Positions 1 through 64,000 of a stretch of 64,000 bases of DNA are shown piece after piece. Under the pieces are notes generated by a model. That model worked only from the letters and a program-made list of their open reading frames with translations. It did no database searches and was not told where the DNA came from. Source of the DNA: Sphingomonas anseongensis (GTDB lineage: Bacteria; Pseudomonadota; Alphaproteobacteria; Sphingomonadales; Sphingomonadaceae); NCBI RefSeq assembly GCF_023516495.1, contig NZ_JAMGBC010000001.1:372001-436000 (forward strand), in the 5' to 3' direction. Numbering within the stretch: the stretch's first letter is position 1; every line of letters begins with the position of its first letter. The position numbers and the translations under genes are program-made.

Positions 1-309
1 GTTGACCATCGGGAATGGGCTGTGGGGCGCGTGCGCATACCAATAAGCGACCGCCATTTCGCCGCAGAGAAGAAGCGCGACCCAGCGGGTCCAAAGGCCG
101 ATCAGGAGCAGGAAGCCGCCGATGAGCTCGAACACGCCTGCAATCCATGGGAGGGACCACATTGCGGGATGCGCCATGTCGGTGGCGGGAAAACCAAGCA
201 GTTTCGCAGTGCCATGTTCGAAGAAGAGAAGCGCCGTCACGATGCGGAGGATTCCGACCGCATAAGGTGCCCAACGCTCACTGAATTCGTCCGGACCGAC
301 TTCGTACAT
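1..309 (-). CDS. DoxX family membrane protein (3' end cut by window edge)
   Basis: Reading leftward from ATG at 309-307, 103 codons stay open to the window edge, so the C-terminus is missing. The protein starts MYEVGPDEFSERWAPYAVG and continues with hydrophobic helices: one containing FFEHGTAKLLGFP, one with AGVFELIGGFLLLIGLWTR, and one with ALLLCGEMAVAYWYAH. The HG-AK-L motif followed by an ELxGGxLLxxGLxTR helix is typical of DoxX/DoxD small inner-membrane proteins, usually about 130 residues with four helices. Their role is poorly defined; several take part in redox or oxidative-stress systems. Family call is good; no specific function can be given. Confidence 0.8.
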   Translation of the reverse strand, partial: MYEVGPDEFSERWAPYAVGILRIVTALLFFEHGTAKLLGFPATDMAHPAMWSLPWIAGVFELIGGFLLLIGLWTRWVALLLCGEMAVAYWYAHAPHSPFPMVN

Positions 310-462
310 AACCGCACCCCCCAATGGCCTTCAGCTGAAGATCACGCGTACAGGCCGCACCCGCACTGCGGCGAACGGCCGCCTTTCATAGCTTGCAGGA
401 TGAGCGGCGAGAAGCCCCGAGCGACGCCCGCCGCTCAAGCTCGAAAATGTGGCCTTGGTGCG

Positions 463-1026
463 TTAGTCGGCGCAGTCCAGCGTCGCGGCCGTGGCGGCAT
501 ATTCACGCGCCATGCTGGCAAGGATGGACGATGCCTGGGAATCCGTCGTCGCCCGGGCGAGCCGCTTGCATCGCGCTGCCTGCGCCGACAGCTCCTGCGC
601 CTGCTTGTGGCTGACATCGATGAGCAGGTTTACGGCGCCGCCGAAATTGCCGGCTTCGTCGAAAAAGGGAGTGGGGTAGGGGCAAAAGGCGCGACGGCTT
701 CCGTCAGGACGCATCGCAATCGCAACCTTCCCGCGAACCTCGGTTCGCGTCTTCACGGCTTCGGCCATCGGGCACTCTGCGTGCGGCAGGAATTCTCCAT
801 CCAGCGTGTAGAGCTGCCAGGTGACGCACCAGCGGTCGGTGCCAAGCTGCGGCTCGCGGCCCGCGAAGTCGACGCAGGCCTGGTTCCAATAGGTGACAGA
901 TCCATCCGCATCGGTCGTGTAAACGGGAACGGGCAGATCATCGAGGACGGATTTCCAATCCTCGCTGTTACGTAGGGCCTCCAAGGCGGTGTCTAGAATT
1001 TCCTGTGGCTGCGGCGCGGCGAGCAT
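463..1026 (-). CDS. Single PAS-domain protein
   Basis: A 187-residue soluble protein if it starts at ATG 1026; a TTG at 1038 would add four residues and neither start has a good ribosome site. Residues about 20-140 form a PAS fold: DDLPVPVYTTDADGSVTYWN, then a WQLYTLDGEFLPHAECPM segment, and the closing beta strands ending GAVNLLIDVSHKQ. No kinase, GGDEF or output domain follows, only a helical tail of about 45 residues. It may act as a sensor partner for a separate protein. A small inverted repeat, GCTAA-N6-TTAGC, lies at 1045-1060 in the upstream region. Ligand unknown. Confidence 0.75.
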   Translation of the reverse strand: MLAAPQPQEILDTALEALRNSEDWKSVLDDLPVPVYTTDADGSVTYWNQACVDFAGREPQLGTDRWCVTWQLYTLDGEFLPHAECPMAEAVKTRTEVRGKVAIAMRPDGSRRAFCPYPTPFFDEAGNFGGAVNLLIDVSHKQAQELSAQAARCKRLARATTDSQASSILASMAREYAATAATLDCAD

Positions 1027-1156
1027 TAGATTTGGCAATCTTTGGCTAATTCAGGTTAGCGGGAAGAACAGGCGCGGCGCGTTTCTGTTCCACGCTTAGG
1101 TGTGGGGAAACGCGTTCGCGGCGGCCTTGTGTCTGCAAGGCAACAGTTGGGTTCCG

Positions 1157-1885
1157 CTAGCGCAGACGCTTGACGAGCAGCCGGTCGTCCGGACCCGTCT
1201 TCACATCGAAATTGGGCATTGCGCGGAGGAGGTCCGACAGCCGCGTGTAGCCGTAGTTGCGTGTCGCGAAGCTCGAAACCGCCTTGGCCCGCTGGCCGAG
1301 TTCGGAGAGCGTGGTGTAGCCGTCCTCGTCGCGCTCGGAAGCCTTGTAGGCATGACCGAGAAGCTCGAGCAGTGCTTCGTCGACCGGGCGTTCCTCGACC
1401 TGCTTCTCGGTCTGCCCCTCCACATGCTGGTCTGCGACCAAAGCGGCGATGTCGAAGAAGCGCGTGCACGCCTGGCGGAAGCTGAGCGGAGTCTTGGCCG
1501 TTCCGAATCCATAGACTGGCAGTCCGTCCTCGCGGATGCGCTGGGCGAGCGGAAGGAAGTCGCTGTCCGACGACATGATCCCAAATCCGTCGACGTTTCC
1601 GCGATACAGTAGGTCCATCGCGTCGATCGTCATCCGCATGTCGGTTGCGCTCTTGCCCTTCACGACGTCGAACTGCTGCATCGGAACGATCGAGTGGAGG
1701 CCTGAAAGGTCGCCCCAGCCCTTGAGGCTCGCCTTAGCCCAATTGCCGTAGGCGCGGCGGATATTGATGGTCCCGAGTTCGCCGAGAACCAGCAGGACCT
1801 CGTCCAGATGCTCAGGCGACGCATTGTCCGCATCGATCAGTAGCGCGACATTCGGGTCTCGCGCGCCTTTATTGCCGTTACTCAT
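1157..1885 (-). CDS. NYN-domain (LabA/DUF88-type) RNase with C-terminal LOTUS-like domain
   Basis: 242 residues from ATG 1885, with an AAGGGA ribosome site upstream. The N-terminal half is a NYN (PIN-like) nuclease domain: ALLIDADNAS near residue 15 gives the first acidic pair, KGKSATDMRMTIDAMDLLY the middle acidic residues, and IMSSDSDFLPLAQRIREDG the third acidic cluster, all of which coordinate metal in this family. The C-terminal about 70 residues (YTTLSELGQRAKAVSSFATRNYGYTRLSDLLRAM) match an OST-HTH/LOTUS RNA-binding domain. This NYN-plus-LOTUS arrangement is common in bacteria; the RNA substrates are not known. It is transcribed divergently from the downstream-lying lipoprotein gene. 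Confidence 0.85.
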   Translation of the reverse strand: MSNGNKGARDPNVALLIDADNASPEHLDEVLLVLGELGTINIRRAYGNWAKASLKGWGDLSGLHSIVPMQQFDVVKGKSATDMRMTIDAMDLLYRGNVDGFGIMSSDSDFLPLAQRIREDGLPVYGFGTAKTPLSFRQACTRFFDIAALVADQHVEGQTEKQVEERPVDEALLELLGHAYKASERDEDGYTTLSELGQRAKAVSSFATRNYGYTRLSDLLRAMPNFDVKTGPDDRLLVKRLR

Positions 1886-1995
1886 CGGCTGTTTCCCTTC
1901 GTATCGGCGCGTCTTAGCCTATTAATTCGGGAACGAAACGCCCTCTCACGCACTGAACAACCCATGGGATGGGGGGCAGTTTGGAGGACGAGAAA

Positions 1996-2367
1996 ATGAA
2001 ACGCCTTGCACTTACAGCCGCTGTCATTGGCGCGATTGGCCTGACCGGCTGCGCAACCAGCCCGTACGGTTACAACGACCCTTACGGCTATGGCTACAAC
2101 AGCCCTTATGGCTACCAGCAGCCTTACAACAATAGCACCCTCGGCAACGCCGCGACCGGCGCGGCCGTAGGCGCAGCCGGCGGAGCAATTGCCGGCGCGG
2201 TTATCCCGGGCGTCAGCACTGGCGAAGGCGCCATTGCCGGCGCAATCCTGGGCGGCGTCCTTGGAGCCGTCGTGAACGGCCGGCAATATTATCGCGATAC
2301 CCGCGGCTATTGCTATTACGTCGACCAGTACGGTCAGCCGCATTACAACTATAACGTGCGCTGCTAG
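1996..2367 (+). CDS. Glycine-zipper outer-membrane lipoprotein
   Basis: 123 residues from ATG 1996; GGAGG at 1983-1987 gives a good ribosome site and decides against the upstream ATG at 1969. Residues 1-18 are a lipoprotein signal ending in the lipobox LTG-Cys19. A Tyr/Pro/Gly/Asn-rich repeat (SPYGYNDPYGY, NSPYGYQQPYNN) follows, then a glycine-zipper stretch (GAAVGAAGGAIAGAVIPG, AIAGAILGGVLGAV) that resembles the SmpA/YMGG/SlyB type. The C-terminus carries two cysteines (GYCYYVDQ and VRC-end) that could form a disulfide. Probably anchored in the outer membrane with an envelope-stability role; exact function unknown. Confidence 0.8.
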   Translation: MKRLALTAAVIGAIGLTGCATSPYGYNDPYGYGYNSPYGYQQPYNNSTLGNAATGAAVGAAGGAIAGAVIPGVSTGEGAIAGAILGGVLGAVVNGRQYYRDTRGYCYYVDQYGQPHYNYNVRC

Positions 2368-2406
2368 TCCTTTCAGGGACTTAAGTTAGTCGTCCGACGA
2401 ACGCTG

Positions 2407-3042
2407 CTAGGCGGGGTGGAAGGTCCCTTTCACCTCGTCGAGCACGTACAATCGGCCCTCGGCGATAGAGAAATGAGCGCCGTGCAGCTTGAGCCGCCCG
2501 GCGCGCTCGCGTTCCGCGATCCAGGGAAACGTCCTAAGGTTCGCGAGGCTGAGCTTCACCGCCTCCCACTCCATTTCCAGAACGGCATCGGCGTCGAGTT
2601 CGTGATGGTGCTCGCGGACCTGGTCGCGGGCGCCGTGAAGCATCGATACCCAGTTCGCGATAAAACGGCCCTCGCCCGCGGCGGCGCCGTCGAACTGACC
2701 CGTCAGGGCGGCTGCGCAGCCGCCGCATGAGCCGTGGCCTAGCACCAGAATCTCCTCCACCTCGAGCTGCGTGACGCCGAACTCGAGCGCGGAGGACACG
2801 CCGTGGTAGCCGGCGGTAGTCTCGTACGGAGGCGCAAGCGCCGCGATGTTTCGAACGACGAAGATCTCGCCCGGCTTCGTGTCGAAAATCTGTGCGGGGT
2901 CCGTGCGGCTGTCGGCGCAGGCGATGACCATGACCTTCGGGCTCTGGCCCTCGGCGAGCTCGGACCAGCGCTCGCGCTCGCGCGGCCATTCGCGTTCGCG
3001 AAATCGGCGATAACCTTCGATCAGTCGAGTGAAACGGGGCAT
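2407..3042 (-). CDS. Beta-class carbonic anhydrase
   Basis: Converts CO2 and water to bicarbonate in the cytoplasm. 211 residues from ATG 3042 (MPRFTRLIEGYRRF), preferred over the TTG at 3078. The zinc site is complete: the ACADSRTDP motif supplies the first Cys and the Asp-Arg dyad, and LGHGSCGGC supplies the His and second Cys. Length is normal for the beta class. It stands alone on the minus strand, divergent from lipA with about 65 bp between the two starts. Family call is near certain; which physiological process it feeds (carboxylation or pH balance) is not visible here. Confidence 0.93.
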   Translation of the reverse strand: MPRFTRLIEGYRRFREREWPRERERWSELAEGQSPKVMVIACADSRTDPAQIFDTKPGEIFVVRNIAALAPPYETTAGYHGVSSALEFGVTQLEVEEILVLGHGSCGGCAAALTGQFDGAAAGEGRFIANWVSMLHGARDQVREHHHELDADAVLEMEWEAVKLSLANLRTFPWIAERERAGRLKLHGAHFSIAEGRLYVLDEVKGTFHPA

Positions 3043-3107
3043 GGGAGCCGCGCTAAACAGGCAGTGCAGGGCTGGCAAGCGGAAGCCCGCATCGCTATCT
3101 GGCCCGC

Positions 3108-4028
3108 ATGAACGTTCCTGCAGCAGTCCCTCCGAAGCAGCGCAAGCCCGACTGGATCCGCGTCAAGGCGCCGGTCAGCGAGGGATACCACGCGACAAGG
3201 CGGCTGATGCGCGAGCTAAACCTCGCGACCGTTTGCGAGGAAGCGGCCTGCCCGAACATCGGCGAGTGCTGGACCAAGAAGCATGCGACGGTGATGATCC
3301 TCGGCGACACCTGCACTCGCGCCTGCGCCTTTTGCAACGTGAAGACGGGAATGCCGCGGGCGGTTGACCCGCTGGAGCCCGAGCATGTTGCGACAGCGGC
3401 GGCCGAGCTTGGCCTGGAGCATATCGTCGTGACCTCCGTCGACCGTGACGATTTGCCCGACGGTGGAGCGTCCCAATTCGTGAAGGTGATCGAAGCGCTC
3501 CGCCGCAACACGCCGAACACCACCATCGAGATCCTGACCCCCGATTTTCGGAACAAGGCCGAAAGCGCAGTCGACGCGATCGTTGCCGCGGGGCCCGACG
3601 TCTTCAATCACAATCTGGAGACCGTCCCGAGGCTGTATCCGACGATCCGGCCAGGAGCCCGCTACTATGCGTCGCTTCGGCTGCTGGAGAGCGTGAAACG
3701 CAAGGCGCCGCACATCTTCACCAAGTCCGGCCTGATGGTCGGCCTGGGCGAGCAAAGGCTAGAGGTCCACCAGGTGATGGACGACATGCGCTCCGCCGGC
3801 GTCGATTTCCTGACGATGGGCCAGTATCTTCAGCCAACGCCGCGTCACGCGAAAGTGGAAGAGTTCGTAACCCCCAGCGCATTCGACGCTTATGCGGCGA
3901 TCGGCCGCGCGAAGGGCTTCCTGCTGGTCGCGGCCTCGCCGCTCACGCGGTCGAGCTATCACGCCGGCGACGACTTCAGGAAAATGCAGGAATCGCGCGC
4001 CGCCCAACTGGAGCGGGCGAACGGCTGA
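3108..4028 (+). CDS. lipA: Lipoyl synthase
   Basis: Radical-SAM enzyme that inserts two sulfurs into octanoyl groups on lipoate-dependent complexes. 306 residues. The auxiliary 4Fe-4S cluster cysteines are Cys43, Cys48 and Cys54 in [12 protein letters not shown], and the radical-SAM cluster is Cys69, Cys73 and Cys76 in CTRACAFC. The C-terminal RSSY motif, which provides the serine ligand of the auxiliary cluster, is present. The stop codon overlaps the start of ratA (TGATG), so the two are translationally coupled, an arrangement common in alphaproteobacteria. Confidence 0.97.
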
Positions 4029-4489
4029 TGCCTCGGCACAGCGAAACGCGCCATCTCCCATATACGCCGGAGCAGCTGTTCGACCTGGTCGCGGATGTCG
4101 CGAGCTATGATGAGTTTCTGCCTTGGGTGGTTGCGGTCCGAATCCGCTCATCCAGCGAGACTGAAACCATCGCCGACCTCATCGTCGGCTTCAGCGCCTT
4201 CAAGGAACGGTTCACCAGCAAGGTCATGAAACGGCGCCCGGAGCGGATCTGCGTCGACTATGTCGAGGGACCGCTCAAATATCTTCACAACGAGTGGCAG
4301 TTCGAGCGCGGGCGCGACGGCGGAACCAACGTTCATTTCTCGGTCGATTTTGCGTTCAATTCGCGCCTGTTCGAAACGCTTGCAGGCCAGATGTTCGACC
4401 GCGCGCTTCGGCGGATGACCGGCGCGTTCGAGCAGCGCGCCGCCGTGCTTTACGGCATCAACAACTCGAGCGCGCAGAGCGCGGCCTGA
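4028..4489 (+). CDS. Coq10/RatA-type START-like protein
   Basis: 153 residues, start overlapping the lipA stop by one base. It has the START-like lipid-pocket fold of the COQ10/RatA family: [32 protein letters not shown] at the N-terminus, the FKERFTSKV strand and the WQFERG strand, and a C-terminal helix around residues 115-150. Members bind ubiquinone or polyketide-like lipids and support respiration; the E. coli member was reported as a ribosome-associated toxin, but a quinone-related role is more usual in alphaproteobacteria. Its 3' end overlaps the convergent cinA by 40 bp. Confidence 0.85.
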
Positions 4490-4953
4490 AGCCGCACGCC
4501 CGAACGCGTGGTTTCGTCGAAATGCTTCTGGTCGGCGACAATCTGCGAAGGGTCCGCCCCGCGCTCTGCCCTCGCGAACACCACTGTCCCAACCGGCTTG
4601 GCAGGAGTTCCGCCGCCAGGGCCGGCAATACCGGTAATTGCGACTGCGATGTCCGCCTTCGACGCAGCAAGCGCGCCGCGCGCCATCGCCCATGCGGTCG
4701 CGACGCTGACCGCACCGAAGGTTTCCACGACCTCCTCGCTGACGCCGAGATCCTCGATCTTCGACGCGTTGGAATAAGTCACGTAACCAGCCTCGAACAC
4801 GTCGGAAGATCCTGGAATTTCGGTCAAAGCTGCGCACACCAGCCCGCCGGTGCAGCTTTCCGCCACCGCGACGGTGCGTCCGAGCTTCCGGTTGGCCGCA
4901 ATGACCTCCTTGGCCTTGTCGTACAGTTCCTGCGGAAGGAGTCGCTCGGTCAC
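4450..4953 (-). CDS. CinA C-terminal domain amidohydrolase (PncC-type)
   Basis: 167 residues from a GTG start (4953) that overlaps the ispDF stop in a GTGA junction, so it is the second gene of an ispDF-cinA operon. The protein is the stand-alone nicotinamide-nucleotide amidase domain: [20 protein letters not shown] with the catalytic Ser, then [14 protein letters not shown], and [20 protein letters not shown]. There is no N-terminal MoaB-like domain, as in most proteobacterial PncC proteins. It deamidates NMN to nicotinate mononucleotide in NAD recycling. Confidence 0.9.
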
Positions 4954-6092
4954 CGCGAAACCTCCTGCCGGATATTGGCAACAGCCTGAGCTGCGATTCC
5001 CTCGTGGCGGCCGGTGAATCCCAGGCCCTCGGTCGTGGTCGCCTTGATGCTGATTTGTGCCTCCTCGATACCCAATGCGGCCGCAACAGCCTTGCGCATG
5101 GCCAAGCGATGCGGACCGACTTTCGGTTCCTCGCAGATGATGGTGCAGTCGATGTGGTCGATGATTCCGCCGTTGTCTCGAACGAGGGCTGCGGCATGGG
5201 CAACGAAGAGGTCGGAGGAAGCACCGGCCCAGCGGCGGTCGGACGGCGGGAAATGCTCGCCGATGTCCCCCAGCCCGGCTGCGCCAAGGAGTGCGTCGGT
5301 GATCGCGTGCAAGACGACGTCTGCATCGCTGTGGCCCGCGAGCCCGCGCAAATGCGGGACTTCGACTCCCCCGAGCATGATGGGGCCTTCGCCGCCGAAT
5401 GCATGGACGTCAAAGCCGATTCCCGTGCGCGGAACGAGCCGCGATAAGAGCCACTCCTCGGCGCGAGCGAAATCCCGCGGCGTGGTGATCTTCTCGAGCG
5501 CCGGATCCCCTTCGACCGCGGCCACTGTGAGGCCGGCTGCGCGAGCGACGGTCGTTTCATCCGTGGGCGTCGCGCCGGACCAGGATTCATACGCACTGCG
5601 GAGTGCGGCGAGCCGGAAGGCCTGAGGGGTCTGCACGCGCACCATCCCCGTCCGGTCGACGGGCTCGTTTAGCCGGTCGCTCGCCCGAGCCAGCGTATCG
5701 CCGATTGCAAGAACGGGGGCCGCGCCCTCGAAGAATTCCAGGGGGGCAAGCAGCCTATCGATCACTTGCGGCGGACAAAACGGGCGGGCGGCGTCGTGGA
5801 CAAGGATCGCCTCGCCTTCGATCGCGGAAAGCCCGGCGCGGACCGAATCGGCGCGCTCTTCGCCGCCCTCGACCAGCTTGCCGACGTCGATGCCGTCGAG
5901 CGCCTGCTGGGCCAGAGCCTGCTGGCCGGACCCAATCACCACCCGAACTTTCGAAATGGCGGGGTGCGAAGCCAGCGCCTGAACCGCCCGGCGAAGCATC
6001 GGCTTTCCGCCGAGCAGCCGGTATTGCTTCGGCAATCCGCCGCCGGCCCGCTCGCCTTTCCCGGCTGCGACAATGAGGGCGGTCGTGCTCAC
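4950..6092 (-). CDS. ispDF: Bifunctional IspD/IspF isoprenoid enzyme
   Basis: 380 residues from GTG 6092. Residues about 1-220 are IspD, 2-C-methyl-D-erythritol 4-phosphate cytidylyltransferase, with the nucleotide-binding [16 protein letters not shown] loop and the VHDAARPF motif. Residues about 222-380 are IspF, 2-C-methyl-D-erythritol 2,4-cyclodiphosphate synthase, with the metal-binding DVH near the domain start (GIGFDVHAF) and [19 protein letters not shown]. Both act in the non-mevalonate isoprenoid pathway. The fusion is frequent in alphaproteobacteria. It is followed directly by the overlapping cinA. Confidence 0.96.
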
Positions 6093-6157
6093 GGCCCGCG
6101 CGTCTAGGCTGCCTCGCCTTGTCCGCCAAGGGCTGTTCCACTATCTCCCGCCGACCC

Positions 6158-7156
6158 ATGACGATGCTGAAGCCCATATCCATCGGTCCGGTGAGGATCG
6201 ACGCGCCGGTGATCCTGGCGCCCATGACGGGCGTCACCGACCTGCCGTTCCGCCGCGCAGTAAAGGCTTATGGAGCCGGCCTGACCGTAAGTGAGATGAT
6301 CGCGAGCCAGGCCATGATCCGCGAGACTCGTCAGTCACTCCAGAAATCGCTGTGGGATCCTTGCGAGCAGCCGGTCTCGCTGCAGCTTGCCGGTTGCGAG
6401 CCTCAGGTGATGGCCGAGGCCGCCAAGCTCAACGAGGATCGCGGGGCGGCGATCATCGACATCAACATGGGATGCCCGGTCCGCAAGGTCGTCAACGGGT
6501 GGGCCGGCTCGGCGCTTATGCGCGACCTCACCACGGCCGCGGCGATCATCGATGCGACCGTGAAGGCGGTCAGCGTTCCAGTGACCCTCAAGACCCGGAT
6601 GGGCTGGGACCATGCCAGCCTCAACGCGCCGGAGCTTGCGAGAATCGCGGAAGATCTGGGCGTGAAGATGATCACCATCCACGGCCGGACGCGCTGCCAG
6701 CTCTACAAGGGTGAGGCCGATTGGAGCTTCGTTCGCAAGGTGAAGGATGCTGTTTCAATCCCCGTCATCGTCAACGGCGACATCTGCTCGGTCGACGACG
6801 CCCGCGAGGCGCTTCGCCAGTCGGGCGCCGACGGAGTCATGATCGGTCGCGGCGCCTACGGACGCCCCTGGCTTCTCGCCCAGACCGTGGCCGAGCTGGT
6901 TGAGGGCCGCGCCTGGACCGAGCCGTCGCTCGACGAGCAGCTCGACGTCATGCTGCGCCAGTATGACGAAATGCTGTCGCTCTACGGGCGGCACACAGGA
7001 GTGAACCTCGCCCGAAAGCATATCGGCTGGTACACCAAGGGCCTTCCGGGCTCGGCGGAGCTCCGCAACCGGATCAACCAGCAGGATGATCCGGCGGTCG
7101 TCATTTCGATGCTCCGGGAATTCTACGCGCCCTGGATGACTCGCGCGGCCGCATAG
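6158..7156 (+). CDS. dusB: tRNA-dihydrouridine synthase
   Basis: FMN enzyme that reduces uridine in the D-loop of tRNAs. 332 residues from ATG 6158 ([10 protein letters not shown]); the upstream TTG at 6119 is unlikely and ATG 6164 is possible. Motifs: [17 protein letters not shown] at the N-terminus, the catalytic-loop [13 protein letters not shown] with its Cys, the [14 protein letters not shown] region and [15 protein letters not shown]. In many alphaproteobacteria this gene (also called nifR3) precedes ntrBC; here it is instead followed by a CAP-domain gene 24 bp downstream. Confidence 0.93.
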
Positions 7157-7180
7157 TGATATGACCTCCCAGGAGGTCGA

Positions 7181-7696
7181 ATGCGTACGTTTCTCAGCTG
7201 CTTAGCAGTCATACTAACCGCAGGTGTGCTTCCGGCGCCCGCGCCGGGCCAGCCACTCGATCCGCTGTCGATGCGGCTGCTGGTTGCGCACAACCGCGAG
7301 CGCGTTGCCCTTGGAGTTCCGCCGCTCAGCTGGGATCCGGCGCTGGCCGCAGCCGCCGCTTCCTACGGCCCGGCGCTCGCGGCGATCGGCACGCTCCAAC
7401 ACTCGCCGAAGCAGACCCGTCCCGGACAGCGCGAAAACCTGTGGATGGGAACCAAAGGCGCCTTCACTCCGGAGCAGATGGTGTCCAACTGGACCAGCGA
7501 GAAGCGCTACTTCCGCCCCGGCATCTTTCCCGCGGTCAGCAGCACGGGCAATTGGCTCGACGTGTCCCACTATACGACCATCGTGTGGCGGACGACGACC
7601 CGCGTCGGCTGCGCGATCTACAGGACCCCCGCCAGTGATTTCCTCATCTGCCGCTACTCGCCTCCGGGGAATGTCGACGGCAAGCCGGTTCTCTAA
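7181..7696 (+). CDS. Secreted CAP (SCP/PR-1-like) domain protein
   Basis: 171 residues with an AGGAGG ribosome site just before ATG 7181. Residues 1-23 are a signal peptide (FLSCLAVILTAGVLPAPAPG). The rest is a short CAP domain: LLVAHNRERVALGVPPLSWDPALAAAA, then QHSPKQTRPGQRENLWMGT, SHYTTIVWRTTTRVGCAI and FLICRYSPPGNVDGKPV. The HYTTIVW motif and the two late cysteines, placed for a disulfide, are family hallmarks. Periplasmic or extracellular; bacterial CAP proteins have no settled activity. It lies close behind dusB and its stop codon runs into a 16-bp palindrome. Confidence 0.88.
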   Translation: MRTFLSCLAVILTAGVLPAPAPGQPLDPLSMRLLVAHNRERVALGVPPLSWDPALAAAAASYGPALAAIGTLQHSPKQTRPGQRENLWMGTKGAFTPEQMVSNWTSEKRYFRPGIFPAVSSTGNWLDVSHYTTIVWRTTTRVGCAIYRTPASDFLICRYSPPGNVDGKPVL

Positions 7697-7750
7697 TCCA
7701 GCGCTGGATTCATAGCCGCCACGGCGGCTAAGCCTCGCTCCTGAGGAGCG
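7695..7750. repeat. Three consecutive short inverted repeats
   Basis: Within 56 bp between the CAP gene and the nitronate monooxygenase gene lie three perfect inverted repeats in a row: a 16-bp palindrome at 7695-7710 (AATCCAGC/GCTGGATT, starting inside the CAP stop codon), an 8-bp stem with a 2-bp centre at 7713-7730 (TAGCCGCC/GGCGGCTA), and a 7-bp stem with a 1-bp centre at 7736-7750 (CGCTCCT/AGGAGCG). There is no T-run, so a standard terminator is unlikely. Confidence 0.75.
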
Positions 7751-7758
7751 GGGGCGGC

Positions 7759-8730
7759 ATGGCAATTCCAGATATACTTTCCGGACTGCGCCTGCCGGTG
7801 ATCGCCGCCCCTCTGTTTATCATTTCCAACCCCAAGCTGGTCGTTGCCCAGTGTGCCGCCGGGGTCGTCGGAAGCTTTCCCGCGCTCAACGCGCGGCCAG
7901 CTTCGCAACTTGACGAATGGCTCCATGAAATCACCGGGGAGCTGGCTGCTCACGATCGCGACAATCCCGACCGGCCGGCTGCGCCCTTCGCGGTCAACCA
8001 GATCGTCCACCGCTCCAACGACCGATTCGAAGCGGACATGGCGGTGTGCGAAAAATGGAAGGTGCCGATCGTGATCACCTCGCTCGGCGCCCGCGAGGAG
8101 CTGAACCAGGCGGTTCACGGGTGGGGCGGGATCACGCTTCACGACATCATCGATGACCGGTTCGCGCGCAAGGCGGTGGCGAAAGGCGCTGACGGCCTCA
8201 TCGCCGTGGCGGCGGGGGCAGGGGGACACGCCGGGCACTGGTCGCCGTTCGCTTTGGTGCAGGAAATCCGGAGCTGGTTCGACGGCCCACTGATCCTGTC
8301 CGGATCCATTGCCACGGGTTCTGCGATCCTGGCCGCGGAAGCAATGGGTGCCGACCTTGCTTATGTCGGCTCGCCGTTCATCGCCACTCCGGAAGCGCGT
8401 TGCTCTGACGAATATCGCCAGGCAATCGTCGACAGCGGCGCCGCCGACATCGTCAACAGCGCGTTGTTCACCGGAATTGCCGGCAATTACCTGCGCTCGT
8501 CCATCGAGCGCTCGGGCCTCGATCCGAACGCCCTGGACAAGCTGGAGTCACTCCCCACGGAATTCGGCTCCGACGGCTCGACCAAGAGCAAGGCATGGCG
8601 CGACATATGGGGGTCGGGGCAGGGGATCGGAGCGATCAGGAAGGTTCAGCCGGCAGGCGATTACATCGCTCAGCTCGAGCGGGAGTATACGGAAGCGCGT
8701 TCGCGCCTCTGTTCTAACCCTGGCCGGTGA
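7759..8730 (+). CDS. Nitronate monooxygenase (2-nitropropane dioxygenase family)
   Basis: 323 residues. FMN-dependent TIM-barrel enzyme that oxidises alkyl nitronates. Visible motifs: LRLPVIAAPLFIISNPKLV at the N-terminus, the VVGSFPALNARP loop, the phosphate-binding AVAAGAGGHAGHWSPFAL with the active-site His, and GPLILSGSIATGSAILAAEAMGADLAYVGSPFIATPEA. These fit the bacterial NMO/enoyl-reductase-like family. The last 17 bp overlap the convergent rcdA gene. Substrate in this organism unknown; family members often act as detoxification enzymes. Confidence 0.88.
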   Translation: MAIPDILSGLRLPVIAAPLFIISNPKLVVAQCAAGVVGSFPALNARPASQLDEWLHEITGELAAHDRDNPDRPAAPFAVNQIVHRSNDRFEADMAVCEKWKVPIVITSLGAREELNQAVHGWGGITLHDIIDDRFARKAVAKGADGLIAVAAGAGGHAGHWSPFALVQEIRSWFDGPLILSGSIATGSAILAAEAMGADLAYVGSPFIATPEARCSDEYRQAIVDSGAADIVNSALFTGIAGNYLRSSIERSGLDPNALDKLESLPTEFGSDGSTKSKAWRDIWGSGQGIGAIRKVQPAGDYIAQLEREYTEARSRLCSNPGR

Positions 8731-9205
8731 GCCCGCGTTCGAGGCGGCCCATCAGCGCGCGCGCCGGACTGGCCACCGGCTCGTCCCCAACATTGCCTTC
8801 GTCGAGCCGCTTCACCCGCGCGTAGAGGTCGGAGCTCGCATTGACGAGCCGCTGTGCAGCTTCCGGAAGGCGCGCCACGACCGCCGGATCGCTCAGCTGG
8901 GCATTGCCTAGCCTGCGCTCCGGCCGCCGTCCCTCGCGATAGGCGATCTCGCCGCTTTCGATCGCGCGCTGGGTTAGCAGCCAGGCGACGATGTGCATGA
9001 TTCGAGTGGTGACCTTCAGCGATTCGCAGGCGAAATTCACCCGGACGAACGGGTCGAGCGTGCATCGCTCTTCGCGCCCCGCATCGTCGAAATAGGACCG
9101 CGCCTCGTCGGCCAGCAGCATCGCCTCAGTGTAGAAGGAATCCACCAGCCGCGGCGTGATCCGGACTTCCGGTTCAGGCGTTTCGTTGGGATCGTGCATA
9201 AGCAT
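8714..9205 (-). CDS. rcdA: DUF1465 protein, RcdA-like cell-cycle proteolysis adaptor
   Basis: 163 residues from ATG 9205 (an ATG at 9199 is equally possible; the longer frame to 9364 has an uncharacteristic N-terminus). The DUF1465 core is clear: VDSFYTEAMLLADEARSYFD, then FACESLKVTTRIMHIVAWLLTQRAIESGEI. In Caulobacter the family member RcdA is an adaptor that brings CtrA and other substrates to ClpXP during the cell cycle. The C-terminal tail is predicted disordered, as in RcdA. The family call is firm; the orthologous function is inferred. Confidence 0.72.
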   Translation of the reverse strand: MLMHDPNETPEPEVRITPRLVDSFYTEAMLLADEARSYFDDAGREERCTLDPFVRVNFACESLKVTTRIMHIVAWLLTQRAIESGEIAYREGRRPERRLGNAQLSDPAVVARLPEAAQRLVNASSDLYARVKRLDEGNVGDEPVASPARALMGRLERGLTGQG

Positions 9206-9427
9206 GAAGGTGCCACTTTCGGGGGGCCAAGAAAACGCGAAATGCTCGCCGAAGGTCCGATGGAGTGCCTCGTTTGTCCCGAAGCGGGACGAGGCGGCGA
9301 TCACACATTTGCGCGACAGCCCGCGCGCACGATCCGTCGGACGGTTATTACAGCCCCAAGACAAAAGCGAAGATTCGTGATTTACTGCGAGGCGCTGTCA
9401 CTCGTTTTCACGAAAGGAATGACACCG
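9206..9427. other. rcdA / DUF465 divergent intergenic region with hairpin
   Basis: Contains one imperfect hairpin at 9267-9295: outer stem GCCTCG/CGAGGC and inner stem TCCCG/CGGGA with a four-base bulge. It would lie in the rcdA leader RNA. No recognised operator seen. Confidence 0.4.
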
Positions 9428-9592
9428 ATGGACAATGCAGAGGCCGAATCTCTCGCATCCAAGCACGCGGCTCTCCACGCCATGATCGACGAAGAAGAGC
9501 ATCAGCCGCACCCCAACGAAGACCTTCTCCACGAGCTTAAGAAGGAAAAGCTCAGGCTCAAGGACGCGCTTGCCGGCCACTACGCGCATTAG
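9428..9592 (+). CDS. Small DUF465 (YdcH-family) protein
   Basis: 54 residues from ATG 9428, chosen over ATG 9419 because AAAGGA at 9413-9418 is correctly spaced only for the later codon. The sequence has the DUF465 helical hairpin: SLASKHAALHAMIDEEEHQP followed by ELKKEKLRLKDALAG. These tiny soluble proteins are widespread in proteobacteria and probably form a coiled-coil hairpin; their role is unknown. It stands alone between rcdA and dksA. Confidence 0.85.
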   Translation: MDNAEAESLASKHAALHAMIDEEEHQPHPNEDLLHELKKEKLRLKDALAGHYAH

Positions 9593-9657
9593 GCCGTAGC
9601 CGCCGGCCCTTCCGGCGTCGCACTCTCAGCAGATTACCGGCTTCGCCGCGCCGAAGC

Positions 9658-10122
9658 TCAGTCGTCGCGTGAAATCTTCTCGATTCGCTCGTGGCGCTCC
9701 TGCGCCTCGAGGGACATCGTCGCGATAGGGCGCGCTTCGAGTCGGGCCAGCGAAATCGGTTCGCCAGTGACTTCGCAATAGCCATATTCGCCTTCGTAAA
9801 GACGGCGAATCGCGCAATCGATCTTGGCGATCAGCTTGCGCTGGCGGTCGCGGGTCCGAAGCTCGATCGACCAGTCGGTTTCGCTCGACGCGCGATCGGC
9901 AATGTCCGGCTCGCGAAGCGAATCGACCTGCAGCTGCGCCATCGTCTGGCGCGACTCATCGATGATGGCATCCTTCCATTCGCGCAGCTTCTTGAGAAAA
10001 TAGGCGCGATGGAGATCGCACATGAACTCTTCATTCTCGGATGGCCGATAGCTCTCCGGAACGACGGTCCGGTCGAACGGAACCGGTTTTTCATTGAAGA
10101 AATCGACTAGCGCAGTCGCCAT
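9658..10122 (-). CDS. dksA: DksA/TraR-family RNA polymerase-binding regulator
   Basis: 154 residues from ATG 10122, preceded by a strong GGGGGAGGGG ribosome site. Binds the RNA polymerase secondary channel and works with ppGpp in stringent control. The coiled-coil region is residues about 35-110, including FLKKLREWKDAII and the acidic tip SLREPDIADRASSETDWSIEL. The globular end reads YGYCEVTGEPISLARLEARPIATMSLEAQERHE: only one of the four zinc cysteines of E. coli DksA remains. This reduced-cysteine form is usual in alphaproteobacteria. A UUCG hairpin lies in its leader. Confidence 0.93.
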   Translation of the reverse strand: MATALVDFFNEKPVPFDRTVVPESYRPSENEEFMCDLHRAYFLKKLREWKDAIIDESRQTMAQLQVDSLREPDIADRASSETDWSIELRTRDRQRKLIAKIDCAIRRLYEGEYGYCEVTGEPISLARLEARPIATMSLEAQERHERIEKISRDD

Positions 10123-10428
10123 TTGAAACCCCTCCCCCACTCTGTCCATCGGGTCCGAAGACCCGAGGGAACACCGCAAGCCCGCCTCGCCGCTGCGACC
10201 GGGGCCCACCGGTGCAGCCGGAGGCGGATTCAACTAGACTTTCCCGGGACTTAGTACCGGGCAAGTCGGTCATCCCCGACCGCGCCTATAAATAAGCGCC
10301 GGGTCCTTAACAAGCGCTGACGGAATCAACCCACAGAAAAGCGCAAGCTGTTGCGGATATAGCGCAATTTCCGTTCGGCAAGCGCCTCGGTTGCGGCACT
10401 GACCGTCGCCGCTATGAGGGTTTCGGAA
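10123..10428. other. dksA / surE divergent intergenic region
   Basis: 306 bp without a gene. It holds the dksA ribosome site and leader hairpin at the left end, and GAGGG at 10416-10420 as the surE ribosome site at the right end. The centre is GC-rich with no operator, repeat or RNA gene that I can name. Confidence 0.5.
10149..10166 (-). promoter_or_regulatory. C(UUCG)G hairpin in the dksA leader
   Basis: Read on the minus strand, a perfect 7-bp stem TCGGGTC/GACCCGA closes a UUCG loop, an exceptionally stable tetraloop. It sits 27 bp upstream of the dksA start codon, just before the ribosome site, so it would be in the 5' leader if transcription starts further upstream. Confidence 0.55.
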
Positions 10429-11193
10429 ATGCGCATCCTGCTGACCAACGACGACGGCATCAACGCCCGCGGACTCGACCTGCTGGAGACGGTCGCCCAG
10501 TCCTTTTCGGACGACGTCTGGATCGTCGCTCCGACGGAAGAGCAGTCCGGCGCGGGCCATTCGCTCACCCTTACCGAGCCGGTTCGGCTGCGAAGGCACG
10601 ACAACCGCCGCTTTTCCGTCACGGGGACGCCGACCGATGCCGTGATGCTGGCGCTTGCCCATGTGATGAAGGACTCGCCGCCTGACTTGATCCTCTCCGG
10701 CATCAACCGTGGCGCCAATCTCGGCGAAGACGTGACTTATTCCGGCACCGTTTCGGCGGCGATGGAAGGGGCGCTCGCGGGCGTTCCGTCGATCGCGCTC
10801 AGCCAGAGCTACTCACGCGAGGGCATGGGCGACACGGTGCCGTTTGCCGCTGCCGAGGCCTGGGCGGAGAAGGTCCTGGCCGCACTGATCGACTTCGAGC
10901 CCGCGCCGGGAACCCTCATCAACGTCAACTTCCCGGCCCTAGCTCCCGAGAAGGTCAACGGAATCCGCATTTGCCGGCAGGGGATCCGGGATTACGGCCG
11001 CCTTCGAATCGTTCAGAGGACCGATCCGCGCGGCTACGACTATTTCTGGTTCGGCCTTGGGCCGATGGTGCAGACGCCGGGCCATTCGACCGATCTCGAG
11101 GCGATGGACGACGGGTACATCAGCGTCACTCCGCTGCATCTCGATCTCACCCACGATCCTTCGCTGGAAGTTCTTCGCGGCCGATTCGCCTGA
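10429..11193 (+). CDS. surE: 5'/3'-nucleotidase SurE
   Basis: 254 residues from ATG 10429, which has a GAGGG ribosome site eight bases upstream; the earlier ATG at 10414 lacks one. SurE dephosphorylates nucleoside monophosphates and is a stationary-phase survival protein. Motifs: MRILLTNDDGINARGLDLL with the metal-binding Asp pair, PTEEQSGAGHSLT, and SGINRGANLGEDVTYSGTVSAAMEG with the Asn and Ser residues of the active site. It usually precedes pcm and a NlpD-type gene; here a sensor kinase follows instead. Confidence 0.94.
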   Translation: MRILLTNDDGINARGLDLLETVAQSFSDDVWIVAPTEEQSGAGHSLTLTEPVRLRRHDNRRFSVTGTPTDAVMLALAHVMKDSPPDLILSGINRGANLGEDVTYSGTVSAAMEGALAGVPSIALSQSYSREGMGDTVPFAAAEAWAEKVLAALIDFEPAPGTLINVNFPALAPEKVNGIRICRQGIRDYGRLRIVQRTDPRGYDYFWFGLGPMVQTPGHSTDLEAMDDGYISVTPLHLDLTHDPSLEVLRGRFA

Positions 11194-11263
11194 ATCATTC
11201 GAAACAACGGCTGTAACCTTTTCCGCCCGTCCGCGTTCTCTCGCCAAGATAGGAGTTGGGGGC

Positions 11264-13366
11264 ATTACGCAGCAGGTTCGAAATTACGGCATCGCTCTGG
11301 TCGCGGTGGTTCTGGCGTTCGGCGCCAGGCTGGCGCTTGCGCCGCTGCTCGGCACGTCCGCAACGTTTGTGTTTTTCGTGTTGGCGGTCGTGTTCACGGC
11401 GGCGCGCATCGGCATCGGACCGGCAATCTTCGCCTCCGTCATCGGCGGCCTTGTTGCGACATATGCATTCGTGCCCCCGGCTTTCACCTTTTCCGACCCG
11501 GATAAGCTCACGAACGCTCTCGCGTTTCTGGCAATTTGCGCAGCAGTCATCCTGTTTGCCTGGCGCACACTTGCGCAACGAACTCAGTACGAAGAGCGCG
11601 AGGAGAAGCTTGTCAGCGAAGCTCGCGAATATCGGCTGATCGACGCGGCGCAGGACTTCGCGATCTACGAGCTCGACCGCGAAGGCCGAATCCTCACCTG
11701 GAACAAGGGCGCCGAGCGGCTGAAGGGCTGGAAGGCCGAGGAGATCATCGGCAAGCCGTATAATATCCTCCACACGCCGGAGAGCCGCGCGACCAATGCC
11801 CCGGGGCGCGAGCTGAAGATCGCCGCACAAACCGGCCGGTTCGAGGAACAGGCGCCGCGGATGCGCAAGGACGGCACGATTTTCGCCGCCCATGTCAGCC
11901 TGTTTCCGATGCGTGACCAAAACGGCGACGTCACCGGTTTCGTGAAGGTCACCCGCGACATCAGCGACCGCAGCCAGGCCGGCAAGGCAATCCTGGAATC
12001 TCGCCGCAGGATGGAAGCGATCGTCCAGTCTGCGATGGACGGGATCATCACCTTCGACGAGGATCTCAGGATCGTCGTGTTCAATCCGGCCGCGGAGAGG
12101 ATATTCGGTTATACGGCCGGGGAAGTCCTGGGGTCCCAAGTGACGATGCTTTTCCCGGAGGCGTCGCGACAGCGTCAGGGCCAACGCTTCCGCGACTTCT
12201 TCACCAGCGGTGACGTCAATCGCCCGCTCGACGGAGCGGACTCGACCGTCGCGCTTCGAAAATCGGGAGAGGAATTCCCGATCGAAGCCTCCATGTCGCA
12301 GGTGACCGTCAGCGGCGAGCGAGTCGGCACGATCATCCTTCGCGACATCACCGACCGCAAGACCAACGAAGAGGCGCGGGCGCTTCTTGCCCGCGAGGTC
12401 GATCATCGGGCCAAGAATGCGCTCGCCGTTGCTCAGGCGCTTGTCGGCCTCACCAAGGCCGATACGGTCGAAGAGTTCGGGGAATCGATTCGAGGCAGGA
12501 TCGCGTCCCTCGCCCGCGCCCACACTTTGCTGTCGCAATCGCAGTGGCGCGGCGCGCCGTTGGAGCAACTGATCCGGGATGAGATCCTTCCCTACGCCAA
12601 GGAGTTGCAACTCACTCTCCAAGGGCCGGAGGTCAGTTGCAGTGCCGCAGCGGTCCAGTCGCTGAGCCTGTTGTTCCACGAGCTTGCGACCAACGCCGTC
12701 AAGCACGGAGCGCTGGGCAGCCAGGACGGCCATGTCGATATCGAATGGAAGCTCGCTTCCTCCGCTATGATTGTGTCGTGGAAGGAGCGCGGCGGTCCAA
12801 GGGTCCTTCCGCCAAAGCGTCAGGGATTCGGGACAAAGTTGCTCCGGCAGGTCACCGGACGGCAGTTGGATGCCGATCTCAACTTTGACTGGAATCCGGA
12901 AGGGCTGGGAGTGGAGATTCGGCTCCCGCGCGAGCTGTTCCTTCGAGCCGGTTCCGGAAGTTCGCCCGACGATGCGACCCCCGAACTGCCGCAGGCGCGT
13001 GCGACCGGCGATGAGCGGCGCATCCTTGTCGTGGAGGACGAAGAGCTGGTCGCGCTTGAGCTCAGCTCCGAGTTGTCGAGATTGGGCTGGGCGATCGTGG
13101 GCCCCGCGGCGACACTGGCGGAAGCGCAGGCTTTGTTGTCGCATGGCGTCGATGCAGCCGTGCTGGACGTCAATCTGCGCGGCCGGCCGATTTACCCTGT
13201 CGCCGAAGCGCTGAGGGCACGCCACGTGCCGTTCCTCTTCTGCACCGGCTATGAAATGGTGGACCCGGAAGGGCGCTTCGCAAACGTTCCGGTGATTCGC
13301 AAACCGGCGCACCCCGCGGCGGTCAGTGCGGCGCTTTCAGACCTATTGAAGTCGCGAGCGCACTGA
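11264..13366 (+). CDS. HWE-family hybrid sensor histidine kinase (DUF4118-PAS-PAS-HWE-REC)
   Basis: About 700 residues if translation begins at 11264. Residues 8-100 are DUF4118-like membrane helices, about 125-235 a PAS domain (IYELDREGRILTWNKGAERLKGW), and 245-365 a second PAS (MDGIITFDEDLRIVVFNPAAERIFGY). The kinase core has His381 in VDHRAKN, NAVKHGA for ATP and the WKE of the HWE signature at 506-508. Residues 585-695 are a receiver domain with Asp635. No ATG, GTG or TTG is in frame between the surE stop and the membrane region. The best ribosome site (AGGAG, 11251-11255) points to an ATT at 11264; GTG 11306 or a start inside surE are alternatives. Confidence 0.88.
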   Translation: MTQQVRNYGIALVAVVLAFGARLALAPLLGTSATFVFFVLAVVFTAARIGIGPAIFASVIGGLVATYAFVPPAFTFSDPDKLTNALAFLAICAAVILFAWRTLAQRTQYEEREEKLVSEAREYRLIDAAQDFAIYELDREGRILTWNKGAERLKGWKAEEIIGKPYNILHTPESRATNAPGRELKIAAQTGRFEEQAPRMRKDGTIFAAHVSLFPMRDQNGDVTGFVKVTRDISDRSQAGKAILESRRRMEAIVQSAMDGIITFDEDLRIVVFNPAAERIFGYTAGEVLGSQVTMLFPEASRQRQGQRFRDFFTSGDVNRPLDGADSTVALRKSGEEFPIEASMSQVTVSGERVGTIILRDITDRKTNEEARALLAREVDHRAKNALAVAQALVGLTKADTVEEFGESIRGRIASLARAHTLLSQSQWRGAPLEQLIRDEILPYAKELQLTLQGPEVSCSAAAVQSLSLLFHELATNAVKHGALGSQDGHVDIEWKLASSAMIVSWKERGGPRVLPPKRQGFGTKLLRQVTGRQLDADLNFDWNPEGLGVEIRLPRELFLRAGSGSSPDDATPELPQARATGDERRILVVEDEELVALELSSELSRLGWAIVGPAATLAEAQALLSHGVDAAVLDVNLRGRPIYPVAEALRARHVPFLFCTGYEMVDPEGRFANVPVIRKPAHPAAVSAALSDLLKSRAH

Positions 13367-13375
13367 GGTCTGTCC

Positions 13376-14422
13376 CTAAAGGCGCTGCCGAAGCTCGGAA
13401 ATTTCCCAATAATCGTTGCGGCTGAACGGCAGCAGCGCCTTGAGCGCTGCAAAACTGCTCCTCCCCAAGGCCCGCCTGAGGCCGTCGAGCTCGGCAAAGG
13501 CGGAGCGGACTTCCGCTTCGTCGACCGATGCATCGCCCACCGCTTCTTCGATCAGGGTCTCTTCGGCTTGAACGACCAGCCAGGTCTGCAATTCCCAATA
13601 TCGGCGCATTCGCTTCGCGGTCTCGGGGCCAAGCCGCTCCGCCAGCGCGGCGATCCTGCGGCCGGCGGGCGAATCCGGCCAGCTTCCTGCGCGAAGAGTC
13701 TCAAGCTGTGCCTGGTGAGCGGCGCATTCCGTTCGAAGCCAGCGTTCGGCTTCGGCGGCGCCGAATTGAAACACGGTCATGATTGCGATCGGCGCCAGGA
13801 CCGCGGCGGCCATCATCGCGATCATGGGCTGATCCGGGAATTGGTTGAACGCCGTGTGGATCGCAACGGCGACCAGATAGCCGGGAAGGAACCATAAGAA
13901 GTTGAAGTTGAAATCCGTCGACGCCTCCCGGGTTTCCCGTTCGGCGAATTCGTGGGCGATTGCCGCGAGCATCGCCAGGGTCGATCCGTGCATCACCGCC
14001 GTTCCTAGACCCCGAACGAGCCACGTGCCGGTTCCGTACTGCGGGAAGATTGTGAGGTAGATAATGTTCTCGACGACTGAGAATCCGGCGCCGATGGCAA
14101 AGCCGGAGATCACCGCGTCGAGCTTGTAGCCGATCCGGTTGAACCGGAAGAGACCGATGATCACGAACGCCTTCAGCGCTTCCTCAATCCATGGCGCGAC
14201 GAAACGGCTGTAGTTCGAAAAGCCGATCGGGAGGGTGTCGATGAAGCGGCCGCTGATCGGATAGGCGACGCCCGCCGCGACTCCGCCGAGTAGCAGCAGG
14301 AACAGGATCTCCCGAAATCTCATCAGCTTGAAGGCGTCGAGCCAGACGAACACCGCGAGCAGGATCAGCACCGGCACTAGCGCGAAGGCCCAGTGGGCGC
14401 TCTCGGCCAGGAACGGCGCCAT
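13376..14422 (-). CDS. PrsW-family intramembrane metalloprotease
   Basis: 348 residues; ATG 14422 overlaps the stop of the upstream 1047-aa gene by one base (TGATG), so the two are co-translated. There are about eight hydrophobic helices. Family hallmarks are APWIEEALKAFVIIGLFRF (the EE motif), SVVENIIYL, MHGSTLAMLAAIAHEF and AIHTAFNQFPD (the HxxxN-like motif). PrsW proteases cut membrane proteins such as anti-sigma factors. The C-terminal about 110 residues are a soluble helical extension. Its position directly behind a surface protease suggests a shared envelope function, which is inference. Confidence 0.78.
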   Translation of the reverse strand: MAPFLAESAHWAFALVPVLILLAVFVWLDAFKLMRFREILFLLLLGGVAAGVAYPISGRFIDTLPIGFSNYSRFVAPWIEEALKAFVIIGLFRFNRIGYKLDAVISGFAIGAGFSVVENIIYLTIFPQYGTGTWLVRGLGTAVMHGSTLAMLAAIAHEFAERETREASTDFNFNFLWFLPGYLVAVAIHTAFNQFPDQPMIAMMAAAVLAPIAIMTVFQFGAAEAERWLRTECAAHQAQLETLRAGSWPDSPAGRRIAALAERLGPETAKRMRRYWELQTWLVVQAEETLIEEAVGDASVDEAEVRSAFAELDGLRRALGRSSFAALKALLPFSRNDYWEISELRQRL

Positions 14423-17400
14423 CACATGATCTTCAGCGAAGCGAGCCACTCCGTCTTGCGATAGTGGCCGTCTTCAAACCCTGCGGCGGCACCGAAGGAG
14501 AGAACCATCGGCAGTCGCAACGCGACCGTGAAGTTGAGATCGAACTGCGCGCCGACGTCGCTGTAGGTGTGCTTGGTTCCGTCCTGGTTCTGCGCCGCCA
14601 TGACTCCGACGAAGGCGGCAGGGCGGATGTGGCTGAGATAGAAAGACGGGGTGCCGAGTTCGGCGAAACGGATCGGTGGAAGGTTCACCTCACCGGTGAC
14701 TCGCCCGAAGTGGCGAAGCGCCAGTTCGTCGATCTCGAAGCCGGGGAAGCTCTCCATCTCGCGGTATCTCTTCTCCGGCCGGTTATCGACATAGTTGTTC
14801 CGGAAAGCCCCGAAATAATAGGCTGCAAGCGGGTTGAGGTGCCGGCGGCCGCCGACCGTTCCCGCCGACGCATAGAGCCAGGCAGAACTGTTCGACCATG
14901 GCAAAGCCGTACCGAGATCGAAGCCGCCGTAGAGCCGCGGGAAGACGTGGCCCTCCGCCTCGTCACCGGCGGCTACGATGCGCGCTGCAAAGCCTTTCTC
15001 GTGGTCGACTCCGCCCAGTGCCTTCGTCGTATTGGTGTAGCGAAGCCCCATCTCGAAGCTTCGAAGGTTTTTCGGGCTAGCGATATTCTGCGCGCCGGGC
15101 AGCTGGTCGAGGCCGAAGAAAATGGAGGCTGACCCAAAGACGTCGAGTTGTCGCGGCGGATCGTAGATCAGCGGCTTGGTGTAGCTGGCGATGAAGGCGT
15201 CGCCCTTGCGGCTGCGGAGGACCGGCCCCGCGAGGTCGTAGATGTCGGACAGGTTGTGCCAGTAAGTCAGCTTCCAGTTGGGCGTCTGATACTCGACGTC
15301 GAAGTGGAATCGCTCGCTTCCGTCGACCTTGTCGAACGGCGACACGGCCGCATTGACGCTGAGCTGCCTGAACTGGAGCGGATCTGCGACGTGAATGTAA
15401 TAGCCGAATGCCGGCGAACGGCCGTAGCCGGACACCATCGGATAATGGGCATCGAACCGCATCCGCTGGATCGGGATGTAGGACCCGCGCTGCGTGATCA
15501 TCTGGTCGAGCGGGATCTTGGCCGGCGAGCCGACTCCCCATTCCTTCAGCTCAGGGCGAGCCTTGACCACTTCGCTTCCGAGGAAGCGTACGTTGGCTAG
15601 ATCCTCGCGGACCTGCGGCTGGATGATCGACGGGTTGAAGCCATCGCCGGCATAGTCGTAGACGAACAATGATCCGTCGGGACGAAGCTGAGGCCGAAAG
15701 AAGCCGGTCGAGGCATTGGTCAGGACGTCATATTTCCCGCTTGCGATATCGAAACGGAAGACGTTGGAAACGCCCGTGTAATAAGAGTTTCCGAGAAGCG
15801 CCTTGCTGTCGGGCGTGAAGGTGAAATTTTCCGGCACCGAAGTGGGCAGCGAAAGCGTCGCGACCGGTTCGTCGGCATTGCCTTGCTCGAGATCGGAACG
15901 TTTCCAGACTTTGACCGACTGTTTGCCATCGATCGTGCTGTACGAGGCGGAAACGAGCTCGCCGTCGGGCGAGACGTCCAGGTCGAAGACGATCTCGCCA
16001 TAGTGAAATGTCTTGAGCTGGTTGAAGCTCGAATAGGGCGCGGGGATCCTGACCAGAGTCACATAGCCGTTCTGGTGGCGGATCCCCCACAGGCTCTTGT
16101 CGACCTGGTTGAAGGCGAGGTCGCCGATGCGGGCGTCGTGGAGGAGTTGCCGCTTCTTCCCGGTGTCGACATCGATCGCATAGATGTCGCGGAAGGCGTA
16201 ATTCTGGTTGGTGTAGAACGCCGTCCGCGCCGCTGGATCGTAGGCGACGCTCGTCACCTTGTAGAGCATCATCCCGTCGAGGTCGGTCAACGGCGTCACC
16301 TTGCCGTTCGAAAGGTCCATCTTTCCGAGAAATCCGATTCGTCCCGGATAGCGGAATGCGGCGATCAGGCTGTTCGTCTTGTCGTCGATGAACCCGCGCG
16401 ACATGGAGCCGAGCCCGTGCGGCGAAAGGTGCTTCACGTCGGTCAGCGGATATTTGGCCAGCGCCGCCAAATTGTCTTGCTGGAACTTGCGCTCGAAGCC
16501 GATCCAGTCGTTCCAGACATCGTCCAGAGGGCGGCCGAACACATGCTTGAACTGGGCCGCATAATAAGCCTTGGAATCCTCCGACCGGCGAAGCCATTCG
16601 ACCGTCCGGTCGACGCCGTAGGTCAGCGCGAGATAGGAAAAGAAGCGGGTGCCGTAGAGGTAGGAATTGGCGCCGACCTGAAAGTCGACCTGTGTGCCTT
16701 CGCTCTCGAGCCCCAGCGGCGAGAAGATCCTGAGGTCGTCACGGATCTTCGCCCGCCAGACCATCTCGTCATAGCCGCCCTGCGCCCTGCCGAGTCCGCC
16801 CGCCATCCATGTTTCGAAGAAGACGGCGCTTCCCTCCATGTACCAACGCGGCGTCAGGTTCCGCGGGCTGGTCAGGAAGTTGTAGAGGATCGATTCCGGG
16901 TGCTTCTGCAGCGGCACCGGCTTGCCGCCGAGGAAGCGGCGCCAGAACGCGTCGCGGCTGTTCCACACGTCGATCGCCGCGACATGGGCAAGCTCGTGAT
17001 TGGTGAGAGTGAAGAACCGTTCTCCCGGCGAGAAGGTCTCCATCGACAGCGAAAGCGGCGCGACGTCGAGCAGCACCATGTTGCTCGGGCTCGCGAGAGC
17101 CGCGGCGTTTCCATAGTCGGAGAAATCCTTGAGCAGGATCGTCGTCCGGCTCCACGGCTTCCAGTGGAATTGCTTCTCGTGGAAGGCGAGCGCGTTCTCG
17201 AACGCCCGTCCGAGATAAGGCGCCAAATAGGTCTGGACCGGGTCGATGTAGAGCAGCGACAGGTTGTCGGTTTCCAGCGTCGATAGATGGAATCCCGAAG
17301 CGTCCTGCGGGACATGCTCTGGGCTGGTTTGCTCAGGTGCGTTGGGCTTGGTCGGCGCCGGAGTTACAGGCTCGCTCGGCGGCTGCCCCTCCGGAGTGGG

Positions 17401-17565
17401 AGGAACAGCGTCCGGCTTTTCGATCTGGGTGGTGGTGTCGGTCGGCGGCGGAGGTGGGGGTTGCTTGGACGGCGTCTGCGCAGCAAGCGCGCTGCTCGAT
17501 CCCGCAAGAAGGAGCGCCAGCTTGCAACGGGCAAGCCGGCGCCCATTCGACCATTCAACCCCCAT
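14422..17565 (-). CDS. Gluzincin-like metalloprotease / beta-propeller / outer-membrane barrel protein
   Basis: 1047 residues from ATG 17565. Residues 1-29 are a signal peptide; 33-85 are Pro/Thr-rich linker. A zincin domain follows, with HELAH at 190-194 and a downstream WYMEGSAVFFE (Glu244), the ligand arrangement of gluzincin/peptidase MA-like enzymes. Residues about 375-700 contain repeated blades of a TolB/PD40-type propeller (VSPDGELVSASY, FTPDSKALLGNS, LRPDGSLFVYDYAG). The last about 320 residues alternate hydrophobic and polar residues with many aromatics, as in an outer-membrane barrel. I infer a surface or periplasmic protease anchored by its own barrel. I do not recognise a named family for the whole protein. 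Confidence 0.7.
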   Translation of the reverse strand: MGVEWSNGRRLARCKLALLLAGSSSALAAQTPSKQPPPPPPTDTTTQIEKPDAVPPTPEGQPPSEPVTPAPTKPNAPEQTSPEHVPQDASGFHLSTLETDNLSLLYIDPVQTYLAPYLGRAFENALAFHEKQFHWKPWSRTTILLKDFSDYGNAAALASPSNMVLLDVAPLSLSMETFSPGERFFTLTNHELAHVAAIDVWNSRDAFWRRFLGGKPVPLQKHPESILYNFLTSPRNLTPRWYMEGSAVFFETWMAGGLGRAQGGYDEMVWRAKIRDDLRIFSPLGLESEGTQVDFQVGANSYLYGTRFFSYLALTYGVDRTVEWLRRSEDSKAYYAAQFKHVFGRPLDDVWNDWIGFERKFQQDNLAALAKYPLTDVKHLSPHGLGSMSRGFIDDKTNSLIAAFRYPGRIGFLGKMDLSNGKVTPLTDLDGMMLYKVTSVAYDPAARTAFYTNQNYAFRDIYAIDVDTGKKRQLLHDARIGDLAFNQVDKSLWGIRHQNGYVTLVRIPAPYSSFNQLKTFHYGEIVFDLDVSPDGELVSASYSTIDGKQSVKVWKRSDLEQGNADEPVATLSLPTSVPENFTFTPDSKALLGNSYYTGVSNVFRFDIASGKYDVLTNASTGFFRPQLRPDGSLFVYDYAGDGFNPSIIQPQVREDLANVRFLGSEVVKARPELKEWGVGSPAKIPLDQMITQRGSYIPIQRMRFDAHYPMVSGYGRSPAFGYYIHVADPLQFRQLSVNAAVSPFDKVDGSERFHFDVEYQTPNWKLTYWHNLSDIYDLAGPVLRSRKGDAFIASYTKPLIYDPPRQLDVFGSASIFFGLDQLPGAQNIASPKNLRSFEMGLRYTNTTKALGGVDHEKGFAARIVAAGDEAEGHVFPRLYGGFDLGTALPWSNSSAWLYASAGTVGGRRHLNPLAAYYFGAFRNNYVDNRPEKRYREMESFPGFEIDELALRHFGRVTGEVNLPPIRFAELGTPSFYLSHIRPAAFVGVMAAQNQDGTKHTYSDVGAQFDLNFTVALRLPMVLSFGAAAGFEDGHYRKTEWLASLKIM

Positions 17566-17588
17566 GTACGGCCCCCCAGCCGCTCAGC

Positions 17589-19148
17589 TTAGTTGGCTTG
17601 CGATTGTGACACGCCAGCCTGGTTTAACGCAGCCGAGAAGCTTGGGTTGGCCATCAACGCGGCCAGGTTCGGCTGTGCAGCAAGCGCGGACAGGGCCTTC
17701 GGATTGGCCGCAAGAGCCGCCATCGCCGCCGAGTTCTGGCTGACCGCTGCGAACGCCTTGGGGTTGGCCATCATCGCCGAGAACGCTTGCGGGTTCGCCA
17801 GAACGGCCTGCGATGCCGCAGCGTTGAACTGGCTTGCCGCCGCCGCTGACGCGACCAGAGAATGAGCGTTGAGCGCCTGGAGCGCTTGCGAAGCCTGGCC
17901 GAGCGCCGCTGCATTGTTGGCCATGTTCGAGAAGGCCGACGCATTGTTGGCGATTCCCGAAAGCAGCTGCGGGTTCAGCTGGCTCGCATTCGACGCAAGG
18001 CTTGCGAACGCCAGCGCCTGGTTGCCCATCGCGGAGAACACCCGCGGATCGGCCTGGAGCGCTTGCATTGCCTTGTTGTCCGCAGCGAGTTGCTGGAACG
18101 CGACGGCGTTACGCGCCATATGGGCATTGCTCGCGGCCTTCGATGCGGCGTCGCGGAACGCATTGGCGTTGTTCGCGAAGCTGCTGAACGATGACGCATT
18201 CGCCATGATCGCAGCCAGTGCCTGCGGATGGCTAGCAAGCGCGGCAAACGCATTTGAATGGGCCGCGATTGCCGCCAGTGCTTTAGGTTGCGCTGCAAGC
18301 GCCGAGAAAGCCGACGGGTTGGCAGCGAGCGCAGACATTGCCGCGTTCGATACACCGAGCGACTGCAGCTGATGGGCTGCTGCGGCTGCACTGCTGATCG
18401 CCGCCGACAGCGCCTGCTGGTGGCCCGACAGCGCCTTGAACGAAGCCGCATTGGCAGCAAGCGCACTGAAAACTCTCGGATCCGCCTGGAGCGCCTGCAT
18501 CGCCTTGCTGTTTCCGGCAAGCTGCTGGAAGGCGGACGCACTGTTCGCCATCTGCGCATTGCTTGCAGCTTTCGACGCCGCATCGCGGAACGCGTTGGCG
18601 TTGTTTGCGAAGTTGCTGAAGGCTGACGCGTTGGACAGGATTGCTGCGAGCGCCTGCGGCTGCGAGGCGAGGGCCTGCATTGCCGCCGGATGGCTTGCAA
18701 ACGCGCTAAGCAGCGCTGCGCTGGCCTGGTGAGCCTGCGGTGCCAAAGCGGACGCGTTGCGTGCCGCATTCGCCACTCCGGCAAAGGCCGAAGGGTTGGC
18801 GGCGAGCGCGCTGAACGCTTTCGGGTTGGCCATCAATGCAGCCATCACCTGCGGCTGTCCGGCGAGAGCCTGGAAGCCGGGGCTTGCGGCCAGCGCCCGG
18901 AAATTCGGGTCGTGAACGACAAGCTCGAAGGCGTCGGTCTGCATCAATTCCGGCACCGACGTGTCGCCAAGAGTGACGTCCGCTTCGGTGACCTGCGCTG
19001 ATTGATACCGATCGGCAGGCGCGATCGTGCCGGCGCTAGGGCCAAGCGGCGGATAGACTCGCCCGAGCCCGTAGGCTCCGACTGCGACGAAAAGAATCGC
19101 CGCTCCAGACATTAAGTATTTGCGATTGTTGGCCGTGGTCCCGGTCAT
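17589..19148 (-). CDS. Membrane-anchored Ala-rich decapeptide-repeat protein
   Basis: 519 residues; the ATG at 19148 has an AGGGGAG ribosome site. Residues 11-34 are one transmembrane anchor (SGAAILFVAVGAYGLGRVYP). From about residue 75 to the end, the protein is built from 10-residue units of the form L-A-A-N-P-x-A-F-S-A, with Ala, Asn, Gln, Ser and Phe dominating and no Cys. A roughly 64-residue block (ending ALQADPRVFSA) occurs twice, so part of the repeat array was duplicated. The repeats probably form a regular solenoid or helical stack. The gene is 23 bp upstream of the metalloprotease/barrel gene in the same direction. No known function. Confidence 0.75.
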   Translation of the reverse strand: MTGTTANNRKYLMSGAAILFVAVGAYGLGRVYPPLGPSAGTIAPADRYQSAQVTEADVTLGDTSVPELMQTDAFELVVHDPNFRALAASPGFQALAGQPQVMAALMANPKAFSALAANPSAFAGVANAARNASALAPQAHQASAALLSAFASHPAAMQALASQPQALAAILSNASAFSNFANNANAFRDAASKAASNAQMANSASAFQQLAGNSKAMQALQADPRVFSALAANAASFKALSGHQQALSAAISSAAAAAHQLQSLGVSNAAMSALAANPSAFSALAAQPKALAAIAAHSNAFAALASHPQALAAIMANASSFSSFANNANAFRDAASKAASNAHMARNAVAFQQLAADNKAMQALQADPRVFSAMGNQALAFASLASNASQLNPQLLSGIANNASAFSNMANNAAALGQASQALQALNAHSLVASAAAASQFNAAASQAVLANPQAFSAMMANPKAFAAVSQNSAAMAALAANPKALSALAAQPNLAALMANPSFSAALNQAGVSQSQAN

Positions 19149-19525
19149 GGCGCAACTCCCCTGTAGTCAACCGGAATTGGTTAACCGGACAGAGGTATCA
19201 CCAGTTAAGGCAGAGTCAACCAAGTCCCCGACGCCGGCGCCGACGACGAAACAGGAATCCGCCAAGTCAAAAAGATTTGCTCCCAAGTTCTCAATAATAA
19301 CGAAAGTTAAGACGCTTAGATCGTTGGATTCATTCGGACTCTTGTCTGCCCGCCACTGTTTCGGACCGGGGGTCGACTATCTGTCGATAGGTGAATCCTG
19401 AACAGCAATTGCGCTGTAAGGACTTGAGACAGATTAGAAATCGGGCTTGTGACGAGCTGGTTAAGCTGCTCTAAACCCAGCGTTCGCGCGAGCGAAACGC
19501 ACCTTGGGGGAGGGGCCGCCCCGAA
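19149..19525. other. Divergent promoter region between repeat protein and tpsB
   Basis: 377 bp without a gene, more AT-rich than its surroundings in the part around 19290-19330. It holds GGTTAACC, an 8-bp palindrome at 19179-19186, with AACCGG on both sides. Just before tpsB, GGGGCCGCCCC at 19512-19522 can fold against part of the ribosome site. No operator of a known regulator and no RNA gene recognised. Confidence 0.5.
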
Positions 19526-21349
19526 ATGCTTCGACTGGTTGACGGGAATAGCGCCGACAGCGGCAGCAGCGGTTTGCGCCATTTGCTGACCGGCCTTCTA
19601 TTGTCGTCCCTGAGCATCTCCGCGCCGACTGGAGCAGGGGCCCAGGTCTCGCGCCAGGTCGTTCTTCCAACCCGTGAAGAAGTGACCCGGCCCAAAGCTC
19701 CTCAAGTTCGTGAGACCGGGGCGCAATTACAGGTCGAAGGCGGGCTGGAACGTGCGCCGTGCGCGCTCGATAGCCCGGAGTTCAAGGATGTCCGCTTCAC
19801 TTTCCGCGGTGCAGAGATCGAGGGGCTGAAAGGCCTTTCCCCGAGCGAACTTGCGCCGGCTTATGCGGATATGATCGGCAAGGAACAGCCGATTTCGACG
19901 GTATGCGACATTCGCGACCGCACAGCGGCGATCTTGCGTAGCGCCGGCTATATTGCGTCAGTCGAAGTGCCTGAGCAGCGAATCACCGATGGAGTTGTTC
20001 GCTTCAAGGTGACTATGGCGCACCTCGGCCAGGTGCGCGTGCGCGGAAGTGCTACCGGGGCTGAACGAGTCATCGCGGCCTACCTCAGTGCGCTGACGGA
20101 GCAGCCGGTCTTCAACCGCTATGCCGCGGAGCGCTATCTGCTGCTGGCAAGCGATCTGCCGGGCTATACGGTGCGGATGACATTGCGTCCGGCGGGGACG
20201 ACGCCGGGCGAGGTGCTCGGAGACGTCACCGTCCAGCGTACCCCGATCTACGTCGACTCCAATATCCAGAACGGCGGATCGAACGAAGTCGGTCCGTGGG
20301 GGGCGTTGGTCCGGGCACAATTCTACGGCCTGACTGGACTTGCTGACCGGACGACCGTTGCGGCGTTCACTACCGCCGATTTCGACGAGCAGCAGACGCT
20401 CCAGGTCGGCCATGACATGCGGCTTGGCGCTGACGGCCTCGGGCTCGGCGGCGAGTTCACTTATGCCTGGGCGCATCCGACGATTCCGACGCCCAACACC
20501 AACGTTCGTGCCCGAACGCTGCTTGCGACTCTCCACGCCGATTACCCGATCATCCGCACCTTGCCGCGCACGTTGCGCGCATCGTTCGGAATGGATTTCA
20601 TCAACCAGACGGTCGATCTCAATTTAAAGGTCCTGACGAGGGATCGCTTGCGCGTTGGGTTCCTCCGGCTCGCCTTTGACGCTCTGAACACCAACTTCTC
20701 GGAAGGCCGCTCCCAGACGGAGCCACTGTGGCGCGTCAACAGTCTCCTGGAGCTACGCAAGGGCCTGGATATCCTGGGTGCAACCGACCCGTGCGGGCCG
20801 AAGGCGGTTAATTGCCTCGGCCCAAAGGGCGTAGCTCCAAGCCGGGTCGAGGGCCTCGCGACGGCAGCGGTGGTGAGGGCCCTGCTGTACGGCGAGTACC
20901 GGCCCATTCCCAAGCTGACCTTCGCGCTCGGAGGCCGGGCGCAATATGCATGGGATCCTCTGCTCAGCTTCGAGGAATTCTCCGCCGGCAACTACACCGT
21001 TGGACGCGGCTACGACCCCGGAGTGCTGCTCGGCGACCGCGGATGGGGGACCCAGGCGGAAATCCGGATAGGCAGCACCATCCCAGCGAGCGCCCGCAAG
21101 GCCGGCGTCGAAGGCTATGTATTCTGGGATCACGCGAGGGTCGGCAACCTCGATCGCCTCGCGCCGGAGATTATCGGGTCCAGGCACCTCAATTCAGTGG
21201 GCGCGGGCGCCCGGGTCAGCTTCGCCCGATTCTGGCTCGACGCAAACATCGCGGTGCCTTTAACCCGCGTGGGACCTTTCGCCCGCAAGGGTGACCCCCG
21301 GATCCTGATCTCGCTGTCGTCGAGGCTCTGGCCGTGGACCTACGAATGA
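19526..21349 (+). CDS. TpsB-type two-partner secretion transporter (ShlB/FhaC family)
   Basis: 607 residues. An N-terminal signal peptide (HLLTGLLLSSLSISAPTGAGAQ) is followed by a linker, a POTRA domain at about 85-165 (FRGAEIEGLKGLSPSELAPAYADMIGKE, then ICDIRDRTAAILRSAGYIASVEVPEQRI) and a second POTRA-like region, then a 16-strand barrel region ending in LWPWTYE. The VGRGYDPGVLLGDRGWGTQAEI segment matches the conserved VRGY-like motif of the L6 loop. TpsB proteins export large TpsA exoproteins across the outer membrane. No TpsA gene is in the window. Its stop overlaps potential starts of the CHAT gene, so the two form an operon. Confidence 0.87.
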   Translation: MLRLVDGNSADSGSSGLRHLLTGLLLSSLSISAPTGAGAQVSRQVVLPTREEVTRPKAPQVRETGAQLQVEGGLERAPCALDSPEFKDVRFTFRGAEIEGLKGLSPSELAPAYADMIGKEQPISTVCDIRDRTAAILRSAGYIASVEVPEQRITDGVVRFKVTMAHLGQVRVRGSATGAERVIAAYLSALTEQPVFNRYAAERYLLLASDLPGYTVRMTLRPAGTTPGEVLGDVTVQRTPIYVDSNIQNGGSNEVGPWGALVRAQFYGLTGLADRTTVAAFTTADFDEQQTLQVGHDMRLGADGLGLGGEFTYAWAHPTIPTPNTNVRARTLLATLHADYPIIRTLPRTLRASFGMDFINQTVDLNLKVLTRDRLRVGFLRLAFDALNTNFSEGRSQTEPLWRVNSLLELRKGLDILGATDPCGPKAVNCLGPKGVAPSRVEGLATAAVVRALLYGEYRPIPKLTFALGGRAQYAWDPLLSFEEFSAGNYTVGRGYDPGVLLGDRGWGTQAEIRIGSTIPASARKAGVEGYVFWDHARVGNLDRLAPEIIGSRHLNSVGAGARVSFARFWLDANIAVPLTRVGPFARKGDPRILISLSSRLWPWTYE

Positions 21350-21384
21350 GACGGGCAGGGCGCCTGGGGCTCATGGAGGGCTGG

Positions 21385-24300
21385 ATGCGAAAGACTGGTC
21401 TTGCGCTCGCTTGCACGCTTTGGGCTGTTGTCGCGCCCGCGACCGGCGCTCCGGTTAGCGTCCGCGACAGCTTCAGGATCGGCACCACGGGATCGAGCTA
21501 TTGCTCGGCGCAGCCGGTTTCGAACGACCCGGCTCTCGCGGGCATGTTCGACTCCGGCTATTCGGTGACGTGCCGCGATGCGGCGCTCCCTGTCGGCAAG
21601 CTTTACCATTTGCGCGCTGAGGGCGACCCTGCATCGAGGCTGGCGGCAGCCCGAAGCCGGGAAGTCAGGTGCGGCACTGCGCATGCCGGCACGCTTGAAG
21701 ACCTCGGCACGGTTGAGGTCATCGACTGCAAGCTCGCCGACGCAGACATCGACTACCGCGTTTACCAGTTTCGTCGCGGCAGGGGTTTTTTCAGCGCCGA
21801 AGGGCTCGCGGGCTATGAAAGCGCGCTCGAGCTGGGGCTGAGAAGCATCGTCGCCGACAGGCCAGTCGTCGGCGAAGTGTCTATTGCGACGACCGGCGCC
21901 GGCGACCCTGCGGCCTTCGCCCGCGTGCAGGCGGGGACATTGGATCCCACTCGCGCGCTGGCGGAAGCCTATCGCCGCAACAATGTTGGCAGCTACGCGG
22001 ATGCCGCGGAATTCTTCGCCGCCGTCGGAAGTGCAGGCGATGGCCCGATCAGCCGAGCCGAGGCCGTCATCAACGAGGCCTTGCAGAAATCGAACCTCGG
22101 CCGCTTCGCGGAAGCGGACAATTTGTTTTCGCGCGCGGAGGGGCTGGTTCGCGGCGACCCGCTCGATGGGCGCCGACTGCGCAACTACCGGGCCATGCAC
22201 CTGCTCAACCAGGGGCAGTCCGCGGAAGCGCTCAAGGAGCTCGATAAGCCGGTCCCCGCTTTCGCGTCGGCTGCTGCGCCAGGCTCGGGCCGGTCACTCG
22301 AAATCGATGTCGCGACCGCCAAGCGGCTGAATTCCGAATCCAATGTCGGCGAGCAGCTGGGAACGTCTTCCGACCAGCTCCTCCCCGAGGAGAAGGCCGA
22401 GATCCTCGACGGACAGGCGCTCCAGCTCCGCGGCACCTCGCTCCGGCTCGGCGGCGACTATGCCGCCGCGACCCAGTCGCTCCAGAATGCCGACACGAAG
22501 CTGCAGGCGGTCCGCGGTGGACGAGTGGCTTCGATCGCCTGGATGCGCGCGCAGATCGCCGGCGATCTCGGGGCGATCGCCGAGCAGACCGGCAATCCAT
22601 CAGAAGCCGAGCGGCTCTACCGCGACGGCGTCACGATCCTTGAAGTGAATTATCCGGGCTCGGCGGCTTTGCTGAACGCACGCGCCCGGCTCGCTGGTTT
22701 CCTCGCTCGCTCCGGCCAGCCCGCGGCGGCTGAGACCATGTTCCGCGACATCGTCCATTCGCAGGCGGACGCCAACAACCTGCCCCCGTCCTTCGCCCGG
22801 GTCCTTCGGCCCTATGTCGATATTCTGCTGGAGAAGACTGGAGACGCCACAACGACAGCGGAAATCTTCGCCGCAAGCCAGTTGATGATGCGTCCGGGCC
22901 TTGCCCAGACGCAGGCGGTGCTTGCGCGCGAGCTTAGCGGCGGGACCGACGAGGCTTCGCGCCTGTTCCGCCAAGCGGTGACACTGACTCGGCAGGTGGA
23001 GCGGACCCGGATCGCGCTCGCCCACATGCAGGACCTGCCACATCCCTCGCCGCAGGAGCTGGTTCGAATGAAGGCTCTGACCGCGGACCTCGACAGCGCG
23101 AGCAAGAGCGAAGTCGCGACCCAGGCCTCGCTCGCCGGCTACCCCCGCTACCGCGCAGTTTCCAGCGGCGTGCTGTCGCTCGCTGATCTTCAGAAGGCGC
23201 TGCGGCCCGGCGAAGCTTATTATCGGATGACCATCGTCGACGATAATATCTATGCGTTGCTGGCGAGCCCCACGTCCGCGCGAGCCATGAAGCTGGGACT
23301 CACTGCGAAGGATCTGGACGACCAGGTCAGCTCGCTTCGCGACACCATCTCGACGATCGAGAAGGGGCAGCAGGTCACCTATGCTTATGACGTCGCTTTG
23401 GCGCACAAGCTGTACACCGAGCTGTTCGGGCCCGTTGACGGCGATCTCAAGGACGTCCGGCATCTGATCTTCGAGCCGGACGGCGGAATGCTTCGCATGC
23501 CTCCGAACCCGCTCGTCGTCGATCAGGCCTCGGTGGATCTCTACGCCGCGCGAGTGAAGGCGGATCCGAACGCCGACTTCGACTTCACCGGGATCAAATG
23601 GTTCGGGCGCGACCGCGACATCAGCACGGCAGTGTCACCGCTTTCCTTCGTCGAGCTCCGGCAAGCTCCGCCTGCGTCCGGTTCGAAGCAATATCTGGGG
23701 CTTGGCCACAACTCCTTGCCGGCCCAGGGCGCCGACGCGGCTCAGTCGGCCGCGGACCGCGATTGCGTTCTTCCGCTGGCGTCGTGGAACCGCCCGATTT
23801 CGGACCGCGAGCTTCACATAGCCGGCGACATCTTGTCGAAGATCGACGCGAAAGGCGTACAGATCGTCACCGGCGATGCGTTCACCGACACCGCGATCGA
23901 AGCCCGCAAGGACCTCGACCAATATCGCATCATCCACTTCGCCACTCACGGAGTGGTGACTGCCGCTCGCCCGAAGTGCCCGACCCAGCCCGCGCTCCTG
24001 ACCAGCTTCGGTGGAAGCGGATCGGACGGCCTGCTGACGTTCCGCGACATCTTCGACCTGGACCTCGACGCCGACATCGTCATCCTTTCGGCCTGCGACA
24101 CCGCCGGCAAGGCGACGGCGCTCGCGACTCAGAGCGCGGGCCTCGCCACCGGCGGCGACGTCGCGCTCGACGGCTTGGTTCGGGCCTTCGTCGGCGCCGG
24201 GGGCCGCCTGGTGGTCGCGAGCCACTGGGCCGTGCCCGACGACTTCAATGCGACGCAGCGGCTGATGACGGGAATCTTCACCTCCCCGCCTGGTACGCCG

Positions 24301-24447
24301 ACCGTCACCGCGCTTCGCGTGTCCGAGCAAAAGCTGATGGACGACGTAAACACGTCGCATCCGTTTTATTGGTCGGCGTTCGCTGCGGTTGGTGACGGTG
24401 AGATCCCGATCATCAGGACAAAGTCGCAGGTCGCTCAGAAGCCCTGA
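21385..24447 (+). CDS. Secreted TPR-CHAT caspase-like protease
   Basis: 1020 residues from ATG 21385, chosen for its GGAGGG ribosome site; ATG 21346 and 21373 are alternatives, the first overlapping the tpsB stop. Residues 1-22 are a signal peptide. Residues about 190-520 contain TPR-like helical pairs (EALQKSNLGRFAEADNLFSRA, AEQTGNPSEAERLYRDGV). The C-terminal third is a CHAT domain with the catalytic dyad His855 in HFATHG and Cys904 in ILSACDTA. CHAT proteases are usually cytoplasmic in defence systems; the signal peptide and the coupling to TpsB put this one in the periplasm or outside. Substrate unknown. Confidence 0.88.
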   Translation: MRKTGLALACTLWAVVAPATGAPVSVRDSFRIGTTGSSYCSAQPVSNDPALAGMFDSGYSVTCRDAALPVGKLYHLRAEGDPASRLAAARSREVRCGTAHAGTLEDLGTVEVIDCKLADADIDYRVYQFRRGRGFFSAEGLAGYESALELGLRSIVADRPVVGEVSIATTGAGDPAAFARVQAGTLDPTRALAEAYRRNNVGSYADAAEFFAAVGSAGDGPISRAEAVINEALQKSNLGRFAEADNLFSRAEGLVRGDPLDGRRLRNYRAMHLLNQGQSAEALKELDKPVPAFASAAAPGSGRSLEIDVATAKRLNSESNVGEQLGTSSDQLLPEEKAEILDGQALQLRGTSLRLGGDYAAATQSLQNADTKLQAVRGGRVASIAWMRAQIAGDLGAIAEQTGNPSEAERLYRDGVTILEVNYPGSAALLNARARLAGFLARSGQPAAAETMFRDIVHSQADANNLPPSFARVLRPYVDILLEKTGDATTTAEIFAASQLMMRPGLAQTQAVLARELSGGTDEASRLFRQAVTLTRQVERTRIALAHMQDLPHPSPQELVRMKALTADLDSASKSEVATQASLAGYPRYRAVSSGVLSLADLQKALRPGEAYYRMTIVDDNIYALLASPTSARAMKLGLTAKDLDDQVSSLRDTISTIEKGQQVTYAYDVALAHKLYTELFGPVDGDLKDVRHLIFEPDGGMLRMPPNPLVVDQASVDLYAARVKADPNADFDFTGIKWFGRDRDISTAVSPLSFVELRQAPPASGSKQYLGLGHNSLPAQGADAAQSAADRDCVLPLASWNRPISDRELHIAGDILSKIDAKGVQIVTGDAFTDTAIEARKDLDQYRIIHFATHGVVTAARPKCPTQPALLTSFGGSGSDGLLTFRDIFDLDLDADIVILSACDTAGKATALATQSAGLATGGDVALDGLVRAFVGAGGRLVVASHWAVPDDFNATQRLMTGIFTSPPGTPTVTALRVSEQKLMDDVNTSHPFYWSAFAAVGDGEIPIIRTKSQVAQKP

Positions 24448-24461
24448 CGGGCCGGCGAAGC

Positions 24462-24728
24462 TTAGTCGCTGGGGTTCTGGTCGCCGCAGCGGCAGCTGCT
24501 CACCCGCGCATGGCGGGCCGGCACCTTGGCGGCATCGCTTGCTTCGGGCTGTTGGCGCTGTTCAGCAGGGGCGGACACTACCACCGCGTCGGCTGCGGCC
24601 ATGACGGCGGCCGGGGCGCGATCTGCTGGCTGCTCGGCCTTGGCGACGGTCGCCTTGGGAGGCTCGGCGGCCGCAACCGCGGAAACCAGCGAAATCCCGA
24701 CTGCAATCGATACCAGACGAGCGCTCAT
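24462..24728 (-). CDS. Small secreted hypothetical protein
   Basis: 88 residues from ATG 24728, with AAGGAG seven bases upstream, which makes the gene credible. Residues 1-21 are a signal peptide (ARLVSIAVGISLVSAVAAA). The middle is Ala/Pro/Gln-rich and low-complexity, and the C-terminus RVSSCRCGDQNPSD has a Cys-x-Cys pair. It converges on the CHAT gene, with 14 bp between the stops. I do not recognise a family. Confidence 0.6.
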   Translation of the reverse strand: MSARLVSIAVGISLVSAVAAAEPPKATVAKAEQPADRAPAAVMAAADAVVVSAPAEQRQQPEASDAAKVPARHARVSSCRCGDQNPSD

Positions 24729-24828
24729 GCCGCTCTCCTTCGCAAAGCGGCTCAAGCATGCGCTGAAAGCGGTTACCGATTTCTAAACGAGCGTCCGGAT
24801 TTCCTGAGGGCGCAGCCTTGCTGTTCCC

Positions 24829-25251
24829 TCAGACCACGGCCGCGATTATCGTCACTGAAATCGCAAAGCACAGGATTAGGAATGGCAGAAGCAGGATAAG
24901 GATCGTCGCTTCAACGCTGGTCGAATGGCCAGTGGCCGTCGCAATCCCCTTCTCGCGAAAGACAGGCCAGTCGAGAGCCTTCGTGCGACTGAGGCTGCGC
25001 CCTACACGCGAGAACAGCGCCGGCACGAGGAAATAGGCGGTCAGGAAGGCGAAGATGACGCCATAGGAAACCGACATGTCGGAGCGGAATGCGAAAGCGA
25101 GCACGCCAATGAAGCCAGCGAACATCAGGCCCATGGCGATGTAGATTTCAGTCGGCACTTCGAAGCTCTGGTCATTGCAGGCACGAACGGTGGGTGCCGA
25201 AACCAACTCATTTCGGGCACTAAGAACCTTCAGACGTACGCGACTTGTCAT
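24829..25251 (-). CDS. Membrane protein with three helices, unknown function
   Basis: 140 residues from ATG 25251 (GGGGA upstream); the frame opens earlier at 25299 but lacks a better start. A short N-terminal soluble part is followed by helices at about 38-58 (IYIAMGLMFAGFIGVLAFAF), 62-82 (VSYGVIFAFLTAYFLVPALF) and 118-140 (ATILILLLPFLILCFAISVT). The loop between the last two carries KALDWPVFREKGI. No family recognised. It lies downstream of fixJ in the same direction with 85 bp between. Confidence 0.65.
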   Translation of the reverse strand: MTSRVRLKVLSARNELVSAPTVRACNDQSFEVPTEIYIAMGLMFAGFIGVLAFAFRSDMSVSYGVIFAFLTAYFLVPALFSRVGRSLSRTKALDWPVFREKGIATATGHSTSVEATILILLLPFLILCFAISVTIIAAVV

Positions 25252-25336
25252 GTCTATTTCCCCATCCAGCGACAATCGAGCGGATGAGGTGCCCGGCACG
25301 GGCGCCAGCAGTAATCCGTAATTTTACGAGGGTGCG

Positions 25337-25951
25337 TTACCGCTGCTGTGCAGCGAAAATGATGCGGAGTGCCTCTGATAGGCTGCGAACTCCAAGCTTG
25401 GTCATCAGGTTGGCGCGATGGATCTCAACCGTTCGAGGGCTGATGCCGAGATCGAACGCGATCGTTTTGTTGGGCAACCCCTTGGCCAGACCTTCGAGCA
25501 CTTCGCGCTCGCGAGCGGTGAGGGCGTTCAACTTGGTGACCGCGGCGTCCGCACGGTCTCTGCTTTCTGTCGCTCGGCGGAGCCGGTCGAAGCTGTGGTC
25601 GATAGCTTCCAGAAGCACCCCTTTCTCGAACGGTTTTTCGATGAAGTCGACTGCGCCGGCCTTCATTGCCTGCACCGCCAAGGTGACGTCCCCGTGACCC
25701 GTCATGATGACCACGGGCAGGCTTACCCCTCTTTTCGCGAGTTCAGCCTGGACCTGAAGTCCATCCATGCCGGGCATCCGAATGTCCAACAGCACACAGC
25801 CGGGCGCAGCAGGGAGCGATTTCAGGAGTTCAACGCCGCTTTCATATGTGCGGACTTCGTAGCCGGAGGTCTTGAGCATGAAGCCGACCGACCGGCGAAT
25901 GGCGCCATCATCGTCTACCAGATGGACGAGGCGAGTGTCGTCGGAGTTCAT
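25337..25951 (-). CDS. fixJ: FixJ-type response regulator
   Basis: 204 residues. The N-terminal receiver domain has the acidic LVDDD motif at residues 11-15, the phosphorylated Asp56 in CVLLDIRMPGMDG, and the VVIMTGHGDV and FIEKPF motifs. The C-terminal LuxR-type helix-turn-helix is LTAREREVLEGLAKGLPNKTIAFDLGISPRTVEIHRANLMTKL. In rhizobia and relatives, FixJ phosphorylated by FixL activates fixK/fnr-type genes at low oxygen. Its start overlaps the fixL stop by four bases. Confidence 0.93.
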   Translation of the reverse strand: MNSDDTRLVHLVDDDGAIRRSVGFMLKTSGYEVRTYESGVELLKSLPAAPGCVLLDIRMPGMDGLQVQAELAKRGVSLPVVIMTGHGDVTLAVQAMKAGAVDFIEKPFEKGVLLEAIDHSFDRLRRATESRDRADAAVTKLNALTAREREVLEGLAKGLPNKTIAFDLGISPRTVEIHRANLMTKLGVRSLSEALRIIFAAQQR

Positions 25952-27093
25952 GCGTTCGCTCTTCCACTTGGCAGGGTAAAATGGAAAGCCGTCCCGCCTG
26001 ACTTGGGTTGCTCGAACCAGATCCGGCCGCCGTGGGCTTCGACTATCGTTCTGCAGATCGAAAGGCCAATTCCCATGCCGTTCGACTTGGAGGTCACAAA
26101 CGGCTGGAAGAGCTGGGCAGCAATCGCCTCGCTGATTCCGCTCCCGCTGTCCTCCACGGTGATTCGAACCTGATTGCCTTCCGGCCGCGTGCGAATGACA
26201 AGCAATTTCGCCGGGCCTTCCAGCATCGCATCGATAGCGTTGCGGATCAGGTTCACCATCACCTGTTGAATTTGAATCCGGTCAACCATCACGAGGTCGG
26301 CTGCAGGAGACAGTGACAATTGCACGTCGATTCCGTGCTCCCGAGATCCCACGAGCGCGAGGGCATTCGCCTCGTTGATGAGCTGCTGCAGGCTCTCCAC
26401 GCGGCGCTCGATTTCGCCGCGACTCATGAAATCCCGGAGCCGGCGAACGATCTGGCCTGCTCTGACGGCCTCGTTGGCAGCCTCTCCCATGGCCTCTCGA
26501 ACGGTTGCCAGGGTCTCTTCGTCGCTGCTCGCTCCGAGTAAGTCGCGCGCCGTTTCACAATAAGCGGAGAGGGCTGTCAGCGGCTGGTTAAGTTCGTGCG
26601 CGAGCGACGACGCCAGGGTTCCCATTTCGCTCAGGCGCCCGACGTGCGCGAGTTCCGACTGGAGGTCCTGGAGACGCAGCAAAGTTTGCTGCCGCTCCGT
26701 GAGGTCACGCATGAAGCCGGTGAAAATGCGCCGCGACCCCAGCCACGCTTCCCCTACCGCCAACTCGATTGGAATGGTGTTTCCGTCGCGATGGAGGGCC
26801 GTGGTTACCCTGCCGATGCCAATGATCTTCCGCTGCCCCGTTCGAAGATAATTCTCGAGATACTGGTCGTGCCGCTCGCGATCGGGCGAAGGCATGAGCA
26901 TGCTGACGTTCTGGCCCACGACGTCCTGCTCGCGATAACCGAACATTTTTTCCGCGGCAGCGCTGAAGGACAAGATCAGACCGACTTCATCGATCACAAC
27001 CATCGCGTCGGGAACAGTCGCCAGAATCGAGCGAAGATGAGACTCCGCTTCGGGAGGTGCTTCGGAAGACGGCTCGTTCATCAGGTGGGTCAT
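25948..27093 (-). CDS. fixL: FixL-type oxygen-sensing histidine kinase
   Basis: 381 residues from ATG 27093; the longer frame to 27315 is unsupported and ATG 27081 is possible. No membrane segment, so soluble, unlike Rhizobium FixL. The PAS domain at about 18-130 matches FixL heme-PAS: TVPDAMVVIDEVGLILSF, VGQNVSMLMPSPDRERHDQYLENY with the proximal-heme His75, and IIGIGRV. The kinase domain has His166 in LAHELNQPLTALSAYCE and the GIGLSICRTIVEAHGG ATP lid. It should autophosphorylate when oxygen leaves the heme and pass phosphate to FixJ, encoded next in the operon. Confidence 0.9.
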   Translation of the reverse strand: MTHLMNEPSSEAPPEAESHLRSILATVPDAMVVIDEVGLILSFSAAAEKMFGYREQDVVGQNVSMLMPSPDRERHDQYLENYLRTGQRKIIGIGRVTTALHRDGNTIPIELAVGEAWLGSRRIFTGFMRDLTERQQTLLRLQDLQSELAHVGRLSEMGTLASSLAHELNQPLTALSAYCETARDLLGASSDEETLATVREAMGEAANEAVRAGQIVRRLRDFMSRGEIERRVESLQQLINEANALALVGSREHGIDVQLSLSPAADLVMVDRIQIQQVMVNLIRNAIDAMLEGPAKLLVIRTRPEGNQVRITVEDSGSGISEAIAAQLFQPFVTSKSNGMGIGLSICRTIVEAHGGRIWFEQPKSGGTAFHFTLPSGRANA

Positions 27094-27188
27094 AGCAATT
27101 CGACGGCGTAATGGCAGTTTCGATCCCGACGGACGGCTAGGATACTTACGTATGCAACCGCGCCGGCCTGGTCGATATTCACGGCCCA

Positions 27189-27350
27189 ATGATCGAAGCA
27201 GCAAATGGCCCGGAAGACTCAGAAAAGGCAGACCTCGTTCGCCGCCTTGCCCGCTATCGTCGCCGTGTCGAGGCTGAGGGGCGCGTTCGCTCTGTAAAGC
27301 TGATCGATCACGCAATCAGGGATAGCTCGAAAAACCTCGAGGATACCTAG
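27189..27350 (+). CDS. Possible small protein
   Basis: 53 codons from ATG to TAG. The product, rich in Arg, Glu and Asp (KADLVRRLARYRRRVEAEG, then KLIDHAIRDSSKNL), looks like a charged helical peptide rather than random translation. There is no clear ribosome site and no family match that I can recall. It lies upstream of nrdJ in the same direction. Confidence 0.35.
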   Translation: MIEAANGPEDSEKADLVRRLARYRRRVEAEGRVRSVKLIDHAIRDSSKNLEDT

Positions 27351-27386
27351 AGTGCGAATTGCGAGCAGCCTATCCAAGTACCCCAT

Positions 27387-27400
27387 TTGCGATGGATCAA
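27387..27400. promoter_or_regulatory. FNR/FixK-like box upstream of nrdJ
   Basis: TTGCG-ATGG-ATCAA matches 8 of 10 positions of the FNR/FixK consensus TTGAT-N4-ATCAA, with a perfect right half. It ends 54 bp before the nrdJ start, a suitable distance for activation. Confidence 0.5.
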
Positions 27401-27424
27401 TACCGAATATGTTGTGATCCGTAA

Positions 27425-27449
27425 CCTCCTCACCACAAAATGTGGGAGG
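27425..27449 (+). promoter_or_regulatory. Hairpin that can mask the nrdJ ribosome site
   Basis: CCTCC-T-CAC at 27425-27433 pairs with GTG-GGAGG at 27442-27449, giving eight base pairs with one bulged T and an eight-base loop. The 3' arm is the nrdJ Shine-Dalgarno sequence itself. Confidence 0.45.
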
Positions 27450-27454
27450 GTGGA

Positions 27455-29662
27455 ATGTTCTTCGACGTGGCGCTGGCGGAAGAAATCTGGACCGCGAAGT
27501 ACCGGTTCCAGACGAGCGCTGGCGAAGGCGATGACAGCTTTGCGGCGACTGCCGCTCGTGTGGCGAGAGCAGTCGCGGCACGAGAGTCGCCCGAATGCCG
27601 AAGCTCGTGGGAAACTCGCTTCCGCGACGCGATCCAGGACTTCCGGTTCATCCCCGCCGGCCGGGTTCTCGCCGGCGCAGGTACGGATCGCGCAGTTACA
27701 CTGTTCAACTGCTTCGTGATGGGCACGATCCCCGACAGTCTGGACGGTATCTTCGAGCATCTGAAACAGGCGGCGCTGACCATGCAACAGGGAGGCGGCG
27801 TCGGAATGGACTTCTCGACCGTTCGTCCCCGCGGTGCGCTGGTGAAGGGCGTAGCCGCCGACGCCTCCGGTCCCCTTACGTTCATGGACTGCTGGGATTC
27901 GATGTGCCGGACCGTCCATTCGGCGGGACAGCGGCGCGGAGCGATGATGGGGTGCCTTCGTATCGATCATCCCGACATCGAAGCGTTCATCGATGCGAAG
28001 CGCGACCCCGCCCGCTTTCGCAACTTCAACGTGTCGGTGCTTGTGACAGATGCATTCATGGCCGCGCTTGGAAGCGATTCCGACTGGCCCCTGACGTTCG
28101 GCGGCGAGACGATCAGAACGGTGCGTGCGCGCGAGCTTTGGGAAAAGCTGACACGCGCGACCTACGATGTCGCGGAGCCCGGGGTGATCTTCGTCGATCG
28201 AGTGAATGCCCAGAACAATCTGGCCCATTGCGAGACGATCAGCGCAAGCAATCCATGCGGCGAGCAGATGCTTCCGCCATATGGCGCTTGCTTGCTCGGC
28301 TCCATCAATCTTGCGCGGCTGGTCGAGCGGCCGTTCGAGGAGGGTGCACAGCTCGACGAAAAGCAGCTGGGGGAGCTGACGCGCACAGCCGTCAGAATGC
28401 TCGACAATGTCATCGACATCTCACGCTATCCACTGCCGGAGCAGGAGGAGGAAGCGAAAGCGAAGCGGCGAATCGGTCTTGGAATTACGGGCTTGGCCGA
28501 CGCACTCCTCTTCTGCGGCGCGGCCTACGGGGGCAGCGACGCCGTGGCATTGACCCGCAGCTGGCTCGGCACAATCAAGCGCGAGGCCTATCGCGCCTCG
28601 GCCGAGCTCGCCGCTGAGAAGGGGCCGTTTCCCCTTTACGACAAGTCGATGCTCGACCGTCCGAATCTGGCTTCGCTGGACGAAGAGACGCGCGCTCTCG
28701 TCGCCAAGCATGGCCTTCGCAACGGCTGCCTTACTTCGATCGCGCCGACGGGCACGACCTCGCTTCTCGCCGGTAACGTCAGTTCCGGCATCGAACCGGT
28801 CTTCGCCTTCTCCTACACGCGCAAGATCCGCCGGCCCGACGGCACGACGCGCGAGGAGAAGGTCGAGGATTTTGCCATTCGCGAGTGGCGCCGGCTGAAG
28901 GGCGACGCACCCCCGCCGCCGGAGCTTTTCGTAAGCGCTCAGACTCTATCGCCCTCAGATCACCTCACCATGCAGGCCGCCGCCCAGGCTCTGATCGACA
29001 GCTCCATCTCCAAGACGGTCAACTGTCCTGAGGAGATCAGCTTCGAGGACTTCGCCGACATTTACGTCGAAGGCTATCACCTCGGCTGCAAGGGCCTGAC
29101 CACATACCGCCCCAATGCGGTCACCGGGTCGGTTCTGAGCGTCGCCGAAACGAAGGCATCGAGCAATGAGGAAGTGCTCGAGCCTCGCGCCGAGCAGCTG
29201 CACGGCACGACCTACAAGCTCAAATGGCCGGAGAGCCCGCATGCGGTCTACATCACGATCAACGACCTCGACCAGGATGGCGAGAGGCGCCCGTTCGAGA
29301 TGTTCATCAACTCCAAGAACATGGAGCATTACGCCTGGACGCTTGGTCTAACGCGGATGGTGTCCGCAGTGTTCAGGAGAAGCTCCGACGTTGCGTTCGT
29401 AGCCGAGGAGCTGAAGGCGGTTTTCGACCCGCGCGGAGGCGCGTGGATGCAGGGCCGCTACGTCCCCTCGCTTCTCGCGGCCATCGGCGACATCGTCGAG
29501 CGGCACCTTGGCGGGCTGGGGCCCCAGCTAGTCGAAGCCGGTGGATTCGAAGCGGCTTCGGCAAAGCCGATGCCGCAATGTCCGCAATGCGGAGCGTCGG
29601 CGCTGGTGAAGGTCGAGGGCTGCAACAACTGCCTGGAGTGCGGCTATTCCAAATGCGGTTGA
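27455..29662 (+). CDS. nrdJ: Adenosylcobalamin-dependent class II ribonucleotide reductase
   Basis: 735 residues from ATG 27455, which follows GGAGG at 27445-27449; ATG 27440 lies before that site. It makes deoxyribonucleotides without oxygen, using vitamin B12. Visible: the redox Cys in VTLFNCFVMG, the thiyl-radical motif NPCGEQMLPPYGACLL, MLDNVIDISRYP, APTGTTSLLAGNVSSGIEPVF, and a C-terminal zinc-ribbon CPQCGASALVKVEGCNNCLECG with final cysteines for thiol transfer. The gene is of the short class II type. Convergent with hemN, with one base between the stops; both serve low-oxygen growth. Confidence 0.92.
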   Translation: MFFDVALAEEIWTAKYRFQTSAGEGDDSFAATAARVARAVAARESPECRSSWETRFRDAIQDFRFIPAGRVLAGAGTDRAVTLFNCFVMGTIPDSLDGIFEHLKQAALTMQQGGGVGMDFSTVRPRGALVKGVAADASGPLTFMDCWDSMCRTVHSAGQRRGAMMGCLRIDHPDIEAFIDAKRDPARFRNFNVSVLVTDAFMAALGSDSDWPLTFGGETIRTVRARELWEKLTRATYDVAEPGVIFVDRVNAQNNLAHCETISASNPCGEQMLPPYGACLLGSINLARLVERPFEEGAQLDEKQLGELTRTAVRMLDNVIDISRYPLPEQEEEAKAKRRIGLGITGLADALLFCGAAYGGSDAVALTRSWLGTIKREAYRASAELAAEKGPFPLYDKSMLDRPNLASLDEETRALVAKHGLRNGCLTSIAPTGTTSLLAGNVSSGIEPVFAFSYTRKIRRPDGTTREEKVEDFAIREWRRLKGDAPPPPELFVSAQTLSPSDHLTMQAAAQALIDSSISKTVNCPEEISFEDFADIYVEGYHLGCKGLTTYRPNAVTGSVLSVAETKASSNEEVLEPRAEQLHGTTYKLKWPESPHAVYITINDLDQDGERRPFEMFINSKNMEHYAWTLGLTRMVSAVFRRSSDVAFVAEELKAVFDPRGGAWMQGRYVPSLLAAIGDIVERHLGGLGPQLVEAGGFEAASAKPMPQCPQCGASALVKVEGCNNCLECGYSKCG

Positions 29663-29663
29663 G

Positions 29664-30977
29664 CTAGACCGCAGTGACGTGGGTGGCGGTCGAGGAGGGC
29701 AGGTAGGTATCGAACGCGGCAGCGACTGTCCGGACCAGGGGCCGGCCTTCGTCCGTCACCTCGATCCGATTGCCGGAGCGTCGGATGAGGCCATCCTTTT
29801 CGAGCTGGTCGAGGGGAGCGTCGACGGATGCGACGTCAGCCCGGTAACTGCACATCAACTGCTCGATGACCTCGGCGCGCCGGATGTCCTCCGGCGTGGT
29901 CATGCAACCCCGAACCGTCGCCAGCCGCCCCTCCGCTATCCGCCTTTCATAATCCGGGATCTTGGTCGCATTCTGAACGAATCCCTCCGAAAGGTGTCCG
30001 ATCGCGGACGCTCCGAAGCCGATCAGGCTGGCACATTTGTCGGTGGTATATCCCTGGAAGTTGCGGCGTAGGGTGCCCTGCTCGGCAGCAACGGCCAGCG
30101 TGTCACCTGGCAATGCGAAATGATCGATCCCGATTTGTCGATAGCCTGCGCTCGTAAGCGCGCGGGCGATGGCACTGGCCTGCGCTTGGCGCTCCGCCGC
30201 GCCCGGCAGCGCGTGCTCGCTGATCTTGCGTTGATGGGCCTTGAAGGACGGGACATGCGCATAGCCGAACACCGAAAGCCTGTCCGGCTGCAGCCTCAAC
30301 GCGTGCTCAACCGTATCCAGGCATGAAGCCACCGTTTGGAACGGGAGCCCGTAGATCAGGTCGAGGTTGACCGCTGGAATGCCCGATGTGCGCAACATCG
30401 TCACAGCCGCATCTGTGGTGGAGAAACTTTGAACCCGATTGATGGCCTGTTGGACAATTGGATCGAAGCTTTGCACGCCCAGGCTGGCGCGGTTGACCCC
30501 GGCCAAGCCCAGCGCGCGTGCCAGCTGATACGTCAAGGTCCGCGGATCCACCTCGACGGCATTTTCGGCGCAATGGTCAATGCGGAAGGCTGCCTCGACC
30601 GCTTCGCGGAGTTTGGCCACATCCGCAGGCGTGAGCAGTGTCGGCGAGCCGCCTCCCCAGTGAAGGTGGCCGACTGTCGGCCGCGATCTCATCCGCTCCG
30701 AAACAAGCTCGATCTCGCGGACAAGCGTATCGACATAGCGGCTTACAGGCGCCTGCCGGCGGGTTACCGTCGTGTGGCAGGCGCAATACCAGCACATCTG
30801 CCTGCAGAAAGGGACGTGCAGGTAGACGGAAATTCTCGAGCCTTCGCCAATTGATCGGAGCCAGGACCCGTATATGGTTCCATCCACCCCGGCGGAGAAG
30901 TTGGGAGCCGTTGGGTAGCTCGTGTATCGCGGCACGGGCATTTGGGCGTACCGAGCATAGGTTTCCGGAGAAATCAT
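29664..30977 (-). CDS. hemN: Oxygen-independent coproporphyrinogen III dehydrogenase
   Basis: 437 residues from ATG 30977 (MISPETYARYAQMPVPRYTSYPTAPNF), which is the usual N-terminus of HemN; the frame opens at 31025. Radical-SAM enzyme that decarboxylates coproporphyrinogen III in heme synthesis when oxygen is scarce. The cluster cysteines are Cys58, Cys62 and Cys65 in HVPFCRQMCWYCACH; HWGGGSPTLL and GVNRASLGVQSFD are also typical. An FNR-like box lies 35-48 bp upstream of the start. Confidence 0.94.
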   Translation of the reverse strand: MISPETYARYAQMPVPRYTSYPTAPNFSAGVDGTIYGSWLRSIGEGSRISVYLHVPFCRQMCWYCACHTTVTRRQAPVSRYVDTLVREIELVSERMRSRPTVGHLHWGGGSPTLLTPADVAKLREAVEAAFRIDHCAENAVEVDPRTLTYQLARALGLAGVNRASLGVQSFDPIVQQAINRVQSFSTTDAAVTMLRTSGIPAVNLDLIYGLPFQTVASCLDTVEHALRLQPDRLSVFGYAHVPSFKAHQRKISEHALPGAAERQAQASAIARALTSAGYRQIGIDHFALPGDTLAVAAEQGTLRRNFQGYTTDKCASLIGFGASAIGHLSEGFVQNATKIPDYERRIAEGRLATVRGCMTTPEDIRRAEVIEQLMCSYRADVASVDAPLDQLEKDGLIRRSGNRIEVTDEGRPLVRTVAAAFDTYLPSSTATHVTAV

Positions 30978-31011
30978 GTCCGTAAAGCTACGGATCAAAA
31001 GCCGGCTTTCG

Positions 31012-31025
31012 TTGATGTACATCAC
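31012..31025. promoter_or_regulatory. FNR/FixK box between hemN and moaA
   Basis: TTGAT-GTAC-ATCAC matches 9 of 10 consensus positions of TTGAT-N4-ATCAA. Its centre lies about 41 bp before the hemN start codon and 80 bp before the moaA start, so it could serve either gene. Confidence 0.65.
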
Positions 31026-31099
31026 TCAAGGTGGAAGCGCTGCTGCTAGGCGCTCGGCGGAAGCGAGTGGTGAACGATAGCGTGGCGCTCCCAGGACCG

Positions 31100-32080
31100 A
31101 TGATCGACAGTTTCGGCCGCAAGATCACTTACGTTCGGCTTTCCGTCACCGATCGCTGTGACCTGCGGTGTCGTTACTGCATGGCCGAAAAGATGACCTT
31201 CCTGCCCCGCAGTGAAGTGCTGACGCTGGAGGAACTGGCGCAGCTGGCCGACCTTCTCATTGGCCGGGGCGTTCGCAAGATTCGGCTGACGGGTGGTGAG
31301 CCTTTGGTGCGCAAGGGCGTCGAGCATCTCGTCGCCGATCTCGGCACACGGGTCGGCATGGGACTCGACGAGCTGACGATGACGACGAACGGAACTCAGC
31401 TCCCCCGATACGCCCGTTTGCTGTCTGATGCGGGGATACGTCGCATCAATGTCAGCCTCGACAGCCGCGATCCCGAACGCTTCCGCTACATCACCCGCCG
31501 CGGCGACCTCGACCAGGTCCTTCGTGGCATCGACGCGGCTGCCGAAGCGGGCTTGAAGATCAAGATCAACATGGTCGCCCTCAAGAACATCAACGAGCAT
31601 GAAATAGAGCCCATGCTGGTCTGGTGCAGCGAGCAGGGGTTCGATCTGACGCTGATCGAAACCATGCCCTTGGGAAATGTCGAGGAAGATCGGACGACAC
31701 ATTACTTGCCGCTGAGCGACGTCAAGACGCGGCTCGATCGGGAATTCACGCTTGTCCCATCGTTTGCACGCACCGGGGGTCCGGCTCGCTACTGGGAGAT
31801 TGACGGTCTCGGCGTGAGGCTGGGGATGATCACGCCTCTCACCAACAATTTCTGCGACGGCTGCAATCGGATCCGAATTTCAGCGACGGGCACTGTTTAC
31901 GGCTGCCTCGGGCACGATCAGAAGGTCGAGCTTCGCGAGGCGTTGCGCTCGGGAAGTCAGGACCTCGTCGACGAGGCCCTCGACAAGCTGCTCAAGGGCA
32001 AGCCGCGGAAGCATGAATTTGCAATTCGGGCTGGAGAGGCGCCGGCGGTGGCGCGACACATGAGCGTAACGGGTGGCTGA
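31100..32080 (+). CDS. moaA: GTP 3',8-cyclase MoaA (molybdenum cofactor)
   Basis: 326 residues from ATG 31100 (MIDSFGRKITYVRLSVTDRC), which has AGGA upstream; GTG 31070 and GTG 31031 would extend it. First step of molybdopterin synthesis, needed by NarG. Radical-SAM cysteines are Cys20, Cys24 and Cys27 in CDLRCRYC; the second cluster uses Cys252, Cys255 and Cys269 (NNFCDGCNRIRIS, YGCLGH). The C-terminus ends in Gly-Gly, required for activity in the family. It precedes the nar genes, which fits co-expression. Confidence 0.93.
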   Translation: MIDSFGRKITYVRLSVTDRCDLRCRYCMAEKMTFLPRSEVLTLEELAQLADLLIGRGVRKIRLTGGEPLVRKGVEHLVADLGTRVGMGLDELTMTTNGTQLPRYARLLSDAGIRRINVSLDSRDPERFRYITRRGDLDQVLRGIDAAAEAGLKIKINMVALKNINEHEIEPMLVWCSEQGFDLTLIETMPLGNVEEDRTTHYLPLSDVKTRLDREFTLVPSFARTGGPARYWEIDGLGVRLGMITPLTNNFCDGCNRIRISATGTVYGCLGHDQKVELREALRSGSQDLVDEALDKLLKGKPRKHEFAIRAGEAPAVARHMSVTGG

Positions 32081-32094
32081 CAGGTGAGTCGCAA

Positions 32095-32108
32095 ATGATC
32101 TGCATCAT
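32095..32108. promoter_or_regulatory. FNR-like box upstream of the nar operon
   Basis: ATGAT-CTGC-ATCAT is symmetric and matches 8 of 10 positions of the FNR consensus, missing only the outermost bases. It lies 180 bp before narK and upstream of an intrinsic terminator. Confidence 0.45.
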
Positions 32109-32139
32109 CGCCTCCGACCGTCAGGACTGGCAGAGCCAG

Positions 32140-32251
32140 GGCCAGGAAGCGGTCCCGTTCAGCCCGAGCCCGACTTCCGCAGAGGTTTTGGCCCATCCCC
32201 TCAGCCTCTGCAATGAGCCCCGGCCACCCAATGGCCCGGGGCTCTTTTTTT
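32140..32251 (+). ncRNA. Candidate structured leader or small RNA before narK
   Basis: If the FNR-like box at 32095-32108 drives transcription at the usual distance, RNA would start near 32143 and meet a terminator ending at 32251. In between, CAGAGG (32180-32185) pairs with CCTCTG (32205-32210) and GGAAG near 32152 can pair with CTTCC near 32175. That gives one or two hairpins then a terminator, as in attenuated leaders or a 110-nt small RNA. The start site is inferred; no known RNA family recognised. Confidence 0.35.
32215..32251 (+). terminator. Intrinsic terminator between moaA and narK
   Basis: GAGCCCCGG pairs perfectly with CCGGGGCTC across a short loop and is followed directly by seven T. 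It ends 37 bp before narK, leaving little room for a separate promoter. Confidence 0.88.
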
Positions 32252-32288
32252 ACTGCCGCCATGTGCGTTCCGGGAGAGGGACGAATTC

Positions 32289-35024
32289 ATGAACGCCAAT
32301 AAGAGCGACCGCGTAACCGAGGGCGCGGGCCAGGCACTCTGGACGAGCACGATCGCGTTCACGGTCTGCTTTGCCGTCTGGACGATCTTCTCGATCATCG
32401 GCCTCGGCGTTAAGGACCAGCTCGGTCTCTCTGAGACAGAATTCGGGCTGCTCGTCGGAACGCCCATCCTCACAGGCTCGGTGACTCGAGTCCTGCTCGG
32501 TGTTTGGGCCGACCAGTTCGGCGGTCGTCGGGTTTTTGCCGCGGTGATGATCGTCGCTTCCGTCGCGACTTTCCTGACATCCTTTGCGGATACCTACATC
32601 GAGTTGCTTGTCGCGGCTCTAGGTGTCGGCATCGCCGGCGGCTCCTTCTCAGTGGGCGTCACGTACGTTTCCAAATTCTATCCTGGAGAGAAGCAGGGAA
32701 CGGCGCTTGGTATCTTCGGCGCAGGCAATGTCGGTGCTGCCGTCACCAAATTCCTTGCGCCGTTTGTCATGGTCGCAGCGGGTTGGCAGTCGGTCGCGCA
32801 ACTGTGGGCGGCGGCGCTGCTGGTCACGTCGCTGCTGTATCTGGTGCTGACCAAGGAAGATCCGGAGCAGACGGCGAGGAAGCGCGAAGGCCGCAAGGCG
32901 GAATCAATCGGAAGCCAGCTTTCAGTATTGAAGAACCTGCAGGTCTGGCGGTTTGCGCTCTATTATTTCTTCGTCTTCGGAGCGTTCGTGGCCCTCGCGC
33001 TGTGGCTGCCTCACTACCTGATGGGCGTCTACCATCTTGATGTGAAGTCGGCCGGCATGCTTGCCGCTTTCTACTCGGTGCCAGCGAGCCTTTTCCGCAT
33101 TTACGGCGGCAAGCTTTCCGATCGCTACGGCGCGCGATCGGTGATGTACGTCACCTTTGGCGTCTCGGTCCTTACGACCTTCATGCTGTCCTATCCGCCG
33201 ACGACTTATATTGTCGAAGGCATCCGCGGCCCGATCACGTTCCACACCGAAATGGGCCTCGTGCCCTTCCTGGTCACGATATTCGTGCTCGGTTTCTTCA
33301 TGAGCCTCGGCAAGGCCGCGGTCTTCAAACACATCCCTTCTTACTATCCGAATCACGTAGGCGCCGTCGGGGGCCTCGTCGGCATGGTCGGCGGGCTTGG
33401 CGGATTCATCCTTCCGCTCGCCTTTGGCGCCTTGCTCGATGTCACTGGAGTATGGACCAGCTCCTTCGTCCTTCTCTTCGTCCTCGTCAGCATCGCCCTC
33501 GTGTGGATGCAGGCAGCTATTCGCTACATGGAGCGGGCCGCCGAGAAGAAGGGTGCAGCGGCCCAGGTTCCCGAGCTGCCGGAAATGCGCGGGCTCGGGG
33601 AGGCGGGCATCAAGATCCCGCCGCGCCGCGCCGGACCGATCGCTGATTGGCGACCGGAGGAGCCGGGCTTCTGGGAGAGCGGCGGTCGTGCAGTCGCTCG
33701 CCGCAACCTTTGGGTTTCCACCTATTGCCTGCTGCTTTCCTTCGCCGTGTGGATGGTGTGGAGCGTCGTCGTTGCGCGGCTTCCGGCCATCGGGTTCGAC
33801 TTCACTACGGACCAGCTATTCTGGCTCGCCGCGCTTCCTGGACTGTCCGGCGCGACGCTGAGGATTTTCTACGCGTTCCTGGTGCCGATATTCGGCGGCC
33901 GGCTGTGGACGACGCTGTCGACCGCCTCTCTGCTCATCCCGGCGTTCGGCATCGGTTATGCGGTGCAGGAGCCGAGCACGCCCTACCTGATGTTCGTGGT
34001 GCTTGCATTGCTCTGCGGGTTCGGCGGCGGAAATTTCGCGTCGTCGATGGCCAACATCAGCTTTTTCTTCCCGAAGGCTGAAAAGGGGAATGCCCTGGCG
34101 ATCAATGCAGGCTTGGGGAATCTCGGCGTCAGCGTGATGCAATTCCTGGTTCCGGTCGTGATCACGATGGGACTCTTCGGCGCGCTCGGCGGGCAGGCGC
34201 AGACCGCTGCAGACGGAACGCAGGTCTGGATGCAAAATGCCGGTTTCGTTTGGGTGCCGTTGATCATCATCGGCACGCTCGCCGCCTGGTTCGGAATGAA
34301 CGACATATTGTCCGCGCGTGCTTCGTTTGCGGATCAGTCGTCGATTTTCGGACGCGTCCATACGTGGATCATGTGCTGGCTCTACACCGGCACGTTCGGA
34401 ACCTTCATTGGGATGTCGGCTGGTTTCCCCCTGCTTGCGAAGCTCGTGTTCCCCGAAAGGAATGCGCTCGCTTATGCGTTCGTCGGGCCGCTCATCGGAG
34501 CGCTCTCGCGCGCGGGCAGCGGCTGGATCGCCGACCGAGTCGGCGGCGCGCGAGTCACATTCTGGGTCTTCGTCGTGCAAATTGCCGCCGTCGCGGGAAT
34601 GCTGTGGTTTCTCGACGCCCACAGTTTCGCTGGCTTCTTTGCAATGGTCCTTTTGCTGTTCTTCGTCAGCGGCATCGGCAATGCTTCCACCTTCCAGATG
34701 GTGCCTTCGATCATGCGCGCCGAAGTGGACCGGGCGGAGCGCGGGGCTGCCGAGGGCGACCGGCGCCTTCAGGCAGAAAGGGAGTCGGCGGCGGTCATCG
34801 GATTCACCTCCGCGATCGCGGCCTTCGGCGCTTTCTACATTCCAAAGGCCTACGGCTCGTCGATCGAGTTGACCGGAACCGCCGATGCGGCGCTGTGGGG
34901 CTTCATTATCTTCTACCTGAGTTGCGCGGGGCTAACATGGATCGCCTACACCGGGCCGCGCGGACTCTTTCGGAACCTGGAGCGCGCGCTTGCGTCTCAA
35001 TCAACAACGGCTGTTACTGCCTGA
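32289..35024 (+). CDS. narK: Fused NarK1-NarK2 nitrate/nitrite transporter
   Basis: 911 residues, about 24 membrane helices in two MFS halves joined by a hydrophilic linker near residues 415-465. The first half (about 1-410) has the NarK1-type substrate arginines in TRVLLGVWADQFGGRR and FRIYGGKLSDRYGAR. The second half (about 470-900) has LRIFYAFLVPIFGGR and SRAGSGWIADRVGGAR. By analogy with the fused NarK of Paracoccus, one half would take up nitrate with protons and the other exchange nitrate for nitrite. First gene of the nar operon; narG starts 12 bp downstream. Confidence 0.92.
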   Translation: MNANKSDRVTEGAGQALWTSTIAFTVCFAVWTIFSIIGLGVKDQLGLSETEFGLLVGTPILTGSVTRVLLGVWADQFGGRRVFAAVMIVASVATFLTSFADTYIELLVAALGVGIAGGSFSVGVTYVSKFYPGEKQGTALGIFGAGNVGAAVTKFLAPFVMVAAGWQSVAQLWAAALLVTSLLYLVLTKEDPEQTARKREGRKAESIGSQLSVLKNLQVWRFALYYFFVFGAFVALALWLPHYLMGVYHLDVKSAGMLAAFYSVPASLFRIYGGKLSDRYGARSVMYVTFGVSVLTTFMLSYPPTTYIVEGIRGPITFHTEMGLVPFLVTIFVLGFFMSLGKAAVFKHIPSYYPNHVGAVGGLVGMVGGLGGFILPLAFGALLDVTGVWTSSFVLLFVLVSIALVWMQAAIRYMERAAEKKGAAAQVPELPEMRGLGEAGIKIPPRRAGPIADWRPEEPGFWESGGRAVARRNLWVSTYCLLLSFAVWMVWSVVVARLPAIGFDFTTDQLFWLAALPGLSGATLRIFYAFLVPIFGGRLWTTLSTASLLIPAFGIGYAVQEPSTPYLMFVVLALLCGFGGGNFASSMANISFFFPKAEKGNALAINAGLGNLGVSVMQFLVPVVITMGLFGALGGQAQTAADGTQVWMQNAGFVWVPLIIIGTLAAWFGMNDILSARASFADQSSIFGRVHTWIMCWLYTGTFGTFIGMSAGFPLLAKLVFPERNALAYAFVGPLIGALSRAGSGWIADRVGGARVTFWVFVVQIAAVAGMLWFLDAHSFAGFFAMVLLLFFVSGIGNASTFQMVPSIMRAEVDRAERGAAEGDRRLQAERESAAVIGFTSAIAAFGAFYIPKAYGSSIELTGTADAALWGFIIFYLSCAGLTWIAYTGPRGLFRNLERALASQSTTAVTA

Positions 35025-35036
35025 GCGGGGAACATC

Positions 35037-38000
35037 ATGAGTCATTTCCTGGATCGTCTGACCTACTTTCGAAGGGCGAGGGAGAAGTTTTCGGACGGGC
35101 ACGGGATTACGACGAATGAGGCTCGTGACTGGGAAGATGCCTACCGCAAGCGTTGGGCGGCGGACAAAATCGTCCGGTCCACCCACGGCGTGAATTGCAC
35201 CGGCTCATGCTCGTGGAAGATCTACGTCAAGGGCGGAATCGTCACGTGGGAAACGCAGCAGACCGACTATCCCCGAACGCGCCCGGACCTGCCGAACCAT
35301 GAGCCGCGCGGCTGTCCGCGTGGGGCCAGCTATAGCTGGTATCTCTATTCCGGCACGCGCATCAAATACCCGCTCGTTCGAGCCCGGCTGATCCGTCACT
35401 GGCGCGAAGCGCGCAAAAGCATGACTCCGGTTGCGGCCTGGAAGTCGATCGTCGAGGACAAGGACAAGCGGCGCGACTGGGTTTCCAAACGCGGGCGCGG
35501 CGGCTTCGTTCGTGCCGGCTGGGACGAGGTCACCGAGCTGATAGCCGCGGCCAACGCCTATACGATCAAGAGCTACGGTCCCGACCGCATTGCCGGCTTC
35601 TCGCCGATCCCCGCGATGTCGATGATCTCTTACGCCGCAGGGAGCCGCTATCTTTCGCTTATCGGAGGCACGCTGCTCAGTTTCTACGACTGGTATTGCG
35701 ACCTACCGCCCTCGTCGCCGCAAACGTGGGGCGAGCAGACCGACGTCCCGGAAAGCGCCGACTGGTACAACGCCGGCTTCCTTTTGGTTTGGGGGTCGAA
35801 CATTCCCATGACGCGCGCTCCGGACGCGCATTTCTATTCGGAAGTTCGTTACCGCGGTGCGAAGAGCGTCGTGATTGCGCCGGACTACAATGAAGCCGCG
35901 AAATTCTCCGATATGTGGCTTCATCCGAAGCAGGGCACGGACGCGGCGCTAGCGCTGGCGCTTGGACACGTCGTGTTGCGCGAGTTCCACGTCGATCGTC
36001 AGGCGGAATATTTCGCCAATTACGGCCGCCGCTATTCGGATTTTCCGCTGCTCGTAAAGCTGGTCGAGCGTGACGGACGCCTTGTCCCCGACCGCTTTGT
36101 CCGAGCAGCCGATATTGGCGGAAAGATCGCCAAGGTTGCCAACCCCGACTGGAAATGTGCCGCGTTCGACGAGTTGAGCGGAAAGCTGGTCGTGCCGGTT
36201 GGCTCAGCGGGCCATCGCTGGGGCGATCCAGGCAAATGGAACCTGGAAGAGAAGGAGGAGAGCGGCAAGGACGTCCGCCTTCGCCTGTCGCTGGCCGACG
36301 ATCACGACTCCATCGAGCCAGTCGCGTTCCCCTATTTCGGTGCCGAGGCTCCGCACGATTTCGTGGCTACGGACCACGACGAGATTCTGATGCGGAACGT
36401 GCCCGTCAAGCAGCTGAAGTTCGCAGACGGGGAAAAGGGATACGTCACCACTGTCTTTGACCTTTTCTGCGCCAATTACGGAGTCGATCGCGGCTTTGGC
36501 GGCCCGAACGTTGCTGCAAGCTATGATGACGACGTTCCCTTCAGCCCCGCCTGGGCGGAGAAGGTGACGGGCGTGCCGCGCCAGGCGATCATCCAGGTCG
36601 CGCGCGAATTCGCCGCCAACGCGGAGACCACCAAGGGCCGTTCAATGGTCATCCTGGGGGCCGGCCTCAACCACTGGTACCACATGGACATGAGCTACCG
36701 CGGCATCATCAACCTGCTGGTGATGTGCGGTTGCGTCGGCCAGTCCGGCGGCGGTTGGTCGCATTACGTCGGGCAGGAAAAGCTCCGCCCGCAGACCGGT
36801 TGGCTCCCCCTCGCGTTCGCCACAGACTGGAGTCGTCCGGTCCGGCAGATGAACGGAACGAGCTTCTTCTACGCGCACACCGACCAGTGGCGGTACGAAA
36901 CGCTCAAGATGTCCGAAATCCTGTCGCCGCTGGCGCCGGCTGGTGACTGGTCGGGCGCGATGCTCGATTACAATGCCAAAGCGGAGCGGATGGGGTGGCT
37001 GCCTTCCGCACCCCAGTTCGATGCAAACCCGATCGACTGGGGGAACCGCCTGCACAAGTCGGGCGCGGACCCGGCGCAGGCCGTCGCCAAAGCGTTCAAG
37101 TCCGGCAAGCTCAAGCCGTCGAGCCTTGACCCCGACAACCCGGTCAACTGGCCGCGCAACATGTTTTTCTGGCGGTCGAACGTGCTCGGCGCGAGCGGCA
37201 AGGGACATGAGTATTTCCTCAAGCATCTCGTCGGCTCGCTTCACGGAGTCGTCGGCACCGATGAGGATCGCGAGCGCATCGACCGGCCCAAGGATGTGGT
37301 GTGGCGCGATGAAGCTCCGGTCGGAAAACTGGACCTCATGGTCAACATCGACTTCAGAATGTCCACCACCAGCATCTATTCCGACATCGTCCTTCCGACC
37401 GCCACCTGGTACGAAAAACACGACCTCAACACGTCGGACATGCACCCGTTCATCCACCCGCTCAGCGCGGCCGTGGACCCCGCGTGGGAGACCAAGAGCG
37501 ACTGGAACATCTTCCGCGCGATCGCGAAGAAGTTTTCCGACATCGCCCCGGAAGTCTTGGGAGTTGAGCATGACCTGGTGATGTCGCCGATCCTGCATGA
37601 TACGCCCGGCGAACTTGCCCAGGCTTATGAGCCGAAGGATTGGTTGAAAGGCGAGTGCGAGCCCATTCCTGGCCAGACGATGCCGTCGGTCTCACTCGTC
37701 GAGCGCAATTATCCGGAGACGTTCGCGCGCTTCACCTCGATGGGGCCGCTCCTCGAGAAGCTCGGAAACGGCGCCAAGGGTCTCAACTGGGACACCAAGC
37801 ACGAGGTAGAGCTCCTCGGCGACCTCAATGGTCGCGTGCTCGATGGGCCCGCCGAAGGCCGGCCGAAAATCGACACCGACATCGACGCTTGCGAGACCAT
37901 CCTGATGCTGGCGCCGGAAACAAACGGCGAGGTCGCAGTGAAGGCGTGGGAAGCGCTCGGAAAGGCGACCGGCCGCGACCATCTCCACCTCGCCGAGGGC

Positions 38001-38824
38001 AAGGAAGAGGAAAAGATCCGTTTCCGCGATGTGGCTGCCCAGCCCCGGAAGATCATCTCGTCGCCGATCTGGTCTGGCCTTGAGAGCGAGCATGTTTGTT
38101 ACAACGCCGGCTACACGAACGTGCACGAGCTCATCCCGTGGCGCACCCTTACGGGGCGGCAGCAGCTCTATCAGGACCATCACTGGATGCGGGCGTTCGG
38201 CGAAGGGTTCGTCACGTGGCGGCCGCCGATCGACACCAAGACGGTGCGGCAGGTGCTCGGCAAGCTTCCGAACGGCAACAAGGAGATCCTGCTCAACATC
38301 CTGACCCCGCACCAGAAGTGGGGGATCCATTCCACCTATACCGAGAACCTCATCATGCTGAGCCTCAACCGCGGCGGCCCGACCGTGTGGATCAGCGAAG
38401 ACGACGCCAAGTCGGCGGGAATCGAGGACAACGACTGGATCGAGGTTTTCAACGTGAACGGAGCGCTGACGGCGCGAGCGATCGTCTCGCAGCGGATCAT
38501 GCCCGGCTCTGCGATCATGTACCACGCACAGGAAAAGCTCGTGAACACCGTCGGGTCGGAGATCACCGGGCAGCGCGGCGGGATCCACAATTCGGTGACT
38601 CGCATCAACATGAAGCCGACGCACATGATCGGCGGCTATGTGCAGCTCGCCTACGGCTTCAATTATTACGGGACAGTGGGCGCGAACCGCGACGAGTTCG
38701 TCATCCTGCGCAAGATGAGCGAGATCAACTGGTTCGACAAAGCTGCGGATGACGCCGCCAATGTCGAGGGTGGAACCGCGGATTGGGGAACCGGCGCAAC
38801 CGGTCCGGCGAAGGAGTCAGCAGA

Positions 38825-38828
<4 letters not shown>
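35037..38828 (+). CDS. narG: Respiratory nitrate reductase alpha subunit
   Basis: 1263 residues; cytoplasmic catalytic subunit that reduces nitrate to nitrite at a molybdenum bis-MGD centre. The FS0 4Fe-4S ligands are His50, Cys54, Cys58 and Cys93 (HGVNCTGSC and RGCPRG), the His ligand being typical of NarG. The segment FYDWYCDLPPSSPQTWGEQ carries the region of the conserved Mo-binding Asp. Length is normal. narH starts in the stop codon (ATGA). Confidence 0.97.
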
Positions 38829-40350
<1,522 letters not shown>

Positions 40351-40354
<4 letters not shown>

Positions 40355-41049
40355 TGATGACTCTTCGAGCGCTGGCGGCGCTGCTCTCATATCCTTCCGA
40401 AGATTTGAAGGCGAACGCAGGCCAGCTACGGGACGCGTTCGCGCGCGAGCAGATGCTGACGAATGGCGGACGGCGGCGGCTTGAACGGTTGCTGGCGCGG
40501 TTCGAACGTGACGAACTCCTCGATTTGCAGGCGACTTACAGCGAGCTGTTTGACCGCTCGCGATCGCTGTCGCTGCACCTGTTCGAGCATGTTCACGGCG
40601 ACAGCCGCGAACGCGGCCAGGCGATGATCGATCTCGCTCGCCAATATATGGACAGCGGCTTCCTGCTGGAGGCGAAGGAGCTTCCGGATTTCATTCCCGT
40701 GTTCCTCGAATATGCGTCATGCCTGCCGATGCAGGAGGCGCGCGAGATGCTCGGGCAGCCGGCGCACGTTTTCGCGGCGCTGGCAGAGCGGCTCGACAAG
40801 CGCGGCTCCGACTATGCCGGGCTATTCCATTCCCTGGTCGCGCTTGCCGACACCAAGCCCGATGCAGCCGCGATCGCGCAAATTGACGAGAACACGCCCA
40901 AGGAAGATCCGGCAACGATCGACGAGGAATGGGAAGAAGCCCCGGTCTCTTTCATGTCCAGCGGTGCGCATGAAATGGGCGGCCCGACGGGGGTCGTTGC
41001 GAAGATCAGAGCGTCCAATCGGCCAGTCGACAGGGAGACAGGACAGTGA
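40351..41049 (+). CDS. narJ: Nitrate reductase assembly chaperone
   Basis: 232 residues, start in ATGA overlap with narH. The NarJ/TorD-family helical fold is recognisable from LAALLSYPSEDLKANAGQLRDAF and LFEHVHGDSRERGQAMIDLARQYMDSGFLLEAKELPDFIPVFLEYAS. It holds NarGH until the molybdenum cofactor is inserted and the complex docks on NarI. The Glu/Asp-rich C-terminal tail is normal for the family. Confidence 0.95.
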
Positions 41050-41843
41050 TGGATTTCATCAACCAGCTGGCGTTCGGTTGGTACCCCTATCTTGCGGTGA
41101 CGGTGCTGGTGGTCGGCAGCGTCCTGCGTTTCGACGCCAGCCAGTTCAGCTGGCGCTCGCAATCGAGCCAGTTCCTGCGCCGCCGTCAGATGGTCATCGG
41201 CTCCAACCTCTTCCACATGGGCATCATCATTCTTTTCTTCGGCCATCTTGTCGGATTGCTGACGCCCGTCACGGTGATCGACACCCTTCGTATAAGTCAT
41301 AGCCTCAAGCAGACCGCGGCGCTGGTCGTGGGCGGCATCGCCGGCGTGGCGTCCTATATCGGCTGCACCCTTCTTCTCCATCGCCGCCTGTTCGACCCGC
41401 GGATCCGTCGAAGCTCCTCGATCGGCGACATCGCGGTGCTGGTGTTGATCTGGCTCCAGCTCACCCTCGGCATTCTGACGACATGGTGGACGCTGAAACA
41501 CCTCGACGGGAGCGAGATGCTGAAGTTCATGAACTGGGCGAACGGCATCCTGACCCTGGATCCGGCGGCTCCGCAGCGGATCAAGGACGTGGCGCTTGTC
41601 TACAAGCTGCACATCATCCTCGGCCTGACCTTGTTCCTGATCACGCCGTTCACCCGGCTCGTCCACATTTGGAGCGCGCCCGTCTGGTACTTGCTTCGGC
41701 CCGGTTTCCAGATCGTCCGCTCGCGCCGCCCGGTCAACCGGAAGCCGGAGGTGCTCACCCACGGCCCGGCCGGAACCGCGCCGACCTACGGCGGAACGAC
41801 CGTCCTTCGGCAGCTGGCCGAGAGCGGGCAGGAGGGCGCATGA
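41049..41843 (+). CDS. narI: Respiratory nitrate reductase gamma subunit (cytochrome b)
   Basis: 264 residues from ATG 41049 (TGATG with narJ; GTG 41046 is an alternative). Five membrane helices and the heme-b histidines expected in NarI: His in SNLFHMGIIILFFGHLVGLL, and near the C-terminus in YKLHIILGLTLFLITPFTRLVHIW. It oxidises quinol on the periplasmic side and anchors NarGH. The next gene starts inside its stop codon. Confidence 0.95.
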   Translation: MDFINQLAFGWYPYLAVTVLVVGSVLRFDASQFSWRSQSSQFLRRRQMVIGSNLFHMGIIILFFGHLVGLLTPVTVIDTLRISHSLKQTAALVVGGIAGVASYIGCTLLLHRRLFDPRIRRSSSIGDIAVLVLIWLQLTLGILTTWWTLKHLDGSEMLKFMNWANGILTLDPAAPQRIKDVALVYKLHIILGLTLFLITPFTRLVHIWSAPVWYLLRPGFQIVRSRRPVNRKPEVLTHGPAGTAPTYGGTTVLRQLAESGQEGA

Positions 41844-42748
41844 ACCGGCCGCTCGACGTCATCAACATCGGCGATCCGGCAGCACGTCCGCAGCCGGCGA
41901 TGCCGAGCGCCTGCGAAAGCGGCGGCTGCGGCGGTCCAGAGCCGGCCATACCACCGCCGCCCACATTCGGCGAAGTCAGCGTCAACGGAGTCGAGATCGA
42001 GCCGGAAGCAATCGCACAGGAAATCCAGCACCATCCGGCGCCGGATGCCGAGACTGCATGGGTTGAGGCTGCGCGCGCGCTGGCGGTGCGTGAGCTGCTG
42101 CTGCAGGAGGCTCGCAGGCTCGGAATGGAGCCGGAGCCCGAGACCGACGAGGCCGGAAGGACCGAAGACGAAGACGATGCCCTCGTGCGCGCGCTGCTGG
42201 AGGCTCAGGTCGGGCCCGAAACTCCCGGCGACGAGGAATGCCGCCGCTATTACGATTCGCAACAGCATCGCTTCCGCACGCCCGAGCTGTTCGAAGCCGC
42301 GCACATCCTGATAGAGCCGGACGCGGATACCGACGAAGCGTGGGCGGCTGCCGAGGCGCAGGCGAGGCGGATTGCGTCGGATGTCGGCGACGATCCAAAA
42401 GCATTCGCCGAGGCAGCGCGGGCTTATTCGAAATGCCCTTCGGCCCAACAGGACGGCTCCCTCGGCCAGATCCGCAGGGGCGAACTGACGCCTTCGGTCC
42501 AGGCGGGGCTCGAGGCCATCGAGCAAGGAACGACGGGGCGCGAGCCCGTCCGGTCGCGGTTCGGCTGGCATGTGCTTCGCTTGCATCGACGGATCGAGGG
42601 CAGGGTGCTTCCCTACGAAATGGTCAGGGATCGGATCGCCGACATGCTGGAGGCGCGCAGCTGGTCGCTCGCCGCGGCTCGCTACGTTGCCGAGGTTGCC
42701 GGCCGATCGCAGGTGGAGGGAGTCGTTATCGGCGGCGGGGCGAGCTGA
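41840..42748 (+). CDS. PpiC/parvulin-type peptidyl-prolyl isomerase in nar operon
   Basis: 302 residues from ATG 41840, overlapping narI (ATGA). The N-terminus has a Gly/Cys-rich stretch (SACESGGCGGPEP), then a NifM-like helical region, then a rotamase domain at about 150-260: FEAAHILIEPDADTDEA, SKCPSAQQDGSLGQIRRGELTPSVQAGLEAI and VRSRFGWHVLRLHRRIEG. There is no signal peptide, so it acts in the cytoplasm, like NifM. Its place directly behind narI suggests folding or maturation of NarGHI. Confidence 0.87.
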   Translation: MNRPLDVINIGDPAARPQPAMPSACESGGCGGPEPAIPPPPTFGEVSVNGVEIEPEAIAQEIQHHPAPDAETAWVEAARALAVRELLLQEARRLGMEPEPETDEAGRTEDEDDALVRALLEAQVGPETPGDEECRRYYDSQQHRFRTPELFEAAHILIEPDADTDEAWAAAEAQARRIASDVGDDPKAFAEAARAYSKCPSAQQDGSLGQIRRGELTPSVQAGLEAIEQGTTGREPVRSRFGWHVLRLHRRIEGRVLPYEMVRDRIADMLEARSWSLAAARYVAEVAGRSQVEGVVIGGGAS

Positions 42749-43095
42749 TGCCCACTTTGGGTGATGTCCTCGCCGCGGCGCGCTCGTCCGCTGGATCGTT
42801 CCAGTCCTCGCTCGAGGCCTCGGATCCGGAACTGGCGGTTTCAGTATCGAGAGCCGCATCGCGCGAAGGAATGTCGCCCGCCGCTTTCGTCCGTTGTGCG
42901 ATCGCCGACTTCGCCCGCTTTGCGAGCGAGGAGCATTGGGCGACGGTCGTTTCGGCCATCCGCGACAGCTCCGACCCGGGGGCCGAGTGCATGCGAGCGA
43001 TGGTCAATTGGCGCTTGACCGTGAAGGGTTGCGGCGAGCACTCTTTCGCCACCCATGCCGCCGGAGTTCACCATGACCGACACTCAAGCCGATAA
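42748..43095 (+). CDS. Small hypothetical protein of the nar operon
   Basis: 115 residues; its ATG overlaps the ppiC stop (TGATG). The protein is mostly helical (PTLGDVLAAARSSAGSFQSSLEA, then FVRCAIADFARFASEEHWATVVSAIRDSS) and its C-terminus overlaps the next gene by 23 bp. Tight coupling to the nar genes supports a real gene, but no family is recognised. Confidence 0.55.
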   Translation: MPTLGDVLAAARSSAGSFQSSLEASDPELAVSVSRAASREGMSPAAFVRCAIADFARFASEEHWATVVSAIRDSSDPGAECMRAMVNWRLTVKGCGEHSFATHAAGVHHDRHSSR

Positions 43096-43282
43096 GCCAT
43101 CCGACGGCCCGCTCAACCCTGCCCTCAAGAGCCGGACGGAAACAGTCTACGATACGCGAAACGTCACGCCTGCTCCATTCGACACGGCATCCGCGAATGA
43201 AGGCGAGGGCGAGCGGTGGCCGGTTGTCTGGCTCGTCGTGACCGTCGTGTGCGTCGCGCTTGCGGTCTACTTTCTTGTCTGA
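43073..43282 (+). CDS. Small single-helix membrane protein
   Basis: 69 residues from ATG 43073 with GGAG upstream. A hydrophilic, Asp/Thr-rich N-terminal half is followed by one C-terminal helix (WPVVWLVVTVVCVALAVYFLV). This tail-anchored layout and its place at the end of the nar operon suggest a small accessory subunit, but this is inference. Its last 16 bp overlap the convergent gene at 43267-43647. Confidence 0.6.
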   Translation: MTDTQADKPSDGPLNPALKSRTETVYDTRNVTPAPFDTASANEGEGERWPVVWLVVTVVCVALAVYFLV

Positions 43283-43647
43283 ACCATCGGCCTGCTAATC
43301 TGCTCGCTGATTACCGTCGCCACGCAGCCGAGTGATCTGCAAATTCGGTTGAGGCGATCCAGAAGGGCGCGGCGCGCATAGCCCTGCCGCGTCAGCTCGA
43401 ACGTGACGAACGTGGCAACATCCAGCACCGAACCGAATGCCGGCCTCTCGACCACCTCATACGTCGCCAGGCCGTGGATGATTCCATCCGCTGATTGTGC
43501 GGCGATTATGCCGCCGCCGCCATCGATCACGACTTCGACACGTGCCCGCCAAGCATGGAGTTCGAGCGCCGGTTCCAAGGAGCGAACCAGCGGCCAGGCA
43601 AGGACAACCTCGTCCTGGTCCAGGTTCTCGATGCGGAAATAGTTCAC
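43267..43647 (-). CDS. Hypothetical protein, weak GNAT acetyltransferase resemblance
   Basis: 126 residues from a GTG start (43647) behind a strong GGAGG. The N-terminus has YFRIENLDQDEVVLAWPLVRSL, and the second half has the strand-helix pattern TFVTFELTRQGYARRALLDRLNRICRSLGC that recalls an acetyl-CoA-binding segment of GNAT enzymes, but the pyrophosphate loop is not convincing. It is divergent from fnr, 101 bp apart. Function uncertain. Confidence 0.5.
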   Translation of the reverse strand: MNYFRIENLDQDEVVLAWPLVRSLEPALELHAWRARVEVVIDGGGGIIAAQSADGIIHGLATYEVVERPAFGSVLDVATFVTFELTRQGYARRALLDRLNRICRSLGCVATVISEQISRPMVQTRK

Positions 43648-43713
43648 TCCGCCTCCGCCCCAGCTGGTTACGTGAATATCCGTATGGGGTTAGCGCGCCG
43701 TTCGACTTATCCG

Positions 43714-43727
43714 ATGATCCAGATCAG
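43714..43727. promoter_or_regulatory. Weak FNR-like box before fnr
   Basis: ATGAT-CCAG-ATCAG matches 8 of 10 positions of the FNR consensus and ends 21 bp before the fnr start. At that distance it would fit repression (autoregulation) better than activation. Confidence 0.3.
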
Positions 43728-43748
43728 TTCGATGGACAGGACCTGGCC

Positions 43749-44489
43749 ATGCTTGCACCCGCACAGCGCCATCTGGACACTCTTCCCGCAGGTCACCCAT
43801 GCGGAGCTTGCGACGTCCGCGCGCGCGCGGTCTGTGGTGTACTTGAATGTTCGGACCTGGCGCAATTCAAGGCATTGGGATGGACGCTGGTCGTAACGCC
43901 CGGACAGGCGCTGTTTCACGAAGGCGACCGCGCCGATCGCGTATTCACCCTCACGAATGGCTGCGTGAAGCTTTACAAGCTGCTCCCCGACGGACGCCGA
44001 CAGGTCACCGGATTCCTCTTTCCCGGGGATTTCCTGGGAGTGAGCGTGTTCGATGAGCATGCGTTCACCGCCGAAGCGCTTGGTGAATGCCAGCTGTGCT
44101 GGTTTCCTCGAAGCCGCTTCGACCGTTATGTCGAAACGCAGCCGGCGATGGAGCGAGAGCTGTATCGGGCAGCCGCGCACGAACTCGCTGCTGCTCAGCA
44201 GCAGCTCGTTTTGCTCGGCCGCAAAACGGCGGCCGAGCGACTGGCGAGCTTCGTCCTCGAGCTGGCCGACAAGGCAAGCCGATCGCCAGAGCGGGCGGGT
44301 CGCTTCGTGGACTTGCCGATGAGCCGGTCGGATATCGCGGATTACCTCGGAATTACGAAGGAAACCGTCAGCCGGGCCCTGTCCCTGTTCAAAAGCCAAC
44401 GACTAATCCGCCTGGAGACTTTGAACAGAATTGAAATCCTCGACGCGGAAGGCCTCAAGGATGTGGCGGACGGCGGGTTGGAATTCTGA
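43749..44489 (+). CDS. fnr: FNR-type [4Fe-4S] oxygen-responsive transcription factor
   Basis: 246 residues from ATG 43749 with AGGA upstream; the frame opens much earlier without a start signal. The N-terminal cluster motif HPCGACDVRARAVCG gives Cys18, Cys21 and Cys29, and the central Cys117 (GECQLCWF) is the fourth ligand. The cyclic-nucleotide-fold barrel covers about 35-150. The C-terminal helix-turn-helix DIADYLGITKETVSRALSLF has the E-x-x-S-R contacts that read TTGAT sites. It is the likely reader of the FNR-like boxes in this region. Confidence 0.92.
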   Translation: MLAPAQRHLDTLPAGHPCGACDVRARAVCGVLECSDLAQFKALGWTLVVTPGQALFHEGDRADRVFTLTNGCVKLYKLLPDGRRQVTGFLFPGDFLGVSVFDEHAFTAEALGECQLCWFPRSRFDRYVETQPAMERELYRAAAHELAAAQQQLVLLGRKTAAERLASFVLELADKASRSPERAGRFVDLPMSRSDIADYLGITKETVSRALSLFKSQRLIRLETLNRIEILDAEGLKDVADGGLEF

Positions 44490-44600
44490 TCCTTCCGGAC
44501 GCTCTTGACTGATGACCGTCAGGTTTGCCTTTTGAAGCATCTGCGTTAGCGCCAACCCGCGATCCCGGCGAGGTTCCAGCCGCGGACAGTGGGAGGCCGG

Positions 44601-45341
44601 ATGGATTCGACTGCGATCGTATGGATCGCCGTGCTGATGGCATTGGGCGCGGCTCTCTATTCCAGCGTCGGTCACGGAGGCGCTTCGGCCTATCTCGCGA
44701 CAATGGCGTTGTTCTCGGTCGCTCCCGAGACAATGAAGCCCACTGCTCTTGCGCTTAACCTGCTCGTGGCTGGGTTCGGTGCCTGGCGCTACTCGAGCAA
44801 GGGCTTGTGCAACTGGAAGCTCGTGCTCGCTTTCGCACTTACTGCGACTCCCGCGGCGTTCATCGGTGGCGGAATTCACCTGCCCGCGATTTATTACAAG
44901 CCGCTAGTCGGAATCCTTCTCTGGCTCGCCGCGGCGCGGCTGCTGTGGCAGCCGAGGCAGCTTGCCGAGCGCGAGCCGCACGCGCCGTCGCTCGCCGTCA
45001 CCCTGCCTACCGGAGCGGTGCTCGGTGTGCTCGCGGGCCTGACCGGCACCGGCGGAGGCATTTTCCTCAGTCCGCTGATCATTTTATTCGGATGGGAAGA
45101 GCCCCGCCGTACGTCTGGGGTGGTTTCGGCCTTCATCTTCGCCAATTCCGTCGCTGGGCTCGCAGGCAACGTGGCGTCGATCGGTCGCCTTCCGAGCGAG
45201 CTCCCGATCTTCATAACAGCTGTAGCCATCGGGGCAGGCCTTGGTACCTGGCTGGGAGTTAGCCGGTTGCCGCGTCCCTGGCTGCTTCGGTTCCTGGGGG
45301 CGGTGCTTCTGGTCGCGGGCGCGAAGCTCCTGTTCACATGA
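44601..45341 (+). CDS. TSUP (TauE/SafE) family permease
   Basis: 246 residues from ATG 44601 with GGGAGG upstream. About eight helices in two repeated halves; the repeated motifs are YSSVGHGGASAYLATMALF near residue 20 and GVLAGLTGTGGGIFLSPLIILFG in the second half. TSUP proteins export or import small organosulfur or sulfite-like anions. The overlap with mobA and the nearby nar genes suggest an anion role linked to molybdenum or nitrate metabolism, but this is only an inference. Confidence 0.85.
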   Translation: MDSTAIVWIAVLMALGAALYSSVGHGGASAYLATMALFSVAPETMKPTALALNLLVAGFGAWRYSSKGLCNWKLVLAFALTATPAAFIGGGIHLPAIYYKPLVGILLWLAAARLLWQPRQLAEREPHAPSLAVTLPTGAVLGVLAGLTGTGGGIFLSPLIILFGWEEPRRTSGVVSAFIFANSVAGLAGNVASIGRLPSELPIFITAVAIGAGLGTWLGVSRLPRPWLLRFLGAVLLVAGAKLLFT

Positions 45342-45955
45342 GCACGGACGTCGCGATCGTCATCCTCGCCGGCGGAGAGGGCAGCCGGATCGGCGGAGGC
45401 AAGCCACTGATCGAGCTCGCCGGAGAACGGCTGATCGTCCGAGCTTTGCGTTTCGCGCGTCGTTTTTCAGACTGCGTCGCCGTGGCCGTTCGGGACGCTC
45501 GCCAGGTGGGGTCGGTCGAGGCCCAGCTGATCCCTGACAATTCCGTCGAAGGCCCCCTCGGCGGACTCCTCGCAGGGCTGGAATTCGCCAGGAGGGAGGG
45601 GCGGGGCCTGCTCCTCGTCATCCCCGCGGACATGCCATTCCTCCCGAACGACCTGCTCGACCGGCTTTTGGGCGCGATCGGCCCCGATCAATGTGCGATT
45701 GCCGCCAGCGGCGGAAGCGAGCATCCGGTTTGCAGCCTTTGGCGTGCAGAGGCCGTTGAGCGTGTGCCTGAGTATGTCGCGACCGGCCGCCGGTCGCTCA
45801 AGGGTCTGGCCGACCTGGTCGGGAAAACTAGGGTCGACTGGGACGACGCGCCGGACCCATTCTTCAACATCAATTCCGCGGCTGACCTGGAAGAGGCCGA
45901 GCGGCTGGTCGCGCGCTGGAGGTCCAGCGAACCGAAGTCGACGGAACGACCGTGA
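45338..45955 (+). CDS. mobA: Molybdenum cofactor guanylyltransferase
   Basis: 205 residues, start in ATGA overlap with the TSUP gene. Attaches GMP to molybdopterin to make the MGD form used by NarG. The nucleotide-binding loop VILAGGEGSRIGGGKPLIEL and the PADMPFLPNDLLDRLL motif with metal-binding Asp are clear, and PFFNINSAADLEEAERL is the usual C-terminal signature. Fits with moaA and narG in the same region. Confidence 0.92.
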   Translation: MSTDVAIVILAGGEGSRIGGGKPLIELAGERLIVRALRFARRFSDCVAVAVRDARQVGSVEAQLIPDNSVEGPLGGLLAGLEFARREGRGLLLVIPADMPFLPNDLLDRLLGAIGPDQCAIAASGGSEHPVCSLWRAEAVERVPEYVATGRRSLKGLADLVGKTRVDWDDAPDPFFNINSAADLEEAERLVARWRSSEPKSTERP

Positions 45956-45975
45956 GCGGAGCTTCGATGCGGTGG

Positions 45976-46020
45976 AAAAATGGTGGACGCACCAGGGCTC
46001 GAACCTGCGACCCGCTAATT
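45976..46020 (-). repeat. tRNA-Lys 3'-half fragment (candidate att site)
   Basis: 45 bp that match 62266-62310 at 41 positions. Read on the minus strand it gives the 3' side of the anticodon arm, the T arm with TTCGAGC, the acceptor strand TGCGTCC, A and CCA of tRNA-Lys; homology stops in the anticodon loop. There is no 5' half, and the outermost T-stem pair is mismatched, so it is not a working tRNA. Its orientation matches the intact gene, as expected for the far end of an element integrated into a tRNA 3' end. Confidence 0.8.
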
Positions 46021-46084
46021 TCCCATCTGTGGCTCCCGGAAATCGCGGCGCGGGAGCTGCGCGGCACCGGCAAATTGGAAATTG
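46021..46084 (-). other. Nested inverted repeats behind paaK
   Basis: On the minus strand, AATTTCC pairs with GGAAATT across about 50 bases, and inside it GCTCCCG pairs with CGGGAGC. This follows the paaK stop and could end its transcript, although the T-run comes only after the tRNA fragment. Confidence 0.4.
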
Positions 46085-47377
46085 TCACCCCCGCAGGTCG
46101 CGGATTCTGGACGCCTTTCCCGCCGAGCGCTCGATGCCCAGCGGTTCGCACAGAAGTACCGATACGGAAATTCCGATCACGTTTTTGATGTGGTGACGAA
46201 GCTCGTCGGCGGCCTCGCGGGCATTGTCCGGCGACAGGCCTGGCTTGGTCTCGACGTGGACGCTGACCTCGTCCAGTCGATGGGGACGAGCGACCTCGAT
46301 CCGGTAATGCGGCGCAAGGCCGGGACAGCGCAGGATCTGCTCCTCGATCTGGGTCGGGAAGACGTTGACCCCGCGAATGATGAACATGTCGTCCGAACGG
46401 CCCACGATCTTCGCGATTCTCCGCATCGGACCGTTGCTGCCAGGCAGCAGCCGCGTGAGATCGCGAGTCCGGTAGCGGACCACTGGCATCGCCTCCTTGG
46501 TCAGCGAGGTGAAGACGAGCTCGCCTTCTTCGCCGTCCGGCAGGACTTCGCCGCTCTCTGGGTCGATGATCTCCGGATAGAAATGGTCCTCCCAGATCGT
46601 CGGACCGTCTTTCGTCGCCACATACTCCTGCGCGACTCCCGGGCCCATGACCTCGGACAGGCCGTAAATGTCGACGGCGTCGATCCCCGTTGCACCCTCG
46701 ATCTCCCCCCGCATCGCCTCGGTCCACGGCTCTGCTCCGAAAATGCCGGTCTTGAGGCTCGTGCTTCTGGGATCGATTCCGCGGCGGCGGAATTCGTCGA
46801 CGAGGCTAAGCATGTAGCTGGGGGTCACCATGATGATGTCCGGCTCGAAATCCAGGATCAGGTCGATCTGGCGCTCGGTCTGGCCGCCCGAGACCGGGAT
46901 TACCGTGCAACCGAGAAGCTCTGCCCCGTAATGCGCACCGAGACCCCCGGTAAATAGGCCATAGCCATAGGCGATGTGGACCTTCATGCCTGCGCGCCCG
47001 CCAGCCGCCTTGATCGATCGCGCGACAAGTGCCGACCATCTTGCGATGTCATTCTTTGTGTAGCCGACGACCGTCGGCTTGCCAGTCGTTCCCGATGACG
47101 CATGGATCCGCGCGACACGGTCCATCGGCACCGCAAAGAAGCCGAAGGGATAGTTGTCTCGAAGGTCAGCCTTCGTCGTAAATGGAAACCGCGCAAGGTC
47201 GGAGAGCGACCGCAAGTCCTCGGGCTTCACCCCTGCTTCGTCGAACTTGCGGGAATAGGCTGGATTGTTCGCATAAGCGTGCGCAAGCGTGGCCCGCAGG
47301 CGCTCGAGTTGCAGAGCGCGAAGCTCGCCCTGGCTGAGCCGGTCATTGGCGTCGATATCGAAGTCGCCGGTTCCCAT
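46085..47377 (-). CDS. paaK: Phenylacetate-CoA ligase-type adenylate-forming enzyme
   Basis: 430 residues from ATG 47377 with AGAGGA upstream; the frame opens at 47422. Adenylates an aryl acid and makes its CoA thioester. Motifs: RIHASSGTTGKPTVVGYT (phosphate loop), YGYGLFTGGLGAHYGAE, DIYGLSEVMGPGVAQE, and RYRTRDLTRLL with VGRSDDMFIIRGVNVFPTQIEEQIL at the C-terminal hinge. This is the PaaK pattern and length. No paaABCDE ring-epoxidase genes are in the window, so its acid could be phenylacetate or a related one. A HpaR-type operator lies 56 bp upstream, shared with the divergent aldehyde dehydrogenase. Confidence 0.88.
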   Translation of the reverse strand: MGTGDFDIDANDRLSQGELRALQLERLRATLAHAYANNPAYSRKFDEAGVKPEDLRSLSDLARFPFTTKADLRDNYPFGFFAVPMDRVARIHASSGTTGKPTVVGYTKNDIARWSALVARSIKAAGGRAGMKVHIAYGYGLFTGGLGAHYGAELLGCTVIPVSGGQTERQIDLILDFEPDIIMVTPSYMLSLVDEFRRRGIDPRSTSLKTGIFGAEPWTEAMRGEIEGATGIDAVDIYGLSEVMGPGVAQEYVATKDGPTIWEDHFYPEIIDPESGEVLPDGEEGELVFTSLTKEAMPVVRYRTRDLTRLLPGSNGPMRRIAKIVGRSDDMFIIRGVNVFPTQIEEQILRCPGLAPHYRIEVARPHRLDEVSVHVETKPGLSPDNAREAADELRHHIKNVIGISVSVLLCEPLGIERSAGKASRIRDLRG

Positions 47378-47432
47378 AAATCCTCTGGCCGTATTGGGCC
47401 GTCGTGGCCCTTGGCGCGTCAAGCAGAAAAAG

Positions 47433-47444
47433 TGAACATGTTAA
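47433..47444. promoter_or_regulatory. Putative HpaR operator 1 (paaK / aldehyde dehydrogenase)
   Basis: TGAACATGTTAA, one mismatch from the 12-bp palindrome TTAACATGTTAA. It lies 56 bp before paaK and 67 bp before the divergent aldehyde dehydrogenase start. Confidence 0.65.
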
Positions 47445-47510
47445 ATAACCACTGGACTCGTTCGCGGCTTCGGTTCCAGACTGTCCATTCGCTCAAAGAG
47501 GATCGCCGAC

Positions 47511-48929
47511 ATGCAAGACGTGATGGAACGCTATGGTCTCATCATCTCGGGCGAGAAGGTCCCGACATCCGATTATTTCGAAATTCGCGATCCCGGAACC
47601 GGCGAGCTCGTCGGCGAATGCCCGGTTGCAACGAAGCAGGACCTTGATCGCGCTGTCGCTTCGGCGCGTGACGCGTTCAAGAGCTGGAGTAAGTCGACCG
47701 ATCAGGAGAGGAAGGACGCGGTCAATCGCATCGCGGACACCATTCACGCAAATATGGAAGAGCTCGCCGAGCTTCTGACGCGCGAGCAGGGGAAGCCGCT
47801 CAACGGCCTGGGATCACGATTCGAACTCCATGGCGCCGAAGCCTGGGCTCGGCACACCGGGACGCTGGAGCTTCCGGTCGAAGTGCTCCAAGACGACGAG
47901 ACGGGCCGTGTCGAGCTCCACCGCAAGCCCCTCGGAGTCGTCGGTTCGATCACTCCGTGGAATTTCCCGATTCTCATCGCGATCTGGCACATCGTTCCGG
48001 CGATCCGCGCCGGCAACACGGTCGTTATCAAGCCGTCGCCGTACACGCCGCTCAGTACTATCCGCCTTGTCCAAATGCTCAACGAGGTGCTTCCGAAAGG
48101 CGTTCTGAACGTGGTCGCAGGCCGCGACGACCTGGGCCAGATGATGACCGAGCATCCGGATATCCAGAAGATCGTCTTCACCGGGTCCTGCGCCACCGGC
48201 AAGAAAGTGATGCAGGCCGCGTCGAGCAACCTCAAGCGGGTCACGCTCGAGCTTGGGGGCAACGACGCCGGGATCGTTCTTCCTGATGCAAACCCAAAGG
48301 AGATCGCCGAACGGCTCTTCTGGGGCGCATTCATCAACAACGGCCAGACGTGCGCCGCATTGAAGCGGCTCTACGTACCCGACAATATCTACGACGAGGT
48401 GTGCGAAGCGCTCGTCGACTATGCGAAGAACGTCCAGGTCGGTCACGGGCTGGCTGAAGACAGCGTTCTCGGGCCGATCCAGAACAAGATGCAGTATGAG
48501 AAGGTCGTCGACCTCGTCGAAGACGCGAAGCGCAACGGCGCGCGCGTCCTGTGCGGCGGCGAGCCGCCGTCCGGCCCCGGCTTCTTCTATCCTGTTACGA
48601 TCGTCGCCGATGCAAAGGACGGCATGAGGATCGTCGACGAGGAGCAGTTCGGGCCCGTGCTTCCAGTCATCCGCTACACCGACCTCGAAGAAGCGATCGA
48701 GCGCGCGAATAGCCTCGACGTCGGCTTGGGCGGATCAGCCTGGTCGTCGGACCCCGAAAAGGCGAAGGCTGTCGCCGCGCGGCTGGAATGCGGGACAGCC
48801 TGGGTCAACAACCACGGGGCGATCAAGCCTTTCGCCCCGTTCGGCGGGGTGAAGGGATCAGGCCTTGGGGTCGAGTTCGGGGAGCTGGGCCTTAAGGAAT
48901 ATACCTCGGTCCAGGTCGTCCATCAGTGA
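47511..48929 (+). CDS. NAD(P)-dependent aldehyde dehydrogenase
   Basis: 472 residues. Catalytic Cys281 in NNGQTCAALKR, general-base Glu247 in LELGGN, and the cofactor motifs GSITPWNFPI and FTGSCATGKK are all present. In this island it most likely oxidises the arylacetaldehyde made by the amine oxidase (60004-61971) to the arylacetate, as PadA/FeaB does in E. coli, but sequence alone does not fix the substrate. Its 3' end overlaps convergent lysR by 7 bp. Confidence 0.88.
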   Translation: MQDVMERYGLIISGEKVPTSDYFEIRDPGTGELVGECPVATKQDLDRAVASARDAFKSWSKSTDQERKDAVNRIADTIHANMEELAELLTREQGKPLNGLGSRFELHGAEAWARHTGTLELPVEVLQDDETGRVELHRKPLGVVGSITPWNFPILIAIWHIVPAIRAGNTVVIKPSPYTPLSTIRLVQMLNEVLPKGVLNVVAGRDDLGQMMTEHPDIQKIVFTGSCATGKKVMQAASSNLKRVTLELGGNDAGIVLPDANPKEIAERLFWGAFINNGQTCAALKRLYVPDNIYDEVCEALVDYAKNVQVGHGLAEDSVLGPIQNKMQYEKVVDLVEDAKRNGARVLCGGEPPSGPGFFYPVTIVADAKDGMRIVDEEQFGPVLPVIRYTDLEEAIERANSLDVGLGGSAWSSDPEKAKAVAARLECGTAWVNNHGAIKPFAPFGGVKGSGLGVEFGELGLKEYTSVQVVHQ

Positions 48930-49822
48930 GCGGCCGCGGCTGACCTCGACATCATCTCCAGCGTGTCGAGGAAAATGCGGACCTTAACTGGCATTAGCCG
49001 TCTCGCGGGCAGGAGCGCGTAGACCCGGAGCGGCGCGCATTCGAAATCTTCGAGGAGCCTGACGAGCCTGCCTTCGGCGACCGCGGGCTCGCAAAAGGTC
49101 GAGGTGATCCGCGCAACCCCGAGCCCCTCTATCGCCGCCTGCAAGCGGATGCCTGCGTTCGAGCTGCGGAGCCGCGGGGCCACGACAGGGACCGAGAGGT
49201 GGCCGCCGGCCAAATCCGTGAAGTCCCATACGGTGTCCGATGCCGCTGCGAGTAAGGGCAATGACTTTAGGTCGTATGGACTCTGCGGCCGCTCGACCGC
49301 CTCGAAAAAGGGCGGCGAGCAGAACAGTCCGCGCTCCAGCGAAAAGACCCGCCGAACTGCCCCGCTCGTGGACGGTAGCTCGCGATCAACCATCGTAAAG
49401 ACGATGTCATATTGCTGGTCGAACAGGTTCACCGGCTGATGCTCGACGTCTATGTCGACCTCCAGCTCCGGATGGTCGGTGAGCATCGAACAGGCCACAG
49501 CGCCCAGGTGATGAGCGCCAAATTCGTAGGGCGCGGCGATGCGCAGGCGGCCGCTGACGGTCTCGCCCATGGCGGCCGCATTGCCTAGCGCTTCCCGCAA
49601 ATGGCCGAACAATGGGGACATCTCGCGATAGAGCGACTCGCCTGGCTCCGTTAATCGAAGTCGGCGCGTCGTGCGCTCGATCAGGCGCGTGCCGAGCCGT
49701 GCCTCCAGCCGCGCAACCGAGGCGCTGACACTCGACTTTGGTCGCCGCAGCACTCGAGCCGCTCCGCTGAAGCTGCCGTGGTCGATCACATGGCAGAAGA
49801 TATCCAGATCTTCCCAGTTCAT
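48923..49822 (-). CDS. LysR-family transcriptional regulator
   Basis: 299 residues. The winged HTH is at the N-terminus (FCHVIDHGSFSGAARVLRRPKSSVSASVARLEARLGTRLIERTTRRLRLTEPGESLYREM), followed by a periplasmic-binding-like effector domain. Divergent from the Rieske oxygenase operon, with an 8-bp inverted repeat at its own start codon. Most likely regulates that operon and itself. Confidence 0.9.
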   Translation of the reverse strand: MNWEDLDIFCHVIDHGSFSGAARVLRRPKSSVSASVARLEARLGTRLIERTTRRLRLTEPGESLYREMSPLFGHLREALGNAAAMGETVSGRLRIAAPYEFGAHHLGAVACSMLTDHPELEVDIDVEHQPVNLFDQQYDIVFTMVDRELPSTSGAVRRVFSLERGLFCSPPFFEAVERPQSPYDLKSLPLLAAASDTVWDFTDLAGGHLSVPVVAPRLRSSNAGIRLQAAIEGLGVARITSTFCEPAVAEGRLVRLLEDFECAPLRVYALLPARRLMPVKVRIFLDTLEMMSRSAAAAH

Positions 49823-49842
49823 TGTCCAGATCAGTGGACAAT
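49821..49842. promoter_or_regulatory. Inverted repeat at the lysR start (candidate LysR operator)
   Basis: ATTGTCCA-N6-TGGACAAT, a perfect 8-bp inverted repeat with a 6-bp spacer, overlaps the lysR start codon and lies about 110 bp before the divergent Rieske gene. Its position fits autoregulation. Confidence 0.6.
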
Positions 49843-49951
49843 CTTTCCAGAAAAGCCAGCTAAATTTGTGTGATCTTATGGACTAGAAGCTATCCATGGC
49901 CGGACTTCGCACCGGCGCTCCGGCTGCGCCGGACGGGACGGGAGACGATCG

Positions 49952-51037
49952 ATGTTCCTGAAGAACTGCTGGTACATGGGCGGCTGGGATCATGAGGTCA
50001 TGGACGGCAAGCTGCTCGAACGGCGAATCCTGGATCAGCCGGTCGTTTTTTATCGAGGCGAAAGCGGTCAGATCGTCGCCCTCGACAATCGCTGCTGCCA
50101 TCGCGGAGCGAAGCTTTCGCAGGGCCGGATCGAGGGCGATTGCGTTCGCTGCATGTACCACGGCCTGAAGTTCGATCCGTCCGGCAAGTGCGTGCAGATC
50201 CCCGGCCAGGAGCGAATTCCCCCTCAGCTGGGGGTCAAAAGCTATCCGCTCGTCGAGAAGCAGCACTGCATGTGGATCTGGATGGGGGACCCGGCGCTCG
50301 CCGACCCGGACGAGATTCTCGACATCCCTTACCTTGACGATCCTGAGTGGAAGGGCATTCCGGCATACCTCCACTATGATGCCAACTATCTGCTGATCGT
50401 CGACAACCTCAGCGACTTCAACCACCTCGCCTTTGTCCACACGAACACGCTCGGCGGGTCGGAAGAATATGCCTACGTAACCAAGCCGGTGTCGATCGAC
50501 CGCTTGCCAAATGGCTTCCATGTCGAGCGTTGGCACAAGAACAGCGATCCGCCGCCTTATCTGCGCAAGGTTATCGAGAACAAAAACGACAAGGTGGACC
50601 GGCGCAACATCGCGCGCATGTTGATTCCCGGGATCTTCCTGATGGACACGATGTTCGCTCCGGCAGGCATGGGCGCCGAAGGGGAGGGGAAGCCTGGCAC
50701 GCTCGAATTCCGCAACTGCCAGTTCATGACTCCCGAGACTGAACGCACCACGCACTTCTTCTGGAACTATCTCAACGACTTCGAAGGCGCGGACTACACC
50801 ATCTCAATGTCACTCCTCGACAGTCTGATCGAGGGGTTCATGGAGGACAAGGAGATCATTGAGGAGCAGCAGAAAATGCTGGATGCCGACCCCAGCTTCA
50901 AGCTTGTGGCGGTCGCTTCAGACGTGGCTCTCTCGCATTTCCGCTACATCATGGACAAGCTGATCCAGGCGGAGCAGGCCGGAGAGGCGCCGCCGAAGTT
51001 TGCGCAGCAGCTTTCGCCGGCGATCGCCGCGGAATGA
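49952..51037 (+). CDS. Rieske oxygenase, VanA-like (O-demethylase type)
   Basis: 361 residues. The Rieske 2Fe-2S ligands are Cys48, His50, Cys67 and His70; the mononuclear iron site is Asn152-x2-Asp155-x2-His158-x4-His163 (DNLSDFNHLAFVH). Size and order match the vanillate O-demethylase oxygenase VanA and its relatives. In this island, a natural substrate would be homovanillate or another methoxy- or hydroxyphenylacetate, giving homoprotocatechuate; that is an inference. The reductase follows 12 bp downstream. Confidence 0.88.
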   Translation: MFLKNCWYMGGWDHEVMDGKLLERRILDQPVVFYRGESGQIVALDNRCCHRGAKLSQGRIEGDCVRCMYHGLKFDPSGKCVQIPGQERIPPQLGVKSYPLVEKQHCMWIWMGDPALADPDEILDIPYLDDPEWKGIPAYLHYDANYLLIVDNLSDFNHLAFVHTNTLGGSEEYAYVTKPVSIDRLPNGFHVERWHKNSDPPPYLRKVIENKNDKVDRRNIARMLIPGIFLMDTMFAPAGMGAEGEGKPGTLEFRNCQFMTPETERTTHFFWNYLNDFEGADYTISMSLLDSLIEGFMEDKEIIEEQQKMLDADPSFKLVAVASDVALSHFRYIMDKLIQAEQAGEAPPKFAQQLSPAIAAE

Positions 51038-51049
51038 CCGTCGCTTGAA

Positions 51050-52039
51050 ATGCACGGAACGATTGCTGCGGACGCGGGCGTGACGAGCGCGCAACTGCTG
51101 ACTGTGCAGGTCGCCGACGCCCGCGCTGAAGCGCGCGACGTGATGACTTTCGAGCTTCGCGCGCCGGGCGGCGGAGAGCTTCCGCCGTTCGAGCCCGGAT
51201 CGCATCTCGACCTCCATCTCCCTAACGGCCTGCTTCGCCAATATTCGCTGACCAATGACTGGCGAGAGCGGGACCGCTACGTGATCGGAGTCGGCCGAGC
51301 GGAAAGCAGCCGCGGCGGATCCGTTTATGTTCATTCGCACCTCCGCGCGGGCATGCAGCTCAAGATCAGCCCACCACGGAACAACTTCCCGCTCGATCCG
51401 GACGCCGAGCGCTTCCTTTTCATAGCGGGCGGGATCGGCGTCACTCCGATCATGGCAATGATCCGCTGGTGCGTCGCGCACTCGAGGCCTTGGCGGATCA
51501 TCTACGCGTCGCGGAGTCGTCAGCGCGCGGCCTTCTACGAAGAGATTTGCGGTCTCGCTGAGTCCTGCGCGCAGTTCCACTTCGACGATGAAGCGGGACA
51601 AGTACTCGATGTCGCGCAGGCGGTGTCGAGCTGGTCGCCGGGCGAGCGCATCTATTGCTGTGGCCCGACGCCGCTGATGGAGGCGGTCAAATCGCTCACC
51701 GCGAAATTGCCTGCGGACACGGTGCGGTTCGAATGGTTCACGGTTCCGGAGAGCGATGAGCCGGAGGAGTCCGACAGCTTCTCGGTGCGGCTTGAGCGTA
51801 GCGGCAAGGAGTTCCAGGTGCCGGCCGACAGGTCGATTCTGGAAGTGCTCGAGGAAAACGGATTCGAGGTACCCTTCTCGTGCCGCGAGGGGCTCTGCGG
51901 CACCTGCCTGACCAACGTGCTAGCGGGGGAGCCAGACCATCGCGACTATGTTCTCAGCGACGAGGAACGCGCGTCGGGTAAGCTGATGACGATCTGCTGC
52001 TCGCGTGCGAAGTCTGCAAGCCTTACCCTCGATCTCTAG
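51050..52039 (+). CDS. VanB-type FMN/2Fe-2S oxidoreductase
   Basis: 329 residues. FMN-binding FPR-like domain (FEPGSHLDLHLPNGLLRQYSL), NAD-binding domain (LFIAGGIGVTPIMAMIRW, YCCGPTPLMEAV) and a C-terminal plant-type ferredoxin domain (VPFSCREGLCGTCLTNVLAG). Electron donor for the oxygenase encoded 12 bp upstream. The N-terminus (MHGTIAADAGVTSAQLLT) has little ribosome-site support, but no better start exists. Confidence 0.92.
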   Translation: MHGTIAADAGVTSAQLLTVQVADARAEARDVMTFELRAPGGGELPPFEPGSHLDLHLPNGLLRQYSLTNDWRERDRYVIGVGRAESSRGGSVYVHSHLRAGMQLKISPPRNNFPLDPDAERFLFIAGGIGVTPIMAMIRWCVAHSRPWRIIYASRSRQRAAFYEEICGLAESCAQFHFDDEAGQVLDVAQAVSSWSPGERIYCCGPTPLMEAVKSLTAKLPADTVRFEWFTVPESDEPEESDSFSVRLERSGKEFQVPADRSILEVLEENGFEVPFSCREGLCGTCLTNVLAGEPDHRDYVLSDEERASGKLMTICCSRAKSASLTLDL

Positions 52040-52091
52040 GTTGGATCGAGCGTCGAAACGGCAGCGCTGAAACCGGCTTCCCCCCCACAAT

Positions 52092-52103
52092 TTAACATGT
52101 TAA
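52092..52103. promoter_or_regulatory. Putative HpaR operator 2 (TonB receptor)
   Basis: Perfect palindrome TTAACATGTTAA, ending 50 bp before the TonB receptor start at 52154. Confidence 0.72.
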
Positions 52104-52153
52104 GCACATGGCATTGCCGCCGGACTTCAGGTGGCAGCGGAGGGGGTTCACAA

Positions 52154-54481
52154 ATGTCACATGCTCGGCTTGCTGTCCTGTTTGCCACCACGTCTCTGAG
52201 CTGCATTGCGCTGGCTTCGCCAGCATTCGCGCAGACGGACCCGACAGGGACAACTCCGGCCGTTCAGCCGAACAATGCAGCGCCGAACGAGACCACGGTC
52301 GAGAGCGACAAGGTCAGCGAGGGCGTCGCACAGGCACCGCAGGACCAGGGCGTCTTTTCGCAAGACATCGTCGTCACGGCGCAAAAGCGCCGCGAACGCA
52401 TCCAGGATGTAGGCATTTCGATTACCGCCCTCTCAGGCGAAACGATCAAGACCCTCAACCTCTCGAACATGCAGCAGATCAGCCAGCAGGTTCCCAACCT
52501 GCAGGTGTCAACTTGGACGCCGGCTTTCACGACCTTCAACCTTCGTGGAATCTCGCAGAACAACTTCCAGGACAATCTCGAAGCGCCCGTCGCCGTCTAC
52601 ATGGACGAGGTCTACGTCGGCAGCATGAATGCGCTTGGCCTGCCGATGTTCGACGTAGAGCGAGTGGAGGTGCTTCGCGGGCCGCAGGGCACGCTTTTCG
52701 GACGGAACGCGACCGGCGGCCTCATCCAGTTCGTGAGCAACGCCGCCGACGAGACTCGTCTCAACGGCTATGTTGAGGGCGAGGTTGCGGAGTTCGATAC
52801 GCGCCGCCTGGAGGGCGCCATCGGCGGCGGCATCACACCGGGCATTCGGGCGCGCATTGCCGGATTCTGGACGAAGTCGGACGGCTGGATGAAGCCGGGT
52901 TTCAATCCGATCCTTGGAAGAAAGGCGCTCGGTCGGACGAGCCAGGGCACCGACGGCTGGGCGCTTCGTGCAAACGTTCAAGCAGACCTGACGCCCGACA
53001 CGTTGCTGAGCCTCACCGGCTTCTACTCCAAGGACAATGACGTCCCGACTGGTCAGTATATCGTCCGCTTCGCCGGATTTGATCCAAATACGGGTCTCGG
53101 AGTTGACGCAGGACCGCCGATCACGGGCAGCGTTTTCCGGCACGCATCTGACGAGGATACCGGCTTTGACCGCAAGGTTGTCTCGCTCACGGCGAAGCTG
53201 ACGCACCGGATCACCGACAACGTCGATTTCACCTACATCGGAAACTACAGCAAGCTCGACAAGAACTACATCGAAGACGCAGGCGGCGGCCTGACCTTCT
53301 TCCCCTTTCAGACGATCGCTCATCACAAGCAATGGTCGAATGAAGCTCGTCTTTCGGGACACGCGCCCCGAATTCGTTGGCAGGCAGGCGTCTATTTCCT
53401 GAACATGGATTTCAACGGCGAATTCGACGCATCAGGCGAGGCCATCACCGGGGATCCGGACGGCCGCATCCAGGGCCTCACAGACCTCAAGTCGAAGAAC
53501 TGGTCGATCTTCGGCCAGGGCGAATATGATTTTACTCCGGAGCTGACGGGCATCGTCGGCCTGCGCTGGTCGCAGGACAACAAGAAGATCAAATTCCGCT
53601 CGACGGCGTTTAACGGGGCCCTTGGCCTGCCGGACGGCTTCGTCTTTTTCGACTACGCGAGTGAGATCGCCGCGAACCCGCAGTTCGCGGGTGACGACCA
53701 CATCGATTATGGCGACATCGCCGCACGCGCCCAGCTAAACTACAAGCCGAGCCGGGACCTGCTTTTCTATGCGTCGTACAACCGCGGCATCAAGGGCGGA
53801 AACTGGTCGCCCTCGCCGAGCGTCGTCCTTGCCGATTTCAAGCACAAGAACGAGGTGCTCGACTCGTATGAGCTCGGCGTGAAGTCGACGATCGCACCGG
53901 GGACGCGCCTCAATGCTGCGATCTTTTATTACGATTATCACGACTATCAGGCTTTTTCGCTGACCAACCTTCAGCCGCAGGTCGCAAATTCGGACGCGAC
54001 GGTGAAGGGCGCGGAAATCGAGCTCTTCTCGCGGCCGGTCAAAAATCTCGACGTCGCGCTCGGCGCAGCCTTGCTGGATTCGAACGTCGACTTCGTTCCG
54101 GCGGTCTTCCCCGGCACCGGAACGACCGATGCGGACTTGCCTCAGGCGCCGCACTTCAGCCTGAACGCCCTGGCGCGCTACACCGTACCGGTCGGATTTG
54201 CGAACCTCGCCTTCCAGGTGGATGGCCGGTACGCGAGCAAGCATTTCCTCGAAGGGACCAACTCCGAAGTCTCGTTCCAAAAGGGCTATGCCGTCGGCAA
54301 TGCGTCCATCTCGCTGACGTCGAACGATGAGCGCTGGCAGGGCATTTTGTGGGTGAAGAATTTCACCAACACCAAGTACAAGGTCTACAACCTCGATCTC
54401 GGTCTCGCCGGCTTCGTCGAGCAGATGTACGCCCCGCCGCGGCAGATCGGCGCGACCCTTCGTTTCGGCTTCAAGGGATAG
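52154..54481 (+). CDS. TonB-dependent outer-membrane receptor
   Basis: 775 residues from ATG 52154 (GGAGGGG upstream; the frame opens at 52097 but that start lies in the operator region). Residues 1-26 are a signal peptide (ending ALASPAFAQ). The plug domain has DIVVTAQKRRERIQDVGISITALSGETIKTLNLSNMQQISQQVPNLQV, the standard sphingomonad TBDT pattern, followed by a 22-strand barrel with the terminal aromatic RFGFKG. Its place in the island suggests uptake of an aromatic substrate rather than iron. Confidence 0.92.
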   Translation: MSHARLAVLFATTSLSCIALASPAFAQTDPTGTTPAVQPNNAAPNETTVESDKVSEGVAQAPQDQGVFSQDIVVTAQKRRERIQDVGISITALSGETIKTLNLSNMQQISQQVPNLQVSTWTPAFTTFNLRGISQNNFQDNLEAPVAVYMDEVYVGSMNALGLPMFDVERVEVLRGPQGTLFGRNATGGLIQFVSNAADETRLNGYVEGEVAEFDTRRLEGAIGGGITPGIRARIAGFWTKSDGWMKPGFNPILGRKALGRTSQGTDGWALRANVQADLTPDTLLSLTGFYSKDNDVPTGQYIVRFAGFDPNTGLGVDAGPPITGSVFRHASDEDTGFDRKVVSLTAKLTHRITDNVDFTYIGNYSKLDKNYIEDAGGGLTFFPFQTIAHHKQWSNEARLSGHAPRIRWQAGVYFLNMDFNGEFDASGEAITGDPDGRIQGLTDLKSKNWSIFGQGEYDFTPELTGIVGLRWSQDNKKIKFRSTAFNGALGLPDGFVFFDYASEIAANPQFAGDDHIDYGDIAARAQLNYKPSRDLLFYASYNRGIKGGNWSPSPSVVLADFKHKNEVLDSYELGVKSTIAPGTRLNAAIFYYDYHDYQAFSLTNLQPQVANSDATVKGAEIELFSRPVKNLDVALGAALLDSNVDFVPAVFPGTGTTDADLPQAPHFSLNALARYTVPVGFANLAFQVDGRYASKHFLEGTNSEVSFQKGYAVGNASISLTSNDERWQGILWVKNFTNTKYKVYNLDLGLAGFVEQMYAPPRQIGATLRFGFKG

Positions 54482-54493
54482 GTTCGGCCGCGG

Positions 54494-54979
54494 CTATTCG
54501 CCGCGGCTCCTTCCGTTCAGACGGTCCGTCACGCGACGCAGGAGTTCGTAAAGCTCCTGCATGTCGCCCTCGCCGATGACTCCGGTGATGCGCGAATATT
54601 CTGCTTCGTTTTTCGGTGCGAGCCGATCGAAGAGCTCGCGCGCCTGGGGCGTCAACGAGATGTAGGCGCGCCGCTGATCGCGGTCGGACTTGAAGCGGTT
54701 GACCAGGTTGCGCCGCTGGAGATTCTTCACGGTTCGCGTGGCGCTTGGCTTAAGTATGAAGACGCGCTCGGCGAGCTCGCCGATGTCGATCTGGTCAACT
54801 TCCCTAAGCGCCCGGATGATGCGCCATTCCTGTTCGTTGAGTCCGTGTTCCCGAAGCACTCGGCGAAAGCCTCGCATGACGGCTTCGCGGGCTCTGAGCA
54901 GCGCCATCGGAAGCGATTGCTCGAACGGTCGCATCGTGGGTGCTGCTGCGCTGCGCCGTCTCGAGCCTTCGTCAGCCAT
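54494..54979 (-). CDS. hpaR: HpaR-type MarR-family repressor
   Basis: 161 residues. The core reads SLPMALLRAREAVMRGFRRVLREHGLNEQEWRIIRALRE and FILKPSATRTVKNLQRRNLVNRFKSDRDQRRAYISLTPQARELFDRL, the pattern of the homoprotocatechuate operon repressor HpaR/HpcR (winged HTH with the beta-hairpin arginines). An Arg/Ser-rich extension precedes it. Last gene of a dapA-like/FAH/hpaR operon whose promoter has a perfect TTAACATGTTAA site, so it should be autoregulated. Confidence 0.85.
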   Translation of the reverse strand: MADEGSRRRSAAAPTMRPFEQSLPMALLRAREAVMRGFRRVLREHGLNEQEWRIIRALREVDQIDIGELAERVFILKPSATRTVKNLQRRNLVNRFKSDRDQRRAYISLTPQARELFDRLAPKNEAEYSRITGVIGEGDMQELYELLRRVTDRLNGRSRGE

Positions 54980-55826
54980 CCGTCACTCCGTTCCGCAACA
55001 TCCCGATACCAGGCGCCGAGACTTCGACCACGTCTCCGGGCTTGAGGTAAACCGGCGGATCGAACCTAGCCCCCGCGCCGGGCGGAGTTCCAGTTGAAAT
55101 GATGTCACCCGTCTTCAGAGTCGTGAACGTCGAAATGTAGGCGATCAAATCGGCGAAGCTGAAGATGAGGTTCGCCGTGCTGTCGTCCTGGCGAAGCTCG
55201 CCGTTGACTCGTGTCTGGAGCGCGAGCGAGTCGAATCCGTCGAACTCGTCGGCGGTGACCATCCACGGACCGATCGAACCGCTGAAGTCGAAGTTCTTGC
55301 CCTGCGTGACGTTGAACTTCGCGTGGCGAACCCAGTCGCGGATCGTTCCTTCGTTCATGAGCGTCAGGCCGGCTATATGCGCAGTCGCTTGTTCGCGCGC
55401 GATCCGGCGGCCGCCGCGCCCGATCACGATTGCGATCTCACCTTCATAATCGAGCTGCTCGCTCTCGCGCGGTCGGACCAGCGGGCGATCGTGCGCGGTG
55501 AACGACGTCGGCGCGCGCATGAACAGACTCGGGAATTTCGGAAGATTGGAGCCGTCGCGATATTCCTCGTTGCGATTGGCGTAATTGACGCCGACGCATA
55601 TGATCTTTTCTGGCGCTGGCAAGAAAGGCTCGAAACTGAAGTCCTCCAGCGCCGAGTCCGGCGAACATCCGGCGACATAGTTGTTCGCACGCTGGACGCC
55701 TGCCTCGCTCAAGAGCGGATGCGCTCCCTCGGGTGCCTCCAGCAGCGGCGTAAGATCGATCGCGCCGGCATCGGTGATCGCGGCCCAGCGTGCCGTGCCC
55801 TGAAATTCGACCTTTGCGATCTTCAC
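54972..55826 (-). CDS. Fumarylacetoacetate hydrolase-family enzyme (HpaG/HpaH-like)
   Basis: 284 residues. The FAH fold is clear: KIICVGVNYANRNEEYRD, the metal-binding Glu residues in QLDYEGEIAIVIGRGGRRI, then TQGKNFDFSGSIGPWMVTADEF and DIISTGTPPGAGARF. Relatives decarboxylate and isomerise ring-cleavage products (HpaG) or hydrate them. Here it probably handles the homoprotocatechuate products after HpaE and HpaF, but HpaG and HpaH cannot be told apart by eye. Only one such gene is present. It overlaps hpaR by 8 bp and the dapA-like gene by 4. Confidence 0.83.
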   Translation of the reverse strand: MKIAKVEFQGTARWAAITDAGAIDLTPLLEAPEGAHPLLSEAGVQRANNYVAGCSPDSALEDFSFEPFLPAPEKIICVGVNYANRNEEYRDGSNLPKFPSLFMRAPTSFTAHDRPLVRPRESEQLDYEGEIAIVIGRGGRRIAREQATAHIAGLTLMNEGTIRDWVRHAKFNVTQGKNFDFSGSIGPWMVTADEFDGFDSLALQTRVNGELRQDDSTANLIFSFADLIAYISTFTTLKTGDIISTGTPPGAGARFDPPVYLKPGDVVEVSAPGIGMLRNGVTDG

Positions 55827-56728
55827 GCCGCGGCGGCCGTCAGTAGTCCGGCGCGTTCCAGCACGGCGTCGAGCCGCCGTTCGAGCTCGGGTGTTGCGGG
55901 TGCCATTGGCAGGCGATGCTCGTTCTCGGGAATAAAGCCGAGGCGCTTCATCATATATTTGATGGGGATCGGGTTGGTGTCGAAGAAGACGGCCTGGTTG
56001 AGCTCAAGAAGGCGGTCATGAAGCGCGCGCGCTGCCGGAATATCGCTGTTCCACACGGCTTCGCAAAGCTGCGAAAGCACCTTGGGACGAAGATTGCCGA
56101 CGGCATTCATCAGCCCGCATGCCCCGATCGCCATCATCGGGAAGGAGAGCTCTTCAAGGCCAACGAAGATCCGGAATTCGTCTCCGAACTCGCAAAGGCA
56201 CTCGGTGACGAAGCCAAGATCGTTTGCGGCATGCTTCATACCGACGAAGGTGGGCGAGCGGTCCTTCAGCTCCTTAAACGTGTCGAGCGTTACCGAGACC
56301 GCCGTCCGGCCGGGGATGTGATAGACCATCCACGGACGGTCGTGTCGCTCAGCGAGACTGAGATAATAATCGATCAGGCCGCGCTGCGGCGGCTTGGAAT
56401 AATAAGGCGTGACGATCAGGAAGGCGTCCGCGCCCGCGCGCACTGCGTGATCCGTCAGGGCCTCGGTTTCCGCCAACGACTGCGAACCCGTGGCGGCAAC
56501 CACTGGTACCCGTCCGCCCGCAGCCTCGACAGCGACATCGACGATGCGGTTGCGCTCTTCGATCGTCAGCGATGCCGGTTCGGACGTGGTGCCATTGGCG
56601 AGTATCCCGTGCGAGCCTTCGCGGACCTGGAACTCAACCATCGCCGCATAAGCGTCATAGTCGACCGCTCCGTCGGTGAACGGAGTGATGAGCGGCGGGA
56701 CGGACCCCCTCAACCTGCTTATGTCCAT
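55823..56728 (-). CDS. DapA-like class I aldolase
   Basis: 301 residues of the dihydrodipicolinate synthase/N-acetylneuraminate lyase family. Schiff-base Lys is in FVGMKHAANDLGFV, the Tyr in WMVYHIPGRTAVS, and the phosphate-loop-like GTTSEPASLTIEERNRI is present. First gene of the operon that contains FAH and hpaR, so a catabolic role is likely, for example as a 4-hydroxy-2-ketoheptane-1,7-dioate aldolase in place of the unrelated HpaI, which is not in the window. That assignment is inference. Confidence 0.82.
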   Translation of the reverse strand: MDISRLRGSVPPLITPFTDGAVDYDAYAAMVEFQVREGSHGILANGTTSEPASLTIEERNRIVDVAVEAAGGRVPVVAATGSQSLAETEALTDHAVRAGADAFLIVTPYYSKPPQRGLIDYYLSLAERHDRPWMVYHIPGRTAVSVTLDTFKELKDRSPTFVGMKHAANDLGFVTECLCEFGDEFRIFVGLEELSFPMMAIGACGLMNAVGNLRPKVLSQLCEAVWNSDIPAARALHDRLLELNQAVFFDTNPIPIKYMMKRLGFIPENEHRLPMAPATPELERRLDAVLERAGLLTAAAA

Positions 56729-56766
56729 TCAAAGGTTTCCTTGCGCGCCCATGCCCCGGTTGATAT

Positions 56767-56778
56767 TTAACATGTTAA
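56767..56778. promoter_or_regulatory. Putative HpaR operator 3 (dapA-like / hpaF)
   Basis: Perfect palindrome TTAACATGTTAA, 38 bp before the dapA-like start and 22 bp before the hpaF start, so one site can cover both divergent operons including hpaR. Confidence 0.75.
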
Positions 56779-56800
56779 TCAGCCGAGCTGTGAGAGGTCA

Positions 56801-57196
56801 ATGCCGCACCTGAACATCGAATATTCCGCGAACCTGGCTGACGCGCTGGACATACAGGCGTTGGTCGACCGAATCCACGAAGCGGCGCTCGAGACCGGGA
56901 TATTCCCGCTCGGCGGCGTTCGCACCCGCGCGGAGCCGCGAGCGCACTATCGGATCGCGAACGGCAATCCCAACGCAGGATACATCCACATGATGGTTCG
57001 TATCGGATCCGGGCGCGAGGCGGAGACTCGTCGTGCGGCGGGAGAAAAGATTTTCAATGCGCTGTGCGATTTCACCGACGAGCTGTATCGGTCGCGCCCG
57101 CTCGCGCTCTCGTTCGAGCTGCATGAAATCCCGCCCGACATGGCGTGGAGGAAAAACAATCTGCACGAGCTGCTGAAGAAGGAAGCCGGCGAATGA
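56801..57196 (+). CDS. hpaF: 5-carboxymethyl-2-hydroxymuconate delta-isomerase
   Basis: 131 residues. Starts Met-Pro-His-Leu; after Met removal the N-terminal Pro is the catalytic base of this tautomerase-like enzyme. IEYSANLADALDIQALVDRIHEAALETGIFPLGGVRTRAEPRAHYRIANG and HMMVRIGSGRE fit the HpaF/CHMI family. It isomerises the ring-cleavage dehydrogenase product in homoprotocatechuate breakdown. Overlaps hpaE (ATGA). Confidence 0.92.
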   Translation: MPHLNIEYSANLADALDIQALVDRIHEAALETGIFPLGGVRTRAEPRAHYRIANGNPNAGYIHMMVRIGSGREAETRRAAGEKIFNALCDFTDELYRSRPLALSFELHEIPPDMAWRKNNLHELLKKEAGE

Positions 57197-58737
57197 GTGA
57201 ATCAGCGCCGGTACTGACGGACTCGGTCGCAAGCGCGAACCGACAGCGCGCCCTCGGCCATCTTGCGCCGTACGTTTCCGAGCCACTGGGCCATTTCATC
57301 GAAGGCCAGCCGACGTCTGGCGCGGGCGGTGAGCCGTTCGACGTGCTCGATCCATCGACGGGCGAGACGCTTGGCCAGGTCCTTGGGGGCATGGCGCAGG
57401 ACGTGGATGCTGCGGCGGCCGCAGCGAAGCGCGCATTCCCGGAATGGTCACGCACGAGCGGCGAAAAGCGTCGGAAGATCCTGCATTCGATTGCCGACGC
57501 AATTGAACAGCGAGCGGACGAGATTGCGGTCGTGGAATCGCTCGACACCGGTCAGCCGCTTCGCTTCATGAGCAAGGCTGCGCTCCGCGGCGCGGAAAAT
57601 TTCCGCTTCTTTGCCGACCGCGCCCCCGATGCGCAGGACGGGCTCGCTTTGCCGACGAGCGACCACCTCAATTACACAATGCGCCAGCCGATCGGTCCTG
57701 TGGGCGTGATCACGCCGTGGAACACGCCGTTCATGCTGTCGACGTGGAAGATCGCGCCAGCGCTCGCGGCCGGCTGCACCGTCGTTCACAAGCCCGCTGA
57801 GTGGAGCCCGTATAGTGCGAGGCTGTTGGTCGAGATTGCGCACCGAGCGGGATTACCGGCGGGAGTTTTCAACAGTGTCAATGGATTAGGCGAAGGGGCA
57901 GGGCGCGCGCTTACGGAGCATCCGGACATCAAGGCGATCGGCTTCGTCGGTGAATCGAGCACGGGAAGCGCGATCATGAGCCAGGGCGCGGCAACCCTGA
58001 AGCGAGTCCACTTCGAGCTCGGCGGCAAGAATCCGGTCGTGGTGTTCGACGATGCCGATCTCGATCGCGCGCTCGATGCGGTGGTCTTCATGATTTACAG
58101 CCTCAACGGGCAGCGCTGCACATCGTCGAGCCGGCTGCTCGTCCAGGATTCGATCCACGATGAATTCGTCGACCGGGTAGCCGAGCGGGTGGAGCGCCTG
58201 CGCGTCGGCGACCCGCTCGATCCCCAGACCGAGGTCGGCCCGCTCATTCACCCGCGCCATCTCGACAAGGTCATGGGCTATATGCAGGTGGCGCGCGGCG
58301 AGGGGGCCCGGATCCGCAGCGGCGGTGCCCGGCACGATTGCAGCCCCAAAGGCTATTTCGTGCAGCCGACTCTCTTCACCGGTGCCCACGCGCAAATGCG
58401 GATTGCGCGGGAAGAAATCTTCGGCCCGGTCCTTACGGTGATTCCGTTCGCCACCGAGGAGGACGCGATCGCCAAGGCCAACGACGTGGAGTACGGCCTG
58501 GCCGGCTATGTCTGGACCGGCGACGCCGGGCGCGCGCATCGTGTTGCGCAGGCAATCGAGGCCGGCATGGTCTGGGTCAATTCAGAGAACGTGCGGCACT
58601 TACCCACGCCGTTCGGCGGAATGAAATCGAGTGGGATCGGGCGCGATGGCGGCGATTACAGTTTCGACTTCTACATGGAGACGAAGAACATCGCGATCGG
58701 CCTGGGGCAACACAAGATCCCGAAGCTGGGCGCGTAG
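57193..58737 (+). CDS. hpaE: 5-carboxymethyl-2-hydroxymuconate semialdehyde dehydrogenase
   Basis: 514 residues from ATG 57193. Aldehyde dehydrogenase with Glu275 (HFELGGKNP) and catalytic Cys309 ([10 protein letters not shown]). The C-terminal signature [42 protein letters not shown] is specific to HpaE rather than general ALDHs. Oxidises the meta-cleavage semialdehyde of homoprotocatechuate. Second gene of the hpaFE operon. Confidence 0.93.
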
Positions 58738-58747
58738 TCGGCGCGAT

Positions 58748-59593
58748 TCAGGCCGCCTTCGCGGCTGCCGCCTGACCGACGTCCATTACGCCTGCAAAGC
58801 CACTGGTAGCGAAGATGGGGATGGGCTCGCAGAACCAGATTTCGCCGGAGCGTCCCTCGCATGCGCCGGCGACGGCGATTAGAGTCCGGATCTCAAACCC
58901 GCCTTGCCCAGCATCGCGAAGCGTTTCCTCGTCGGTATATGCGGTGAGAGCGTCACGGTCGTTCCGAGTCCATCGGCTTAGGAATTCGCGGTCCCACTCC
59001 TCGTTGATCTTCCCGGAGTTGGGAGTCGCAGGCCAATGCGAGATCCCGCCGGTCCCGATCAGCGCGATCCGCTCGGGGACTGCATCGCACGCGGCCCGGA
59101 TGGCCCGCCCGAACTCATAGGCTCGCAAAAGCGGAGTCAGCGGCGGCCCCTGGCAGTTGATGTTGGCCGGGATCACCGGGAGGTCGAAGCGCGGCGTGAG
59201 GAAGCTCAACGGGACCATGATGCCATGGTCGAACTTCCATTCCTCGGCATAAGCTACGTCCACGCGCTCCATCACCTTGGCAATGATACGCCGCGACAGG
59301 TCTGGATTGCCGGGAATCCTGCGCCGCTCGATCTTGAGCCACTCCGGGTCCTCGATCGGCCCTTCATAGTCTTCGGCCATGCCGATTCCGTAGGCTGGCA
59401 TGTTGTTCATGAAGAAATTGGCGAAATGCTCGGCGGCGATGACGATGATCGCGTCGGGGCGGCTCTCCTCGAGCGTGGCCCGAAGGCGATCGAGGGTGGC
59501 GAAGAAGGGATCGCGCACGGCGGGGTCCGCTCGGTCGGCGCGAGCCCTCATTCCCGGTCCGTGGCTCATGATTCCGGCGAAAACCAGGCTCAC
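58748..59593 (-). CDS. LigB-type class III extradiol dioxygenase catalytic subunit
   Basis: 281 residues. Fe ligands as in LigB: His11 (IMSHGPGM), His56 (VIAAEHFANFFMNNMPAYGIG) and a downstream acidic residue in NEEWDREFL; the catalytic His is in KFDHGIMVPLSF. Next to hpaE and hpaF, its likely substrate is 3,4-dihydroxyphenylacetate, but protocatechuate or gallate derivatives are possible. It overlaps the ligA-like gene by four bases and forms a two-gene operon with it. Confidence 0.85.
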   Translation of the reverse strand: MSLVFAGIMSHGPGMRARADRADPAVRDPFFATLDRLRATLEESRPDAIIVIAAEHFANFFMNNMPAYGIGMAEDYEGPIEDPEWLKIERRRIPGNPDLSRRIIAKVMERVDVAYAEEWKFDHGIMVPLSFLTPRFDLPVIPANINCQGPPLTPLLRAYEFGRAIRAACDAVPERIALIGTGGISHWPATPNSGKINEEWDREFLSRWTRNDRDALTAYTDEETLRDAGQGGFEIRTLIAVAGACEGRSGEIWFCEPIPIFATSGFAGVMDVGQAAAAKAA

Positions 59594-59910
59594 AGCGCGC
59601 CTCCCGCTCCGCCATCGACCGCGGCGTAGATTCCGCCGCGCACCTGTCCATGCTCGGCAAGCGCATCCTTCATCGCGGCGATATATTCGTCCCAGCTGAG
59701 CCCCCGCCAGGCGGCAAAGTGCATGAGGATCTGCCCGTTCACTCCAAGGATGTAGAGCTTGCCGATATCGTCGCGACGTATCGCCTCCGCTTCCTCCTCG
59801 GTCAGCCGATAGCGGCCGAGCACATCCTCGCGATCTGATGTAAAAGCGTGCTGCACGGCGGGGTCGCGATTAAGCTCGTAGAGCAGCTTCTGCAGGGCGT
59901 AGAGGCTCAT
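59590..59910 (-). CDS. LigA-type small subunit of extradiol dioxygenase
   Basis: 106 residues from ATG 59910 (a TTG at 59919 would add three). The LigA helical fold: LYALQKLLYELNRDPAVQHAFTSDREDVLGRYRLTEEEAEAIRRDDIGKLYILGVNGQILMHFAAWRGLSWDEYI. This subunit caps the active site in protocatechuate 4,5-dioxygenase. A separate LigA subunit beside hpaEF genes is unusual, since HpaD enzymes normally act alone. The operator at 59949-59960 lies 38 bp upstream. Confidence 0.85.
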   Translation of the reverse strand: MSLYALQKLLYELNRDPAVQHAFTSDREDVLGRYRLTEEEAEAIRRDDIGKLYILGVNGQILMHFAAWRGLSWDEYIAAMKDALAEHGQVRGGIYAAVDGGAGGAL

Positions 59911-59948
59911 CCTGGGCAATTCTACGACGCGGGTTGCCCGGCATCAAG

Positions 59949-59960
59949 TTAACCTGTTAA
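59949..59960. promoter_or_regulatory. Putative HpaR operator 4 (ligA-like / amine oxidase)
   Basis: TTAACCTGTTAA, one mismatch from TTAACATGTTAA, 38 bp before the ligA-like start and 43 bp before the divergent amine oxidase start. Confidence 0.62.
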
Positions 59961-60003
59961 GTATTTTCCAGCGATGACCTGAAACGAGCGGGAGGGTTTG
60001 CAA

Positions 60004-61971
60004 ATGCGATGGATGCCTCGAGCGGTTGCGCTGGCGGTCGTCGCGGCGGGACCCGCCGTTGCGCAACAGGCGCCCACGAACCCGATGGACGCACTGACAG
60101 CGGACGAAATCAACCGAGCCGTCCAGGTTCTCACCGCCGCCGGGAAGGTGGATTCGAACACCCGCTATCCGACCATCACCCTTCAGGAGAACTCGAAGGA
60201 GTCTGTGCTCGCCTGGAGTCCGGGGAAGCCGTTCGCGAGGCTCGCCCGCGCCTCTTACCTCCGCGGTCCGGCTATCCACGAAGCCGTGGTCGACCTGACC
60301 CGAGGTTCCGTGGTTTCCGACCAGGAGGTGAAGGACCGCCAGTCGCTCATCCTGTTCGAGGAATTCCTCGGCGCGAGCGAGATCGCCAAGTCGGACCCGC
60401 GCTGGCAGGCGGCGATGCGCAAGCGCGGCTATACGAGTTACGACAAGATCATCTGCGCTCCGCTGACCGTCGGCCCCGTCGTTGACGAGCGGTATCGCGG
60501 CCTGAGGCTCCTTAACGTCCCCTGCTTCGACACCGCCGGCGCAGTGAATCACATCTACGGACGCCCAATCGAGAACGTCCTCGCAGTGGTCGACGTGCGC
60601 GCCCGCAAGGTTCTCGATGTGATCGATTTGGGCGTTGTGCCCGTTCCTGCGGAAGTGCCTTCCAGCGCCTACGATCCTGCGACGAGCACTCGGAACGGCT
60701 TGAAGCCGGTGCAGATCGTCTCGCCGGCCGGCGACAATTTCACGATCAACGGTTCGACCATCGAGTGGGACAAGTGGAGCTTCCACCTGCGCGTCGACAA
60801 GCGCGTCGGACCGGTGATCTCGCAGGTGAGGTACCGCGACGGCAATCAGGCACGCCAGATCGCCTATGAGATCAGCACGTCGGAAATGTTCGTTCCCTAC
60901 ATGGAACCGAGCAAGACCTGGGCCTACCGCGCCTACATGGACATCGGCGAATACGGTTTCGGCGCCTTGTCGTCTCCGCTGAAGCCTGGCTCCGACTGCC
61001 CAGTGAACGCGAAATTCCTCGATGCGATCATCTCGGACGATCACGGCAAGCCGTTGGCGCTGAAGAACGTCGTTTGCGTGTTCGAGCGCGACACGGGCGA
61101 GCCGCTGTGGCGCCACTACGAGGTATTCACGGAGTCGCACGAGAGCCGCCCCAACGTTGAGCTCGTGGTGCGGATGGCGCCGGAGGTCGGCAATTACGAC
61201 TATTTGCTTGACTATGCCTTCAACCGCCGCGGCGAAATCGAAGTTCGCGTGGGCGCTTACGGGATCGATGCAACCAAAGCCGTTGCCGCCAAGACGATGC
61301 AGGATGCGACCGCCAAGGAAGACACTGCCTACGGAACCCTGATCGCTCCAAACCTCGTCGGCGTGAACCACGATCATTTCATGAGTTTCCGCATCGATCT
61401 CGACGTAGACGGGCAGAAGAACCGGATGGTGGTCGACAAGTTCGTTCCGAAGGCTTTGACGAACAACCCGCTTCGGCGAAGCATCTGGCAGGTGGAGCGC
61501 TCGACAGTCGATTCCGAGCAGGCCTTCGAGCCCATGCACGAATCCGCCTGGTTCCGATTTGAAAGCGGCGACAGGAAGAACGCCCTTGGCAATCCGACCA
61601 GCTTCCAGCTGGCGCCCGGCCATTCGGATATCTCGATCCTCGCCGATGACGAGCCGCAGCAGCAGAGGGCGGCCTTCTCGGGCGCGTCATTTTGGGTGAC
61701 CCGCTATCATTCTGACGAATTGTACGCGGCGGGTGCCTATCCAAACCAGAACCGCAATGTCGAAGGGCTTCCGGCCTTCATCGAGAATCACGAATCGATT
61801 GCCGACCAGGACTTGGTCCTGTGGTACACGATCGGCTTCCGACATCAGACCCGCGCGGAGGACTGGCCGGTGATGCCGGGGCTCTGGCATTCGTTCAAGC
61901 TGCGGCCATTCAACTATTTCGACCGGAATCCGGCGATGGATACGCCCCCAGCCGAGCAACTCTCACACTGA
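60004..61971 (+). CDS. Periplasmic copper amine oxidase (TPQ-type)
   Basis: 655 residues from ATG 60004 (GGAGG upstream), with a signal peptide (residues 1-19, ending AGPAVAQ). Oxidises primary amines to aldehydes, ammonia and H2O2. The TPQ precursor is Tyr398 in GNYDYLLDY, the copper ligands are His456, His458 (NHDHF) and His629 (PGLWHSFKLRPF), and the base is Asp313 in YMDIGEYGFG. All key residues are present. In this island it is the natural entry point for tyramine-, dopamine- or methoxytyramine-like amines. Confidence 0.95.
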   Translation: MRWMPRAVALAVVAAGPAVAQQAPTNPMDALTADEINRAVQVLTAAGKVDSNTRYPTITLQENSKESVLAWSPGKPFARLARASYLRGPAIHEAVVDLTRGSVVSDQEVKDRQSLILFEEFLGASEIAKSDPRWQAAMRKRGYTSYDKIICAPLTVGPVVDERYRGLRLLNVPCFDTAGAVNHIYGRPIENVLAVVDVRARKVLDVIDLGVVPVPAEVPSSAYDPATSTRNGLKPVQIVSPAGDNFTINGSTIEWDKWSFHLRVDKRVGPVISQVRYRDGNQARQIAYEISTSEMFVPYMEPSKTWAYRAYMDIGEYGFGALSSPLKPGSDCPVNAKFLDAIISDDHGKPLALKNVVCVFERDTGEPLWRHYEVFTESHESRPNVELVVRMAPEVGNYDYLLDYAFNRRGEIEVRVGAYGIDATKAVAAKTMQDATAKEDTAYGTLIAPNLVGVNHDHFMSFRIDLDVDGQKNRMVVDKFVPKALTNNPLRRSIWQVERSTVDSEQAFEPMHESAWFRFESGDRKNALGNPTSFQLAPGHSDISILADDEPQQQRAAFSGASFWVTRYHSDELYAAGAYPNQNRNVEGLPAFIENHESIADQDLVLWYTIGFRHQTRAEDWPVMPGLWHSFKLRPFNYFDRNPAMDTPPAEQLSH

Positions 61972-62265
61972 TCAGCCTGTCTCCGCCGAAATCAGGCTCA
62001 AGTCTGCGACCATGCGAACAAGCCGCCAGCAACATGCAGCATGCGCCTAATTACCGGCAATCAGATTTGCTTTATCCAGCTTAATATCTTCAGGCCCTCG
62101 ACACGGGCGGCCGCCTTAACGCCAAGATGCGGATCTACGGTGGGACGCCTGACCTGATCCCGAATCGGACGCACAGGTGAGTGCTTCGCCAACTTCGTTG
62201 ATGCCTGATCTGTTACCTGTGGTCGGCAGGCGTCGTTTGGTTACATAACCGGTTGGTGTTGATGA

Positions 62266-62270
<5 letters not shown>
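61972..62270. other. Region between amine oxidase and tRNA-Lys
   Basis: About 300 bp without a credible gene or integrase remnant. GGTTA-CA-TAACC at 62239-62250 is a small inverted repeat close to the tRNA 3' end; AACCGGTT follows at 62247-62254. Confidence 0.45.
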
Positions 62271-62346
<76 letters not shown>

Positions 62347-62445
62347 ACACGATTTGCCTGTGAGGCGAAAGGCGCTTCGGTCGGCCTTCCGCAAGGGGCG
62401 GCGCGCCGGTAGCACGGGCTCAGATGGGGCGCAACCGCGGTCCGT

Positions 62446-63576
62446 TCAAGCGGGGATTCGAAGGCTGGAAATTCCCGAGCCGGTGCGCTGTTGCCGCTCG
62501 AGCGCCATCAGCATCCCAAGGCTGAGCATGATCGTCATCACGGCCGACCCGCCATAGCTGACCAGGGGAAGCGGGACGCCAACAACGGGAGCAAGGCCCA
62601 TCACCATCATCAGGTTGATGGAAACGTAGAAGAAGATGGTGGCGGTCAGTCCCGCGGCGGTCAGTTGCGAAAAGCGGGTCCGCGCATTCATGCTGACGCG
62701 CATGCCCCAGCGGACGACGAGGTAGAAAGCCATGATGAGGATCAGGCCGCCGATCAGCCCCCATTCCTCGACCATTGTCGCGAAGACGAAGTCGGTATGT
62801 CCTTCCGGCAGATAATCGAGGTGGCTTTGGCTCCCCTGGAGGTAGCCCTTGCCGAAGATGCCGCCCGAGCCGATCGCGATCTTCGATTGAGTGACGTGAT
62901 AGCCGGCGCCGAGCGGGTCCGCTTCAGGATTGAGGAAGATCAGAACCCGCTTGCGCTGGTAATCGTGCATCAACGCGAAGGCGAGCGGAGCCGCCGCCGC
63001 AAGCGCTCCGGCAGCTCCGGCAAAGATCCACCACGGGATGCCGGCGATGAACATCACGCTGGCACCGATCAGGATCACCATTAGCGCCGTCCCCATGTCC
63101 GGCTGGACGAGGATCAGGGCGGCAGGGATGAAGAGCATGAGAGCGGCCGGCCAAATCGCGCGCCAGCTCTTGATCGCACTGGGTGGGAGAAGGTCGTAGA
63201 ATCGGGCGAGGACCAGCACGATGACAGGCTTCATGAACTCACTGGGCTGGAGTTTCACCGGCCCGATCTCAAGCCATCGCTGCGCGCCCTTGCCCACGAA
63301 GCCAAGGAGTTCGACGCCGACGAGAAGGACGAAGACGACAATGTAGATCGGGAAGGCGACGCTCTTTAAAGTCGATTCCCGAAGCCAGGACATGGAGATG
63401 GCGACGGCGAAGAAGAAGAGGAACGTCAGCCCCTGCTTCAATGCCCACGGGCGAAGCGAGCCTCCCGCGGCTGAATAAAGCGTCAGGAGTCCGACGCACG
63501 CAAGGATGACGATGAGGAAGATCAGCCGCCACGGAAGCTTGGCGAGCGGCTGCGGGATAATGGCCGAGGAAATCAC
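62446..63576 (-). CDS. rodA: Rod-shape peptidoglycan glycosyltransferase
   Basis: 376 residues from GTG 63576, which overlaps the mrdA stop (GTGA). SEDS-family membrane enzyme that polymerises glycan strands for cell elongation. Ten helices; signatures GAQRWLEIGPVKLQPSEFMKP, LVQPDMGTALM, GSGGIFGKGYLQGSQSHLDYLPEGHTDFVFA and GVPLPLVSYGGSAV match RodA. Works with PBP2 encoded just upstream. Confidence 0.95.
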   Translation of the reverse strand: MISSAIIPQPLAKLPWRLIFLIVILACVGLLTLYSAAGGSLRPWALKQGLTFLFFFAVAISMSWLRESTLKSVAFPIYIVVFVLLVGVELLGFVGKGAQRWLEIGPVKLQPSEFMKPVIVLVLARFYDLLPPSAIKSWRAIWPAALMLFIPAALILVQPDMGTALMVILIGASVMFIAGIPWWIFAGAAGALAAAAPLAFALMHDYQRKRVLIFLNPEADPLGAGYHVTQSKIAIGSGGIFGKGYLQGSQSHLDYLPEGHTDFVFATMVEEWGLIGGLILIMAFYLVVRWGMRVSMNARTRFSQLTAAGLTATIFFYVSINLMMVMGLAPVVGVPLPLVSYGGSAVMTIMLSLGMLMALERQQRTGSGISSLRIPA

Positions 63577-64000
63577 GCGCTGTTCGCTCTCGCCACGGCC
63601 TTGATGCGATTCAGCTCGCGGGCATTTCGCTCGGCGAGGGTGCCGCCCCATTGCTCTTCGAGCGGAGCAAGCGCTGCGTAGGCCTTCTGCTTGTCGAACA
63701 GATAGGTCATCGTGTCCTTGACGATCGGCGCTGCCGCGGACGCTCCGAAGCCGCCATGCTCGATGATGCAACCGATCGCGTAGCGCGGCTTGTCCGCCGG
63801 CGCGAAGCCGATGAAGAGCGCGTGATCGCGGAGCGCCCAATTGCTTTGGTGTCCGCGGGCACCCAGCTTGAAAACCTGCGCCGTGCCGGTCTTTCCGGCC
63901 ATCAGCACTCCGTCCAGCGGAAGCTTCGAAGCCACTGCCGTGCCGTGTTCGTTTACGACGGCGGCCATAGCCTTGCGCACATAGTCCAGATGCTCGGGGT
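63573..64000 (-). CDS. mrdA: Penicillin-binding protein 2 (C-terminal part, cut by window edge)
   Basis: About 141 C-terminal residues; the gene begins beyond the right edge. The transpeptidase KTG motif is in LMAGKTGTAQVFKLG, followed by HALFIGFAPADKPRYAIGCIIEHGGFGASAAAPIVKDTM, as in PBP2 of the elongasome. Overlap with rodA (GTGA) gives the usual mrdA-rodA operon. Confidence 0.92.
   Translation of the reverse strand, partial: PEHLDYVRKAMAAVVNEHGTAVASKLPLDGVLMAGKTGTAQVFKLGARGHQSNWALRDHALFIGFAPADKPRYAIGCIIEHGGFGASAAAPIVKDTMTYLFDKQKAYAALAPLEEQWGGTLAERNARELNRIKAVARANSA

Follow-up and report, generated by a model that had tools for sequence, protein, structure and literature searches.

The genes considered here lie on an island within the 64-kb stretch of DNA, from a relative of Sphingomonas, that was analysed (the window), with a direct repeat of a tRNA 3′ end at both of its ends. 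The left boundary (45973..46020, + strand) is a 48-nt copy, at 90% identity, of the 3′-half region of tRNA-Lys; the right boundary (62263..62346, − strand) comprises the other repeat copy (62263-62310) and tRNA-Lys(ctt) itself (62271-62346), and the two copies are 16,290 bp apart. In 25 of the 30 genus loci compared, our own counted, this tRNA lies close to rodA. No integrase gene was detected among the 14 island genes scanned and no empty integration site in stretches from eight genus relatives, and base composition does not distinguish the island (61.8% G+C inside, 62.4% and 62.8% outside). In G312, one of these relatives, ~10.7 kb of other content separates tRNA-Lys from the flanking TauE/MobA-like genes.

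The gene names proposed in a first-pass annotation agree with the profile matches. On the left are a phenylacetate-CoA ligase, PaaK (46085..47377, −; TIGR02155, 686.8 over a cut-off of 646.3), and an aldehyde dehydrogenase (47511..48929, +; PF00171). A search of the genome found no other PaaK over the cut-off; the paa cluster, located elsewhere (G000:C1, ~650-658 kb), has none of its own. A LysR regulator follows (48923..49822, −; PF00126, PF03466), then a VanA-type Rieske oxygenase (49952-51037, +) and its reductase (51050-52039, +), assigned jointly from PF19112, PF00355 and PF00111, and a TonB-dependent receptor (52154..54481, +; PF00593 and PF07715, scored as the ORF from 52097). Next come three genes on the − strand: hpaR (54494..54979, 161 aa), a fumarylacetoacetate-hydrolase (FAH)-family protein for an HpaG-like step (54972..55826; PF01557; TIGR02303 at 162 bits, under its cut-off of 276.4) and an aldolase of the DapA family that is probably hpa-type (55823..56728; PF00701). 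The best NCBIfam match of this aldolase is TIGR02313 ‘HpaI-NOT-DapA’ (291.7, under the cut-off of 396.7), and it also scores 256.8, over the dapA cut-off of 206.15. The + strand then carries the 5-carboxymethyl-2-hydroxymuconate isomerase HpaF (56801..57196; PF02962, 144.4 over 26.5; NF011605, 96.4, under 215) and the corresponding semialdehyde dehydrogenase HpaE (57193..58737; TIGR02299, 797.3 over 638.35, scored as the ORF from 57145). A LigB-type extradiol dioxygenase subunit (58748..59593, −; PF02900), a LigA-type subunit (59590..59910, −; PF07746) and a copper amine oxidase (60004..61971, +; PF01179, 438 bits; NF008559 primary-amine oxidase, 602.3 bits, under 651) complete the set.

One feature of a classical hpa-meta pathway differs here. 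The LigB subunit scores 27.4 against a cut-off of 315.95 for the HpaD-type 3,4-dihydroxyphenylacetate 2,3-dioxygenase (TIGR02298), and as judged from its domains the island’s ring-cleavage dioxygenase is LigAB-type. For HpaG/HpaH there is one FAH-family protein, under the HpaG cut-offs, and no second among the 14 island genes scanned.

The first-pass annotation had placed an HpaR-type MarR protein in the middle of the island, and the profiles bear this out: the protein (PF01047) reaches 145.2 bits against TIGR02337 HpaR, for which the equivalog cut-off is 121.2, and belongs to the same family by sequence as the HpaR of PDB 7EL2 (E 2.6e-27), a structure that, like 7EL3, presumably comes from Acinetobacter baumannii. 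Its neighbours are those of homoprotocatechuate meta-cleavage: HpaE and HpaF exceed their NCBIfam and Pfam cut-offs, respectively, and FAH and DapA-family proteins accompany them. The helix-turn-helix region reads KPSATR in the island protein and KPSLTG in 7EL2, a stretch we take to be the recognition helix; outside the genus and its syntenic relative G067 (below), the other aligned relatives have PSLT, PSMT or PSLS in place of PSATR. A search for related loci with this single HpaR sequence returned only three, including a weak match from a Bacteroidota MAG.

A 12-bp palindrome, TTAACATGTTAA, recurs in the promoter regions of these genes. A scan of the window confirmed the four sites originally noted, two exact and two with one mismatch. 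Site 1 (47433..47444, TGAACATGTTAA, one mismatch) lies in the divergent promoter region between paaK (−) and the aldehyde dehydrogenase gene (+), 55 and 66 bp from their respective start codons. Site 2 (52092..52103, exact) is 50 bp upstream of the start codon of the TonB-dependent receptor. Site 3 (56767..56778, exact) lies between the divergent dapA-FAH-hpaR (−) and hpaFE (+) operons, 38 bp from the dapA and 22 bp from the hpaF start codon; because hpaR is the last gene of the operon behind this site, autoregulation would follow. A −10-like TAACAT, a weak match, is also found within site 3 on the − strand. Site 4 (59949..59960, TTAACCTGTTAA, one mismatch, both TTAA arms intact) lies between ligAB (−) and the copper amine oxidase gene (+), 38 and 43 bp from their start codons.

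These sites are rare. Allowing up to two mismatches, the window still yields four matches, and across the whole assembly (2,226,119 bp) there are five at up to one mismatch, where a reversed control pattern gives none. Calculated from the base composition of the window, the expectation at up to one mismatch is ~0.56 sites per genome and 0.004 within the 15,887-bp span of the island genes; non-coding DNA makes up only 575 bp (3.6%) of the span, and it holds all four sites. The first-pass annotation had seen no such site outside the island; the genome has one more, TTAACATGTCAA at G000:C1:440067, ~4 kb past the window end, which overlaps the start codon of a gene identified by Pfam as mutL. We considered mutL as a fifth regulon member and rejected it, since genus genomes without the island-type DapA show the same sequence at the start of mutL. 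Of 24 loci examined from other genus genomes that carry a site with at most one mismatch, 17 have it at the start of mutL (a direct placement for 16, while the other is consistent with it), one is the island copy of G333, a member of the same genus, and six have it elsewhere. Because it recurs in relatives in this way, we regard the mutL site as background.

It is conceivable, but extremely improbable, that the recurrence reflects chance or a shared promoter element without regulatory meaning. A −10-like TAACAT is indeed part of the palindrome, and on the − strand site 3 is overlapped by one promoter-like match; yet such matches are no commoner in the window than in shuffled sequence (4 versus a mean of 3.2), and promoter prediction gave nothing above chance. 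Shuffled 64-kb sequences, again at up to two mismatches, contain a mean of 0.14 palindromes, and none of 100 reached four. Co-occurrence of the palindrome with hpaR also largely contradicts this explanation. Among 298 family genomes, five contain the exact palindrome, including all four with an over-cut-off hpaR (Fisher p = 1.6e-8), and the eight exact sites of these four genomes all lie within ~8 kb of hpaR. The exact motif is missing from 293 of the 294 genomes without an over-cut-off hpaR, the exception being G214, which has one exact site and no HpaR. Three family genomes encode weaker HpaR-like proteins; none has an exact site, two have one-mismatch sites near the gene, and the third lacks even these.

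The association extends to 56 other hpaR neighbourhoods of Pseudomonadota. Here TTAACATGTTAA outnumbers every other 12-bp palindrome (17 of 56, a single genus supplying nine of the 17), and each of the 59 other half-site permutations occurs at one locus at most. The looser pattern TTAA-N4-TTAA is present in 35 of the 56 loci, against at most six for any of 15 other AT 4+4 palindromes, and is missing from the stretch examined in 21. E. coli BL21 has TTAATATGTTAA in its hpaG-hpaR region.

Conservation of the sites could be followed in a syntenic Sphingomonas cluster, G067, whose proteins are 59-84% identical to those of the island and whose sequence is identical over 10 kb to that of Sphingomonas sp. 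SCN 67-18. The palindromes occupy the same four intergenic regions in G067, and an extra gene standing between ligA and the amine oxidase gene there has a site on either side. In three of the four regions, 10, 12 and 12 of the 12 motif positions are identical, compared with 41-55% outside the motif (at site 2, 12/12 versus 39/95). The motif of site 3 is identical in the window, G067 and G333. This dapA|hpaF site is retained in G333, where no palindrome was found upstream of ligA and no amine oxidase on the contig with the island copy.

Site 1 is the least certain. Sites 2-4, at the receptor, dapA-FAH-hpaR, hpaFE, ligAB and amine oxidase promoters, keep both TTAA arms, whereas the left half of site 1 is degenerate both in the window and in G067, where its partner (TACACATGTTAA) has two mismatches; with only a single TTAA arm left, it falls outside the TTAA-N4-TTAA pattern. 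It is possible, though we think it unlikely, that only sites 2-4 are HpaR operators, with site 1 a half-site left by decay or arisen by chance, which would leave PaaK and the aldehyde dehydrogenase outside the regulon. Against this, site 1 sits at the corresponding position between paaK and the aldehyde dehydrogenase gene in both genomes, with 10 of 12 motif positions identical compared with 36 of 66 outside, and the 0.004 sites expected across the 15.9-kb span make a chance occurrence hard to sustain.

We also asked which regulator would bind the palindrome. The island LysR (48923-49822) is present in both syntenic clusters and could have been inherited together with the sites, but we consider this very unlikely and rejected it as the binder. 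The lysR-vanA intergenic region contains no palindrome in the window (up to two mismatches) or in G067, and in the window it has an inverted repeat of its own in front of lysR, TGTCCA-N6-TGGACA (49823..49840, one exact match in the window), a candidate LysR operator. Moreover, many loci that lack this LysR have the palindrome next to hpaR: among 67 other HpaR or HpaR-like loci, a LysR match at E <= 1e-20 was found in one, at 27% identity. We propose instead that the palindrome is very likely the operator of HpaR and that one repressor serves the island’s site-bearing operons, a reading that the fit to TTAA-N4-TTAA, the co-occurrence with hpaR and the syntenic G067 sites support. The lysR gene and the VanAB-like oxygenase genes carry no palindrome and would make up a sub-circuit of their own, which LysR probably controls.

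HpaR of Escherichia coli W is reportedly the repressor of hpa-meta, a finding that later citations credit to Galan et al. 2003. In Yersinia, the HpaR sites footprinted are TTAA-N4-TTAA, one of them overlapping a −10 element (PMC7180172). The HpaR systems of Escherichia coli W and Yersinia pseudotuberculosis share with the island an HpaR-family MarR regulator, TTAA-N4-TTAA near a meta-cleavage promoter and a regulator gene within the locus. The targets described there are the hpa operon and hpaR, with T6SS4 in Yersinia also reached via a dissimilar site (PMC7180172), whereas the island sites, by sequence, also cover the TonB receptor, copper amine oxidase, aldehyde dehydrogenase, PaaK and LigAB, and the island hpaR is last in dapA-FAH-hpaR. 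The A. baumannii HpaR is stated to be released by pathway intermediates (PMC12718150), and its regulon is described as the 4-HPA operon, unlike the wider site set here. MarR regulators that go by the name HpaR also have targets outside the hpa operon in Xanthomonas campestris, where they are vgrR-vgrS and virulence, and in Agrobacterium fabrum, where hydroxycinnamate degradation is controlled (PMC10458429); these targets, as well as the CoA-ester effectors of A. fabrum, set them apart. In the sphingomonad Sphingobium sp. SYK-6, aromatic catabolism is likewise repressed by a MarR-type protein, DesR, and several promoters carry similar inverted repeats, but the operator is GTTTGTGTCACATAC and the targets are ligM, desB and desR (PMC6888825).

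What the genomes show directly is which family the regulator belongs to, where the sites are, how rare and how conserved they are, and that they go with hpaR; from this we infer binding, repression and derepression by HpaR in the island. An HpaR dimer would occupy each site beside the operon starts, keeping off the TonB receptor, copper amine oxidase, aldehyde dehydrogenase and PaaK, as well as the LigAB ring-cleavage dioxygenase, HpaFE and its own operon, dapA-FAH-hpaR. Binding of an arylacetate or pathway intermediate would cause HpaR to leave the DNA, so that uptake, amine oxidation and ring degradation would be induced together. HpaR very probably switches most genes of this aromatic-amine island. 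A bolder reading, to which we give even chances, is that HpaR switches an entire movable module for amine catabolism and couples two ring-degradation pathways, its operator also controlling the genome’s only phenylacetate-CoA ligase. With one operator type over outer-membrane uptake, amine and aldehyde oxidation, LigAB and the sole PaaK, the island would plug phenylethylamine-type substrates into the resident paa cluster.

HpaR and its operator type are already known; the gene set under them here appears to be new. The literature searched, which was covered in part, yielded no link between HpaR and an amine oxidase, no HpaR regulon with a TonB-dependent receptor by title or opening of the abstract, no paper on a crystal structure of the A. 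baumannii HpaR, and, for the 12-mer itself, only titles on unrelated subjects; given that coverage, these negatives do not prove absence from print. Under this proposal, a repressor known mainly from a single catabolic operon would govern a regulon of several promoters that spans uptake, amine oxidation and ring cleavage. TTAA-N4-TTAA, most often as TTAACATGTTAA, would provide a sequence-level HpaR operator pattern for many Pseudomonadota, from which HpaR regulons may be read in genomes.

The palindrome begins at 47433, 52092, 56767 and 59949 (sites 1-4), where the first-pass annotation had correctly placed it; sites 2 and 3 are exact and the other two carry one mismatch. These are its only matches in the window at up to two mismatches, and none of 100 shuffled windows yielded four. 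In the whole assembly (2,226,119 bp), the proposed genome scan with one mismatch returned the four island sites and one more, overlapping the start codon of mutL (identified by Pfam). Sites with at most one mismatch occur in 25 of 61 genomes of the genus, this one included; among 24 loci fetched from the others, the mutL start accounts for 17, the island itself (in G333, a relative in the genus) for one and other places for six, and the mutL site is therefore background. At this stringency, base composition predicts about 0.56 sites per genome; for the 15,887-bp gene span, whose 575 bp of non-coding DNA holds all four, it predicts 0.004. Three of the sites (1, 3 and 4) occupy gaps between divergently transcribed genes and site 2 precedes the TonB receptor gene, with start codons 22 to 66 bp away.

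The MarR-family protein encoded at 54494-54979 (-) scores over the HpaR equivalog cut-off and is among eight MarR-domain matches in the genome, six of them over cut-off. Footprinting in Yersinia pseudotuberculosis located two hpaG1 sites; both contain TTAA-XXXX-TTAA, one overlaps the -10 element, and they are described as similar to those of E. coli W (PMC7180172). In the 31 kb fetched from E. coli BL21(DE3), the sole match with two mismatches allowed is TTAATATGTTAA, in the hpaG-hpaR region; the looser pattern TTAA-N4-TTAA has one further occurrence, within tsr. Separately, in a methylome survey the region upstream of hpaR is listed, for four gammaproteobacterial organisms, with a conserved GATC that is left unmethylated (PMC4752239), which would fit a protein occupying that DNA.

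Palindrome and regulator also occur together across genomes. Of 298 genomes in the family, four encode an HpaR over cut-off and seven have a match at E <= 1e-20. The exact palindrome is present in five: these four, whose eight exact sites are all no more than about 8 kb from hpaR, and G214, which has no HpaR in this survey. The exact palindrome is missing from the three genomes whose HpaR-like proteins are weaker, two of which carry one-mismatch sites close to the HpaR-like gene. Fisher's test for the co-occurrence gives p = 1.6e-8 for the four genomes and 5.4e-7 for the seven. Across 398 genomes of the phylum, HpaR is found at E <= 1e-30 in 53, this one included, and is over cut-off in 51. 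All 56 listed hpaR loci other than the window's own were sampled: 17 contain the exact palindrome and 29 a site with at most one mismatch, in 25 of them no more than about 1 kb from hpaR. No other 12-bp palindrome is as common in these loci, and each of 59 control permutations of the half-site occurs in at most one. The 17 exact loci span nine genera and five families, nine coming from a single genus. TTAA-N4-TTAA is found in 35 of the 56, versus at most six for each of 15 other AT-only 4+4 palindromes, and is absent from the fetched stretches of 21. One locus elsewhere (L033) has two HpaR-like genes adjoined by exact and near-exact palindromes and a third about 16 kb off.

A syntenic cluster occurs in G067, a genome whose 10 kb compared with Sphingomonas sp. 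SCN 67-18 proved identical. Gene order is the same from aldehyde dehydrogenase through amine oxidase (proteins 59-84% identical), and sites occupy the same four intergenic regions, the site-1 counterpart with two mismatches. Leaving the aligned ligA-amine oxidase region out of the count, 10, 12 and 12 of 12 motif positions are conserved in the other three, versus 36/66, 39/95 and 31/60 positions outside the motif. In G067 (locus L030) a pyridoxal-dependent decarboxylase gene (1070-2521) upstream of the aldehyde dehydrogenase replaces paaK, and a 4,5-DOPA-extradiol-dioxygenase-type gene (14882-15721) lies between ligA and the amine oxidase, with a site on each side (14877, one mismatch; 15754, exact); the two genes suggest that the substrates are amines derived from DOPA or tyrosine. 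G333, one contig of which is identical to Sphingomonas sp. Bin6.18, has a dapA-hpaF site identical to the window's, no site before ligA and no amine oxidase on that contig; on its hpaR-bearing contig VanB directly adjoins hpaR without an intervening TonB receptor. A further 67 loci with genes for HpaR or HpaR-like proteins, some of which overlap or share a genome, were searched over the stretches fetched: at E <= 1e-20 none encodes a protein related to the amine oxidase, PaaK or VanB. The predicted wide regulon has thus so far been seen in the window and G067.

Pfam and NCBIfam bear out the original gene names: paaK, aldehyde dehydrogenase, LysR, VanA-type Rieske oxygenase, reductase, TonB receptor, HpaR, FAH-family protein, DapA-family aldolase, HpaF, HpaE, LigB, LigA and copper amine oxidase. 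The lysR-vanA intergenic region contains no palindrome site at up to two mismatches; directly before lysR lies a perfect inverted repeat, TGTCCA-N6-TGGACA (49823-49840), matched exactly once in the window, which could serve LysR as an operator controlling the VanAB-like oxygenase. The oxygenase is therefore probably under LysR, not HpaR.

We propose that HpaR dimers bind the sites, near promoters, and block transcription, and that an arylacetate or pathway intermediate would free them; pathway intermediates are reported to release HpaR in the 4-HPA operon (PMC12718150). Since hpaR is the final gene of the dapA-FAH-hpaR operon behind site 3, the loop would be self-limiting. Judging from the enzymes, an amine would be converted through the aldehyde to an arylacetate, O-demethylation by the VanAB-like pair would give homoprotocatechuate, and LigAB cleavage would be followed by HpaE, HpaF, FAH and the DapA-type aldolase. 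That aldolase (55823-56728) accompanies a single FAH protein and no HpaH, and might combine hydration and cleavage.

A 48-nt repeat (90%) from the 3' half region of tRNA-Lys, at 45973-46020 and 62263-62310, 16,290 bp apart, encloses all four sites; the right copy overlaps tRNA-Lys(ctt) (62271-62346). The pair resembles the termini of an integrated island. In 25 of 30 loci from the genus, the window's included, this tRNA has rodA close by (in one, further off and reversed), and island-type DapA is present in two of 71 genus genomes, this one and G333. No integrase was found among the 14 island genes scanned, and no empty integration site in stretches of eight genus relatives.

The island's PaaK is the only one over cut-off in the genome, where one weak partial match was also found; across 71 genus genomes no other match reaches E <= 1e-120. 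PaaA, PaaC, PaaG and PaaZ genes (over cut-offs) lie at about 650-658 kb of the same contig with a PaaE-like protein below cut-off (402.6 against 420.8), adjoined by an aromatic aminotransferase and a protein with 2-oxoacid dehydrogenase E1 domains; the 19.9-kb stretch (G000:C1:640000-659900) contains no relative of the island PaaK. A DOPA-dioxygenase-type gene is also among these neighbours.

Targets beyond the hpa operon are already in print for HpaR-named proteins of Yersinia (T6SS4; PMC7180172), Xanthomonas (vgrR-vgrS) and Agrobacterium (hydroxycinnamate degradation; both PMC10458429). In the literature searched we found no HpaR regulon with an amine oxidase, TonB receptor and PaaK. The HpaR score, the operator pattern in print, the co-occurrence with hpaR and the conservation in G067 support the earlier reading of the palindromes as an HpaR regulon reaching upstream amine oxidation. 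Regulator and operator are known; what appears new is the set of genes covered, a regulon predicted from sequence. Plausibly, the resident route produces phenylacetyl-CoA from phenylalanine, and the island contributes, via PaaK, an amine entry under HpaR, a proposal that depends on site 1, the weakest of the four.
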